This document shows, in pieces, positions 1 to 50,241 of a stretch of DNA of 50,241 bases (positions are counted from its first letter, which is position 1; each line of letters starts with the position of its first letter). The notes beneath the pieces were generated by a model. The model had not been told where the DNA came from. It ran no database searches and saw only the letters and a list, made by a program, of their open reading frames with translations. Both the position numbers and the translations under genes were made by a program. Source of the DNA: an uncultured beta proteobacterium (GTDB lineage: Bacteria; Pseudomonadota; Gammaproteobacteria; Burkholderiales; Rhodocyclaceae). The stretch lies in contig CAINHS010000091.1 of NCBI GenBank assembly GCA_903848955.1, forward strand, positions 1-50,241, in the 5' to 3' direction.

Positions 1-54
1 GGGCGCGACCGCGACACGCGACGGCAGCACGAATGCCGGGGCAAGCCTTCATCG

Positions 55-67
55 TTTCAATACCTTA
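55..67 (+). promoter_or_regulatory. possible IHF site upstream of the nif promoter
   Basis: The sequence TTTCAATACCTTA fits the IHF consensus WATCAA-N4-TTR with one mismatch. It is centred about 50 bases upstream of the expected start of the sigma-54 promoter at 85-100, where IHF usually bends DNA between NifA and the polymerase. The motif is short and could occur by chance. No NifA site (TGT-N10-ACA) is visible in the 85 bases before the promoter; it could lie left of the window edge. Confidence 0.35.
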
Positions 68-84
68 GGTCGTTTGGCCGCCGC

Positions 85-100
85 TGGTACGGCGATTGCA
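85..100 (+). promoter_or_regulatory. sigma-54 (-24/-12) promoter of iscA-nifU-nifS
   Basis: TGGTACGGCGATTGCA matches the sigma-54 consensus TGGCACG-N4-TTGCA with one change. The invariant GG (86-87) and GC (98-99) are separated by the required 10 bases. Transcription would start near 111, giving a leader of about 26 bases before the iscA start at 137. Sigma-54 promoters activated by NifA are the rule for nif genes, so position and motif support each other. Confidence 0.85.
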
Positions 101-136
101 CTGTATGGAGTGTCCCCCTCCACAGGAGCCGCCAAC

Positions 137-463
137 ATGATCGATCTGACCCCCGCCGCCGCCAAGGCAATTCACCGCTTCGTCCGCGGTTCTGAAACCC
201 CAGTCGCCGGTTTGCGCATTTTTGTTTCCGGCGGCGGTTGCTCCGGCCTGCAATACGGTTTGCGCATGGAACAGAGCAAGGCCGAAGACGATTATGAATT
301 CGCCATCGGTGACGGCGTGACGCTGCTGGTCGACCCGATGAGCCGGCCCATGCTGGAAGGCCTCAAGGTCGATTTCGTCGACAGCCTGACGCAGACCGGC
401 TTCAAGTTCAACAACCCCAATGCCACCGGCGGCTGCGCCTGCGGCCAATCGTTTTCCGCCTGA
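137..463 (+). CDS. iscA: nif-associated IscA/HesB-type Fe-S cluster assembly protein
   Basis: The 108-residue protein is an A-type Fe-S carrier of normal length. The three cluster-binding cysteines are visible: C35 in SGGGCSG, and C100 and C102 in the C-terminal GGCACG motif. A-type carriers accept nascent clusters and pass them to target enzymes in the cytoplasm; next to nifU and nifS this copy most likely serves nitrogenase maturation, like the nif-linked IscA of Azotobacter. The start at 137 has an AGGAG Shine-Dalgarno at 124-128 and begins with the family-typical MIDLTPAAA. The frame is open further upstream, but that part would overlap the sigma-54 promoter. nifU follows after 11 bases, so the two are co-transcribed. 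Confidence 0.93.
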   Translation: MIDLTPAAAKAIHRFVRGSETPVAGLRIFVSGGGCSGLQYGLRMEQSKAEDDYEFAIGDGVTLLVDPMSRPMLEGLKVDFVDSLTQTGFKFNNPNATGGCACGQSFSA

Positions 464-474
464 GGATCTGAACC

Positions 475-1362
475 ATGTGGGATTACTCGGAAAAAGTCCG
501 CGAGCATTTCTTCAACCCGAGGAACTCGGGGCCGCTGGACAACGCCAACGGTACCGGCGACGTCGGTTCGATCAAGTGCGGCGATGCCTTGCGCCTGATG
601 CTGAAGGTCAATCCGGAGAGCGAGATCATCGAGGACGCGCATTTCCAGACCTTCGGTTGCGGTTCGGCCATCGCCTCCAGTTCCGCCCTGACCGAGATCA
701 TCAAGGGCAAGACTGTGGACGAGGCGCTCAAGGTCAGCAACCAGGACATCGCCGACTACCTCGACGGCCTGCCGCCGGAGAAGATGCACTGTTCGGTCAT
801 GGGCCGCGAGGCGCTGCAGGCGGCGGTGGCGAACTATCGCGGCGAGGTGTGGAGCGACGACCATGAGGAGGGCGACCTGGTCTGCAAATGCTTCGCCATC
901 GACGCCGTGATGATCGAGGACACCGTCCGCGCCAACGGCCTCAGGACGCGCGAGGAAGTCACCAACTTCACCAAGGCCGGCGGCGGCTGCTCGGCCTGCC
1001 ACGAGAAGATCGAGGATGTGCTGATCGCGGTGAATGGCCGGCTCTACAACAGCGAGCCGACACCGAAGAAGGCTGCGGCGGCCATGCCGAGCGAGTCGCC
1101 GGTCAAGCCGAAGCTGACCAACTACCAGCGCATCCGCAAGATCGAGGACACGCTGGAAGCCATCCGCCCCATGCTGCAGCGCGACCACGGCGACGTCACG
1201 CTGGTCGAAGTCGAAGGCAAGAAGATCTACGTCGCGCTTTCCGGCGCCTGCCAGGGCTGCCAGATGGAGTCGGCGACGCTGGGCGGCATCCAGCACAAGC
1301 TGGTCGAGGCGCTCGGCGAACTGGTGCAGGTGCTGCCGGTCGGCGCGCTGGCGAATCACTAA
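475..1362 (+). CDS. nifU: NifU, nitrogenase Fe-S cluster scaffold protein
   Basis: The 295-residue protein has the full three-part NifU architecture. The N-terminal IscU-like scaffold (about 1-125) has C35, C62 and C106, the same positions as in Azotobacter NifU. The central [2Fe-2S] BFD-like domain (about 133-180) shows VCKC and CSAC. The C-terminal Nfu domain (about 215-290) has the CQGC motif. NifU assembles [2Fe-2S] and [4Fe-4S] clusters from sulfur delivered by NifS and passes them to nitrogenase component proteins. Full-length NifU, unlike the short IscU, is largely restricted to nitrogen fixers and some anaerobes, so the host is probably diazotrophic. No catalytic cysteine is missing. 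Confidence 0.97.
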
Positions 1363-1385
1363 AGGGTTTTGAAAAATCGACATTC

Positions 1386-1475
1386 ACCGCAGAGGCGCGG
1401 AGGCGCAGAGGTTTCGCTGAGGATTTCAAATCAAGCCTTAGGCTTTTCTCTGCGTTGTCTCCGCGCCTCTGCGGT
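1386..1475. repeat. palindromic intergenic element between nifU and nifS (ACCRCAGAGG family, copy 1)
   Basis: The left arm (1386-1410) and right arm (1447-1475) pair over 17 consecutive bases starting ACCGCAGAGGCGCGGAG, and over 8 more after a 3-base bulge, around a loop of about 36 bases. The transcript between nifU and nifS would form a long hairpin. A related element with the same outer sequence lies at 28651-28731. It codes for no protein and is probably a dispersed repeat that may affect mRNA stability or the nifU:nifS ratio. Confidence 0.8.
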
Positions 1476-1516
1476 AAGTTCTTCTGAGTTTTTTCACCGC
1501 TGTTGAGGAACCGCAC

Positions 1517-2725
1517 ATGAAGCCCATCTACATGGACAACAACGCCACCACGGCCTGCGATCCGGCCGTGGTCGAGGCCATGCTGCCCTTCTTCACCGAA
1601 CAGTTCGGCAACGCCTCGTCCATCCACAGTTTCGGCGCCCAGGTGGGCAAGGCGCTGAAGGAGGCGAGGATCAAGGTGCAGAACCTGCTCGGCGCCGCGC
1701 ACGACTCGGAAATCGTCTTCAACTCCTGCGGCACCGAGTCGGATTCCACCGCCATCCTTTCCGCCATCAGGGCCCAGCCCGAGCGCAGGACCATCATCAC
1801 CACCGTGGTCGAGCATCCGGCCATCCTGACGCTCTGCGACCAGCTGGAAAAAGAGGGCTACGTGGTGCATAAGCTCAAGGTCAGCAAGAAGGGCCGCGTC
1901 GACCTCGACGAGTACAAGTCGCTGCTCAACGACCGGGTGGCCATCGTCTCGATCATGTGGGCCAACAACGAGACCGGCACCATCTTCCCGGTCGAGGAAA
2001 TGGCCGAAATGGCGCATGAAAAAGGCATCATGTTCCATACCGACGCGGTACAGGCGGTGGGCAAGCTGGCCATCGATCTGAAGACGACGAAGATCGACAT
2101 GCTGTCGCTGTCCGGCCACAAGCTGCACGCGCCGAAGGGCATCGGCGTGCTCTACCTCCGCCGCAACACGCGTTTCCGGCCGCTGTTGCGCGGCGGTCAC
2201 CAGGAACGCGGGCGGCGCGCCGGCACCGAGAATTCTGCCGCCATCGTCGGCCTCGGCGTCGCCTGCGACCTGGCGCAGCAGCACATGGAGGCAGAGAACA
2301 CCACGGTCAAGCGCTTGCGCGACCGTCTCGAGCGCGGCATCCTGGCCAAAGTAAAAAATGCCTTCGTCAACGGCGACACGCTCTACCGCCTGCCCAACAC
2401 CGCCAGCATCGCCTTCGAATACGTCGAAGGCGAGGGCATCCTGCTGCTGCTCAACCGGCAGGGCATCGCCGCTTCGAGCGGTTCGGCCTGCACCTCGGGT
2501 TCGCTCGAACCCAGCCACGTCATGCGCGCCATGGGCATCCCTTACACCGCGGCGCACGGCACCATCCGCTTTTCGCTGTCGCGCTACAACACCGCAGAGG
2601 AAGTGGACCGCGTCATCGCCGCCGTGCCGCCGATCATCGCCCAACTGCGGAAGCTGTCGCCCTACTGGAGCGGCGAAGGCCCGGTGGCGAATCCGGATCA
2701 GGCCTTCAAGCCGGAGTACGCCTGA
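1517..2725 (+). CDS. nifS: NifS, cysteine desulfurase
   Basis: A class V aminotransferase-fold, PLP-dependent cysteine desulfurase of 402 residues, the usual NifS length. The start MKPIYMDNNATT is family-typical. The PLP lysine is in LSGHKLHAPKG, the PLP-contacting aspartate in HTDAVQAVGK, and the persulfide cysteine in SSGSACTSGS. It takes sulfur from L-cysteine as an enzyme persulfide and delivers it to NifU. The NifS rather than IscS assignment rests mainly on the company of full-length nifU and the sigma-54 promoter. It is separated from nifU by a 154-base spacer that holds a long palindrome, but no promoter is evident there. Confidence 0.95.
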   Translation: MKPIYMDNNATTACDPAVVEAMLPFFTEQFGNASSIHSFGAQVGKALKEARIKVQNLLGAAHDSEIVFNSCGTESDSTAILSAIRAQPERRTIITTVVEHPAILTLCDQLEKEGYVVHKLKVSKKGRVDLDEYKSLLNDRVAIVSIMWANNETGTIFPVEEMAEMAHEKGIMFHTDAVQAVGKLAIDLKTTKIDMLSLSGHKLHAPKGIGVLYLRRNTRFRPLLRGGHQERGRRAGTENSAAIVGLGVACDLAQQHMEAENTTVKRLRDRLERGILAKVKNAFVNGDTLYRLPNTASIAFEYVEGEGILLLLNRQGIAASSGSACTSGSLEPSHVMRAMGIPYTAAHGTIRFSLSRYNTAEEVDRVIAAVPPIIAQLRKLSPYWSGEGPVANPDQAFKPEYA

Positions 2726-2779
2726 GGGTCGGCGGCGCATCGCCGGAGTCGGCGGTGGTCGCTGCGGCGGGATTCGGTT

Positions 2780-3502
2780 TCAGACGCCGGGTTCCCTGGC
2801 GTCCGGATTGGCGAACAGTTCCTGCATCAGCGCAGTCTCGCGCTGCATGACGATTGCCAGGAATTCATCGGCGCCCTTCATGAAGCTGAAGGCGTCGAAG
2901 CCTCCCTGCAGGAAGTCATGCAGCGCGCCGAGCCCGGCAAGACGGGCCGGGCCGCTCATCAGCTTGAGCGAGAGGTGAATCAGCGGCATGCGCGTCAGAC
3001 GGTCGAGTGTCCTGCCGATCTTGTCGACCAGGGCGATCTGCAGTTCGCGGTCGGGGCGGCGTGCGCAACTGCGGTAGGCCGCCACGTAGGCGGGCCAGTC
3101 GAGCGCCTTCCTGCGTCCGCCGCGGCGCAGCGCCAGCACCATGTCCGTGTCCAGCGACTCCGACAGCGTGTCCATTTTCACCGCTTCGAGCAGCGTCAGC
3201 AGCGCCCGCGCCGGCAGCACGCGGACCATGACCGGGACGACGCGCGCCAGTTCCTCGTCGCGGCTGCGGAAGTCCTTGGGGCCGTAGAGATCGCTGAGGA
3301 AGAATTCCGCCGCCGGGCGGTAGCGTTCGCTGGCGAGCAGGTCGGCATAGGTGCGGGCCAACCGCGCCGCTTGCCATTCCTTGAGCCGCAGATAATCTTC
3401 CGGCATCGGGTCGCCGGCTCTCCCGGCGCGTAACTGTCTCGCCTCGGCGATGCAGCCGGCAAGCGCACGACCGGTCGCTTCCTTGTCGCGATCATTTTCC
3501 AT
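2780..3502 (-). CDS. conserved hypothetical protein with FFLxDLYGP motif
   Basis: A soluble, arginine-rich, mostly helical protein of 240 residues without signal peptide or membrane segment. The segment FFLSDLYGPKDFRSRD (about 68-83) is a signature I recall from uncharacterised proteobacterial proteins; no function is known to me. The gene is transcribed divergently from the aldehyde dehydrogenase operon at 3624 and shares a 121-base promoter region with it, including the TTAG-N10-CTAA palindrome at 3538-3555. It could therefore belong to the same lipid regulon. The ATG at 3502 lacks a strong Shine-Dalgarno. Confidence 0.75.
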   Translation of the reverse strand: MENDRDKEATGRALAGCIAEARQLRAGRAGDPMPEDYLRLKEWQAARLARTYADLLASERYRPAAEFFLSDLYGPKDFRSRDEELARVVPVMVRVLPARALLTLLEAVKMDTLSESLDTDMVLALRRGGRRKALDWPAYVAAYRSCARRPDRELQIALVDKIGRTLDRLTRMPLIHLSLKLMSGPARLAGLGALHDFLQGGFDAFSFMKGADEFLAIVMQRETALMQELFANPDAREPGV

Positions 3503-3537
3503 GGAGCCGCATTATCTCTCCCCGCACCAGGCGGCCG

Positions 3538-3555
3538 TTAGAGTGGCCGGCCTAA
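3538..3555. promoter_or_regulatory. operator-like palindrome TTAG-N10-CTAA, site 1
   Basis: The 18-mer TTAGAGTGGCCGGCCTAA lies in the divergent promoter region between the FFLxDLYGP protein and the aldehyde dehydrogenase operon. It matches 14 of 18 positions with a second site at 10885-10902, in the divergent region between the fatty acyl-CoA reductase and the phasin; consensus TTAGWGTGRCCKSYCTAA. The size and dyad are typical of TetR-family operators, and a TetR gene is present at 11664. The link between regulator and site is inference. Confidence 0.5.
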
Positions 3556-3623
3556 TCAGTGGTCTGCGCGACGCCTAAACTGGTGCAATATGTCCGGGCT
3601 TGTCGGGGACAGGGAAACTCGGG

Positions 3624-5057
3624 ATGAATGTGATCGAAGCGGCGTTACATCAGGAAGCGCAGACAGCAGCGTTCAGGGGCGTGTTCGAGCGCATGCACGC
3701 GGCGACCCGGCGCAGCCCGGCGGTGGAGCGCGGCATCCGGCTGGCGCGTCTGGATGCTTTGGCGGCTCTGGTACATGACAATGTGGAGAGCTTCGTCAAG
3801 GCGATCAGTGAGGACTTCGGCCATCGCTCCGCGCACGAAACCCGCCTGCTGGAAATCTTTCCCTGCCTCGAAGCCGTCCGCCATAACCGCTCGCACTTCG
3901 GTGCCTGGATGAAGCCGCAGCGCAAGGCGGCATCGATCTGGTTCCGCCCGGGGCGGGCGCGCGTCATCAACCAGCCGCTGGGCGTGGTCGGCATCATCGT
4001 GCCGTGGAACTATCCGCTGTTCCTGGCCATCTCGCCGCTCGCGGCCGCCCTGGCGGCCGGCAACCGGGTGATGCTCAAGATGTCCGAATTCACCCCGCGT
4101 TGCGGCGAACTGCTGGCCGGACTGGTGGCAAAGTACTTTGCCGCGGACGAGGTCTCGGTGGTTTTGGGCGATGCGGCGGTGGGCGCCGGTTTTGCCCGGC
4201 TGCCCTTCGATCATCTGCTGTTTACCGGCTCGACCGGCGTCGGCCGCGACATCATGCGCATGGCGGCGGACAACCTGACTCCGGTCACACTGGAACTCGG
4301 CGGCAAGTCGCCGGCGATCGTCGGCCCCGACTATCCGCTGGCCAAGGCGGCCGGGCGCATCATGGTCGGCAAGCTGCTGAATGCGGGACAGACCTGCATC
4401 GCGCCCGACTACGTGCTGGTGCCGGCCGGCCGCGAACAGGCTTTCGTCAAGGCGGCGCGCGCCGTCGTCGCCAGGTGCTACCCGGACATGGGGACGACGC
4501 CGGATTACACCGCCATCGTCAATGACCGCCATTTCGAGCGACTGCAGGGCTATGTCGTCGACGCCAGGGCGCGCGGCGCGAAGATCGAGCCGCTGTCGAC
4601 GGCTGCCGCCGACGCAACGCGGCGCATGCTGCCGCCGCTGGCGCTGCTCGACGTCGATGACGGCATGCGCGTGATGCAGGACGAGATCTTCGGTCCGCTG
4701 TTGCCGGTGCTGCCCTACCGCGACCTCGACGCCGCAATCGCCTGGGTGAACCGGCATCCGCGCCCGTTGGCGCTGTACTGCTTCGAGAACGATGCCGGGC
4801 GCCGCGATCGCGTGCTGCACGAGACGGTGGCCGGCGGCGTCACGGTCAATGACACCATCCTGCACATCGCGCAGGAGAACCTGCCCTTCGGCGGCGTCGG
4901 TCCCAGCGGCATGGGCCATTACCACGGCATCGAGGGTTTCCGCACCTTCTCCAAACAGAAGGCGGTGTTCTATCAATCGCCGCTGAACGGCATGGCGCTG
5001 TTCAATCCACCCTATGGCGCGTTGTTCGAGCGCCTCACCCGTTTTCTGATTCGCTGA
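3624..5057 (+). CDS. aldehyde dehydrogenase, coniferyl-aldehyde-dehydrogenase subfamily
   Basis: A NAD(P)-dependent aldehyde dehydrogenase of 477 residues that oxidises an aldehyde to the acid. The catalytic Cys258 is in GQTCIAPDYV, a wording typical of the CalB/ALDH3-like branch, and the glutamate loop is VTLELGGKSPA. The NAD-binding sequence IVPWNYPLFL and the phenylalanine-rich GVGPSGMGHYHG end are intact. The ATG at 3624 was chosen over an in-frame TTG at 3600 because of family-like length. It heads a tight operon with a Tat-exported subunit (5063), a GMC alcohol oxidoreductase (5587) and a lipase (7215). Known substrates of this branch include coniferyl and long-chain aliphatic aldehydes; in this context fatty aldehyde is the better guess. 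Confidence 0.88.
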   Translation: MNVIEAALHQEAQTAAFRGVFERMHAATRRSPAVERGIRLARLDALAALVHDNVESFVKAISEDFGHRSAHETRLLEIFPCLEAVRHNRSHFGAWMKPQRKAASIWFRPGRARVINQPLGVVGIIVPWNYPLFLAISPLAAALAAGNRVMLKMSEFTPRCGELLAGLVAKYFAADEVSVVLGDAAVGAGFARLPFDHLLFTGSTGVGRDIMRMAADNLTPVTLELGGKSPAIVGPDYPLAKAAGRIMVGKLLNAGQTCIAPDYVLVPAGREQAFVKAARAVVARCYPDMGTTPDYTAIVNDRHFERLQGYVVDARARGAKIEPLSTAAADATRRMLPPLALLDVDDGMRVMQDEIFGPLLPVLPYRDLDAAIAWVNRHPRPLALYCFENDAGRRDRVLHETVAGGVTVNDTILHIAQENLPFGGVGPSGMGHYHGIEGFRTFSKQKAVFYQSPLNGMALFNPPYGALFERLTRFLIR

Positions 5058-5062
5058 GGACC

Positions 5063-5590
5063 ATGTTCACTCGACGCCAATTCATCAAGACCGGAATCGG
5101 TGGCGGCCTGCTGCTGACGGCGGCTGCGCTGCTGCACAAACCGCTGGACCGCATCGGCAAGCAGGCGCTGGTCGCCGCCAATCCGCTCGATCCGTCGCTG
5201 CGCAGCGTGGTGCGGGCCATCGCCCCGGTCATCCTGCTGGGCGCTTTCCCGGCGACGGATCCGGCTCGCGCTGCGGCCCTGGAGCGGATCACCCGGGGCG
5301 TCGCGCTGGCCGTCGCCGCGCTTGGTGCGTCAGCCCAGAAGGAAGTCGCGGAACTGTTCGCGCTGCTGGCCTTCGCCCCGACGCGCATCCTCGTCGCCGG
5401 TGTCAGTGCCGACTGGGATCAGGCCGGCGTCGCCGACATCGAGACCTTCCTGCGACGCTGGCAGGACAGCCCCATGGACCTGCTGAAAACCGGCTATCAG
5501 GCCCTGCATGATCTTGTGCTCGGTGCCTGGTATGCCGATTCCGACTCCTGGCCGGCCATCGGTTATCCCGGCCCGCCGGTGCTGCAATGA
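5063..5590 (+). CDS. Tat-signal small subunit resembling gluconate 2-dehydrogenase subunit 3
   Basis: The 175-residue protein begins with a twin-arginine signal (RRQFIKTG, followed by a hydrophobic Gly/Leu/Ala stretch to about residue 30). The remainder is helical and resembles the gluconate 2-dehydrogenase subunit 3 family, small partners of GMC-type flavoproteins. It starts 5 bases after the aldehyde dehydrogenase stop and overlaps the GMC gene by an ATGA junction (5587-5590), implying translational coupling and a complex. The GMC partner has no export signal of its own, so this subunit may carry it through the Tat pathway, as seen for related two-subunit dehydrogenases. Confidence 0.78.
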   Translation: MFTRRQFIKTGIGGGLLLTAAALLHKPLDRIGKQALVAANPLDPSLRSVVRAIAPVILLGAFPATDPARAAALERITRGVALAVAALGASAQKEVAELFALLAFAPTRILVAGVSADWDQAGVADIETFLRRWQDSPMDLLKTGYQALHDLVLGAWYADSDSWPAIGYPGPPVLQ

Positions 5591-7200
5591 TGATCAGGGA
5601 CCCATTCCAGGAAGGCGTTGCGCGCGGTTGGAAGGTGGTCGATGCGGCGCGGCTCGACAGCGACCGCGAAGACAGCGCCGACGTGGTGATCGTCGGCAGC
5701 GGCGCCGGCGGCGGCATCGCCGCCGAAATTCTGAGCCGGTCCGGTCTGCGCGTGATCGTGGTGGAAGAGGGACCGTTGCGCTCGAGCCGGGATTTCCGCA
5801 TGCGCGAGGCCGAGGCTTATCCCGCCTTGTATCAGGAATCTGCGGCGCGCAAGACCGCCGACAAGGGGATCAACATTCTGCAGGGGCGTTGCGTCGGCGG
5901 CTCGACGACGGTCAACTGGACCAGCAGTTTCCGTACGCCGCCGGCTACGCTCGATTTCTGGCAGCGCCAGTTCGGGCTGGCCGATTACACGGCGGAGGCC
6001 TTGCTGCACTGGTTTGAGATGGTCGAACGGCGGCTGTCGATCAGCCCCTGGCTGGTATCGCCCAATGCCAACAACGAAATCCTGCGCACCGGCGCGGCCC
6101 GGCTGGGGATTGCCACGCAGGCGATGCGGCGCAATGTGAATGGCTGCTGGAACCTGGGTTATTGCGGCACCGGCTGCCCCAGCAACGCCAAGCAGTCGAT
6201 GCTGGTGACGACCCTGCCGGCGGCGCTGGAATTGGGCGCGACGGTCTATTACGGACTGCGTGCCGAACGTCTCGCCATGACCGGGGACACGGTCACCGGA
6301 CTGGAATGCGTGGCGATGGACGCGGCGGGGATACGTCCGCGAACGCAACGGGTGCGGCTGCGGGCACGCCATTTCGTCCTCGCCGGCGGCGCCATCGGCA
6401 GCCCGGCGCTGCTGCTGCGCAGTGGCGCTCCCGATCCGTCCGCACAACTCGGCCGGCGCACCTTTTTGCATCCGACCCTGGTCAGTGCGGCGCTGATGGA
6501 AGCGGCGGTCGATGGTTACTCGGGTACGCCGCAGAGCCTGTATTCCGACCATTTCCTCGACAACCTGCCGATCGACGGGCCGCTCGGCTACAAGCTTGAA
6601 GCGCCGCCCCTGCATCCGGTGTTGTTCGCCACCACCCTGCAGGGTTTTGGCGAGGGTCATGCCGCATTGATGAAACAGTTTTCTCACGCCCACGCTCTGC
6701 TTGCCCTGCTGCGCGACGGCTTCAATGTTGCCAGTCGCGGCGGCCAGGTGCGCCTGCGTGACGACGGCACGCCCCTGCTCGATTACCCGCTCGACGACGT
6801 GATCTGGGACGGCGCCCGTCGCGCCCTGCTGAGCATGGCTGAAATCCAGTTCGCGGCGGGAGCCAGGAAGGTTTACGCCGTGCACGAGCAGTGCAGCGGA
6901 TGGGACAGTTGGGCGGCGGCGAAGGAAGGTATCGCGCGGCTGCCGCTGCGCCCCTTGGCGCTGCGCCTGGTGAGCGCGCATGTGATGGGCGGCTGTGCGA
7001 TGGGTGGCGATGCCGCCCGGTCGGTGGTCGATGGGCGCGGACGTCATCACCAGTTGGGCAATCTGACGGTGGCCGATGGTTCGCTGTTTCCCACCAGCAT
7101 CGGCGCCAACCCGCAGCAGTCGGTGTATGGCATCGTCGCGCGCAATATCTCGGCGCTGGCGCAGTCGCTCAGCGGCCGGCCCGCGGCGGCGCTGGCCTGA
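5587..7200 (+). CDS. GMC-family FAD-dependent alcohol oxidoreductase (long-chain alcohol oxidase-like)
   Basis: A 537-residue glucose-methanol-choline family flavoprotein. The FAD dinucleotide motif VIVGSGAGGG is at about 34-43, a second FAD segment LQGRCVGGSTTVNW at about 98-111, and the C-terminal HVMGGCAMGG and NPQQSVYGIVARN segments supply the active-site and FAD contacts. The middle region, with CGTGCPSNAKQSML, recalls the long-chain fatty-alcohol oxidase and cholesterol-oxidase side of the family rather than choline dehydrogenase. It would oxidise an alcohol to an aldehyde, which the adjacent aldehyde dehydrogenase could convert to an acid. The exact substrate cannot be read from the sequence. 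Confidence 0.85.
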   Translation: MMIRDPFQEGVARGWKVVDAARLDSDREDSADVVIVGSGAGGGIAAEILSRSGLRVIVVEEGPLRSSRDFRMREAEAYPALYQESAARKTADKGINILQGRCVGGSTTVNWTSSFRTPPATLDFWQRQFGLADYTAEALLHWFEMVERRLSISPWLVSPNANNEILRTGAARLGIATQAMRRNVNGCWNLGYCGTGCPSNAKQSMLVTTLPAALELGATVYYGLRAERLAMTGDTVTGLECVAMDAAGIRPRTQRVRLRARHFVLAGGAIGSPALLLRSGAPDPSAQLGRRTFLHPTLVSAALMEAAVDGYSGTPQSLYSDHFLDNLPIDGPLGYKLEAPPLHPVLFATTLQGFGEGHAALMKQFSHAHALLALLRDGFNVASRGGQVRLRDDGTPLLDYPLDDVIWDGARRALLSMAEIQFAAGARKVYAVHEQCSGWDSWAAAKEGIARLPLRPLALRLVSAHVMGGCAMGGDAARSVVDGRGRHHQLGNLTVADGSLFPTSIGANPQQSVYGIVARNISALAQSLSGRPAAALA

Positions 7201-7214
7201 AGCGGCAGGCGGCG

Positions 7215-8132
7215 ATGGCGGCGCGGCAAATGCGGTGGCTTCTGTTGGGCGAACTGCTGTTCTATGCGCTTGGCGGCGGCCTGCTGGTAAGCGGCGCCGG
7301 CTGGACCCCGCCGCAGGCGACAAGCCTCGCCCTGGCGATGTTCTTCGGCCTGCGCCTGTTGTTTGTCGCTGTGACTTTCAGCTTGGCCCGGACGGGGGGC
7401 GACATCGTTGCGGACGAATTGCGCATCAGTCCTGCCCGCGCGCTGGGCATGGTGCTCGAGGAATATGCCGGGCTGATTCTGCTGTTCGCGCTGATCCAGC
7501 CCCTGGAACGTTTCTGGCTGGGGCCGGACCGTCTGGCGCAAGCGCCCGCAGGCCGCCTGCCCCTGCTGCTGATTCACGGCTACCAGTGCAATCGCGGCGT
7601 CTGGTTCTGGCTGCGGCCGCGGTTGGAGGCCGCCGGCTGGACGGTGGCGACGCACAACCTGGAGCCGGTCTGGGCGGACATCGACGCCTATGCGGAAGGC
7701 ATTGCCCGGCGCGTCGACCAGGTGCTGGCGGCGAGCGGCGCATCCCGGCTGATTCTGGTCGGCCACAGCATGGGCGGACTGGCCGCGCGCGCCTATCTGC
7801 GACGCTACGGCAAGGACCGGGTGGCGCGCCTGATCACGCTCGGTTCGCCGCATCAGGGCAGTGGCATCGCGCGCCTTGGATTGGGCCGCAACGCCCGCCA
7901 GATGGAGCTTGGCAGCCCCTGGCTGACTGCCCTCGGTGCGCCCGGTGCGGTGCCGCTGCCGCAAGGGTCGGTTTCCATCTACAGTTGCCACGACAATTAC
8001 GTTTTCCCGCAACAGGCCTGTTCGACCCTGGCAGGCGCCGGCAACGTCGCCATCGGCGGCGTCAGTCACATCGCCATGGCCTTCTCACCCCTTGTGCTGG
8101 GCAAACTGCTGGAGGCGCTGGAGGCGCCGTAA
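7215..8132 (+). CDS. membrane-anchored alpha/beta-hydrolase (lipase)
   Basis: A 305-residue protein with two or three hydrophobic N-terminal segments (about 7-100), followed by an alpha/beta-hydrolase domain. The oxyanion region is LLLIHGYQCN and the nucleophile is Ser185 in GHSMGG. A late aspartate (SCHDNYVFPQ) and the histidine in GGVSHIAMA complete a plausible triad. This is a triacylglycerol-lipase-like arrangement. It starts 14 bases after the GMC gene, in the same operon. With an alcohol oxidoreductase and an aldehyde dehydrogenase upstream, it fits release of fatty alcohol and acid from a neutral lipid or wax ester. A second in-frame ATG at 7230 is possible. Confidence 0.82.
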   Translation: MAARQMRWLLLGELLFYALGGGLLVSGAGWTPPQATSLALAMFFGLRLLFVAVTFSLARTGGDIVADELRISPARALGMVLEEYAGLILLFALIQPLERFWLGPDRLAQAPAGRLPLLLIHGYQCNRGVWFWLRPRLEAAGWTVATHNLEPVWADIDAYAEGIARRVDQVLAASGASRLILVGHSMGGLAARAYLRRYGKDRVARLITLGSPHQGSGIARLGLGRNARQMELGSPWLTALGAPGAVPLPQGSVSIYSCHDNYVFPQQACSTLAGAGNVAIGGVSHIAMAFSPLVLGKLLEALEAP

Positions 8133-8168
8133 GTCTTGCCGCATGGCAGGTGTAGCCGCAAGCGATGA

Positions 8169-8735
8169 TCAGATTTTTGTCGCGTGCTCCGGCGACTCTT
8201 CAATGAACCGCAGCGCCTCGGAAATGCTTCTGCTCACATGCTTCCTCGGCTTCGGCAAATCGAGTGCCGCGAATTCACCCCGCACCGCAAACTGACAGGC
8301 GCGGAGGAATCCGTCCGGCCCGGTAAATTGCCCCTTGGCATCGGCGCAGACAAGCCGCTTGCCCGGCACCCGCGCAATCGACAATTCCGCCGCCCGGGTG
8401 TTCTCGTCGTCGTTCCTGTCCTCGAAGGAAACCCCGACGACATGGATCTGCCTGTCCTTCAATGCGTGGCCGAGCACCGCGTCGGTCATGCCGGGGAGAT
8501 GGGCCGCCATTCCGGCTCCGGCGATGATGATATCGACATCCTGACGGGCGTGCCTCTCGCCGAGATATTCGCGCCATTCATCATGCACCCCATGAACGCT
8601 CATCGTTTCCACGCCGAGCAATTCAATGGTTCCGGCACGCGCCTGTTCGGCAAGAAATGCTATGCCGGCATGGCCCTGTTGCAGCAGGTCGTTGTCCGAT
8701 CCGACCAGAACTGCAATCCGTCGTTTTTGATTCAT
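8169..8735 (-). CDS. PurE-like (AIR carboxylase fold) protein, divergent
   Basis: A 188-residue protein beginning RRIAVLVGSDNDL and containing IIAGAGMAAHLPGMTDA, both hallmarks of the PurE/NCAIR mutase fold. The usual catalytic SAHRTP loop is replaced by SVHGVHDEW, and the C-terminal third (EDRNDDENTRAAELSIARVPGKRLVCAD) only loosely follows PurE. It is therefore unlikely to be the purine enzyme and may be one of the PurE-like accessory proteins whose substrate is unknown. The start at 8735 was preferred to an upstream in-frame one at 8771 because MNQKRRIAVLVG matches the family N-terminus. It is convergent with the lipase gene. Confidence 0.72.
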   Translation of the reverse strand: MNQKRRIAVLVGSDNDLLQQGHAGIAFLAEQARAGTIELLGVETMSVHGVHDEWREYLGERHARQDVDIIIAGAGMAAHLPGMTDAVLGHALKDRQIHVVGVSFEDRNDDENTRAAELSIARVPGKRLVCADAKGQFTGPDGFLRACQFAVRGEFAALDLPKPRKHVSRSISEALRFIEESPEHATKI

Positions 8736-8792
8736 CGCTGAAGCCCCCGAAAATTGTGTATGACCGGCCATAAATAAGAAATCATGCCGCCG

Positions 8793-10781
8793 TCAGAAGT
8801 GAATCCCGCGCATGACTTGCGCGAATGCGATTTGATCGGCCGAGGGCAGCGCCGGCTTGTCGTCGGCCTTGTTCTTCGCCGCCGATGAATCGGGGAACAT
8901 CCGGTAGGCGGTATTCATCACGATCTGCGCCACCCGCGGTGCAGCCGCGTGCAGCACCTGGCCCATCACGCCGAGGCGGGTGGCGATGCGTACCGGGCGG
9001 TGCACGATGGCATCGACGATCAGGTCGGCGGCTTCTTCCGGCGTCAGGGTCGGTACCTGATCGTAGAGCTTGGTCGGCGCAATCATCGGCGTCTTGACCA
9101 GCGGCATGTTGATGGTGGTGAACTCGATGCCGCGATCGACGAATTCCGAAGCCGCGCAGCGGGTCCAGGCATCGAGTGCGGCCTTGGAGGCGACGTAGGC
9201 GGAAAAACGCGGCGCATTGGTCAGCACGCCGATGGAGGAAATGTTGATGATGTGGCCGGCGCGCTTGCCGATCATCTTCGGCAGCAGGCCCATGGTCAGC
9301 CGCAGGGAGCCGAAGTAGTTCACCTGCATGGTGCGCTCGAAATCGTGCATGCGGTCGAAGGACGTCTCGATGCCGCGACGGATCGAACGGCCGGCGTTGT
9401 TCACCAGGATATCGACGCCGCCGTGTTCCTCGCTGATCCGGCGCACCACGGCCTCGCATTGCGCCTGGTCGGAGACGTCGGCCGAATAGGTGATCAGCGT
9501 CAGCCCTCTGGCCTTCGCTTCGGCCACGGTTTCCGCAAGCTTCTCCTGGTCGCGGGCGACGATGAGGGTGATCGCGCCGGCCTCGGCGATCTTGAAGGCG
9601 GCGGCCTTGCCGATGCCGCTGGAGCCGCCGGTGATCAGCACCACCTTGCCGCCGACCCGGCCGCGCAGGCTGCGGTCGATGAACAGGTCGGGGTCCATGC
9701 GGCGCTCCCAGTAATCCCACAACTTCCAGGCGTAGCTGTCGAGCGGCGGCACGGAAATGCCGCTGCCGGCCAGAAGCTTTTCGGTTTCCTTGCAGTCGAA
9801 GCGCGTCGGATAATTGACGAACTGCATGATGTCCTCGGGCAGGCCGAGATCCTTCATGATCGCGTTGCGGATGCGGCGCACCGGGGTCAGGGCCATCAGT
9901 GTCTTGCGCACGCTGCGCGGAATGAAGCCGAGCAGGGCGGCATTGATGCGCATCGCCATGGCCGGCGCGTGGCCGGCGCGGGCAAAGACATTGAGCACAT
10001 CGCCGACGCGCATCGGATGCGGGTCGGTGAGGTGGAAACACTTGCCGTCGAGATGCTTGCGATGGGAGATGTAGGCCAGGGCGTCGACCACGAAATCGAC
10101 CGGGACGATGTTGATGCGGCCGCCTTCGAGGCCGATGCTCGGCATCCACGGTGGCAGGATTTGGCGCATCTTCTGGATCAGCTTGAAGAAGTAGTAGGGG
10201 CCGTCGATCTTCTCCGCTTCGCCGCTGCGCGAATCGCCGACCACAACACCGGGCCGATAGACGCGCCAGGGGATCTTGCATTCTTCGCGCACGATGCGCT
10301 CCGACTCGTGCTTGGTGCCGAAGTAGGGATGGTCGAGATTTTCCGCTTCAGCGAACATGTCCTCGCGGAAGATGCCTTCGAACAGCCCGGCGGCGGCGAT
10401 CGAGCTGACATGATGGAAGCATCCGGCGTCGATCTGGCGGGCGAGTTCGACGGCGTTGCGGGTGCCATCGACGTTGGCGGCCATCTGCGCCTCGGCGCTG
10501 GCGCCCAGGTCGTAGATGGCAGCGAGATGGTAGTAATGATCGACCTTGCCCTTGAGCTTCTTCAGATCGGCTTTGCCGACGCCAAGGCAGGGCTGGCAGA
10601 GGTCGCCGACCACGGGTATGGCGCGACTCTTGTCGGCCTTCCAGTAGTCATGGAGCTTCTGCAGTCGCTCGGGCGACTTGTCGCGGGTAAGAAAATAAAC
10701 CGTGGCCGCGGGTTGCTCAAGCAATTTGGCAACCAGTCGCTTGCCGATGAATCCGGATGCCCCGGTGACGAAATAAATCAT
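8793..10781 (-). CDS. two-domain fatty acyl-CoA reductase (fatty alcohol-forming, Marinobacter Maqu_2507 type)
   Basis: The 662-residue protein joins two Rossmann domains. The N-terminal extended-SDR domain has TGASGFIG at 6-13, HHVSSIAAAGLFEG and HPYFGTKHESE (the YxxxK pair). The C-terminal classical SDR has LITGGSSGIGKA, NNAGRSIRRG and FSAYVASKAAL. From memory, length, domain order and many stretches (GIFREDMF, VDGPYYFFK, NIVPVDFVVDAL, NISSIGVLTNAPRFSAYV, YRMFPDS) agree with the 661-residue Marinobacter reductase that takes fatty acyl-CoA through the aldehyde to fatty alcohol with NADPH. A wax synthase sits 2.3 kb away. The start at 10781 has a GAGGGGACC Shine-Dalgarno. It is divergent from the phasin gene. 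Confidence 0.92.
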   Translation of the reverse strand: MIYFVTGASGFIGKRLVAKLLEQPAATVYFLTRDKSPERLQKLHDYWKADKSRAIPVVGDLCQPCLGVGKADLKKLKGKVDHYYHLAAIYDLGASAEAQMAANVDGTRNAVELARQIDAGCFHHVSSIAAAGLFEGIFREDMFAEAENLDHPYFGTKHESERIVREECKIPWRVYRPGVVVGDSRSGEAEKIDGPYYFFKLIQKMRQILPPWMPSIGLEGGRINIVPVDFVVDALAYISHRKHLDGKCFHLTDPHPMRVGDVLNVFARAGHAPAMAMRINAALLGFIPRSVRKTLMALTPVRRIRNAIMKDLGLPEDIMQFVNYPTRFDCKETEKLLAGSGISVPPLDSYAWKLWDYWERRMDPDLFIDRSLRGRVGGKVVLITGGSSGIGKAAAFKIAEAGAITLIVARDQEKLAETVAEAKARGLTLITYSADVSDQAQCEAVVRRISEEHGGVDILVNNAGRSIRRGIETSFDRMHDFERTMQVNYFGSLRLTMGLLPKMIGKRAGHIINISSIGVLTNAPRFSAYVASKAALDAWTRCAASEFVDRGIEFTTINMPLVKTPMIAPTKLYDQVPTLTPEEAADLIVDAIVHRPVRIATRLGVMGQVLHAAAPRVAQIVMNTAYRMFPDSSAAKNKADDKPALPSADQIAFAQVMRGIHF

Positions 10782-10884
10782 TGCGGTCCCCTCGATATTG
10801 TCCGACGCCTGCCGCGGCTGCGAGCCGGCGGCCTGACGCGGAATGATACAGAACCCCGGTGGCTAGAGGGGGCCGCCCATGACA

Positions 10885-10902
10885 TTAGTGTGACCTCTCT
10901 AA
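10885..10902. promoter_or_regulatory. operator-like palindrome TTAG-N10-CTAA, site 2
   Basis: TTAGTGTGACCTCTCTAA lies in the 214-base divergent region between the fatty acyl-CoA reductase (start 10781) and the phasin (start 10996). It shares 14 of 18 positions with the site at 3538-3555. Being roughly 100 bases from both starts, it could control both directions. The binding protein is unknown; the TetR-type regulator encoded at 11664 is the nearest candidate. Confidence 0.5.
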
Positions 10903-10995
10903 TCCGCATCGCTAGACTTCCTTTGGTGGCAGGCGGTGGGTCTGCCGGGGTCTCGACGGCGAGGCTTCAGGAATCACTCAATTCAGGAGATTGTC

Positions 10996-11466
10996 ATGGT
11001 AAAGAAGCTCGTGGTCAAAAAACTCAAGTCCGTCGGCCAGGATAGTCAGCTTTCCGCCACCATTCGCGAATCCGCCCAGCAAATCTGGCTGGCCGGTCTC
11101 GGTGCCTTCGCCAAGGCACAGGAAGAGGGCAACAAGGTGTTCGATGCGCTGGTTCGCCAGGGCGAGTCGATCCAGCAGAAAACCCGCAAGGTGGCCGAGG
11201 ACAAGGTGACCGAAATGGCCTCCAAGGCGACCGGCACATGGGACAAGCTTGAGCAGGTATTCGAGAATCGCGTTGCCCGCTCGCTGGGCAGCCTTGGTGT
11301 TCCGACCAAGGACGAGGTCGCGCTGCTGAGCAAACGCGTTGCCGAACTGAAGGCGGCGGTGGACAAATTGAGCGCGGCCGCAGGCAAGCCGGCAAAAGCG
11401 GCGGTTACAGCGCCCAAACCGGCACGTCGGGCGGCGCCCAAGGCGGCAGCCAAGGCCGCCAGCTGA
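10996..11466 (+). CDS. PhaI/PhaF-type granule-associated protein (phasin)
   Basis: A 156-residue phasin of the poly(hydroxyalkanoate) granule-associated family. The conserved SAQQIWLAGLGAFAKAQEEG segment is at about 28-47, followed by an amphipathic helix and a leucine-heptad stretch (VALLSKRVAELKAAVDKL). The C-terminal 28 residues are an Ala/Lys/Pro-rich tail resembling a short version of the DNA-binding histone-like tail of PhaF. Phasins coat PHA granules and sometimes wax-ester or triacylglycerol droplets. The start at 10996 follows an AGGAGA Shine-Dalgarno; an earlier in-frame start would lack one. No PHA synthase is in the window, so granule type is inferred from context. Confidence 0.9.
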   Translation: MVKKLVVKKLKSVGQDSQLSATIRESAQQIWLAGLGAFAKAQEEGNKVFDALVRQGESIQQKTRKVAEDKVTEMASKATGTWDKLEQVFENRVARSLGSLGVPTKDEVALLSKRVAELKAAVDKLSAAAGKPAKAAVTAPKPARRAAPKAAAKAAS

Positions 11467-11663
11467 CGTCGCCGGGCGCCGCCGGAGGCAGCGTGCCGGA
11501 ACAGGTCCGGGGTCGGCCGCGCTGCGTCTGTCAGATACCCCGGGTGAGCTCGGCCGGGCATTGAGGCGGAGGCAGCGGCGGCGGTACCTCTGATCGCGGA
11601 TTGATGCCGGGAGATTTGTGGGTTTCTGCTATCCTCGACGCAATAGTGGAGGCTGGCAAATTG

Positions 11664-12314
11664 ATGGATCGTAAGCCGAAGCGCCGCACGCGCGAGCGCA
11701 TTCTGGAAACTGCTCTGGTGCTGTTCAATGACTTCGGTGAGCCGAATGTCACCACGCAGCTGATTTCCGACGAGATGGGGATCAGCCCGGGCAATCTTTA
11801 CTACCATTTCCACAACAAGGACGAGATCATCGAGTCGCTCTTTGCCGATTTCGAGCGCGGCATCGAAGACACCCTGGCGGCGCCGGTAAAACGTCCGCCG
11901 AACGTGGAAGACATCTGGCTGTTTCTGCATCTGGTATTCGAGGGCATCTGGAAGTTCCGCTTTCTCTACCGCGACATCAACGAACTGCTGTCGCGCAACC
12001 GCATACTGGAGACGCACTTCAAACGCATTGTGGCGCACAAGGTGCACACTGCCGGCTTGATCTGCAAGGGGCTGGTGGCGACCGGAGACATGAAGGCGAC
12101 GCCGGCGGAGATTCAGGCGCTGGCGATCAACATGACCGTTGTCGCGACGTACTGGCTGTCGTTCGAGTTTGTCAGCGATCCGCGCAAGAAGATCGGCAGC
12201 GAGAATCTGGCGCGCGGCGCCTTTCAGGTCATGGCGCTTGCCGCGCCTTACCTGACAGGACGCTCGCGCAAGTTGTTCGATGAACTGTCGGAAAATTACC
12301 TGAAGCTTGAGTAG
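11664..12314 (+). CDS. TetR-family transcriptional regulator
   Basis: The 216-residue protein has an N-terminal TetR DNA-binding domain (about 8-55): RRTRERILETALVLFNDFG, then the recognition helix region ISPGNLYYHFHNKDEII. The C-terminal ligand domain is not recognisable by eye. TetR regulators near acyl-CoA enzymes usually sense acyl-CoAs or fatty acids and repress lipid genes. It lies between the phasin and a TPR protein on the same strand, 1.0 kb from the acyl-CoA reductase start, and is a candidate reader of the TTAG-N10-CTAA sites. The ATG at 11664 has a TGGAGG Shine-Dalgarno 11 bases upstream. Confidence 0.88.
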   Translation: MDRKPKRRTRERILETALVLFNDFGEPNVTTQLISDEMGISPGNLYYHFHNKDEIIESLFADFERGIEDTLAAPVKRPPNVEDIWLFLHLVFEGIWKFRFLYRDINELLSRNRILETHFKRIVAHKVHTAGLICKGLVATGDMKATPAEIQALAINMTVVATYWLSFEFVSDPRKKIGSENLARGAFQVMALAAPYLTGRSRKLFDELSENYLKLE

Positions 12315-12333
12315 AACGGAGAGGAGACCCATC

Positions 12334-13116
12334 GTGGCAAAATCGACCTGGCATAAATTTCCGCATGCGGACAAGGCGTTTGTTTTTGCGGGCGCGGCAC
12401 TGAAGAAGAACTGGGAGCGCCTGCATCGCGGCGACCGTGAACCCTTCCCGGCGGAGGCCGCGGTGCAGGAGGCATGGCGCCTCTATCATCAGGGCGAATT
12501 CCACAAGGCCTGCGAGGCGGGCCTGGCGGCCGGCGTCGATGGCTACAACGCGGCGAACAAGGCGACGATGATCTACGCCAATTACCTCGAGGTGGATGAA
12601 AAGCGCAAGCTGGAGCTGTTTCAGGCCGTTTCCGCGCGCTGCGAGGAACTGCAGAAGGCGCAACCGAAAAATGCCAATGCCTGGTACATCCAGGCCTATG
12701 CGCTGGGGCGCTACAGTCAGGGCATCTCGGTGCTCAAGGCCCTCACCCAGGGCTTGGGCGGCAAGATCAAGGCGGCGCTGGAGACGGCCATCAAGCTCGA
12801 CCCCAAGCATGCCGATGCGCTCATCGCGCTCGGTGCCTACCATGCCGAGGTGGTGGACAAGGTCGGCGCCATGGTCGGCAAGCTGACCTACGGCGCCAGC
12901 AAGGACGTGGCGGTGAAACACTTCGAAGCGGCGCTGAAGCTGGCGCCCGATTCGGCCATCGCCTGCATCGAGTATGCCAATGCACTGGTCATGCTGTTCG
13001 GCCAGAGCCGCATGGATGAAGCCGTCAAGCTCTACGAAAAGGCCGCCGCGGCAAAGCCGGTGGATGCCATGGAACGGCTTGACGTCGAACTGGCGAAATC
13101 CGAGCTCGAAGACTGA
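12334..13116 (+). CDS. TPR-like helical repeat protein of unknown function
   Basis: A 260-residue soluble protein. Helical pairs such as NANAWYIQAYALGRYSQGI, ALETAIKLDPKHADALIALGAYH and HFEAALKLAPDSAIACIEYANAL have the spacing of tetratricopeptide repeats, about four to five of them from residue 45 on. TPR proteins are protein-interaction scaffolds; no enzymatic motif is visible. A GTG start at 12334 is chosen because it follows a GGAGAGGAG Shine-Dalgarno, 19 bases after the TetR gene ends. It is convergent with the wax synthase gene and abuts it, with only 3 bases between the stops. Confidence 0.75.
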   Translation: MAKSTWHKFPHADKAFVFAGAALKKNWERLHRGDREPFPAEAAVQEAWRLYHQGEFHKACEAGLAAGVDGYNAANKATMIYANYLEVDEKRKLELFQAVSARCEELQKAQPKNANAWYIQAYALGRYSQGISVLKALTQGLGGKIKAALETAIKLDPKHADALIALGAYHAEVVDKVGAMVGKLTYGASKDVAVKHFEAALKLAPDSAIACIEYANALVMLFGQSRMDEAVKLYEKAAAAKPVDAMERLDVELAKSELED

Positions 13117-13119
13117 GGC

Positions 13120-14703
13120 TTAAGCCAGATTGCGGAAACGCTTCGGCACCCTTGCTGCAGGTGCCGCCGCAGGCGTTTCCGCGGCGACTGCCGGCTTGCT
13201 GCGGGCGGTCCTTGCCGCCTTCGGCTTTGCTGCGGCGCCAGCGGGTAGCGGCGGCGGCTGTTTGCCGAACAGCTGTTGTTCGACCTGCGCCGGATCAAAC
13301 GGCGCCTCCCAGTCGAGCATCAGCAATGCCAGCATCATTTTCTCGAATTCGGCGGCGAACAGCGGCGTGATGGTCTCCGGGTCCGGCACAAAATGGCGGT
13401 CGGTGATCAGGCCGAACTGGACATTGTCGGCGTAGCTCAGAATCGAGACGCCGATGCCGATGTCGCCCGATTGCGGCACCCAGAACATCACCTGATCGAG
13501 GCGCGAACCGGCCAGATACAGGGGCTGCTTCGGTCCCGGCACGTTGGTCATCACGGTGCTGGCCTTGGCGGCGAGGATGTCGAGGAACTGCTGCTGCACC
13601 ATCTTCGGTGCAATGCCGACGGCGGCGAGCAGGGCCAGCGTCAGCGGGGGCTGATACGAGCCCTTGAGTTCGTTCATGCGCTGCCGCACCAGGAACAGGC
13701 GCGCAAACGGATTGCCTTCATGCAGGGGCAGCAACAGGGTGCCGAGGCCGAAGCGGTTGCCCAGCGTGCCTTCATCCCTGGCCGAGCGCAGATTGACCGG
13801 AATCATGGCGCGGACGCCGACGTCGTGCACCGCTTCGCCCTTCTGCAGAAAATAGGCGCGCAGGGCGCCGGCCACGGCCGACAGCAGGATGTCATTGACC
13901 GAACAGCCGAGTGCCTTGCCCATCGCCTTGACTTCGCCCAGCGGAATCAGATCCGACCAGGCGACGCGCTTGATCGAGCCGGTTTTCCCCTTCAGGCTGG
14001 TGGCCGAATCGGCCGGCATGGCGAGCAACTTGGCGAGTTCGGTGAGGAGTCCGATGCCATGCCGCCCGTAGGTGGCCAAACGGTCCCGGTCGGACGCCAG
14101 GTCCAGTGCCTTGCCGCCCAGTTCGGTGCCCATGCTGAGCGCAGCGCCGAGCGCCCCGGTCAGGGTTTCGAGCAGGCCGCCGGGCAGGTCGCCGGCGTCT
14201 TCTTCCGCTTGCGCGGCGACCCGTTTTTGCGCCACGGCGTGCGGCGAAACATCGGTGAGCGAGAGGATGACTCCGACCAGCGCAATGCCGTCGGCGATGC
14301 TGTGGTGGATGCGCACCACCATCGCCGAGCCGCCGTTGTAATCCTCGATCAGATCAAAACGCCACAGGGGTTTGCCGGGGTTGAGCGGCTGCACCGCCAG
14401 TTCGCTGGCCAGTGCCTGCAATTCCTCCTTGCCGGCACCGGCCGGCAGGGTGCGGCACCTGAGGTGTGCGCCGAGATCGAAATCAGGATCGTCCTGCCAC
14501 CACGCACCGCTGACCTCTTGTACTGCGCATTGGCGGAAGCGACGGTAGCGCCCGACCAGGCGGGCTTCGACCGTATTGCGCAGCCGCTCGAGGTTCATTC
14601 GCCGGTTGAATACCATGACGCCGACGATCATCATCAGGTTGGTCGGGCGGTCCATCCGCAGCCAGGCCGTATCGACGGCCGACATTTTTTCGCGTCTTGG
14701 CAT
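13120..14703 (-). CDS. wax ester synthase / diacylglycerol acyltransferase (WS/DGAT)
   Basis: A bifunctional-type acyltransferase of 527 residues. The catalytic HHxxxDG motif is intact (H133, H134, D138, G139 in IHHSIADG). Family landmarks include MSAVDTAWLRMDRPTNLM at the start, NDILLSAVAGALR and VMTNVPGP in the second half. It esterifies acyl-CoA with a fatty alcohol (wax) or diacylglycerol (triacylglycerol) at the membrane or droplet surface. The C-terminal 40-50 residues are a Lys/Ala/Pro tail that most WS/DGATs lack. The start at 14703 has a GAGGA Shine-Dalgarno; an ATG at 14730 would begin inside the tandem repeats. Together with the acyl-CoA reductase this suggests a complete wax-ester pathway. 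Confidence 0.93.
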   Translation of the reverse strand: MPRREKMSAVDTAWLRMDRPTNLMMIVGVMVFNRRMNLERLRNTVEARLVGRYRRFRQCAVQEVSGAWWQDDPDFDLGAHLRCRTLPAGAGKEELQALASELAVQPLNPGKPLWRFDLIEDYNGGSAMVVRIHHSIADGIALVGVILSLTDVSPHAVAQKRVAAQAEEDAGDLPGGLLETLTGALGAALSMGTELGGKALDLASDRDRLATYGRHGIGLLTELAKLLAMPADSATSLKGKTGSIKRVAWSDLIPLGEVKAMGKALGCSVNDILLSAVAGALRAYFLQKGEAVHDVGVRAMIPVNLRSARDEGTLGNRFGLGTLLLPLHEGNPFARLFLVRQRMNELKGSYQPPLTLALLAAVGIAPKMVQQQFLDILAAKASTVMTNVPGPKQPLYLAGSRLDQVMFWVPQSGDIGIGVSILSYADNVQFGLITDRHFVPDPETITPLFAAEFEKMMLALLMLDWEAPFDPAQVEQQLFGKQPPPLPAGAAAKPKAARTARSKPAVAAETPAAAPAARVPKRFRNLA

Positions 14704-14727
14704 TGCGTTCGTCCTCAATGGTGAAGT

Positions 14728-14875
14728 CATATCGCCGGGATACCGTTCCCGCTTTCAGCGGAAACATATCGCTAGGATACCGTTCCCACTTTCAGTGGAA
14801 ACATATCGCGAGGATACCGTTCCCACTTTCAGTGGAAACATATCGCTAGGATACCGTTTCCACTTTCAGTGGAAA
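14728..14875. repeat. four 37-bp tandem repeats, each with an internal palindrome
   Basis: Four consecutive 37-base units begin CATATCG at 14728, 14765, 14802 and 14839; a partial fifth starts at 14876. Each unit carries a 21-base palindrome (14745-14765, 14782-14802, 14819-14839, 14856-14876) with arms of the form GTTTCCAC and GTGGAAAC around TTTCA. In unit 1 both arms change together (CCGC/GCGG instead of CCAC/GTGG), which keeps the dyad. The array fills the divergent promoter region between the wax synthase and the acyl-CoA-binding protein, and the last palindrome ends two bases before a TATAAT. A cooperative operator array is the simplest reading. Confidence 0.93.
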
Positions 14876-14877
14876 CA

Positions 14878-14883
14878 TATAAT
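14878..14883 (+). promoter_or_regulatory. -10 box (TATAAT) of the acyl-CoA-binding protein gene
   Basis: A perfect TATAAT directly follows the last repeat palindrome, 49 bases before the start codon at 14932. No good -35 is seen at 16-18 bases upstream; that position (CGTTTC/GTTTCC) lies inside the palindrome. The promoter would therefore either need an activator bound at the repeats or be blocked by a repressor bound there. Confidence 0.55.
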
Positions 14884-14931
14884 AGTCGAAGCCAAATCCC
14901 GGCGACTACCTTTGATGCTTGGAAAAACGAC

Positions 14932-15189
14932 ATGAGCGAACTCAAGAACCAGTTTGAAACAGCGGTAGCTGATTCGAAGAAACTGCCGGAGCGGCCTTCG
15001 ACCGATGTGCTGCTGCAGCTCTATGCGCTTTACAAGCAGGCTACGGATGGCGATGTGGAAGGCAAGCGCCCCGGCTTCACCGACATGATCGGTCGCGCCA
15101 AGTATGACGCCTGGGCCGCGATCAAGGGCACGGCGGGCGAGGCCGCGATGAAGAGTTACATTGAATTGGTCGGTTCGCTGAAAGCCTGA
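14932..15189 (+). CDS. acyl-CoA-binding protein (ACBP)
   Basis: An 85-residue protein, the size of a free-standing ACBP. The hallmark ligand residues are there: YALYKQAT at about 31-38, then KRPGF and AKYDAWAAIKG. ACBPs bind medium- and long-chain acyl-CoA in the cytoplasm, protect it from hydrolysis and deliver it to acyltransferases. They are universal in eukaryotes and scattered in bacteria. Here the gene is divergent from the wax synthase, sharing the 37-bp repeat array, so supply of acyl-CoA for wax or triacylglycerol synthesis is the likely role. The frame extends upstream into the promoter, but MSELKNQFE at 14932 is the natural start. Confidence 0.93.
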   Translation: MSELKNQFETAVADSKKLPERPSTDVLLQLYALYKQATDGDVEGKRPGFTDMIGRAKYDAWAAIKGTAGEAAMKSYIELVGSLKA

Positions 15190-15223
15190 TCCGCTTCAGT
15201 TCCAGCCGTTTGTCCTGTGGCCG

Positions 15224-15514
15224 CTAGGTCACAGGTCCGAAGTTCTCGTCGCAGAAGCGGTTTATTTCGTGCTCGATGCGCGGGCCCAGTGCCATGAGCA
15301 GGAAGCCGAGCTTGACCTCGATCTCGACGTCCTTCTTGCCTACCTCGATGTACCCGGAGACTCCCATGCGCTTAAAGCGCAGGGTGTTGCCTTCCCACGC
15401 ATGGTCGAGGCCGAACTCCTCGCCCAGTTCTTCGGCAATGTGTTCGGCACCCTTGCGCGCGTGCTTCAGCGTTGTTCCGTGCGGGCGGCAGACCCTGATT
15501 TCGCTCATTGTCAT
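15224..15514 (-). CDS. polyhydroxyalkanoic acid system family protein
   Basis: A 96-residue protein matching, as I recall it, the small PHA-granule-region family: [28 protein letters not shown]-type start, a central [12 protein letters not shown] strand region and an [19 protein letters not shown] end. Proteins of this family occur in PHA gene regions and are thought to affect granules; the biochemical role is unknown. Its start codon overlaps the stop of the acyl-CoA ligase upstream (ATGA at 15511-15514), so the two are translationally coupled. A second ATG at 15508 is also possible. Confidence 0.82.
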
Positions 15515-17190
15515 TGTCCGGCGCCCTGGGCTTTCTCGTCGCGCAGCTGGCGCCGCAGGATCTTGCCGACGTTGGTTTTCGGCAACTCGCTGCGGAAAGC
15601 AATCTGGCGCGGCACCTTGTAGCCGGTGAGGTGGGTGCGGCAGTGTTCGAGAATCGAAGCCTCGGTCAGGTCCGGGTCCTTCTTGACCACGAAAATCTTC
15701 ACCGCTTCCCCGGTTTTTTCGTCGGGAACCCCGACCGCGGCCGACTCCAGCACGCCCGGATGCATGGCCAGAACGTCCTCGATCTCGTTCGGATAGACGT
15801 TGAAGCCGGAGACCAGGATCATGTCCTTCTTGCGGTCGACGATCTTGAAGAAACCCCTGCTGTCCATGATCGCGACGTCGCCGGTGCGCAGGAAGCCGTC
15901 GTCCATGATGACTTTCCGGGTTTCGTCGGCGCGGTTCCAGTAGCCCTTCATGACTTGCGGGCCGCGGATGCACAGTTCGCCGGGTTCGCCCATGGGCAGA
16001 TCCTTGCCGCTGTCGTCGCGAATCGTCACTTCGGTGGAGGATATCGGCAGGCCGATGGCGCCGTTGTATTCGGGGATGTCGAGCGGGTTCATGGTGGCTG
16101 CGGGCGAGGTTTCGGTCAGGCCGTAGGCTTCGATCAGGGTGACGCCGGTGATCTGCTTCCAGCGCTCGGCCACGGCGCGTTGCACCGCCATGCCGCCACC
16201 CAGCGTGAGGTGGAGCTGGCTCAGGTCCAGCTTGGCGAATTCCGGATTGTTGATCATGGCGTTGAACAGCGTATTGACGCCGGTGATGGTCGAGAACCGG
16301 TACTTGCCGATCTCCTTGATGAAACCCGGAATGTCGCGCGGATTGGTGATCAGCAGATTGGTGGCGCCGATCTTGAAAAAGGTCAGGCAGTTGGCCGTCA
16401 GGGCGAAGATGTGATACAGCGGCAGGGCGGTGACGATGATCTCCTCGTCGCGCAGGGAGGGCGTTATCCAGGCGTGCGCCTGCTGCAGGTTGGCGATGAT
16501 GTTGCGATGGGTCAGCATGGCGCCCTTCGACACCCCCGTGGTGCCGCCGGTGTATTGCAGGAAGGCGAGATCATCGTGGCCGACGTCCACCGGCTGCAGG
16601 GGGTAGCGGACGCCCTCGATCAGGGCGTCGCGCAGTTCGATTGCGCCCGGCAGGTGCCAAGCCGGCACCATCTTCTTGACGTGCTTGACCACCAGATTGA
16701 CGATCATGCGCTTGGGAAAGTCCAGCATGTCGCCCAGTTGCGTCACCAGCACATGCTTGAGCGGGGTGCGCGCGACCACCTTGTCCAGCACGCTGGCGAA
16801 GTTCTCGACGATGACGATGGCCTCGGCGCCGGAATCCTTGAGTTGGTGCTCAAGCTCGCGCTCGGTGTACAGCGGGTTGCAGTTCACCACCGTGTAGCCC
16901 GCGCGCAGGGCGCCATACAGGCAGATCGGGTATTGCAGCAGGTTGGGCATCATCAGCGCAATGCGGGCGCCCCTCGGCAGTTTCAATACGGACTGGCAGT
17001 AAGAACCGAAGGCCGCCGACAGCCGGTCGAGCTCGGCGTAGGTGATGGCCTTGTCCATGTTGATGTAGGCCTTGCGCGGGCCATAGAGCTTTACGCTCTT
17101 TGTAAAAAGATCCCCGATCGAGTCGAACTCGTCGAGATTGACTTCAGCGGGTACGCCTGCCTGATAACTCTTGAGCCAGATCTTTTCCAT
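15511..17190 (-). CDS. fadD: long-chain fatty-acid--CoA ligase
   Basis: An AMP-forming acyl-CoA synthetase of 559 residues. The P-loop-like signature [18 protein letters not shown] is at about 215-232, the A5 motif [12 protein letters not shown] at about 360, and the A8/A10 region [26 protein letters not shown] and [23 protein letters not shown] completes the C-terminal domain with the catalytic lysine. It activates free fatty acids with ATP and CoA, feeding beta-oxidation or ester synthesis. The start at 17190 follows GAGGAGG. It is coupled to the PHA-system protein and lies 79 bases downstream of a lipase gene on the same strand, so a lipase-ligase operon is likely. Confidence 0.93.
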
Positions 17191-17269
17191 GGCATTCCTC
17201 CTCAAAGTTTCTTTCATTGTAGTAGCAACAATGAGTCAATGCTTGGTCTGCCGGCTGCCCGTCGCGGGC

Positions 17270-18472
17270 TCAGGCAAGCCATTTCTGCAATTGTTCGCAT
17301 ACCCCGGCACTGTCCAGCAGATCCAGATGATTCATGCCGTAGCGGACCCACTGCTGCGACTCGGGAAAGTTCAGGCTGCGCTCGGCTTCCGCATGCTGGC
17401 CGAGGGCGCTGCGCAAGGGCACCAGTCCGTCGCCGGGCAGCTCCGCTGCGGAAGCGCCGGCGGCGAGTGTTGCGCCTGCTGCGCAGCACTTGACACCCGC
17501 CGGCAAGGGCACCGGGGTTCTGTGCTTCTTGTGCGCGAAGCGGTCGCCGTGTTTCCAGTCCGCGTCGACAATGCTGCCGTGACGCAGGTCGGTGATCCCG
17601 GCACTGCGGATTTTGGCGAGGCGGGCCAGCGCGGCGGTGTAGGGGCTGACCTCGAGAATGACATTGACCCAGTTGCCGCCCCGCTCGAGCGGGGCACCGT
17701 GGTGAGGGGTGCCGAGGAAAATCAGCTGCCGCAAGTGCTGCAGCCAGGCGTGTCCGGCGCGCCGGCCGTAGTGACAGGCGCTGTGGGCAAGCAGTCCGCC
17801 CATGCTGTGGCCGATGATGGCCAGTTGTTCCACGGCGACCGGCCAGGCCTGCAACAGGGTTTCCAGGATTGCGGCAAGGGCGCGGCCGTTGCTCGAAATG
17901 TGCTGGCCGCTGTTGTAGTGCAGATACAGCGGAGTGAATCCGGCGGCAGCCAGCGCTGCGCCATGGTCGTGGCCGTTGCGCTGCCACTGCAGGTCGTTCA
18001 TGCACAGCCCGTGCACCAGCAGCAGGATCCTGCCGCCGGCGCGCGGGATGGCGGCGGCCAGATGCTGCGGCGTGAGGATCAGCGGCTGGCCGTTGTGCCG
18101 CAGTTGCATGGGTATGGCGAGGGGATTGGCGCTGGCGGCGAGGTGGTCGCCCAATACGCCGTTGAGCGCGGCAAGGATGGCTTCGCGCGCCGCGGAGGAC
18201 GGTGCCAGTTGCGGTTCGAGCAGCGGCAGCAACTTGCCAAGCAAGGCGTCGATGCCGCTGCCGACCAGTCGGGTCGTGCCCTGGATGCTGCGATAGACCA
18301 GTCCGGTGATGCCGCCGGCCGGTTCCCGGCTGTACTCGCCGAGGGGGCCGGGCGTGCGGGCGATGTTGTGGTGCATGCTCTCGACCAGACGGGTCAGACC
18401 TATCGTGGCGTCGACCGCGAGGCGGCTGTAGCCGCGAATGTCAGCCGCTCGGATATGGCTCTTCCTGGTCAT
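17270..18472 (-). CDS. alpha/beta-hydrolase, esterase/lipase
   Basis: A 400-residue protein. After a roughly 145-residue helical N-terminal region comes an alpha/beta-hydrolase domain with ILLLVHGLCMND (oxyanion side), Ser223 in GHSMGG, LGTPHHG, a candidate acid in PGDGLVPLRSA and the histidine in YGMNHLDLL. No signal peptide is seen, so it is probably intracellular. Being upstream of the acyl-CoA ligase on the same strand suggests that it releases fatty acids from stored lipid or polymer that are then activated. Intracellular PHA depolymerase-like activity cannot be excluded. The ATG at 18472 begins MTRKSHIRAADIRGY. Confidence 0.82.
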   Translation of the reverse strand: MTRKSHIRAADIRGYSRLAVDATIGLTRLVESMHHNIARTPGPLGEYSREPAGGITGLVYRSIQGTTRLVGSGIDALLGKLLPLLEPQLAPSSAAREAILAALNGVLGDHLAASANPLAIPMQLRHNGQPLILTPQHLAAAIPRAGGRILLLVHGLCMNDLQWQRNGHDHGAALAAAGFTPLYLHYNSGQHISSNGRALAAILETLLQAWPVAVEQLAIIGHSMGGLLAHSACHYGRRAGHAWLQHLRQLIFLGTPHHGAPLERGGNWVNVILEVSPYTAALARLAKIRSAGITDLRHGSIVDADWKHGDRFAHKKHRTPVPLPAGVKCCAAGATLAAGASAAELPGDGLVPLRSALGQHAEAERSLNFPESQQWVRYGMNHLDLLDSAGVCEQLQKWLA

Positions 18473-18532
18473 GGCTGAATTACCGGTCTGCTCATCGTTA
18501 GAATGCCCTGTCTCCCGCTCGCCGATTATCCC

Positions 18533-19423
18533 ATGCGCCCGCCGTTGTTCCCGCTGTTGCAAGCCGCCGCTGTCGTCATGCTGTGTCTGCCGGCGCGCGC
18601 CGCGATTGTTGTCGTCGATGCCGGCGGCGTCACCATCACCCTCGCCGCACCGGCGCAGCGCATCGTCAGCCTGGCGCCGAACCTTACCGAACTGTTATTC
18701 GCCGCCGGCGCCGGAGAGCGGGTGGTGGGCAGCGTCGATTTCAGCGACTATCCTGCGGCGGCTAGGGCCCTGCCCAGGGTGGGCGGCCATTCCCTCGATC
18801 TGGAAGCCATCGTCGCCCTCAAGCCCGACCTGGTCATGGCCTGGGAAAGCGGCACCGCGGCGGCGGCGGTCTCGCGCTTGCGATCCATGGGACTGAATGT
18901 CCACCTGTCAGAGCCAAGGCGCATCGAGGATATTCCCGGCGAACTCGAGCGCATCGGCCGGTTGGCCGGCACCGGGGCCACGGCCGATGCCGCAGCGGCG
19001 GCGTTCCGCCGGCGTTACGCGCTGCTGGCCGCCCGCTACAGCCGGCGGCCGCCGGTGACGGTGTTCTACCAGATATGGAAGCAACCCCTGATGACGGTCA
19101 ACGGCAGGCAGATCATCAGCGACGCCATACGCCTGTGTGGCGGGCGCAACGTCTTCGAGCAACTGCCGGTCCTGGCGCCGACCGTCACCGTCGAAGCCGT
19201 CATCGCCGCCAACCCGGAGGTCATTGTCGCCAGCGGCATGGGCGATTCGCGGCCGGAATGGCTGGACGACTGGAAGCGCTGGACCACGCTCGAGGCGGTG
19301 GCCCGCGACAATCTGTATTTCGTTGCGCCGGACCTGATTCAGCGCCACACGCCGCGCATTCTGGACGGCGCCGGACAACTCTGTCTGCACCTGGAGAGTG
19401 CGCGCGCCAAGCGCGGCAAGTAG
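18533..19423 (+). CDS. btuF: cobalamin/heme-type ABC transporter substrate-binding protein (BtuF-like)
   Basis: A periplasmic class III substrate-binding protein of 296 residues with an N-terminal signal peptide (hydrophobic to about residue 23, ending LPARA). Motifs RIVSLAPNLTELLFAAGAG, GGHSLDLEAIVALKPDLV and GGRNVF are typical of BtuF and related vitamin B12/heme/siderophore binders. The matching receptor, permease and ATPase genes lie at 21.9-25.7 kb on the opposite strand under a cobalamin riboswitch, which is why vitamin B12 is the favoured ligand. No riboswitch precedes this gene; only 60 bases separate it from the divergent lipase. An in-frame ATG at 18503 is an alternative start. Neither start has a clear Shine-Dalgarno. 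Confidence 0.82.
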   Translation: MRPPLFPLLQAAAVVMLCLPARAAIVVVDAGGVTITLAAPAQRIVSLAPNLTELLFAAGAGERVVGSVDFSDYPAAARALPRVGGHSLDLEAIVALKPDLVMAWESGTAAAAVSRLRSMGLNVHLSEPRRIEDIPGELERIGRLAGTGATADAAAAAFRRRYALLAARYSRRPPVTVFYQIWKQPLMTVNGRQIISDAIRLCGGRNVFEQLPVLAPTVTVEAVIAANPEVIVASGMGDSRPEWLDDWKRWTTLEAVARDNLYFVAPDLIQRHTPRILDGAGQLCLHLESARAKRGK

Positions 19424-19435
19424 GCGACGATATTT

Positions 19436-19457
19436 TTTTGCGGTCGCGGCCGCAAAA
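19436..19457. repeat. inverted repeat between btuF and the HDOD gene
   Basis: TTTTGCGG and CCGCAAAA form a perfect 8-bp dyad around TCGCGG. The T run lies before the stem and the A run after it on the plus strand, the reverse of an intrinsic terminator on either strand, so a protein-binding site is as likely as a transcript hairpin. The rest of 19424-19612 shows nothing recognisable. Confidence 0.4.
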
Positions 19458-19612
19458 CGATCGATTTCAAGGCCACCGTTCCCCCGGAATGGCATATCAT
19501 GCACCGCGTAAATTTTATCAATTTTCATCTCGCCGGCTAGCGATTGTTGCGTACTTAGCCAGACGCAGGACGCCTTTCAGGCGCGGGTCCGGCGGGATTC
19601 GGGGGAGTGTCG

Positions 19613-20452
19613 ATGGCTGTCGAATTATCCGTGGCGGGAGTCGAGCAGTTGCTGAAGGGAATCACCATTCCCCCGCGGCCGATTGTTCTGATCGAAGTTG
19701 ACCAGGAATTGAAGCGCCCGGAGCCGGACCTGAAGAAGGTCGCCGGCCTGATAGCCAGAGACGTCGGCGTTTCCGCGGCAATGCTGAAGACCGTCAATTC
19801 GCCGCTGTTCGGCTTGCGTTCCAAAGTCGGCAGCGTGCTCCAGGCGGTGCAGTTGCTCGGCGCGCGCAACACGCGCAACGTGGTCACCAGCCTGGTCCTG
19901 CGCAGCACCATGGGCGGCGCTGCGGCAAGCCTGGAACGCTTCTGGGACAGTTCGGAGAAGGTGGCGTCGATCAGCGCCTACATCTGCACCATGCTGCCGA
20001 AGGCGCCGCGCGAGGAGGCGTATACCTTCGGCATCTTCCACGATTGCGGCATTCCGGCCCTGATGCAGCGCTTTGGCGACTACCGCGACACGCTGAAGAT
20101 CGCCGGCGGCGACAGCCGTCCGCCGACCGAGGTGGAGGAGGAGCGCCACGGCACCAACCACGCCACGATCGGTTACCTCATCGCCCACTCCTGGGGGCTC
20201 TCGGATGTCATCTGCCAGGCCATCCAGCGACACCATGATCTGGGCGCCCTCGGCGATGACGACAGCTTTTCGCCGATGGCGCGGGTGCTGGTGGCGGTCA
20301 ATTTCCTCGCCGAGCATCTCCATGAAACCTCGCTGCGCATGCGCGACGACCGGCAGTGGGTGCAGGGCGAAGGAATAGTCCTCGACTATCTGGGCCTGAC
20401 CCATGGCGAGTATGCCGAGCTGAGCGAGGACGTCATGGCTTTGTGCACATGA
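19613..20452 (+). CDS. HDOD-domain signalling protein
   Basis: A 279-residue cytoplasmic protein dominated by an HDOD domain (about 15-215). It shows IPPRPIVLIEVDQEL, the helical SVAMLKTVNSPLFGL-like segment with VQLLGARNTRNVV, and FGIFHDCGIPALM with ATIGYLIAHSWGLSDVICQAIQRHHD, the degenerate HD-type positions. HDOD proteins lack phosphodiesterase activity and act as signalling adaptors. No GGDEF or EAL domain is attached. The ATG at 19613 follows GGGGGAG; an in-frame GTG at 19607 overlaps this Shine-Dalgarno. It stands alone and its target is unknown. Confidence 0.88.
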   Translation: MAVELSVAGVEQLLKGITIPPRPIVLIEVDQELKRPEPDLKKVAGLIARDVGVSAAMLKTVNSPLFGLRSKVGSVLQAVQLLGARNTRNVVTSLVLRSTMGGAAASLERFWDSSEKVASISAYICTMLPKAPREEAYTFGIFHDCGIPALMQRFGDYRDTLKIAGGDSRPPTEVEEERHGTNHATIGYLIAHSWGLSDVICQAIQRHHDLGALGDDDSFSPMARVLVAVNFLAEHLHETSLRMRDDRQWVQGEGIVLDYLGLTHGEYAELSEDVMALCT

Positions 20453-20501
20453 AAAGGGCCGTGCCTGACGCAACGGCGGCTGCGGCCGGATCCGCGGCGC
20501 C

Positions 20502-21215
20502 TCAAGCGGGGCGTTTTGCGCTGCGTCCGCGAAAGGCCAGGGCCATTTCGAATGCCGCGCGCGTGAAGGTCAGGACTTCGGCGAACTCCTCGTCGCTCAG
20601 CTTGCGCGCCTCGTCGTCGGCACGGTAGATGTTGGCGAACTCGCGTTCGCGTGCCGACTGGATCAGCAGCTTGCCGACGCCCAGCCCTTCAAGGCTGCGC
20701 CACAGGTCCGGATTGGAACTGCGGGTGACCTTCATGATGAAGCCGATCGGGTCGTTGCGGCCGAGGACGGCCGCGAGTCTGAGGATGAGTTCGAAGGGAA
20801 CGGCGATGCGGCCGTTTTCCCAGGCTTCGATCAGTGACGGATCCTTGAGGTTGATCGCCGCCCCCACTTCGCTGATGGTCAGGCCGGCTGCCTTGCGCAT
20901 GCGGCGCAGCGCCGCTCCGGTCCTGGTCCAGACGCCGGGCTCGGACAGTCTGGGCAGCATGGCCTTGAGCACATCGGCCGCGGCTTCCATCGTCTTGCCG
21001 CTGCGCAGCGCCTTGGCAATGCCGGTCGCCGCCTGCAAGGTGGCGGCTGCGCCGACGCTGTTGGCACCCATGTCGAGTACCTTGCCGGCCATGGCGCGCA
21101 TCTGCTCGGTCAGGCTCGAGGCGGGGACCTCGGCTGTGGCCGGTTTCGACGTCCGCTTTGGCGTCGCGCGCTTGCCGGCGGGCGTGGTGCGTTTTGCAGT
21201 TGCGGCGCCGACCAT
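20502..21215 (-). CDS. XRE-type helix-turn-helix regulator with Lys/Ala-rich N-terminus
   Basis: A 237-residue protein. Residues 1-30 are a basic Ala/Lys/Thr/Pro tail; residues 35-90 are helical; an XRE helix-turn-helix is at about 102-155 (GAALRRMRKAAGLTISEVGA, then DPSLIEAWENGRIAVPFEL). The C-terminal 70 residues are helical and unassigned. The gene starts at 21215 behind AAAGGAG. It sits at the edge of the lipid region and its basic tail resembles those of the phasin and wax synthase nearby. A regulatory role in storage-lipid metabolism is possible but not shown. Confidence 0.82.
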   Translation of the reverse strand: MVGAATAKRTTPAGKRATPKRTSKPATAEVPASSLTEQMRAMAGKVLDMGANSVGAAATLQAATGIAKALRSGKTMEAAADVLKAMLPRLSEPGVWTRTGAALRRMRKAAGLTISEVGAAINLKDPSLIEAWENGRIAVPFELILRLAAVLGRNDPIGFIMKVTRSSNPDLWRSLEGLGVGKLLIQSAREREFANIYRADDEARKLSDEEFAEVLTFTRAAFEMALAFRGRSAKRPA

Positions 21216-21266
21216 GGCATCTCCTTTCAGTTACGGCCTGCGTTTTCAGGGGCGTCGCCGGCCTGG

Positions 21267-21689
21267 CTATTTCCCTTGTATTCTCTGGCGCGACTCGTGG
21301 CGTTCCTGCGCTTCGATCGAAAACACCGTGGTCGGGCGTGCCAGAAGCCGACGCAGGCCGATCGGATCGCCGGTTTCCTCGCAAAAGCCGTAGGCGCCGT
21401 CGTCGATGCGCTTCAGCGCGGCTTCCACACGCGGCAGCATCTTGCGCTCGCGATCGCGAATGCGCAGCTCGATGGCATTCTCCTCCTCGATGGTGGCGCG
21501 GTCATTGGGGTCGGCTTCCGCCTCGCCGTCGCGCAGGTGGTCGATGGTCATGCTGGCGTTGTCGATGAGATCCTGCCGCTGCCTGCGCAAGAGGTCGCGG
21601 AAAAACCCGAGCTGTGCCGGGTTCATGTAGGCACTGCCTGGCATCGCCAACAGCGCTTTCTCGCTCAGTGATGCTGATGTTTTAGGCAT
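21267..21689 (-). CDS. dksA: DksA/TraR-family protein lacking most zinc-finger cysteines
   Basis: A 140-residue DksA-type RNA polymerase secondary-channel protein. The coiled-coil tip DPNDRAT keeps the aspartates and alanine needed for ppGpp-dependent action, followed by EEENAIELRIRDRERK. The C-terminal domain retains GARPTT-like folding landmarks (GLRRLLARPTTVFSIEAQERHE), but of the four zinc cysteines only the first remains (FCEETG instead of CxxC, and SIEA instead of CxxC). Such zinc-independent DksA proteins are known in other proteobacteria and can stand in for DksA under zinc limitation or oxidative stress. Whether a canonical DksA exists elsewhere cannot be seen. Confidence 0.88.
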   Translation of the reverse strand: MPKTSASLSEKALLAMPGSAYMNPAQLGFFRDLLRRQRQDLIDNASMTIDHLRDGEAEADPNDRATIEEENAIELRIRDRERKMLPRVEAALKRIDDGAYGFCEETGDPIGLRRLLARPTTVFSIEAQERHESRQRIQGK

Positions 21690-21920
21690 TTCTGTTTTCC
21701 TGAATCTCTGTTGGGTAGCAGGTTGGAAGGCGGTGATGCCGCCAGCGTCAAATATACCGTTCGCGTTGCAGCCGGGGCCGCGCTGCTTGCTTTCAGGCAG
21801 CCGGACCCCGCTACTCTATCGAAAGACTGGGCGGACGTCAGAGGAATCTCATCAGCCGCCCGCTCCGGGAAGCATAGTGTGGCGCTTGGCGGCGGCTCCG
21901 GCCGGATGCGGCAAGGCCGC

Positions 21921-22724
21921 TCAGGCGGGAACAAACCAGCGTTGTCCGTCGCCGCCGAGTTCGCGCAGGGGATGGCCGTAGAGCCGGCCGAGGTGTGCCG
22001 CGGTAATGACTTCGGCGGCCGGCCCGGCCAGCCATTCGCCATTGCCGAACAGCAGCAGGGCCTGGCGGCAGTAGCGTGCGGCGAAGCCCGGGTCGTGCAG
22101 CACGGCGACGACGGCGGCGCCTGCCGTCGCGCGGCGGGCGAACAGTTCCATCACCGCCACCTGATGCGACAGGTCGAGATGCGTCAGCGGTTCGTCGAGC
22201 AGGAACAGCTGCGGCTGCTGCGCCAGCAGTTGCGCCACGGCCAGGCGCTGGCGCTCGCCGCCGGACAGGGTTTGTACTTCGCGCTCGGCGAAGCCGCCGA
22301 GGTCGACCTCGTTCAGCGCGGCTTCAGCGATCTGCCGGTCCGCCGCCGATTCCCAATCCCAGCGGCCCAGATGCGGATGGCGGCCGACCAGCACGGATTC
22401 CATGACAGTGGAAGCAAAGGGGTCGATCTGGTGCTGCGACAGATAGCCGCGAACGCGGGCCATGGCCCGCGCTCCCGCGCCCCGTCCGGCTTGCGGCAAG
22501 GCCAGGCCGGCGATGTTCAGGCGGCCCTGGTCCTGGGCGCGCAAACCGGCCAGGGTGGCGAGCAGGGTCGACTTGCCGGCGCCGTTGCGACCGAGCACGG
22601 CCCATGACTCGCCGGCAACGACGCGCCAGTTCAGGTCGCGGCAGACCAGGTGGCCGCCGATGCTCACCTCGAGCTGGCGGGTTTCCAGCAAGGGCGCCGG
22701 CATGGCGGGCTTACTGACGTTCAT
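21921..22724 (-). CDS. btuD: vitamin B12 ABC transporter ATP-binding protein
   Basis: A 267-residue ABC ATPase. Walker A is GRNGAGKST (about 45-53), the Q-loop region is GYLSQHQIDPF, the signature is LSGGERQRLAVAQLL, and Walker B is LFLLDEPLTHLD with the H-loop in VLHDPG. It belongs to the FecE/BtuD branch. The start overlaps the end of the permease gene by 14 bases, so the operon order is btuB-btuC-btuD. It powers import of cobalamin across the inner membrane with the permease and a periplasmic binding protein. The upstream cobalamin riboswitch makes B12 specificity very likely. Confidence 0.92.
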   Translation of the reverse strand: MNVSKPAMPAPLLETRQLEVSIGGHLVCRDLNWRVVAGESWAVLGRNGAGKSTLLATLAGLRAQDQGRLNIAGLALPQAGRGAGARAMARVRGYLSQHQIDPFASTVMESVLVGRHPHLGRWDWESAADRQIAEAALNEVDLGGFAEREVQTLSGGERQRLAVAQLLAQQPQLFLLDEPLTHLDLSHQVAVMELFARRATAGAAVVAVLHDPGFAARYCRQALLLFGNGEWLAGPAAEVITAAHLGRLYGHPLRELGGDGQRWFVPA

Positions 22725-23715
22725 GCGGCTGGCGTCCGAGCAGGAAGAGGAACACCGGTACGCCGAGCAGCGCCGTCAGCACGCCGACCGGCAGCTGCTG
22801 CGGCGCGATCACGGTGCGCGCCAGCGTGTCGGCGAGGACCAGCAGGCTGCCCCCGGCGAGCGCCGAGGCGGGCAGCAGCAGGCGCTGGTCGTTGCCCCAG
22901 CCCATCTTGATCATCGCCAGCCGCACCAGATGCGGCACGACCAGGCCGATGAAGCCGATGCTGCCGGCGGTCGTCACGGCAACCGCGGTGAGCAGCGAGG
23001 CCAGCAGATAGATGCCGCCCCTGACCTGGCGCACCGACACGCCCAGGGCGTGAGCCAGCGTGTCGCCGCGCGCCAGCAGGTTGAGTTCGCGGGCGAAGGG
23101 CAGGGTGAGGATGAGGCCGAGCAGCAGCACCGCGACGGCGCCGAGGGGGCTGCTGGCGTGCCCCAGGTCGCCCATGAGCCAGAACAGCATGCCGTGCAGG
23201 CCGTGTTCCGGCGCGATGGACAGGATCAGCGCCACGGCCGCACCGCAACCGGAGGCAACGATGACTCCGGTCAGCAGCAGGCGGGTGCGCGTCCAGCTGC
23301 TGTCGCCGTGGGCCAGGCTGAATACCAGCAGCATCGCGGCGAGCGCACCGGCGAAGGCGGCGAGATTGACCAGCGCCAAGGCCAGGCCGGCCAGCATGGC
23401 CGACAGTGCTCCCACCGCGGCACCGCCGGAAATGCCAAGAACATAGGGGTCGGCCAGCGGGTTGCGCAACAGCACCTGCATCAGCGCACCTGCCAGCGCC
23501 AACAGGCCGCCGCAGGCGAACGCCGCCAGGGCGCGGGGCAGGCGCAGCTTGAGCACGACATCGGCGCCGACGCCGTCGGCGCTGCCCAGCAGGGCTTGCA
23601 GCACCTCACCCGGCGCCACCGCGAAACTCCCCGCCATCAGCGCCGCCGAGAGGCTCGCCACTGCCAGCAACAGCAGCAGGACGATGATGAGCAGGGTGTG
23701 GCGGCGCGTGGGCAT
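22711..23715 (-). CDS. btuC: vitamin B12 ABC transporter permease
   Basis: A FecCD/BtuC-family permease of 334 residues with about nine to ten membrane segments. Family landmarks are LRLPRALAAFACGGLLALAG (about 54-73), LADPYVLGISGGAAVGAL, and the coupling region TAGSIGFIGLVVPHLVRL (about 245-262). It forms the inner-membrane channel as a homodimer. Seven bases separate it from the btuB stop, and it overlaps btuD, so all three are co-transcribed behind the riboswitch. Confidence 0.93.
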   Translation of the reverse strand: MPTRRHTLLIIVLLLLLAVASLSAALMAGSFAVAPGEVLQALLGSADGVGADVVLKLRLPRALAAFACGGLLALAGALMQVLLRNPLADPYVLGISGGAAVGALSAMLAGLALALVNLAAFAGALAAMLLVFSLAHGDSSWTRTRLLLTGVIVASGCGAAVALILSIAPEHGLHGMLFWLMGDLGHASSPLGAVAVLLLGLILTLPFARELNLLARGDTLAHALGVSVRQVRGGIYLLASLLTAVAVTTAGSIGFIGLVVPHLVRLAMIKMGWGNDQRLLLPASALAGGSLLVLADTLARTVIAPQQLPVGVLTALLGVPVFLFLLGRQPHERQ

Positions 23716-23721
23716 AAGCGG

Positions 23722-25704
23722 CTACCAGGAATACCCGGCGTTGAGGTAGACGCTGCGCGGAGTTTCCGGATAGGCGTTGAAGCGTGTCGGCGCCGAACTG
23801 CTGTCGACCAGAGCGTAGGAATAGTAGCGCCTGTCGCTCAGGTTGTTGATGCCTGCGGCGAGTTTCCACGCGCCGAAGCTGCGGGCGATCTTGGTATCCA
23901 GCAGCGTGTAGCCGGGCATGCGGTGGAACAGGTTGGCCGGGTCGTTGTCGTAAACCTGCTCGCCGACATGGCTGGCGCTGAGCGTCAGGCGGGTGTCGCT
24001 GCGCGGCTGCCAGCCCAGGTTCAAGGTGGCACGGTGACGCGGCACCACCGGCACCGTCTTGCCGGTGACGTCGAAGCCGCCGTAGATGCCCGCGTCGAAG
24101 CGCGCCAGGGTATAGGCATAGCGGGCACCGATATCCCAGTCCCGGGCCAGGCTGGTGCGGCCTTCCAGTTCGACGCCGCTTCGCTGCGTCGGCGACAGGT
24201 TCTCATTGCTGAAGCTGAGGTTGTTGTAGTAGATCTCGTGCTTCAGGTGCGATTCGAAGACGCTGGCGCGCAGCTTCGAATTGCCCTGCTGCCACTCGAT
24301 GCCCGCTTCGCGGTCGCGCGAAGTCTGCGGTTCGAGCAGCATCGAGCAGGGGGCAAAGTAGCAACGGTTGTCGTCGATGTTGGCGACGCGGAAACTGGTG
24401 CCGGCACGCGCATACAGGGCGAGCAGGGACGACAGCTGGTAGCGCAGGCCGGCCTCCCCTGCGTTCAGCCGGTAGCGGCGCCCGCTGAGCGGCAGCGGCG
24501 TTGTCAATTCCTCGCTCGACTGGCGGATGCTTTCGCTGCGGGCGCCCAGCGACAGGCGCAGGTCTTGCGTCAGGCGCAACTGGTCCTGCACATACACGGC
24601 GAAATTGTGCTGGCCGCCCTTCTCGTCGCGGCTGGAGAGGAACCCGGTCGCCTGCCAGCGGGTGCGATAGTCCCAGGTCGATGCGTCGATGCCGGCGATC
24701 AGCACGTTTTCATGCCCGCCGGGAGTGCTGCTCCACTTCAGGCGCGGCGAGAAGGTCAATGCACGGACGTCGGTATCGACGAAGGACGTGCCCCACATCG
24801 AGTCGTTGAAGGAGGAACTGTTTTTGTCGCGCACGCCAAGGTCAAAGGACAGCGCAATGGCGCCGAGGCGCTGTTCGCCGGCCAGACCCCAGCGCGTTCC
24901 CTTCTGGCGCGAATAGTCATTCGGCGTACTGGTGCCGCGCGGCTCGCCGGCCAGTTGCGCCTCGCTGCGGGGGCCGGGCAGGCGGGCCTCCTGGCGGTCA
25001 TCACCGAGCCTCAAGGCGAGCCAGCCCGAGTCGCCGTCATGCCGCAGTTCGGCGCCGGCATTTTGCAGCGATGACGCATTGTTGGCGCGATAGTTGTCGG
25101 CGTCGGCGCGGTTGGCGTGAAGGGCAATGCCCCAGCCCTTGCCGCCGGCGGCGATGCTGCCGCGCAACTCGCGGGCGCCGTAGCTGCCCGCCGAGGCGAA
25201 GACCTGGCCGCCGCCCGGCCGCTCCGTTGCGGCATGGGTGATGACGTTGATGACGCCTGCGGTGGCGCCGGAACCGTAGAGCACCGCACCGGATCCGGGC
25301 AGGATTTCGATGCGCTCGATGGCGTTGAGCGGAATCGCGCTGATGCGCGCCGAGGCCTGCTCGTTCTCGCTGATGCGGACACCGTCGACCAGCACCAGCG
25401 TGTTCTGGTCGCCGGTGACGCCGAAGCCGCGCAGGTCAAGCGGGTTGTCCGGTATGCCGAGAAAGTTGATGCGGGTGTGCACCCCGCCGAGCTTGTTGAG
25501 CACTTCGCCCAGTGTCGTGGCGGTGCTGCGACTGATGTCCTCTGCCGTGACGATACGAATGCCGATGGGAGCCGCAAGCGCCCTTTCGGGAAAGCGCGTG
25601 GCGGTGACGACGACGGTGGCGGAATCCTCCGCGGCGAGCGAAATGCAAGGCGACACAAGGCTTGCCGCGCAGGCGGCAATGGCGAAACGACTGATGATAT
25701 ACAT
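23722..25704 (-). CDS. btuB: TonB-dependent vitamin B12 receptor
   Basis: A 660-residue outer-membrane receptor. It has a signal peptide to about residue 25, a TonB-box-like DSATVVVTATR, a plug domain (about 45-150, with RGFGVTGDQNTLVLVDGVRI and GSGAVLYGSGATAGVINVIT) and a beta-barrel ending in a terminal aromatic residue (NAGYSW). It takes up cobalamin with energy from TonB-ExbB-ExbD. The ATG at 25704 follows GGGGAG; the frame is open further upstream but that part is the riboswitch leader. First gene of the btuB-btuC-btuD operon. Confidence 0.93.
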   Translation of the reverse strand: MYIISRFAIAACAASLVSPCISLAAEDSATVVVTATRFPERALAAPIGIRIVTAEDISRSTATTLGEVLNKLGGVHTRINFLGIPDNPLDLRGFGVTGDQNTLVLVDGVRISENEQASARISAIPLNAIERIEILPGSGAVLYGSGATAGVINVITHAATERPGGGQVFASAGSYGARELRGSIAAGGKGWGIALHANRADADNYRANNASSLQNAGAELRHDGDSGWLALRLGDDRQEARLPGPRSEAQLAGEPRGTSTPNDYSRQKGTRWGLAGEQRLGAIALSFDLGVRDKNSSSFNDSMWGTSFVDTDVRALTFSPRLKWSSTPGGHENVLIAGIDASTWDYRTRWQATGFLSSRDEKGGQHNFAVYVQDQLRLTQDLRLSLGARSESIRQSSEELTTPLPLSGRRYRLNAGEAGLRYQLSSLLALYARAGTSFRVANIDDNRCYFAPCSMLLEPQTSRDREAGIEWQQGNSKLRASVFESHLKHEIYYNNLSFSNENLSPTQRSGVELEGRTSLARDWDIGARYAYTLARFDAGIYGGFDVTGKTVPVVPRHRATLNLGWQPRSDTRLTLSASHVGEQVYDNDPANLFHRMPGYTLLDTKIARSFGAWKLAAGINNLSDRRYYSYALVDSSSAPTRFNAYPETPRSVYLNAGYSW

Positions 25705-25834
25705 GCAAACTCCCCTAGCCGGCGAGCGTCCCCGCAGCCGGTATGTGGCAAATGAATGCTTGCACGGTGGGGTGATGGACGGGGTAGGCACGGACCCCCG
25801 GCGCGCCGCAACCCCGCAACGCATTCGCTGGTTG

Positions 25835-26025
25835 TCCCTGGCCGGTCTCCGGGCTTGGAAGTCTTAGTTCATCGCCTTCCCGGGTTCGACCCAGTGGCGT
25901 TTTGATGAACTCGCACTTCCTTACCGTTGCGGGGGCAGCGCCGGAATTGACTGTCGAGGTCTCACCGGCTTCCCGTTTCACCCGGCACGGAAAACCATGC
26001 GCGGGCACCACGAACGGCGTCAGTA
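25835..26025 (-). ncRNA. cobalamin (AdoCbl) riboswitch upstream of btuB
   Basis: Read on the minus strand the 5' part contains GGGTGAAACGGGAAGCCGGTG, the central core has the CCCCCGCAACGGTAAGG segment (consensus CCCGCAACTGT), and the 3' B12-box region reads AAGCCCGGAGACCGGCC (near 25839-25857). These are the three conserved blocks of the cobalamin riboswitch in the correct order and spacing. About 130 bases separate it from the btuB start and can hold the expression platform. When adenosylcobalamin is plentiful it should lower expression of btuBCD. The ends given are approximate. Confidence 0.95.
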
Positions 26026-26071
26026 TAACAAACGCCCGCTGCCGCTGCGGCGGCAGGGCGCAAATCAGGCT

Positions 26072-27022
26072 TCAGGCGGCCTCCTGCGCCTCCAGCCAGA
26101 AGGCCAGGCCCTGGGCATTGAGCTCCAGGTCGAGATGCCAGATGTCGAGGATTTCGGCGTCGGCGAGGCGGCAGCCGTGCCGGTGCGCCTCGTCCAGCAG
26201 CAGCGCGGTCAGGCCTTCGCGGATGCGCGTGGTCTTGTCCTCACATTCGGCGGCGGCCAGCGTGATGGCGACGTAGCGATCGAGCAGGGCCAGGACCTGG
26301 CGGCCGAGTCCGGCGGGCTGCGCCAGCCGGCTGAAGTGCGTCAGATACACCGCTTCCGGATTGAAAGACAGCATGCGTTCGATGGAAGCGCGCATCTCGT
26401 CCGGGTCGAACTGGATCGGCGTGGACGAGGGGAAGATCAGCGGTCGCCCGTCGACATCGAGTTCGCGATAGGAAATGCCGAAGGTGTCGCCGGTGAAAAT
26501 GCCGCCGGTCTGACGGTCGACGATGGCGATGTGGTGGCGGGCATGGCCGGGCGAATCGATGCACAGCAGTTGGCGCGAACCGAGTTGCAGCAGCGTGTTG
26601 TCATGGGCTTCGATGATGCGTCCGGCGTCGATCGGCAGCAGCTTGCCGTACAGCGCCTTGGCCCGCTCTTTGCCGTAGACGCCCTCGACGCCGGCCATCA
26701 GCCTGGAGGGCTCGATCATGTGCCGCGCGCCGCGCGGATGCACCACCAGCCGGGCGTTGGGGAAGGCGGCCATCATGGCGCCGGCGCCGCCGGCATGGTC
26801 GAGATGGATGTGGGTGAGGATGACGTAATCGACGGATTCCGGCTCCAGGCCGCGCGCGGCGAGGGCGGCCCGCGCCTGCGGCATGACTTCGAAGTTGGCC
26901 GTGTCGACGAAGGCGGCGCGGCCCTCGCTTTCGATCAGATGGATCGCCGCCAGCAGCGGCCGCACGTAGCCGGCATCGAAGGCGTAGATGCCGTTGTGGT
27001 AATCGATCAGGCTGTCCGCCAT
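26072..27022 (-). CDS. metallo-beta-lactamase-fold hydrolase
   Basis: A 316-residue protein with the binuclear-zinc motif HIHLDH (H71, H73, D75, H76), a further histidine in DSPGHARHHI, an aspartate in FTGDTF and the last histidine in YLTHFS. The fold is shared by hydrolases of thioesters, lactones and glutathione adducts; the sequence alone does not tell the substrate. Its start overlaps the stop of the GMC oxidoreductase gene (ATGA), so the two are coupled. That pairing suggests it acts on a product of the alcohol oxidation or on a thioester made by the nearby CoA-linked dehydrogenase. Confidence 0.85.
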   Translation of the reverse strand: MADSLIDYHNGIYAFDAGYVRPLLAAIHLIESEGRAAFVDTANFEVMPQARAALAARGLEPESVDYVILTHIHLDHAGGAGAMMAAFPNARLVVHPRGARHMIEPSRLMAGVEGVYGKERAKALYGKLLPIDAGRIIEAHDNTLLQLGSRQLLCIDSPGHARHHIAIVDRQTGGIFTGDTFGISYRELDVDGRPLIFPSSTPIQFDPDEMRASIERMLSFNPEAVYLTHFSRLAQPAGLGRQVLALLDRYVAITLAAAECEDKTTRIREGLTALLLDEAHRHGCRLADAEILDIWHLDLELNAQGLAFWLEAQEAA

Positions 27023-28638
27023 CACGAGCGGCGCGCTGCGCGGATCAGGGCGGCGCCGCGTTCGGCGATCATGATGGTCGGGGTGTTGGTGTTGCCCGAG
27101 GTGATGGTCGGCATGATCGAGGCATCGACCACGCGCAGCCGCGCCATGCCGCGCACGCGCAGTTCGGAATCGACCACGGCCTGGGCATCGTCGCTGCGAC
27201 CCATGGCGCAGGTGCAGGTGGGATGGAAGATGGTGGTGCCGATGTTGCCGGCGGCCCGGGCCATTTCCTCGTCAGTCTGGAACTGCGCGCCGGGCAGGTA
27301 TTCCTCGGGCCGGTAGGCCGCCAGCGCCGGCTGCGCCACGACCTGGCGCGTCAGGCGCAGGGCGCGGGCGGCGATCTGGCGGTCGTTGTCGGTCGACAGG
27401 TAGTTGGGCGCGATGAGCGGCGCCGTCGCCGGGTCGCGGTCGCGGATGCGCACCGCGCCGCGCGAGGTGGGGCGCAGGTTGCAGACGCTGGCCGTGAAGG
27501 CGGGGAAGCGGTGCAGCGGGTCGCCGAACTTGTCCAGCGACAGCGGCTGGACGTGGAACTCCAGGTCGGGTGTGGCCACCTCGGGGCCGGAGCGGAAGAA
27601 GCCGCCCAGCTGGCTGGGTGCCATCGACAGCGGCCCGCTGCGGAACAGGGCGTACTCGAGCGCCATCAGGGCCTTGCCCCACAGGCTGTTGGCAGTCTGG
27701 TTCAGCGTCCTGATGCCATGCACCTTGAAGATCATGCGCAACTGCAGGTGGTCCTGCAGGTTGCCGCCGACGCCGGGCAGGTCGTGCACCAGCGGCACGC
27801 CGTGCTGCTGCAACAGCGCGCCGGGGCCGATGCCGGAGCGCTGCAGGATGGCCGGCGAGCCGATGGCGCCGGCCGTGAGCACGGTCTCGATGCGCGCCGT
27901 GACACGGTGTGGCACGCCGCCGAGACGGAACTCGACGCCGCGCGCTTCGCGGCCGTCGAGCACCAGCTTGTCGATCAGCGCGCCGGTGACGACCTTGAGG
28001 TTGCTCCTGTGCTGCACCGGGCGCAGCATGGCCTTGGTGGCATTCCAGCGCACGCCCTTTTTCTGGTTGACTTCGAAGTGGCCGATGCCGAAATTGTCGC
28101 CGCGGTTGTAGTCCTGAGTGTAAGGAATGCCGGCCTGCTGCGCAGCTTCGATGTAGCGGTCGAGCACGTCCCAGTGCAGGCGCTGCTTTTCCACGCGCCA
28201 TTCGCCCTTGTCGCCGTGCATCTCGTCGGCACCGCGCCAGTAGTCCTCGCTTTGCTTGAACACCGGCAGCACGCTTTGCCAGTTCCAGCGGCTGTCGCCG
28301 GTGATCTGCGCCCATTCCTCGTAGTCGCGGACCTGGCCGCGCAGGCAGAGCATGGCGTTGATCGAGGAACAGCCGCCGAGCACCTTGCCGCGGGCGTAGC
28401 CTATCGAGCGGCCGTTGAGGCCGGGCTCGGCTTCGGTCGTGTAGCACCAGTCGGTGCGCGGGTTGTTGATGCAGTAGAGGTAGCCGATCGGGATGTGGAT
28501 CCAGATCCAGTCGTCCTTTTCGCCGGCCTCGAGCAGCAGCACGCTGACCTCGGGATCGGCCGAAAGCCGGTTGGCCACAACGCAGCCGGCGGTGCCGCCG
28601 CCGACGATGACATAGTCGAATTCGCCGAAGTCTTTCAT
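27022..28638 (-). CDS. GMC-family FAD-dependent alcohol dehydrogenase (choline-dehydrogenase-like)
   Basis: A 538-residue GMC flavoprotein. The FAD motif YVIVGGGTAGC is at 9-19, the family signature RGKVLGGCSSINAM at about 82-95, and the second signature GAIGSPAILQRSGIGP at about 255-270. The C-terminal histidine/asparagine pair region is FHPTCTCAMG and SGNTNTPTIMIAERGA. It belongs to the BetA/AlkJ-like branch, which oxidises choline or aliphatic alcohols at the membrane. No choline-pathway genes (betB, betI) are nearby, so an aliphatic primary alcohol is equally possible. It is coupled to the downstream hydrolase and follows mmsA on the same strand after a palindromic repeat. Confidence 0.88.
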   Translation of the reverse strand: MKDFGEFDYVIVGGGTAGCVVANRLSADPEVSVLLLEAGEKDDWIWIHIPIGYLYCINNPRTDWCYTTEAEPGLNGRSIGYARGKVLGGCSSINAMLCLRGQVRDYEEWAQITGDSRWNWQSVLPVFKQSEDYWRGADEMHGDKGEWRVEKQRLHWDVLDRYIEAAQQAGIPYTQDYNRGDNFGIGHFEVNQKKGVRWNATKAMLRPVQHRSNLKVVTGALIDKLVLDGREARGVEFRLGGVPHRVTARIETVLTAGAIGSPAILQRSGIGPGALLQQHGVPLVHDLPGVGGNLQDHLQLRMIFKVHGIRTLNQTANSLWGKALMALEYALFRSGPLSMAPSQLGGFFRSGPEVATPDLEFHVQPLSLDKFGDPLHRFPAFTASVCNLRPTSRGAVRIRDRDPATAPLIAPNYLSTDNDRQIAARALRLTRQVVAQPALAAYRPEEYLPGAQFQTDEEMARAAGNIGTTIFHPTCTCAMGRSDDAQAVVDSELRVRGMARLRVVDASIMPTITSGNTNTPTIMIAERGAALIRAARRS

Positions 28639-28650
28639 TCAGGACCTTCT

Positions 28651-28731
28651 ACCACAGAGGCACAGAGACACAGAGAAAGGCAAGCATAGGCAGTTCAAAG
28701 AATCGTCTCTGTGCCTCTGTGTCTCTGTGGT
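28651..28731. repeat. palindromic intergenic element (ACCRCAGAGG family, copy 2)
   Basis: The left arm (28651-28677) begins ACCACAGAGGCACAGAGA and the right arm (28705-28731) is its near-complete reverse complement, around a loop of about 27 bases. The pattern ACCRCAGAGGCRCRGAG matches the element at 1386-1475. It lies between mmsA and the GMC gene on the minus strand. Confidence 0.78.
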
Positions 28732-28740
28732 TCATGGGGC

Positions 28741-30258
28741 CTACTTATTCACCGGCATGACGAACTCCGGTCCTTTCGATTCGGACCCGGGCCAGCGCTG
28801 CATGATGCTCTTGTAGCGGCTGTAGAAGCGCACGCCTTCCTCGCCGTAGATGTGGTGGTCGCCGAACAGGCTGGCTTTCCAGCCGCCGAAGGAATGCCAG
28901 GCCATGGGCACCGGGATGGGCACGTTGATGCCGATCATGCCGACCTCGACCTTCTGCACGAAGGCCTGCGCCGTGCCGCCGTCGCGGGTGAAGCAGGCGA
29001 CGCCGTTGGCGAAGGCGTGACGGTTGATCAGCTCCACCGCCGCGGCGAAGGTCGGCACGCGCACCACGCACAGCACCGGGCCGAAAATTTCCTCGAGGTA
29101 GATGCTCATGTCGGGCCGCACATTGTCGAACAGCGTCGGGTTGATGAAGAAGCCCTGCTGCAATTCCCCCGTCAGGCCCTCGCGGCCGTCGAGCACCAGT
29201 CTGGCGCCTTGCTGCACCCCGGCGGCGATGTAGCCGGCCACCCGGTCCCGGTGCACGGCGGTGACCAGCGGCCCCATCTCTACGTTCGCCGCATCGCCGG
29301 CGCCGACTTTCAGTTTTTTCGCCCGCTCGAGGACGCGCGCCACCAGCTCGTCGGCGCAACTGCCTACCGCCACGGCGACAGATATCGCCATGCAACGTTC
29401 GCCGGCCGAGCCGTAGGCGGCGCCGATCAGGGCATCGGCGGCGCCGTCGAGGTCGGCATCGGGCATCACCACCATGTGGTTCTTGGCCCCGCCCAGGGCC
29501 TGCACGCGCTTGCCATGGGTGATGCCGGTCTGCTGGATGTACTTCGCGATCGGCGTCGAGCCGACGAAGGACACGGCCTGCACGTCGGGATGTTCAAGCA
29601 GGGCGTCCACCGCCTCCTTGTCGCCCTGCACCACGTTGAAGGCGCCGGCGGGAAGTCCGGCTTCGCGCAGCAGTTCGGCCGTCAGCATCGAAGGTGAGGG
29701 GTCGCGCTCGGAGGGTTTGAGGACGAAGGTGTTGCCGCAGGCCAGCGCCATCGGCGCCATCCACATCGGCACCATGAAAGGGAAGTTGAAGGGCGTGATG
29801 CCGGCCGCCACGCCCAACGGCATGCGCTGGTTCCAGTGATCGATGCCGCCGCCGATGCCGTGCGAATGCTGGCCCTTGAGCAACTGCGGAATGCCGCAGG
29901 CGAACTCGATGATTTCCAGCCCGCGCTGCACTTCGCCCAGCGCATCGGGCAGCGTCTTGCCGTGTTCGGCGCTGAGCAGCCGGGCCAGATCGCCGGAGTA
30001 TTGCTCGACCAGGTCGCGGAACTTGAACATGACGCGGGCCCGCCGCTGTGGCGCCGCCGTGCCCCAGTCGGCGAAGGCCGCGCGCGCGGCGGCAACGGCA
30101 CGATCGACGTCAGCGCGGCAAGCCAGCGCGATCTGCCGCGCCACCCGGCCCTGCGCCGGATTGAACACCTCGCCACGGCGCGTGCCGGTGCCGGCATCGG
30201 CCTGTCCGTTGATCCAGTGGCCGACAAGGTCGGCTGCATTGATGAATTGAAGGCTCAT
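28741..30258 (-). CDS. mmsA: methylmalonate-semialdehyde dehydrogenase (CoA-acylating)
   Basis: A 505-residue aldehyde dehydrogenase of the MmsA subfamily. The catalytic cysteine is Cys289 in GERCMAISV, the cofactor region reads [15 protein letters not shown], and the C-terminal [16 protein letters not shown] and [12 protein letters not shown] are characteristic of MmsA. It converts methylmalonate semialdehyde (from valine) or malonate semialdehyde with NAD and CoA into propionyl- or acetyl-CoA. The start at 30258 follows AGGAAG. The other valine genes (mmsB and the acyl-CoA steps) are not in the window. It may be co-transcribed with the GMC and hydrolase genes downstream. Confidence 0.93.
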
Positions 30259-30394
30259 GGCTTCCTCAGTACGTGCTGTAAATACGGATGAAATTGCAAC
30301 CTGGTGTCGTGCCCAAGTCTAGCGCAGACGACAAGCACGAGAACATTTCTTGCGCGGACCCGCCGCCTATGGCAGAATGCGCGCCTTCTGTCGT

Positions 30395-30471
30395 GGAGTG
30401 GTAGTTCAGTTGGTTAGAATACCGGCCTGTCACGCCGGGGGTCGCGGGTTCGAGTCCCGTCCACTCCGCCA
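30395..30471 (+). tRNA. tRNA-Asp (anticodon GTC)
   Basis: A complete 77-base cloverleaf: acceptor arms GGAGTGG and CCACTCC, D-loop AGTTCAGTTGGTTAGAA, anticodon stem CCGGC/GCCGG with loop CTGTCAC (GTC), T-arm GCGGGTTCGAGTCCCGT, discriminator G and an encoded CCA end. A short T run follows, but no terminator hairpin. No duplicated 3' end that would mark an integration site was noticed nearby. Confidence 0.97.
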
Positions 30472-30620
30472 ACGTTTTTCAGCAAGTCGCCCAGCGCAGC
30501 GGCAGCATTTTCAGCCGTGCGAACGATACAGCGCCTCAACGGGATTTCCGCCCGGCGGGGCGTTTGTGCTTTCTGGCCCGCTAGTGTTCGCTACAGACAG
30601 ACCACAGGACTCTCTTGTTG

Positions 30621-32174
30621 ATGATCCCCCGCGTTGAACCCGGCACCGTCGGTCCTTGCCCTGTAGCCGCCGATGCGCTGCAGGGCATCAAGCGCCAGCA
30701 GACCAATCCCGCGCGCTGGAATGGCGCCGGCTGGCAGGCGTTCGCCGATGCGGTGCGCGCTGCCGGCGTGGAACTCGCCGAAGGCGCCATCGCCTGCGGC
30801 GTCTATCTCACCGATGCCGGTGGCACGGCCTATGGCTTGCCGCATGGCGTGGTGATCGCGCGCAGCGCGGCGCAGATTTCCGTGTTGCTCAAGGCGGCGC
30901 AGGCGCACCGGGTGCCGCTGACGGTGCGCGGCGGCGGGCTTACCACCGAAGGCGAGTCGGTGGCCTTCGGCGGCGTGCTGCTCGACATGACCGGCATGAG
31001 CCGGGTGTTGGCGATCGATGCGGCGGCGCTGACGGTGCGCACCGAGGCCGGCATCTACTGGCACAGCCTGGCCGAGGAACTGCGCCGCGAGAACCTCGAT
31101 TACCTGTCGGCGCCGCTCAACCTGACCTCCTCGGTCGGCGGCACGCTGGGCGTCGGCGGCATCGACGTGAATTCGGCGCGACTCGGTTGCAGCGCCGATC
31201 AGGCCCTGTCGTTGCAGGTGGTGACGCCGACCGGCGACATCGTCGAGTGTTCCGACGACGAGAATGCGGAATTGTTCCAGCGCGTGATCCTGGGTTACGG
31301 CCAGTTCGGCATCATCACCGAGGCGACGCTGCGGCTGCGCCCCTACACGCCGCTGTCCATGCACTACTACTATTATTCCTCGCTGCGCACCGCCATCGAG
31401 GACCTGCAGATGCTCGACAGCAACGATGCCAGCGACTATTCGGGCATCCTTACCATCATGGATTGCGCGGTTAACCTGCTGGTGGCTTTCGATTCCGGCG
31501 AGCGCGAAGCGGCATTCCGCAAGAACTGGGCGTCGCGCCTGCGCGGCTTCGGCGAGTTCGGCTTCGCCCTGTCGATGGCGGGACACTATGCCCTGCGGCC
31601 ATGGAAATTCCGCGAAGCGCTCTACCTGCTGCAGCGCAAGCGCGAGGTGTTCCCCGAGTTCCGCCGCACCGAATACATGCGCGACGGCAAGATGCATGAC
31701 CGTAGCGTGGTGTTCTCGCGCGCCGTGTGGAAGCACTGGGGTTCGCGCAACATGGTGATTCCCGACCTGGCGACCCCGGCCGACAGATTCATCGAGGCCG
31801 TCGAGCGCGGCAACGCCGTCTGTCGCAAGTATTTCCGCCACTACACGCTCTACTGCGTCGGCATCCGGCTGCGCCCCGACCACGGCCCGCATTACGAAAT
31901 GTCCTGCATCCCGCCGGCGGCGCAAGGCTGGGCCTACGGCTGCGAATTCGAGCCGATGATCGAAGGCGGCGTGTATAGCCGCGATCACTTCCAGTCCTTC
32001 AAGAACGCAATCTACGACATCGGCGTCGATCTCGGCGCCAGCTACTATCGTTTCGGCGGCATGATGAAAGGCTATATCCGGCGTGTCTTCGGCGACGAAC
32101 TGGTGGACCGGCACCTGGCCATGAAGCGCCGCGCCGACCCGGCGATGATCCTCAACCGCGACGTGATCTTCTGA
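30621..32174 (+). CDS. FAD-binding oxidoreductase, cytokinin-dehydrogenase/PCMH-like
   Basis: A 517-residue flavoprotein of the vanillyl-alcohol-oxidase superfamily. The PCMH FAD domain (about 65-240) includes GVVIARSAAQISVLLKAAQ, TVRGGGLTTEGES and LTSSVGGTLGVGGID, then GYGQFGIITEATLRLRP. The C-terminal domain resembles cytokinin dehydrogenase. No signal peptide is visible. The start at 30621 is preferred over two upstream TTG codons. The stop overlaps the next start by one base (TGATG), so it is coupled to the Fe-S protein gene. It likely oxidises an organic alcohol, amine or 2-hydroxy acid and passes electrons to the Fe-S partner; the substrate is unknown. Confidence 0.82.
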   Translation: MIPRVEPGTVGPCPVAADALQGIKRQQTNPARWNGAGWQAFADAVRAAGVELAEGAIACGVYLTDAGGTAYGLPHGVVIARSAAQISVLLKAAQAHRVPLTVRGGGLTTEGESVAFGGVLLDMTGMSRVLAIDAAALTVRTEAGIYWHSLAEELRRENLDYLSAPLNLTSSVGGTLGVGGIDVNSARLGCSADQALSLQVVTPTGDIVECSDDENAELFQRVILGYGQFGIITEATLRLRPYTPLSMHYYYYSSLRTAIEDLQMLDSNDASDYSGILTIMDCAVNLLVAFDSGEREAAFRKNWASRLRGFGEFGFALSMAGHYALRPWKFREALYLLQRKREVFPEFRRTEYMRDGKMHDRSVVFSRAVWKHWGSRNMVIPDLATPADRFIEAVERGNAVCRKYFRHYTLYCVGIRLRPDHGPHYEMSCIPPAAQGWAYGCEFEPMIEGGVYSRDHFQSFKNAIYDIGVDLGASYYRFGGMMKGYIRRVFGDELVDRHLAMKRRADPAMILNRDVIF

Positions 32175-33205
32175 TGCCGGCCTTCCTTGCCCGAATGCCG
32201 GCCGCAGCGCGCGACTATTCGGCCTGCAGCGGCTGCAGCCTGTGCCTGCTGGTGTGCCCGATGTGGCGCAGCCGCCATGATCCGGGATTCTCTCCGGAGG
32301 GGCTGGCCAAGGCCCTGCAGTGCGGCGCCACGGCGGCCGCGCTGGCGCCGCCGCTGGATGCCTGCTCGCTGTGCGGCGCCTGCGATGCGGTATGCCCGGA
32401 GCGCATCGATCTGTCCGGCATGATCATGGACTTGCGCCGGCGCCTGGCAAATTCGCCCCTGCCGGATGTACCGCGGCCGGCGCTGCCGGACGACCTCCAC
32501 TCCCGGCTGCAACAGGGTGCGCCGGCAACGGCCCCGGTCGCTCCACGCTCCGCTCCCGTACTCCTGCCGGGCCCTGCGTTGCGCGCCGACGCCGCCTTGC
32601 TGGCGCAGGTGCAGGCCCTGCTCGGGATTGCCGTGTTTGACGACGATGGCGACGACATCGCCCTGGCCATCGAGGTCGGCGTCGTGATTCCGCCGCTGCG
32701 GCTGCAGTCCTTCCTTGATTCGCTGCGCGGGCACAGCATCGTCGCCGCCGACGGCCTGCTGCTGCGCCAGTTGCGCCGCTGGCTGGCAGGTTCGCAGCGC
32801 ATGGGGCTGGGAGCGGCGCTGAGCACGCGGGCGGCGGTACGCAGCAATCTGGGTGCCGGCGACCTCTACGTCATCGAGCCGCGCGCCTTTCATGCCGACT
32901 ACGAGCGCATGGTGGGTTTCTATGACCGGCTGCAGCGCGAAACGGGCTGCAGCTTCAACCTTGATCTGCAGCGCATCGCCATTCCGGCGGTGGCGCCGGG
33001 CATGGCGCAGAATCCCGGGTTCGCTGCGGGCGACGAGGTACAGGCAAAATGGATACTGCAGGGACGCTCGCCGGCGCGCATCGTCGTCGAAAGCCTGGCG
33101 GATCGCGCCGTCTTCGGCCGGGTCTGCGACCTGCCGGTGGTGCATGTTGCCGAATTGGGGGTAGATCCGCAGATGATGAAGGAGTTTCGACATGCGTTCG
33201 GTTGA
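32174..33205 (+). CDS. 4Fe-4S dicluster protein, GlcF/GlpC-like N-terminus
   Basis: A 343-residue protein. Two classic [4Fe-4S] motifs are present: C18, C21, C24, C28 (CSGCSLCLLVCP) and C64, C67, C70, C74 (CSLCGACDAVCP). The first 100 residues resemble the ferredoxin part of glycolate oxidase GlcF and glycerol-3-phosphate dehydrogenase GlpC. The remaining 240 residues lack the cysteine-rich CCG heterodisulfide-reductase repeats of those proteins, so this is a different architecture. It overlaps the flavoprotein genes on both sides and is probably their electron carrier. Confidence 0.82.
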   Translation: MPAFLARMPAAARDYSACSGCSLCLLVCPMWRSRHDPGFSPEGLAKALQCGATAAALAPPLDACSLCGACDAVCPERIDLSGMIMDLRRRLANSPLPDVPRPALPDDLHSRLQQGAPATAPVAPRSAPVLLPGPALRADAALLAQVQALLGIAVFDDDGDDIALAIEVGVVIPPLRLQSFLDSLRGHSIVAADGLLLRQLRRWLAGSQRMGLGAALSTRAAVRSNLGAGDLYVIEPRAFHADYERMVGFYDRLQRETGCSFNLDLQRIAIPAVAPGMAQNPGFAAGDEVQAKWILQGRSPARIVVESLADRAVFGRVCDLPVVHVAELGVDPQMMKEFRHAFG

Positions 33206-34403
33206 TGTCGTGATCGTCGGTGCCAGCCTGGCCGCCGCCGCCGCGGCCAAGCGGCTGGTCGATGCCGGGCTCGAGACCATCGTCATCGAGCGCAAGGAAC
33301 TGCCGCGCCACAAGATCTGCAGCGGCATCCTGTCGCCGCGCGGGCACCGCTTCCTGCTGGAGAACTTCGGCCCGCTGCCGAGCGAGACTGTGCACCAGCC
33401 GACCTCGTGCCGCGGCGTCACCTTCCATTTTCCGAGCATGGTGTCCATGCCCATGGACTTCTTCGGCGGCAGCACACCGCATCTGCATCGCAAGTATTCC
33501 GACCACTGGGCCATCCAGCGCAGCGGCGCCGAGGTGCACGACCGGACCTCCTTCGCCGGGCTCGAGGACAAGGGCGACCACGTCGTGGTGCAGGCCAGCA
33601 GGAATGGCGAGCCGGTCGAGTACCGGGCGCGGCAGGTGATCGGCGCCGACGGTCCCAGTTCGCCGGTGGTGCGCGCGGTCTATCCCGGCTATGCGAAACA
33701 GATACCGTGGTTCTTCGTCGGGCAGAAGTTCCACGACATCATCGACTGTCCGCTGTCTGCCGACTATTTCCATTTCTGGTTCCATCCCGGCCTCGGCCAC
33801 TACACCTGGAGCCATGCCCGCGACGGGCGGCAGATCGTCGGCGTCGGCTTCAAGCGCGGCGACAATTTCGCCCGCAAGCATGAGGTGGTGCAGCGCTACC
33901 TCGAGGAAAAGCACGGCGTGCGCCTGCAGCCGGCGGCCGACGACCACGAGGGCTGCGCCGAAAATTTCGGCCCTTCGCTGATCAACCGCTATGTTTTCGG
34001 CAAGGGCAACGTGCTGGCCACCGGGCAGGCCGCAGGCTTCCTCAACATGATCGGCGAAGGCATGAGCTGCGCCCTGCACTCGGGCGCCATCTCCGGTGAG
34101 GCGGTGGTCGAGGCGCGCCGGCGCAACCGTCCGGTGCAGGAGGTCTACCGCCGCATGATCGCCTCCGAGGTACGGCGCTGCACCGACCAGTGGAACCCGC
34201 TCAAGATCGCCTTCGACAAGCCTCATGAGGCCGACTTCCCCGCCGCCCTGATGCAACTGGGATGGCGCGACCGCGCCAAGGTGCTGCGCGACATGTGGCG
34301 CTTCATCGTGCTGTTCAAGGAATTCAACTGGGGCCGCCAGATCGTCAGCGGCGCCCTGCAGCGGCCGGTGATCGGCGGCTATTCGATGCAGCGCTGGCTG
34401 TAG
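33192..34403 (+). CDS. FAD-dependent oxidoreductase, geranylgeranyl-reductase-like
   Basis: A 403-residue flavoprotein. The Rossmann motif DVVIVGASLAAAAAAKRL is at about 5-22, the family ICSGILSPRG segment at about 43-52, the GD-type FAD motif IGADGPSSPVVRA at about 153-165, and NVLATGQAAGFLNMIGEG binds the ribityl part at about 273-290. These are marks of the geranylgeranyl reductase/digeranylgeranylglycerophospholipid reductase branch, which reduces isoprenoid double bonds, although many members have other roles. It overlaps the Fe-S gene by 14 bases. With the two genes upstream it may form a three-part electron chain. The end is 32 bases before pgm. Confidence 0.85.
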   Translation: MRSVDVVIVGASLAAAAAAKRLVDAGLETIVIERKELPRHKICSGILSPRGHRFLLENFGPLPSETVHQPTSCRGVTFHFPSMVSMPMDFFGGSTPHLHRKYSDHWAIQRSGAEVHDRTSFAGLEDKGDHVVVQASRNGEPVEYRARQVIGADGPSSPVVRAVYPGYAKQIPWFFVGQKFHDIIDCPLSADYFHFWFHPGLGHYTWSHARDGRQIVGVGFKRGDNFARKHEVVQRYLEEKHGVRLQPAADDHEGCAENFGPSLINRYVFGKGNVLATGQAAGFLNMIGEGMSCALHSGAISGEAVVEARRRNRPVQEVYRRMIASEVRRCTDQWNPLKIAFDKPHEADFPAALMQLGWRDRAKVLRDMWRFIVLFKEFNWGRQIVSGALQRPVIGGYSMQRWL

Positions 34404-34426
34404 GAAGTCCCCGTCCATCCGATTGA

Positions 34427-36079
<1,653 letters not shown>

Positions 36080-36080
36080 G

Positions 36081-36104
36081 CCGGCAGCCCCGGGCCGCTG
36101 CCGG
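36081..36104. terminator. hairpin between convergent pgm and CBS-domain genes
   Basis: CCGGCAGC and GCTGCCGG form a perfect 8-bp GC-rich stem around CCCGGGCC, right after the pgm stop and 5 bases past the CBS gene stop. Its place between convergent genes suits a two-way terminator, but there is no T run on either side, so termination is only inferred. Confidence 0.4.
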
Positions 36105-36109
36105 TCCGG

Positions 36110-36634
36110 TCAGTTCACGAGCAATCGCTTGACCTTGGCGAAAGAAAGCAGCCCGCGCAAATGTTGCTCGCCATCTTCGGTTGTTTCCATTACCGGCAAG
36201 TGCGTCACGCCGATTTCATTGAATATTCGCAGCACATCTCCCACCGTTGACTGCTCAATATCCTTGATGTCGGCAACACGCCAATCGCCTATCTTTTGCA
36301 TGATGTCCCTTACCTGAACATCCTTGCGATTCAAGGCCGTGAAATGCATGTGCTTCTGCGGTTTTTCGCCTGAAATGTCATAGGCCGTGACCATTCCCAC
36401 CACCGCGTTCTTTTTCTTGTCCACAACAAAGGCGCACCTGACTCCCGCATGTTTAAGGTGCTCCAGCGCCGCATCAATAGTCGCGTCCTCGACAACGGTC
36501 ACAGAGGAACGTGATCGATAATCAATCATCGCCAACAGCGCCGGATCCGTTTCGTTTGCGTACCAAGGTTCAGCTCCGGGTATGGGCAGGCTGTCACATT
36601 GAACGGGCCTCAACTGCAATTTTGTTTTTGGCAC
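36110..36634 (-). CDS. CBS-domain protein
   Basis: A 174-residue protein with a tandem CBS pair (about 40-172): SSVTVVEDATIDAALEHLKHAGVRCAFVVDKKKNAVVGMVTAYDI, then VRDIMQKI and VGDVLRIFNEIGVTHLPVMETTEDGEQHLRGLLSFAKVKRLL. CBS pairs bind adenine nucleotides and regulate partners. The first 35 residues are unassigned. A GTG start at 36634 is chosen because it follows GAGGGGAAA; a TTG at 36655 is also in frame. It stands alone, convergent with pgm. Confidence 0.85.
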   Translation of the reverse strand: MPKTKLQLRPVQCDSLPIPGAEPWYANETDPALLAMIDYRSRSSVTVVEDATIDAALEHLKHAGVRCAFVVDKKKNAVVGMVTAYDISGEKPQKHMHFTALNRKDVQVRDIMQKIGDWRVADIKDIEQSTVGDVLRIFNEIGVTHLPVMETTEDGEQHLRGLLSFAKVKRLLVN

Positions 36635-37598
36635 GACTTTCCCCTCTCTTCTCAAATGAGTTGGCTTGCGAATCTATCTATTGTTGATCAAGCCAAAAAG
36701 GCGGGATGCGGATTGTTTTCCGGATCTTCAGTTTGGCGCGGAGGCGCGGCCCGGGAAGTTTCCTTCTGCAGACCCGACGGGCAATTCTTGCGATGTCTGA
36801 ACGCGCTTCTTATCTCTCGCAAGGACTTCGGCGCGGATTTAATCTTCATGTGACGGCCCGCTCAACCGGCAGAAAAAAATCACGATCAAACCGGTGTCAA
36901 GCAAGGCGATCGACTACAGATAGCGACAGGCAACACAATCAGGGGACAGTGTCGCCAGCAACTTGAAAGCGCCTCGGGCACGGACGTTGGTCTGCGAACA
37001 TTGGCTCGGATTCTTGTCCAACTCGGCATTCCACCGGGCGATATTGCATGCCCATAGCCGATTGGTCTTTCTTCGCTCCAGGCAGTTCGTGCTGAGCGGC
37101 GGGACAGCATCAACGGGATCGATTGCCTGGTCATGTGCAGTCATTTTTGCGCTCCATGCTACGGGTCCGGCGACAGGGTTAGCGCCATGAAAAATAGTTG
37201 CCATGTCAGTGATTTAGTGTATCGAAGGCGCTGAAGTTATGCAATATGCCTTTCGTACTATGGCGTTGGTGGTAGTGCAGTGACGCTGTGCGCCTGTCAT
37301 GACGGCCTGTATCAGCCCATGGCGACAGTTCATCCCTGTAGGCAGCCGGCATTCGGATCTGGCGGTCACCGCCGGGGTTGAAAAGATGAAAGGGATCAAC
37401 TGCGCGGCAGCTTCCCGGGTCAGCCTGTCGTCCCACGGGGTAGGGTTATGCGCAGCGGGCAGCCGGAATGCGACCACAATATGCAAAACGCGAATAGCTT
37501 CCCGCAAGAAAATCATTCCCACCCCTTGACCTTTGTCAATGATGCTTTTTGTATGCCGAGGATAGTCGTGGCTGGAAGCATCTATTTGATCGACAACA
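36635..37598. other. long non-coding or decayed stretch (about 960 bases)
   Basis: No gene is recognised. The longest open frame is on the minus strand (37214-37612, 132 codons) and has no recognisable motif. A perfect 8-bp inverted repeat TTGGCTTG/CAAGCCAA (36661-36668 and 36689-36696) lies 27 bases upstream of the CBS gene start and could be an operator. The base composition looks lower in GC than the genes on either side. A promoter for the histidine kinase at 37599 must lie here but is not evident. Confidence 0.5.
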
Positions 37599-40544
37599 AT
37601 GAGTATGGACAAAATCAGTTGGTGGGATAAGACGCGGTCCCTTGTCGACGACCATCCCGAATTGGTCGTGGGTGAGTATGTTTTCCTTTTGAAAGTGGCG
37701 ATCTGGGTGATTCTGCTCGGGTCGCTGCTTTTTGTGGCCCTGCTGCTTGACTCGCCACACGAGTATCTGCGGCGTATCTATGCGGCGACAGCGCTTGCAG
37801 GACTATCCGCAGCCTCGCTTGTTGTCATCCGTCATGTCGGCCTGATTGCCGCCGTGCGTCTGCTTGTTATCGGCAGCTGGATGCTGGCGACCTATGCGAG
37901 CGTTGCCGGTGAAGGGGTGCGTAGCCCGATCCTGCTCGCCTATCCGGTGAACATATTGTTTGCCGGTTGGTTGCTTGGCACCCGCTATTGCCTGGGTCTG
38001 TTTGCAGCGAGTTTCCTGGCTGTTTTCGTGATGGCCTTCGGGCAGCATTCCGGGGCAATCGGCGGCGTAATCCCTGCGCCCCCGGTAGCCGTGGCAGTGG
38101 CCCACGCCATCGTCCTTTCGATCAGTACCTTGATGACCTTGTTCCTGCTGCAAGTGTTTCGCAGCAGGTACGCTGAAGAGCGTCGCTTGAATGCAGTGCT
38201 GCAAGCAAGCGAAACGCGCTTTTGTGAACTGCTGCGTTCAGTTCCCGCCGTGGCGGTGCAGGGCTATGCCGAGGATGGCACAACCAACTATTGGAATTCC
38301 GCTTCGGAACGGCTTTACGGCTACCGTGCCGAGGAGGCGATTGGGCGCAATCTGGTCGAACTCGTCATCCCGCCGGAAATGCGTTCCGGCGTCCGGCAAG
38401 CGATGCGGCAAATGTTCAGCAGCGGACAGCCGATTCCGGCTGGCGAACTCTCCCTGATGCGCAAGGATGGTTCGCGGGTCGAGGTGTTTTCAAGCCATGC
38501 CTATGTGCGCCTTCCCGGGCAAGCGCCGGAAATGTTCTGCCTGGACATTGACCTCACTGAACGCAAGCGCCTGGAAGAGGCTTTACGCTTCACCCGCACC
38601 AGCGTTGAAGTCGCGTCGGATGCGATATTCTGGACTACATCCGATGCGCGGATCATCGATGTCAATGCGGCCGCATGCCGCTCACTTGGCTATAGCAGCG
38701 AGGAACTTCTCACCCTGTCCGTGGCCGATATAGACCTCTACTACGATCAATCTGTATGGCCCGGTCATTTCGCCGAGTTGAGGCGGAAAGGCACTATCAC
38801 GCTCGAGTCGGTGCAGCGCAGGAAGGACGGCAGCACGTTTCCGGTTGAGGTGGTGGCGAATTACGTGCGCTTCGGCGATGACGAGCGCAACTGCGCTATT
38901 GTGCGTGACATTACCGAGCGCAAGCGCAACGAAAGAGTGTTGCTCGATAGCGAGCAGCATTACCGCACGCTCGCCGACGGCGGATCCATGCTGATCTGGA
39001 CAACAGGTCTCGACAAGAAGTGCGATTACGTGAACGAACCCTGGCTGCGATTCACCGGACGTTCGCTGGAACAGGAACTGGGATTCGGTTGGATGGACGG
39101 CGTACATCCTGATGATCTGGATCGCTGCGGCAAAATCTACAACACTGCGTTCGATCAACGCAAACCTTTGAGCATGGAGTACCGGATGCGTCATGCGGAT
39201 GGCTCCTGCCGGTGGATACGGGATGACGGCGTTCCCCGCTACGACAGCAAGGGGGAATTTCTCGGCTACATCGGTTTCTGTGTAGACATTACGGCGCAGA
39301 AAGAAGCATCTATCGAACTCGAACAGCACCGTCATCGACTCGAAGAACTTGTCTTCGCCCGTACCGCGGCACTCGCCGCCGCCCGTGATGCGGCCGAGGC
39401 CGCCAACCGTGCCAAGAGCATATTCCTTGCCAACATGAGCCATGAACTGCGCACACCCATGAGCGGCATCATGGGCATGACCGATCTGGCGCTGCGCCGG
39501 GCAACTGATCCCAGGCAGATCGATCAGCTCAACAAGAGCCAGGTAGCGGCCCAGCATATGCTCTCCGTGATCAACAACGTCCTTGACATGTCCAAGATCG
39601 AAGCCGAACGGCTGACACTGGAAGAAAAGAACTTCTCTCTCGCTCAGGTGGTCAAGGACACCTTCCAGATTCAGAACGACGGGGCCCGGGCCAAAGGACT
39701 AAGCCTCGCGTACGAAGTTGATCCCGCATTGGACGACTCGTTGTGCGGCGATGCCATGCGCCTGAAGCAGATCCTGATCAATTACACCGGCAACGCCATC
39801 AAGTTCTCTGAAACCGGGCAGATCACCGTCCGTGCCGGCGTCGTGGAGCAAGACAGCCATAGCGTTTTGCTGCGGATCGAGGTCATCGATCACGGTATCG
39901 GCATCGGCCCGGAAGAGCAGGCCAGGCTGTTCCACGCATTCACTCAGGCAGATGACACCATGAGCCGAAGATATGGGGGAACCGGCCTCGGACTGACCAT
40001 TTCCAGGCGCCTCGCTCAATTGATGGGCGGCGATACCGGAGTGGAAAGCACGCCAGGGGTTGGCAGCACGTTCTGGTTTACCGCGAGGCTGCATAAAGGT
40101 GTGGAGGCAGAGACCAGGCCAGCGGAGCAAGACCCTGATGTCGAGTTGCTTATCCGGAAATACCACACCGGCAAGAGGATCCTGGTGGTTGACGACGAGC
40201 CGATCAGCAGGGAAGTGGCCCGGATACAGATGGAATCGGTCGGACTGATTGTGGATACGGCGGAAAACGGCGCAGAGGCAGCTACCTTGGCACAGCAATC
40301 GGCCTACGCAGCAATCTTGATGGACATGCAGATGCCAGCCGTAAACGGGCTGGAGGCAACGCGGATGATTCGGGAACTTTCCGGATACCGGCACACGCCG
40401 ATCATCGCCATGACCGCCAACGCATTCGCCGAAGACAAAGCACGTTGTGTCGGGGCAGGAATGGATGACTTCCTCATCAAGCCGTTTGACCCGAACACTC
40501 TATATGCTACTTTGCTGCGGTCGCTGAAGCAGCACAGCGGCTGA
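37599..40544 (+). CDS. hybrid sensor histidine kinase (6 TM, three PAS, HisKA, HATPase, receiver)
   Basis: A 981-residue membrane kinase. About six membrane segments occupy residues 28-195. Three PAS/PAC units follow (about 205-325, 330-445 and 450-575), each ending in a DITERKR- or DLTERKR-type PAC motif. The HisKA box has H615 in MSHELRTP; the ATPase has [25 protein letters not shown] and [15 protein letters not shown]-terminal receiver has VVDDEP and phospho-acceptor D909 (LMDMQMP). No HPt or output domain is attached and no partner response regulator is adjacent. The membrane part has no periplasmic loop of size, so a signal in the membrane or cytoplasm is likely. Confidence 0.93.
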
Positions 40545-40551
40545 GCACACA

Positions 40552-40574
40552 GCGGCTGAGAGCGGTTCAGCCGC
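40552..40574 (+). terminator. hairpin after the hybrid kinase gene
   Basis: GCGGCTGA and TCAGCCGC form an 8-bp stem with a 7-base loop, 8 bases past the kinase stop. CACAGCGGCTGAG occurs twice in tandem (about 40533-40560), the first copy including the stop codon. No T run follows, so intrinsic termination is uncertain. Confidence 0.35.
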
Positions 40575-40656
40575 GTTCCGAACGGCCGCAGTAGCAGCAT
40601 CTGCGCACCTGAGTGAGAACAATGGTTATCCTTGAAGGTTCATGCCTCGCTAGACA

Positions 40657-41448
40657 ATGGTGCCTATCGTGATCCCACTTACCGAACAGGTCAAAAGGAC
40701 GGCTCTCGCCAATGGAGCCGACCTGGTTGGCATCGTCGACGCTGGCCTGATTCCTGAACAGACGGAAAGTCTTCATAGGCTGCTTGCAGGAGCAACGCGC
40801 ATTGTCGTGGTGGTAACGCGCCACAGCCTTTCCGCGCTGGACAGTCACAATAACCAGGCTCGCCAGTTCGACACGATCCACACCTATCAGGAGTGCGAGC
40901 GTGCCGCCCATAAGGTAGCCAGGCAGATCGAGGATTTGGGTCGCGCCGCGATAGCCGTACCGGCTTTCATTCCTATCGACATGAAGGCTCCCAAGAACGG
41001 CATGCGGGGTGAAATCAATTGGAGGGATGCAGCCGTTCAGGCAGGACTTGGCTCCTGGGGAGAGAACGGCCTGCTTGTAACGCGTGACTTCGGCTCAGCC
41101 GTGCGCATTTGCGGCGTGGCGACCGATGCCCCGCTTGAAGCCGACCGCCCGTTGTTTGAAGATGTCTGCGACCATTGTCTGGATTGCGTAAAGTCCTGCC
41201 CGCCCCAAGCCCTTTCCGGCGGTGGCAAGATTGACAAGAAGAAGTGCGGCGATCACATCTTCCGTTACGGATTCCGTACATTCCAAGGCTTCATGTCGGA
41301 TCTCTTCGACCGCGATGCGAGGGCCCGAACAACCATTGACGGGTTCCAGTTGCGCGAGATATGGCAGAACTTCATGACCGGAAACTACTATTACTGCTTC
41401 CGCTGCCAAACCCGCTGTCATCGCAGCGAGCCAAGTACGGGCGAGTAA
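40657..41448 (+). CDS. epoxyqueuosine-reductase-like 4Fe-4S protein
   Basis: A 263-residue protein with a 4Fe-4S ferredoxin-like motif CDHCLDCVKSCP at about 171-182 and further cysteines in DKKKCGDH and YYYCFRCQTRC, a set found in QueG and reductive-dehalogenase-type proteins. GEINWRDAAVQAGLGSWGENGLLVTRDFGSAVR resembles the cobalamin-side region of that superfamily. It is shorter than QueG (about 350-380 residues), lacking the C-terminal HEAT repeats, so it is not expected to make queuosine. It lies 113 bases after the hybrid kinase. Redox partner and substrate are unknown. The start is weakly supported; a GTG at 40669 is an alternative. Confidence 0.75.
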   Translation: MVPIVIPLTEQVKRTALANGADLVGIVDAGLIPEQTESLHRLLAGATRIVVVVTRHSLSALDSHNNQARQFDTIHTYQECERAAHKVARQIEDLGRAAIAVPAFIPIDMKAPKNGMRGEINWRDAAVQAGLGSWGENGLLVTRDFGSAVRICGVATDAPLEADRPLFEDVCDHCLDCVKSCPPQALSGGGKIDKKKCGDHIFRYGFRTFQGFMSDLFDRDARARTTIDGFQLREIWQNFMTGNYYYCFRCQTRCHRSEPSTGE

Positions 41449-41852
41449 TGCGGCATTGCCCAGAGGGGTAAGGCTCGTCTGCTACCTGCGGTGACAAACC
41501 CATGTCGGCTTCTTGACCGGCACCCGGAGCTGCTGAATGGATTTTAGAACTGATCTCCCTCGCTCTTGGCGGCAAGGAAGAGTCAGTCGAGACGGTCCTC
41601 CATAGCCGACGGTGCGCAAGAGTGCGAACCCGTAAGCGGCGATTGAACCGGCGCCGACCAAGTTTCTTGCCTGACCGGCGTCTGCGAACGGGTGCCGTCA
41701 TGGACGATGCTATCTGCATGGACTTTGAGCGGCCGGTGTCGGCGACAGATCAGCATTGCCAATGGGTAGAATCATATGCAGGTGGCAGGCAGGTCCAAGG
41801 CCCAGAAAATCCCGATTCAATCACGACGTTGCGAAGTCGCGGGCCAACACAG
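41449..41852. other. intergenic stretch with no recognised gene
   Basis: About 400 bases lie between the convergent epoxyqueuosine-reductase-like gene and the adenylate cyclase. Open frames here run into the cyclase as antisense shadows and have no motif. No terminator hairpin with a T run, tRNA or insertion-sequence end was seen. Confidence 0.5.
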
Positions 41853-43589
41853 TCAGTCGCTTCTCGGTTCCTTGACAAAGTACATGTCAATCTCGCCCTT
41901 GCCCTTGGCGCTCACCTTGCCACGATATTCGCACTCAAAGTCCTTCTGGATCAGATCATAGGTATAGGCGGAAATATTTACACGGCCAACTTCACCGGCA
42001 CTTTCCATTCGCGAAGCCACGTTGACAGTATCGCCCCAAATATCAAAGGCATACTTTCGTTTGCCGACCACACCCGCTACCACCGGACCGGAATGAACCC
42101 CGACTCGAATCGACCACTTGAAGGCAGCTGATCGGTTTCGGTGTTCAAGATAGGCAACCATGCGAAGTCCGGCACGTATGCAACGTTGTCCGTGATCGGC
42201 ACAAGGTCTTGGCAATCCGGCAGCGGCCATGTACGCGTCTCCAATAGTCTTTATTTTCTCTACTCCGCATTCGTCCGTAATGTCATCGAACGCTGCGAAT
42301 ATCTCATTAAGTTCCGCCACCATCCGGTCAGCGGGCATGGTTGAGACCGCCTGTGTGAAACCGCTGAAGTCCGTGAAAAGGATGGTCACCGACTCATGCC
42401 GGGCCGAGCGGGCGCCTCCGGTCGCTGATAGCTCTTCAGCGATTTCGACCGGGAGTATGTTGTGCAACAGTTCTTTGGTACGAAGCTGTTCGTGCTGAAG
42501 TTCAAGAGTGCGTTCGGCAACCTTGCGTTCGAGGCCCGCATAGGACGCCTTCAGGTCGGCTCCCATCTGGTTGAATTGCCCCGCAAGATCATCCAGTTCG
42601 TCACCGGTATTCATTTCGATCCGACGATCAAATTCACCGGCACCGATTCGCGCGGCGCCTTCTTGCAAAGCCAACAGCGGGCGCACCAGAGCCCGTACCA
42701 ACAAGTAGGCGGCGACAATCGAGATTACGAGACCCGCGATGAGTAGCAAAGCGGCGCGCAGCATCGGTGCATACAGTGCTTCAAACATTTCACTACGCGG
42801 CGTCTCGACAAATACCATCCAGTTGAGGGTCGGGATCGGCGCATGGGCCGAGAGCACCTCCTGATCGAATCGATCCCTTCCGATCGATGCGCCAGGCTCT
42901 TTGCTCATCGTGGATACTTGAGGCAGCGTCATGAGGTTGGACTTTTTCAGCACCAGGCTGATGTCAGGATGAGCAATCAGCGAACCACCGGCGTCGACTA
43001 CATAGGCCAGGCCGGCTTTGCCGACTTTGATTCGTGACACCACATCCCAGACAAATTTAAGGTTGACCTCCGCCGCTGTAACGCCGCCACCTTGCGCCGG
43101 CCGGGAAATCGTCATGTAAGGTTCCGTATCTTTGAGAAAATGGACAGTCCCATAGTGAGTTTTTCCCGCGCTCGCCTGCACGAATTTTTCCTGCCTTGAC
43201 AGGTCGATGCCGCTACGTTGCCGATCCATTGTGAGTCTGGATACGTGCAACTGCTCCCGTCCGCTGGCGTCAATCCATGCAACTTCCGTGATAGCCGGTA
43301 CCTGGCGCAAGAGTTTGAGATATTCGATACGTCGCCGCTCCATCCGATCCCGATCGTCATCTCCTCCGGGTAGTGCCGTCCAGCCGATCTGCCGTTCAAT
43401 ATCGAGGATGTATTGCTCGATACGCGCCGCGGCACCTCCCGCTTTTTCATTTTGTAACGTCGCCAGATGCTCTTGCGTTTCGCGGTACGAGAACAGGATG
43501 CTGAAAACGCTGCTTGCGACCAACATGCCGGCGACGAGCGAGATGATAAGCGTCGCGTATTTTGGGAAGAGAAGCCAGCGGTACTTCAC
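41853..43589 (-). CDS. membrane-bound class III adenylate cyclase (Cache-HAMP-cyclase)
   Basis: A 578-residue sensor cyclase. A first membrane segment (about 8-34), a periplasmic Cache-like domain (about 38-275), a second membrane segment (about 283-310), a HAMP linker (about 310-365) and a class III catalytic domain (about 390-560) follow in order. The metal aspartates are in LFTDFSG and TIGDAYM. The purine-selecting pair is K (EKIKTIGD) and D (FDIWGD), the adenylate-type pair. GDTVNVASRMES is intact. It makes cAMP in response to a periplasmic ligand. A GTG start at 43589 is chosen since residue 1 then precedes the membrane segment; a TTG at 43664 is possible. It follows an orphan binding-protein gene. 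Confidence 0.88.
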   Translation of the reverse strand: MKYRWLLFPKYATLIISLVAGMLVASSVFSILFSYRETQEHLATLQNEKAGGAAARIEQYILDIERQIGWTALPGGDDDRDRMERRRIEYLKLLRQVPAITEVAWIDASGREQLHVSRLTMDRQRSGIDLSRQEKFVQASAGKTHYGTVHFLKDTEPYMTISRPAQGGGVTAAEVNLKFVWDVVSRIKVGKAGLAYVVDAGGSLIAHPDISLVLKKSNLMTLPQVSTMSKEPGASIGRDRFDQEVLSAHAPIPTLNWMVFVETPRSEMFEALYAPMLRAALLLIAGLVISIVAAYLLVRALVRPLLALQEGAARIGAGEFDRRIEMNTGDELDDLAGQFNQMGADLKASYAGLERKVAERTLELQHEQLRTKELLHNILPVEIAEELSATGGARSARHESVTILFTDFSGFTQAVSTMPADRMVAELNEIFAAFDDITDECGVEKIKTIGDAYMAAAGLPRPCADHGQRCIRAGLRMVAYLEHRNRSAAFKWSIRVGVHSGPVVAGVVGKRKYAFDIWGDTVNVASRMESAGEVGRVNISAYTYDLIQKDFECEYRGKVSAKGKGEIDMYFVKEPRSD

Positions 43590-43674
43590 TCGATCACTTC
43601 GTTCGCACGCAATATGAGTTCCTGCATGACCGACACCGTCAGCCGAATTCGCGTTCCTTGCCAATCAGTGCGCT

Positions 43675-44646
43675 TCATTCAATTACGCTGTCGGCGCGCA
43701 TGAGAAATGTTGGAGAAATCGCGAGGCCCATCGCCCTGGCGGTTTTCAGATTAACCACCAGTTCGAAAAGCGTAGCCTGTTCCACGGGCAGTTCGGCGGG
43801 CTTCGCACCCTTGAGGACCTTGCTCACATGGGAGGCAGCACGCCTGAAGAGATCATTCTGCATCGTACCGTAAGACATCAGGCCTCCAGCCTCTACATAC
43901 TCCCTGAAGGCGTAGGTGGCCGGCAGCCTGTGCTTCGCCGCGAGTTCAACGATACTCCGGCGTGCCTGATACAGGAGCGGATCGTTCAGAACCAGCAGGG
44001 CGTCCGCCCGCGCCCGGACCGCGCCCGCCAAAGCACTTTCGATCGCACCTGCGTCGCGGATCTCGACTGGCAGAAGGCTGAGCCCCAACGTGCGCGCCAC
44101 GTCATGCATCTGCCGTACTTCTTCGGCCTTGTTCGGGTCGAAGGAGTTGTAAAGCACCGCCACCCGGTGAATCTTGGGCGCGGCTTCCTTCAGTAGTTGC
44201 AATCGCTTCGGCGTAAGGTCGGACGCCATGCAGGTGACCCCGGTGATATTTCCGCTAGGGCGGGCGATGTTCTCCACGACCGATTCCGCCGGATCGCAGG
44301 CGATAACGACGACCGGAATCGACTTTGTTGCAGCGCGCACTGCCCGGAGCCCCTGAGGAACAACGGCTACCAAGAGATCGGGCCGCCAGCGAACCAGTTC
44401 CAGAGCAAGTTCCGGCATGCTCTCGAAGCGTCCCGCAGCCCACCGTATCTCAAGTGCGATGTTTTCGCCCTCTATGTAGCCTAGATCGCGCAGCCCTTTG
44501 CGGAAGGCATCAACGCTTGGCGATGCTTTTGCGGACCCGTTGGCGAGAAAGCCGACGCGTGGTACTCCGGCCACCGGTTGCGCCATCGCGGCAAGCGAGA
44601 CGGCGGCAAGCGCAAGCACTGCAAGAAAAGTATCTCGCCTATTCAT
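43675..44646 (-). CDS. ABC-type substrate-binding protein (PF04392-like), orphan
   Basis: A 323-residue exported protein with a signal peptide (MNRRDTFLAVLALAAVSLAAM, cleaved near AQP) and a periplasmic type I binding fold: RVGFLANGSAK, FRKGLRDLGYIEGENIALEIRWA, IARPSGNITGVT and LKEAAPKIHRVAVLYN are typical of the ABC_sub_bind family. No permease or ATPase gene is in the window. The adenylate cyclase follows on the same strand, 85 bases after the stop (or 10 if the cyclase uses TTG 43664). It may present a ligand to the cyclase sensor rather than feed a transporter. The start has a GGAGGGG Shine-Dalgarno. Confidence 0.88.
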   Translation of the reverse strand: MNRRDTFLAVLALAAVSLAAMAQPVAGVPRVGFLANGSAKASPSVDAFRKGLRDLGYIEGENIALEIRWAAGRFESMPELALELVRWRPDLLVAVVPQGLRAVRAATKSIPVVVIACDPAESVVENIARPSGNITGVTCMASDLTPKRLQLLKEAAPKIHRVAVLYNSFDPNKAEEVRQMHDVARTLGLSLLPVEIRDAGAIESALAGAVRARADALLVLNDPLLYQARRSIVELAAKHRLPATYAFREYVEAGGLMSYGTMQNDLFRRAASHVSKVLKGAKPAELPVEQATLFELVVNLKTARAMGLAISPTFLMRADSVIE

Positions 44647-44972
44647 GGAACACCCCTCCATGCCAATGGGCAATATAGTCCAATCTTCCCTTGTCTGCTG
44701 CGAAGTCGTAGCGCACCTGACTGCTTACTCAGGAATAGGCGGAGGGTCAACTTCGGGTTACTCCTGTCAGCCCCTGGCAGCAAGCTCGGCTTACGGCTTC
44801 CTAAGCGGACCGGCCGCTGGCTATGCGCTTGTCAGCAGGCCGGAATCAGTGTGGCCCGGCCATTCCTGCGGGCAGGCTTTGATTCCGGTGGCGTAACAGC
44901 CCCCGCCACCGGCAGCCACTGCGCGGCCTCACTATTGCGGACGCTTGTCAGGACCGATCACCCGCGCCAATA
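44647..44972. other. intergenic stretch with a hairpin
   Basis: No gene is recognised in these 326 bases. A 9-bp stem CCGGTGGCG/CGCCACCGG (44885-44893 and 44904-44912) lies 61 bases past the stop of the diheme cytochrome gene (minus strand) and might stop its transcript, but no T run follows. The promoter of the binding-protein gene should be within 44650-44800 but is not evident. Confidence 0.5.
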
Positions 44973-45749
44973 TTACTGACACGTCTTGCCTGAGCCGTTC
45001 AGGCTGGCGACGTAAGCGGACACCGCGACGCGATCATTGTCGCTGAATTTCTTAAGCGCTTTGACCATGTCGGGATCCGAATTGCGGCGCGTACCATCGC
45101 GAATTTCGATCAACTGTCGCGTCAGATATTGGTAGTGTTGTCCGGCAAGCATTGGATAAAACTTCGCTTTGTCGCCGTCACCTTTAGCGCCATGACAAGC
45201 TTCGCACTTTTCCACATAGAGCGCTTTTCCCTCTGCGATTTTCTGGCTCGCGTCCGCCGCTTCGTACCGTCCGTGTTCCGCCGGAATACACAGCGATCCG
45301 ATATAGGCGGCCAGATCGGCCAGTTCCTGGGGCCCCTTGCGCGTCAAGGCGAATGGCTCCATTGTCGGCGCATAGCGGATTCCGGCGCGCAAATCCGACA
45401 GTTGCTTGATTATGACGCTAGTGTGCTGACCGGCAATCTGCGGAAGATTGATTTTCGGCAGGCCCGACCCGGTAGTGAGATGGCATCCGGCACAGATCTC
45501 GTAGGATTTCTTGCCGCGAGCAAGGTCACCTTTCAGTTTAAGGGCTGCGACCTTGTCGCCGTCCTTGCCGTTCCAGGCTGCGCCGCTGCTTTTTGTTTCT
45601 TCTCCTTTCGCGACCGGAGTGGCGGTCGATGCCAGGCACTGGTTGTATTGGCTGACACAAAATCTGTCCGCCTGCTCCAACTGCGCTGCGCCTGATGCCA
45701 TGGAGCCAGCCAGTGACATGACAATGGCGAGGGTATGTACTTTTTTCAT
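44973..45749 (-). CDS. diheme cytochrome c, c4-like
   Basis: A 258-residue exported protein. A signal peptide (about 1-21) is followed by a short N-terminal segment with two cysteines (C31, C38) and two class I cytochrome c domains with heme motifs C86-A-G-C89-H90 and C182-E-A-C185-H186. Candidate sixth-ligand methionines are in YAPTMEPF and in PDMVKAL. The two-domain layout and size resemble cytochrome c4, a periplasmic electron carrier to oxidases or nitrite/nitrous oxide reductases. It lies 115 bases after a monoheme cytochrome gene on the same strand and is likely in the same operon. The start has AGGATAAATAA ahead of it. Confidence 0.9.
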   Translation of the reverse strand: MKKVHTLAIVMSLAGSMASGAAQLEQADRFCVSQYNQCLASTATPVAKGEETKSSGAAWNGKDGDKVAALKLKGDLARGKKSYEICAGCHLTTGSGLPKINLPQIAGQHTSVIIKQLSDLRAGIRYAPTMEPFALTRKGPQELADLAAYIGSLCIPAEHGRYEAADASQKIAEGKALYVEKCEACHGAKGDGDKAKFYPMLAGQHYQYLTRQLIEIRDGTRRNSDPDMVKALKKFSDNDRVAVSAYVASLNGSGKTCQ

Positions 45750-45864
45750 TTATTTATCCTTTCCGGGGATCTGGGCCAGTTCTTTATTTCTCGATTTATT
45801 GCCGCGGCTTGAGTCCTGTCGATCATGACAACGGTCATTGCGAAATCCGGACAAGCAGGCTCTT

Positions 45865-46173
45865 CTATGGCTTCAATTTGGAGATGAATTCGGCAAGTTC
45901 CTTGATTTCATCATTGCTAACAAGGGGCAATATGCCCTGCATGGCAGCCGAATTGGCATTGCCTCTGGCGCCGCTCTTGATGTCCTGAATCTGTTTTTCG
46001 ACATACGGTGCGTTCTGACCGGCGATCTTCGGATAAACCGGCAATAGCGGTGTCTTGCCATCTTTGCCATGGCAGGTCCAACACGCCTTGTCCCTGAAAA
46101 GCTGGGCTCCGTTGGCCAGTGCCTCGCCGGTGAATGTCCAAAACGCCAACGTCATTATTAATAGAGATTTCAT
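45865..46173 (-). CDS. small monoheme cytochrome c
   Basis: A 102-residue class I cytochrome c. Signal peptide to about residue 20 (ending GEALA); heme motif C31-W-T-C34-H35; likely axial methionine in AAMQGI. Segments PKIAGQNAPYVEKQIQDIKSG and LAEFISKLKP match one half of a cytochrome c4-type domain. It is an electron carrier in the periplasm and is first in a two-gene cytochrome operon. Shine-Dalgarno AAGGGAAA precedes the start. Confidence 0.9.
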   Translation of the reverse strand: MKSLLIMTLAFWTFTGEALANGAQLFRDKACWTCHGKDGKTPLLPVYPKIAGQNAPYVEKQIQDIKSGARGNANSAAMQGILPLVSNDEIKELAEFISKLKP

Positions 46174-46493
46174 GGTTTCCCTTTGTCAAGAAAAGATGAA
46201 AGAAGCTGACAATACCCGGCAGTTCCCTGCTGCTTGGAATCCGGATTCAACATCGGTCATCTTGGATAGCAAATTGCTGGATCTGCTTCGAATCTTTCCA
46301 GGGGAAGGGTAGGCTGTTTGCGGTGCACCAAACATTGACCGCCATCAATTTATCCCCGTACTTTGCGCAGCAACGCATCAGGGCGGTTGTCAGCCGGCGG
46401 CGGGATACCCGCGTTTGCTCTTCGATTCGGATCGGCGCACGATACGGAGGCGAACAGTGCGCCGCTGCGCGCAGGCCAACCGGGATAACAGTC
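46174..46493. other. divergent upstream region of cytochrome operon and hydratase
   Basis: No gene is recognised in these 320 bases. The region holds the FNR-like site listed at 46335-46348 and must contain promoters in both directions; no strong -10/-35 pair was found by eye. The open frame of the hydratase extends back to 46323 but its upstream part has no family resemblance. Confidence 0.5.
46335..46348. promoter_or_regulatory. FNR/CRP-type site (TTGAC-CGCC-ATCAA)
   Basis: TTGACCGCCATCAA matches the FNR consensus TTGAT-N4-ATCAA with one change. It lies midway between the divergent cytochrome c gene (start 46173) and the hydratase gene (start 46494), 147-162 bases from each start. An oxygen- or nitrate-responsive regulator would suit cytochrome genes. 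A single 14-base match has a real chance of being random. Confidence 0.45.
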
Positions 46494-47348
46494 ATGCACA
46501 CTCAAGCCGACATCCGTTCCGTCGCCGCTCAAATGAAGGCTGCCCAGGACGAGGTTCGGCAGATCAGGCCATTTACATCGGAGCCAGGCGCTTTCGATAT
46601 TTCATCAGCCTACAAAGTCTCACACTTGATCCATGAGGCCCGCCTCGCGGAAGGGTTTGTCCCGGTCGGCCGCAAGATCGGTTTCACCAACCCCGAGATG
46701 TGGTCTCTGTACGGTGTGCGGGAGCCCATATGGGGCCATATGTACGACAAGACCGTCGTTAACTTGTCCGGCCGGCATTCGACGTGCAGTCTTGGCCGGT
46801 TCGCCGAACCGAAAATCGAGCCCGAGATCGTCTTCCATTTTCGGTCGGCGCCGCCGGTCACCGGAGATTTGTCGGCCATACTGGAATGCATTGACTGGGT
46901 CGCGCACGGCTTCGAAATCGTACAGTCGCATTTTCCCGGGTGGAAGTTTCAGGCCCCGGACACCATTGCCGATGGTGGTTTGCATGGAACACTGCTACTG
47001 GGCGAGCCGCAGGCAGTAGCCCGACTCGAGCCCGATCTGGTTGCCGCGCTGGAGTCCTTTTCGATCGATCTGTTCTGTGATGGCGATATGCGCGCAGCGG
47101 GTAAAGGACGCAATGTACTCGGCAGTCCATTGGCGGCAGTCGCGCATTTGATTGCGGTACTCGCAAAGCAGCCGCAATACATGCCGTTGCAGGCGAATGA
47201 AATGGTGACCACCGGCACGGTTACAGCCGCGCAAGTGGTCCGCTGCGGAGAAACCTGGCGAACGGAAATTGCAGGTATTGCGCTTCCCGGACTCTCGGTA
47301 AGCTTCTCGGACCAGGAGTATCCGTCAGGGCAAGGCCGGCCGCCTTAG
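46494..47348 (+). CDS. 2-oxo-pent-4-enoate hydratase / oxalocrotonate decarboxylase-like enzyme (FAH superfamily)
   Basis: A 284-residue protein of the fumarylacetoacetate-hydrolase-related fold. Family marks are VGRKIGFTNPEMWSLYGVREPIWG at about 54-77, the metal-binding glutamates in KIEPEIVF at about 107-114, and WVAHGFEIVQSHFPGWKF with DTIADGGLHGTLLLG in the middle. These enzymes hydrate 2-hydroxypenta-2,4-dienoate or decarboxylate 4-oxalocrotonate in meta-cleavage of aromatics. No other meta-pathway gene is in the window, so the substrate is not certain. ATG 46494 is chosen because the preceding 57 codons look non-coding. Confidence 0.85.
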   Translation: MHTQADIRSVAAQMKAAQDEVRQIRPFTSEPGAFDISSAYKVSHLIHEARLAEGFVPVGRKIGFTNPEMWSLYGVREPIWGHMYDKTVVNLSGRHSTCSLGRFAEPKIEPEIVFHFRSAPPVTGDLSAILECIDWVAHGFEIVQSHFPGWKFQAPDTIADGGLHGTLLLGEPQAVARLEPDLVAALESFSIDLFCDGDMRAAGKGRNVLGSPLAAVAHLIAVLAKQPQYMPLQANEMVTTGTVTAAQVVRCGETWRTEIAGIALPGLSVSFSDQEYPSGQGRPP

Positions 47349-47721
47349 TCTGTGCTGCCTGGCGGCGTTGGTCAGGCGATGCGGGTCTTTACCCTTCAGG
47401 AAGCCGGGAAGCGCTTCATTGAATGCTGACGGGTCCTGGCCGGGGAACAGATGCCGTGCCCGGGCGCAACGTATGTCGCCGCGGACCGGACATCGAACAT
47501 GCCGTTGTCAGATGACCGTTGACAGTTTATGCTGACCACTAAAGCGTATCGGCCGGGCGCTGAGCACTCGCGACCTTGGTCAATTGCGGGAGAGTGGCGG
47601 AGGCCTGAGTCTGAATGCGTGTCGCGGGCTCATCCCGTGTTTCAGGCGCGACTGATTGCAATGCGCCGCCAACCGCCGGGCAAGAGATGAAGTTGGTATA
47701 CGGAAAAGAGTCGCTGAAGAA
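47349..47721. other. intergenic stretch upstream of the heme-sensor kinase
   Basis: No gene is recognised in these 373 bases. A TTGACA at 47519-47524 is a perfect -35, but the best -10 candidates downstream (ACTAAA or GTATCG) are badly spaced or poor, so no promoter is called. Confidence 0.4.
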
Positions 47722-50241
47722 ATGAAGCTACAGCACAAGATCTGGCTGGCAACGGCAGTGATCATTTCACTGATCATGGTAACCGATGCCGTCATGGGCT
47801 ACCGCACCATCAAGGACAGCGTCCGCATCGAACTGGAGCGGGAAGCCAATGATGTCCGCGCCATGCTGATGGCAACCCGTCGCGTTTATCACAAGCAGTT
47901 TCTGGACAGCGGCCTGCCCCTCAACAACAAGACGATCGGTTTCCTGCCGGCGCATGCTTTGTCCCGCATCTCCGCGGATTTCCCCAACTGGACCAAGAGC
48001 GGTCTTTACTTCAACAACGTCTCCGACAATCCCCGCAATCCGGACAACCGGGCCGACAAGTCCGAACTCGACTCGATCGCCTATTTCCGCGAACATCCGA
48101 AGGCCATCGACCGGGTCGTTGAGATTGTCGGCGACAAAGGGGAAACACTGCTCCATTACAGCACCCCGATCTGGATCGAAGCCTATTGCATCAAATGCCA
48201 CGGCGAGCGCGAGGAGGCTCCTGCATCCATCGCCAGCACCTATGACAGCGCCTACCGGTACAAGGTAGGCGACCTGCGCGGCGTCATGAGCATCAAGGTT
48301 CCGGAGACTCCGCTGTGGGACATCGAGTACCGGGGCTGGAAAGACCGGTTCGCCGCGCGCCTGATCGGCTACGCGGCATTGCTCCTGCTGTTGGGCATGT
48401 TGATGGAGCGTCTCGTCTCGCGCCGCCTGGCGCTGGTCGAAAGCGCCGCCAGCCGGATCGGCTCGGGCGATTACGCAACGCCGGTCGCCGTCGGCGGCAA
48501 TGACGAACTGACCAGCCTGGGGCGCAGTTTCAACGGCATGGCGGCAACCCTGAGTCAGCGCGAACAGGAACTGCGAAAATTCGAGGCCATCGTGGCTTCG
48601 ACAGACGATGCGGTCATCGGCAAGACCCTGGACGGGATCATCACCAGCTGGAATGCCGGCGCCGCGAGGATGTTCGGTTACACGGCCGAAGAAGCCATCG
48701 GCCGTTCGATGCAGATGCTCTTCCCCCCGGATAGACTGGACGAGGAACCCGCAATTCTTGCGCGCATCGCCAGCGGCGAGAGAATCAATCACTTTGAAAC
48801 CGTTCGTCGCTGCAAGGATGGCCGGCTGATCGACATATCCGCCGCCATCAGCCCCATTCTGGACGGCTTGGGCAAGGTCGTCGGCGTGGCCAAGATTGCC
48901 AGAGACATTACCGAGCGCAAGCAGGTCGAACGGGATCTCCATCATGCCAACAGCTTGTTCAGGGAATCCATCGGCGGCCTTGCCGAGGGCTTCACCATCT
49001 TCGACGAGAATGATCGTCTGGTGATCTGCAACGAGGCCTATCTGGAGTTCTACAGTACCAGCCGCGACCTCATTGTCCCCGGCGTCAGCTTCGAGGAAAT
49101 TGCCCGCAAAGGGGCGGAACGGGGGCAGTACAAGGAAGCGACCGGACGCATTGACGAGTGGGTGCGGGAGCGCGTCAGAATCCACCAGCAGGCCGACGGC
49201 AGCCATCTGGAGCAACTTCTGGACGACGGGCGCTGGTTGCTTATCGTCGAGCACCGGACGCCCAGTGGTTTCATCGTCGGCAACCGGATTGACATTACGG
49301 CGCGCAAGCTTGCTGAAGTCGCACTCAGCCAGCACGACCGCCACCTGGCGGAATTGGTCGAGGAGCGAACAACGGCCCTGTCGATCGCCAAGGTCGCGGC
49401 GGAGGCTGCCAACCAGTCCAAGAGCAGTTTCCTGGCCAACATGAGCCATGAAATCCGCACGCCGATGAACGCCATCATCGGGCTTACTCACCTGTTGCGC
49501 CGCAATGAACCCAGGCCTGAACAAGCCGACCGGCTGGCAAAGATCGACGCTGCCGGCAATCACCTGCTGTCGGTCATCAACGACATTCTGGATATTTCCA
49601 AGATCGAGGCCGGCAAGCTCGAGTTGGAACGGACCAACTTTGCCCTGGGGGCGGTCCTCGACCATGTCCGGTCGCTGATTTCCGATCAGGCCGCCGCCAA
49701 GGGCCTGACGATCGAAGTGGATTCCGATGGTGTGCCGGTCTGGTTGAGCGGAGATCCGACCCGGCTGCGACAGGCGCTGCTCAACTACACCGGCAATGCC
49801 ATCAAGTTCACCGCACAGGGTTGCATCAGTCTGCGCGCAATTCTCGTGCAGGACAGCGGCGACGATATCCTGGTGCGCTTCGAGGTCGAGGACACCGGCA
49901 TCGGCCTGACGCCGGAGCAGATATCCAGCCTGTTCCACGCCTTCGAGCAGGCCGATGTCTCGACCACACGCAAATATGGCGGCACCGGCCTTGGTTTGGC
50001 CATCACCCGTCATCTGGCTCGACTGATGGGTGGCGACGCCGGCGTCGAGAGCGAACCGGGCAAGGGAAGCACCTTCTGGTTTACGGCCCGGTTAAGGCGC
50101 GGCAGCGGAATCATGCCGGTCATGAAAGACACCGGAACACATGATGCCGAAGCCGAGTTGCGCTTGCACCATGGCGGCTCGCGGATTCTTCTGGCGGAAG
50201 ATAATGCCATCAACCGCGAAGTCGCCCTGGAACTGTTGCAC
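47722..50241 (+). CDS. hybrid sensor histidine kinase with heme-c-type Tll0287-like sensor domain (partial, 3' end outside window)
   Basis: The first 840 residues are present; the frame is open at the window edge. A membrane segment (about 7-27) is followed by a periplasmic Tll0287-like (DUF3365) domain to about residue 205, carrying C156-I-K-C159-H160, a covalent heme-c attachment motif. A second membrane segment (about 212-232), HAMP, a PAS domain (about 290-410), a second PAS-like domain (about 415-535) and a HisKA box with H576 (MSHEIRTP) follow. The ATPase domain has [10 protein letters not shown] and [14 protein letters not shown] receiver starts with [12 protein letters not shown] and is cut off. 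The domain order suggests sensing of redox state or a gas at a periplasmic heme. Confidence 0.9.

Follow-up and report, generated by a model that had tools for sequence, protein, structure and literature searches.

Gene content of the locus

The window, 50,241 nucleotides long and derived from a bacterial relative of Sulfuritalea, contains a compact gene set around a fatty acyl-CoA reductase (FAR) and a WS/DGAT (Table 1). A sequence-only reading of this DNA had described a two-domain FAR, a WS/DGAT with an intact HHxxxDG motif and, between them, genes for a phasin, a TetR regulator and a TPR protein. All of these were found where they had been placed: the FAR is intact and belongs to a known family based on profile and domain matches, while the WS/DGAT exceeds the cut-off of TIGR02946 and has its motif intact as HHSIADG. 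The genes for the acyl-CoA binding protein (ACBP) and the PHA_gran_rgn protein are located just beyond 8793-14703, the interval which that reading had covered.

Table 1. Features of the FAR-WS/DGAT locus (positions within the window)
Feature	Position	Strand	Remarks
TTAG-N10-CTAA palindrome, second copy (TTAGAGTGGCCGGCCTAA)	3538..3555	.	centre about 134 bp upstream of ALDH start
Aldehyde dehydrogenase (ALDH), class-3-type	3681..5057	+	nearest solved structures 9nxl, 4qgk
175-aa protein, twin-arginine-like start (by eye), probable GMC partner	5063..5590	+	no Pfam match
GMC oxidoreductase, probable alcohol dehydrogenase	5587..7200	+	PF00732 167 bits, PF05199 72 bits
Alpha/beta hydrolase ABH1, candidate lipase/wax hydrolase	7203..8132	+	PF00561, PF07819
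Two-domain fatty acyl-CoA reductase FAR, PRK07201 (AcrB/Maqu_2507) type	8793..10781	-	profile, domains, motifs
TTAG-N10-CTAA palindrome (TTAGTGTGACCTCTCTAA)	10885..10902	.	within divergent FAR/phasin intergenic region
Phasin	10996..11466	+	PF05597
TetR-family regulator, proposed palindrome reader	11646..12314	+	PF00440 and PF13972; longer ORF from 11601
TPR protein	12334..13116	+	TPR profile matches
WS/DGAT with HHSIADG, PLW, ND and NVPGP stretches	13120..14730	-	codon score puts start at 14685
Acyl-CoA binding protein ACBP	14932..15189	+	PF00887 99 bits
PHA_gran_rgn protein	15224..15508	-	TIGR02610 82.4 bits, cut-off 40.25
Gene matching NF005463	15511..17190	-	896 bits, cut-off 869
Second alpha/beta hydrolase ABH2, PGAP1-like	17270..18472	-	domain match

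The FAR matches the full-length NF005539/PRK07201 profile over residues 1-662 (1007.3 bits, cut-off 549) and combines a NAD_binding_4 (Male sterility) with an adh_short domain. Each reductase domain carries one glycine-rich motif (TGASGFIG and TGGSSGIG) and a YxxxK motif, the residues of which are conserved in the aligned rows (Tyr153 in 81/81, Lys157 in 79/81, Tyr529 and Lys533 in 80/80 each). The protein thus shares its two-domain plan, its motifs and the full-length match of 1007 bits with the AcrB/PRK07201 reductases. AcrB and Maqu_2507 are taken here to be the same enzyme type; the predicted enzyme is assigned to the Maqu_2507 type by way of the PRK07201 profile and the literature. In PMC11948995, AcrB is called with the PRK07201 profile, and two related betaproteobacterial proteins are given as about 59% identical to Maqu_2507 in PMC10351704.

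For the WS/DGAT, TIGR02946 was matched with 371.3 bits (cut-off 309.95). The HHSIADG stretch occupies residues 142-148, and His142, His143, Asp147 and Gly148 are present in all 38 covering rows out of 41 aligned. The protein belongs to the same family as the solved structures 7nxg (E = 6.8e-29) and 6chj, with the active-site motif intact. Enzymes of this type may form triacylglycerol instead of wax ester, and sequence is no guide to which. Both genes are under purifying selection: four comparisons per gene gave dN/dS values of 0.12-0.22 (FAR) and 0.19-0.23 (WS/DGAT). The phasin was identified by PF05597 (132.9 bits, cut-off 28.8) and TIGR01837 (97.0, cut-off 94.7), and the regulator by the TetR_N profile PF00440 (41 bits, cut-off 24) together with PF13972.

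Distribution and clustering of the pair

The rarity suggested earlier for the FAR and WS/DGAT pair was not borne out, as this FAR type is present in 23 of 150 sampled Rhodocyclaceae genomes (E<=1e-60, host genome counted). A WS/DGAT was found in 22 of these 23 genomes versus 10 of the 127 genomes lacking the FAR (Fisher p about 1e-17, relatedness ignored). In 14 of the 23, the two genes share a contig and are no more than 10 kb apart; in the other nine a good WS/DGAT is not close to the FAR, being on a separate contig (five genomes), far apart (one), represented by weak matches only (two) or not found (one).

In total 80 FAR loci were gathered, spread over beta-, gamma- and some alphaproteobacteria according to record titles. 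Among the 31 that have 9 kb or more of flanking DNA on either side, a phasin was found in 27, a TetR gene in 21, WS/DGAT in 19 and ACBP in 18, and adjacency of FAR and WS/DGAT recurs in distant groups. A tree of the neighbouring genes comprises 18 loci, and its nodes are weak within the genus. A patatin gene occurs in 39 of the 80 loci, mostly between phasin and TetR, and is absent from that place in the window. The PurE-like gene at 8169-8771 was left out of the set, as none of the 80 loci carries one at E<=1e-6.

It had also been suggested that in the known, mainly marine producers the two genes are not clustered with phasin and ACBP genes. The FAR loci show that such clustering is common, and it is partly published: Galvan et al. 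2023 (PMC10351704) describe betaproteobacterial scaffolds in which the WS/DGAT has ACBP, a homologue of Maqu_2507 and a protein of the PHA system as neighbours, as here, and a phasin in another scaffold. The section on these scaffolds makes no mention of a regulator, a shared operator, an ALDH-GMC-hydrolase run or an enzyme swap. The enzyme pair is of a known kind; the new leads are the control site that the genes share and the exchange of one enzyme in sister species. Literature searches returned no paper combining wax ester synthase, TetR family and operator, none on wax synthesis by title for wax ester with Rhodocyclaceae, and none pairing Sulfuritalea with wax esters among the matches listed.

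A shared palindrome

The palindrome TTAG-N10-CTAA occurs twice in the window, between FAR and phasin and ahead of the ALDH-GMC-hydrolase run; none was found there before WS/DGAT, ACBP or FadD. Across 90 sources, 35 of 38 such sites are located just upstream of a phasin (24) or an ALDH gene (11), whereas with eight other spacers as control none of 21 sites was upstream of either. Eleven of the 24 phasin sites come from loci used to derive the pattern, and the other 13 and all ALDH sites lie outside those loci. The palindrome precedes all 11 ALDH genes of more than 60% identity for which upstream DNA was covered, and likewise the two ALDH genes in L153 and L154. Since the sites cluster in this way and those with other spacings do not, the genes for synthesis, coat and probable mobilisation look like one regulon.

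Presence of the palindrome follows the identity of the TetR protein: it was found in 18 of 21 loci whose TetR reaches at least 60%, in 5 of 30 with a TetR of 40-60% and in 1 of 20 where TetR is less similar or absent, a trend confounded by relatedness. The exact palindrome is absent before the phasin in 47 of 71 phasin loci, mostly of distant groups, three of which (L122-L124) have near matches. The putative regulon is probably governed by the TetR gene of the cluster.

Apparent replacement of FAR in same-genus genomes

Two genomes of the same genus (L117 and L118) keep the set, with an unrelated reductase and an iron alcohol dehydrogenase (Fe-ADH) in the place of FAR. In both, a GMC enzyme, the Fe-ADH and a reductase-like protein of 747-780 aa lie between ABH1 and phasin, giving a run of ALDH-ABH1-GMC-FeADH-reductase with the palindrome at its head. 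Residues 310-650 of the substitute align with cyanobacterial acyl-ACP reductase (TIGR04058) and the PigE thioester reductase, and the Cys in its YACLAET stretch, conserved in 8/8 covering relatives, is matched by a Cys in the chains of both. The substitute scores far under both family cut-offs (63.4 bits of 449.7 for TIGR04058, 179 of 850 for the other) and, unlike these enzymes, carries an extra N-terminal 300 residues with no Pfam match. It was therefore not assigned to TIGR04058, but may act like a member of that family.

Such a pair would convert an acyl thioester to the aldehyde by the substitute reductase and then to the alcohol by Fe-ADH, in two steps compared to the one of FAR. From these comparisons, we slightly favour the view that the alcohol-forming step of wax synthesis was exchanged in place in this genus, a reading which gains from the palindrome and ALDH heading the swapped run in both genomes. 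The apparent non-homologous replacement by a chemically equivalent pair in turn backs a fatty-alcohol role of FAR. Genome G065 (L126) retains the cluster and the palindrome with neither FAR nor the substitute reductase, indicating that the set is able to exist without a dedicated alcohol source.

If correct, the exchange would add one more route to those known from FarA, AcrB and FcrA, which form the alcohol, and from Acr1, which forms the aldehyde. In the balanced set of WS/DGAT bacteria of PMC11948995, FarA is reported in 1%, AcrB (PRK07201 profile) in 31% and FcrA in 26%, which by subtraction leaves at least about 42% without any of the three. The natural swap in sister species is a candidate answer to the alcohol source of such bacteria, and could explain part of them.

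Proposed role of the gene set

We consider it likely that the locus is a gene set for wax-ester storage and recycling, by which droplets are made, coated and burned again. Wax-ester synthesis, as proposed in the sequence-only reading, thus stands as the best explanation even with the rarity of the pair dropped, and is strengthened by the co-occurrence, synteny, shared site and enzyme swap. Long-chain acyl-CoA would be supplied and carried by FadD and ACBP, and reduced by FAR to fatty alcohol with four electrons from NADPH; WS/DGAT would then join the alcohol with a second acyl-CoA to wax ester. The PF05597 phasin, with a predicted role on storage granules, would coat the droplet, perhaps together with the PHA_gran_rgn protein. 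For re-use, the ester would be split by an alpha/beta hydrolase, the candidate being ABH1, the freed alcohol oxidised to fatty acid via the GMC enzyme and ALDH, and the acid re-activated by FadD. The TetR-family protein, the gene for which follows that of the phasin, would act as a repressor and bind TTAG-N10-CTAA in the divergent FAR/phasin promoter region and before the ALDH run, placing coat, synthesis and oxidation under one signal, plausibly acyl-CoA or fatty alcohol. The gene pair would in this case become a testable regulon outside the well-studied marine producers, with a short site that marks the genes by which a wax store is made, coated and probably oxidised.

The same genes could form a triacylglycerol or PHA granule locus, with WS/DGAT acting as DGAT, phasin and PHA_gran_rgn protein serving PHA, and FAR as a side activity. 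The phasin and TIGR02610 are PHA-named families, three PhaC are encoded in the genome and G065 has the cluster without FAR. However, none of the three PhaC lies within the window, and the window phasin, the sole PF05597 match found in the assembly, is accompanied by five PF09361 phasins elsewhere, which weakens its candidacy as general PHA coat since it is not the only one available. FAR is moreover tightly tied to WS/DGAT, and the two FAR-less genomes of the genus have another putative alcohol-forming pair in its place; a PHA or triacylglycerol locus is thus considered unlikely. The idea that the alcohols or aldehydes made by FAR go into another lipid (ether lipids, envelope), its nearness to WS/DGAT reflecting general lipid clustering, could draw on three of the 23 FAR-positive genomes with no WS/DGAT (G077, 85% complete) or a weak one only (G014, counted on a partial FAR match, and G125), and on three of the 31 full-flank loci in which WS/DGAT, phasin and ACBP were all not found. 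The strength of the co-occurrence noted above, calculated with relatedness ignored, and the repeated adjacency in distant groups make it very improbable.

It is also unlikely that the locus serves the catabolism of long-chain alcohols, alkanes or sterols taken up from outside, with these substrates oxidised by an exported GMC enzyme together with ALDH, the hydrolases and FadD, and with FAR and WS/DGAT only buffering the surplus. Among solved structures the ALDH comes closest to the steroid aldehyde dehydrogenase 9nxl (351 bits), ahead of the fatty aldehyde dehydrogenase 4qgk (294 bits), and the GMC partner with its twin-arginine-like start looks exported, so that the oxidative arm may serve other alcohols; the palindrome is also common to the ALDH run and the phasin. 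Against this, GMC and ABH1 are found in only 6 and 11 of the 80 FAR loci, a good number of which are truncated where the contig stops, compared to 62 for phasin and 40 for WS/DGAT, and in 3 and 7 of the 31 full-flank loci compared to 27 and 19. Within a wax-ester storage set, the oxidative arm hence looks like an optional addition to the storage core.

The remark of the earlier reading on nitrogenase, beside which stored wax might be a carbon and electron reserve, holds at the gene level. The nifU and nifS genes are located at 475-2725 of the window, and the draft assembly carries nifH (467 bits) and nifD (870 bits) on another contig, C71.

Core genes of the window

The sequence-only reading had placed a two-domain fatty acyl-CoA reductase (FAR) and a wax ester synthase/diacylglycerol acyltransferase (WS/DGAT) together with a phasin, a TetR regulator and a TPR protein, and profile matches recovered every one of these genes. 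The domain search returned two domains for the FAR, whose PRK07201 match covers the whole length, and the HHxxxDG motif of the WS/DGAT is intact as claimed, with its residues kept in 38/38 covering rows (41 aligned). The catalytic residues of the FAR are likewise conserved among its relatives (Tyr153 in 81/81, Lys157 in 79/81, Tyr529 and Lys533 in 80/80 each), and dN/dS was low for both genes.

Features of the window and of the two loci carrying a substitute reductase
Feature	Position	Strand	Remark
FAR	8793-10781	-	PRK07201, full-length match, 1007 bits (cut-off 549)
WS/DGAT	13120-14730	-	TIGR02946, 371 bits (cut-off 310)
Phasin (PF05597), TetR-family gene, TPR gene			between FAR and WS/DGAT
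ACBP, PHA_gran_rgn protein, FadD-type ligase, alpha/beta hydrolase			directly outside the FAR-WS/DGAT interval
Palindrome site 1	10885-10902		between FAR and phasin
Palindrome site 2	3538-3555		about 134 bp upstream of the aldehyde dehydrogenase (ALDH) heading the run ALDH, small partner, GMC oxidoreductase, hydrolase
Substitute reductase, L117	13021-15264
Substitute reductase, L118	13849-16191

By FAR, the nearest named records were Sulfuritalea, Rhodocyclaceae and Rhodocyclales MAGs (identity up to about 90%). The assembly comprises 3.62 Mb in 151 contigs. A nitrogenase-bearing genome, also claimed earlier, was confirmed at the gene level: nifU and nifS (TIGR02000 and TIGR03402 over cut-off) are found at 475-2725, with the ALDH run following after about 1 kb, and contig C71 carries nifH and nifD, so that a molybdenum nitrogenase is likely from the gene content. 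For the nitrogen fixer Azotobacter, the available part of one source describes wax made by engineering and no native wax esters (PMC12358690).

Contigs C121 and C77 of the same genome (L128, L129) carry at their ends further WS/DGAT-like genes that are 30 and 36% identical to the one in the window; the genome thus has at least two WS/DGAT types. Between the first alpha/beta hydrolase (ABH1) and the FAR, 8169-8771(-) encodes a protein of 200 aa that matches AIR carboxylase (PurE-like) weakly and was found in none of the 80 FAR loci searched (E<=1e-6). At 11467-11645 the window is devoid of the patatin-like gene that relatives have in 39/80 loci, in most cases between phasin and TetR; L118 has it too.

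Distribution of the pair and its neighbours

In a sample of 150 family genomes, the window's own among them, the FAR was found in 23 (E<=1e-60) and the WS/DGAT in 32 (E<=1e-10). The latter was present in 22/23 FAR carriers versus 10/127 others (Fisher p ~1e-17, relatedness ignored). According to match coordinates, both genes lie within 10 kb on one contig in 14 of the 23 carriers, on separate contigs in five (G132, G028, G025, G120, G090) and far apart in G007; two carriers gave weak WS/DGAT matches only (G125, and G014 with a partial FAR match), and G077 had none at E<=1e-10.

In the best 80 of 92 loci found via the FAR, many of which are truncated by the end of a contig, we detected (E<=1e-6) phasin in 62, TetR in 48, WS/DGAT in 40, patatin in 39, ACBP in 38, TPR in 34, PHA_gran_rgn in 24, FadD in 14, ABH1 in 11 and GMC in 6, part of the phasin matches being weak (about 30% identity). 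When at least 9 kb was available on both sides (31 loci), the counts were 27 for phasin, 21 for TetR, 19 for WS/DGAT and 18 for ACBP, while three of these loci (L040, L048, L088) had no WS/DGAT, phasin or ACBP at E<=1e-6. Members of the set were partly found in Comamonadaceae, Chitinimonas, Competibacteraceae, Xanthomonadales-type MAGs and a few alphaproteobacteria.

Maqu_2507 is listed, in the available part of the source, as an NADPH-dependent, alcohol-forming reductase (PMC7744569). Another source gives FarA for 1%, AcrB for 31% and the new FcrA for 26% of WS/DGAT bacteria (PMC11948995), and WS/DGAT has already been shown on betaproteobacterial scaffolds alongside ACBP, a Maqu_2507 homologue and PHA-type genes (PMC10351704). 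The pair is a further case of a known kind; the proposed regulon layout and the apparent enzyme swap set the locus apart as a variant.

A palindrome shared by two gene runs

Alignment of the FAR/phasin intergenic region from 11 loci revealed a nearly invariant palindrome. TTAGNGNGNNCNCNCTAA, at no more than one mismatch, matched exactly twice in the window, where 0.04 matches were expected and 0/100 shuffles had two. The TTAG-N10-CTAA core was scanned in 90 sources (the window, 80 FAR loci and nine genome stretches; 1.52 Mb), which yielded 38 sites. A phasin follows within 250 bp in 24 of them, 11 are upstream of an ALDH and three are elsewhere, namely two in L077 and one in L126, the last being, from its coordinates, under 80 bp upstream of the GMC partner gene. 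By construction, 11 of the 24 phasin sites come from the loci that supplied the pattern; the other 13 and all ALDH sites are independent of it. Spacers of 6-9 and 11-14 gave 21 sites in the same sources, none upstream of phasin or ALDH. A 12-position scan of 92 sources (1.55 Mb; 11 or 12 matches required) gave 26 hits, 25 of them distinct as L013 and L119 represent one contig, all upstream of phasin (21) or ALDH (5), with four hits for the reversed control. All 11 ALDH genes of >60% identity with upstream DNA available have the site; in two more (L017, L019) the sequence ends before its position.

The TetR protein is proposed as the reader that would recognize TTAG-N10-CTAA, because the exact core, present before 24/71 phasin genes, tracks close TetR orthologues: it occurs in 18/21 loci with TetR identity of at least 60%, 5/30 at 40-60% and 1/20 with lower or no TetR. 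The three close-orthologue loci that deviate (L122-L124) have near matches instead. Part of this pattern could stem from relatedness. An operator common to both gene runs was not found in the literature, among the matches listed.

The window phasin is the sole PF05597 match in the assembly, and the five phasins of family PF09361 and the three PhaC genes are all located on other contigs. This fits, but does not prove, a wax-store coat separate from the PHB coat.

Apparent replacement of the reductase in two genomes

This FAR is absent from two genomes of the same genus, G069 and G117, whose best remaining matches (31 and 34%) cover one domain only. Both genomes retain the WS/DGAT (77-82%), TPR, TetR, phasin, ACBP, PHA_gran_rgn, FadD and the second alpha/beta hydrolase, together with the palindrome before the phasin. 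Upstream of the phasin and in the same direction, both carry, one after the other, an ALDH and an ABH1 with 84-87% and 64-69% identity to their window counterparts, a GMC oxidoreductase that does not resemble the one in the window, an iron-containing alcohol dehydrogenase (Fe-ADH) and a protein of 747 or 780 residues. Both ALDH genes are also preceded by the palindrome, roughly 110-130 bp before the start. In the window, the stretch between ABH1 and phasin thus holds the FAR, on the opposite strand; in G069 and G117 it holds the last three genes, with which the run behind the palindrome ends. The GMC pair that precedes ABH1 in the window is missing at that place in these two genomes.

The large protein aligns over residues 310-650 with PigE (4ppm) and the cyanobacterial acyl-ACP reductase (6jzq). 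The alignment takes in the Cys of YACLAET, which is invariant in 8/8 covering relatives (of nine) and which we take to be the catalytic Cys of acyl-ACP reductase. The scores of the protein lie far under both family cut-offs, and assignment to either family was rejected. About 300 N-terminal residues are without any Pfam match (L117), and the tail appears Lys/Ala/Pro-rich by eye. In engineered hosts, adding a separate aldehyde reductase to an aldehyde-forming enzyme such as Acr1 or acyl-ACP reductase is an established principle (PMC7744569).

In the neighbour-gene tree, L117 and L118 pair (96%) within a fully supported group otherwise made up of FAR carriers, its inner order being weak. The simplest reading is that the FAR was replaced once by the reductase/Fe-ADH pair. 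The substitute protein was found in 2/150 family genomes (E<=1e-10; G069 and G117 only) and 7/399 genomes of the order sample (E<=1e-20), from which G228 was dropped since its match (29%) is limited to the reductase domain. Eight carriers from four genera, two family and six order genomes, were thus counted; Fe-ADH adjoins the protein in 8/9 loci, and in the ninth, L143, the contig begins inside the gene. All eight have a WS/DGAT somewhere in the genome, but only G069 and G117 have the pair inside the wax set. A true FAR is also present in four of the eight, and the six order genomes have the pair and the best WS/DGAT on different contigs, with no WS/DGAT near the pair in the stretches read; both points count against a simple reading of the substitute. 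No such swap was found in the literature, among the matches listed.

L126 (genome G065) retains the cluster and the palindrome, and both FAR and substitute reductase are absent from that genome; it may make triacylglycerol only or have another alcohol source.

The putative oxidative run and other regions

The model is weakest where it gives the ALDH-GMC-hydrolase run an oxidative role, because the nearest solved structure to the ALDH is a steroid aldehyde dehydrogenase, no solved structure related to the GMC oxidoreductase was found at E<=1e-10, and the start of its small partner, judged by eye, suggests export.

The row at 26072-30258, adjoined by tRNA-Asp at 30395, encodes a metallo-beta-lactamase-fold protein, an ORF that looks GMC-like by eye and a methylmalonate-semialdehyde dehydrogenase that exceeds the TIGR01722 cut-off. 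Judged by eye, the row of ORFs at 18503-25704 resembles genes for a secreted binding protein, an ABC ATPase, a permease and an outer-membrane receptor, perhaps for corrinoid or siderophore uptake. The region 36000-48000, with a PAS hybrid histidine kinase, a Cache-HAMP adenylate cyclase and an ABC substrate-binding protein, has a G+C of 0.55-0.58 versus 0.61-0.70 in 1-36000 and is possibly acquired DNA.
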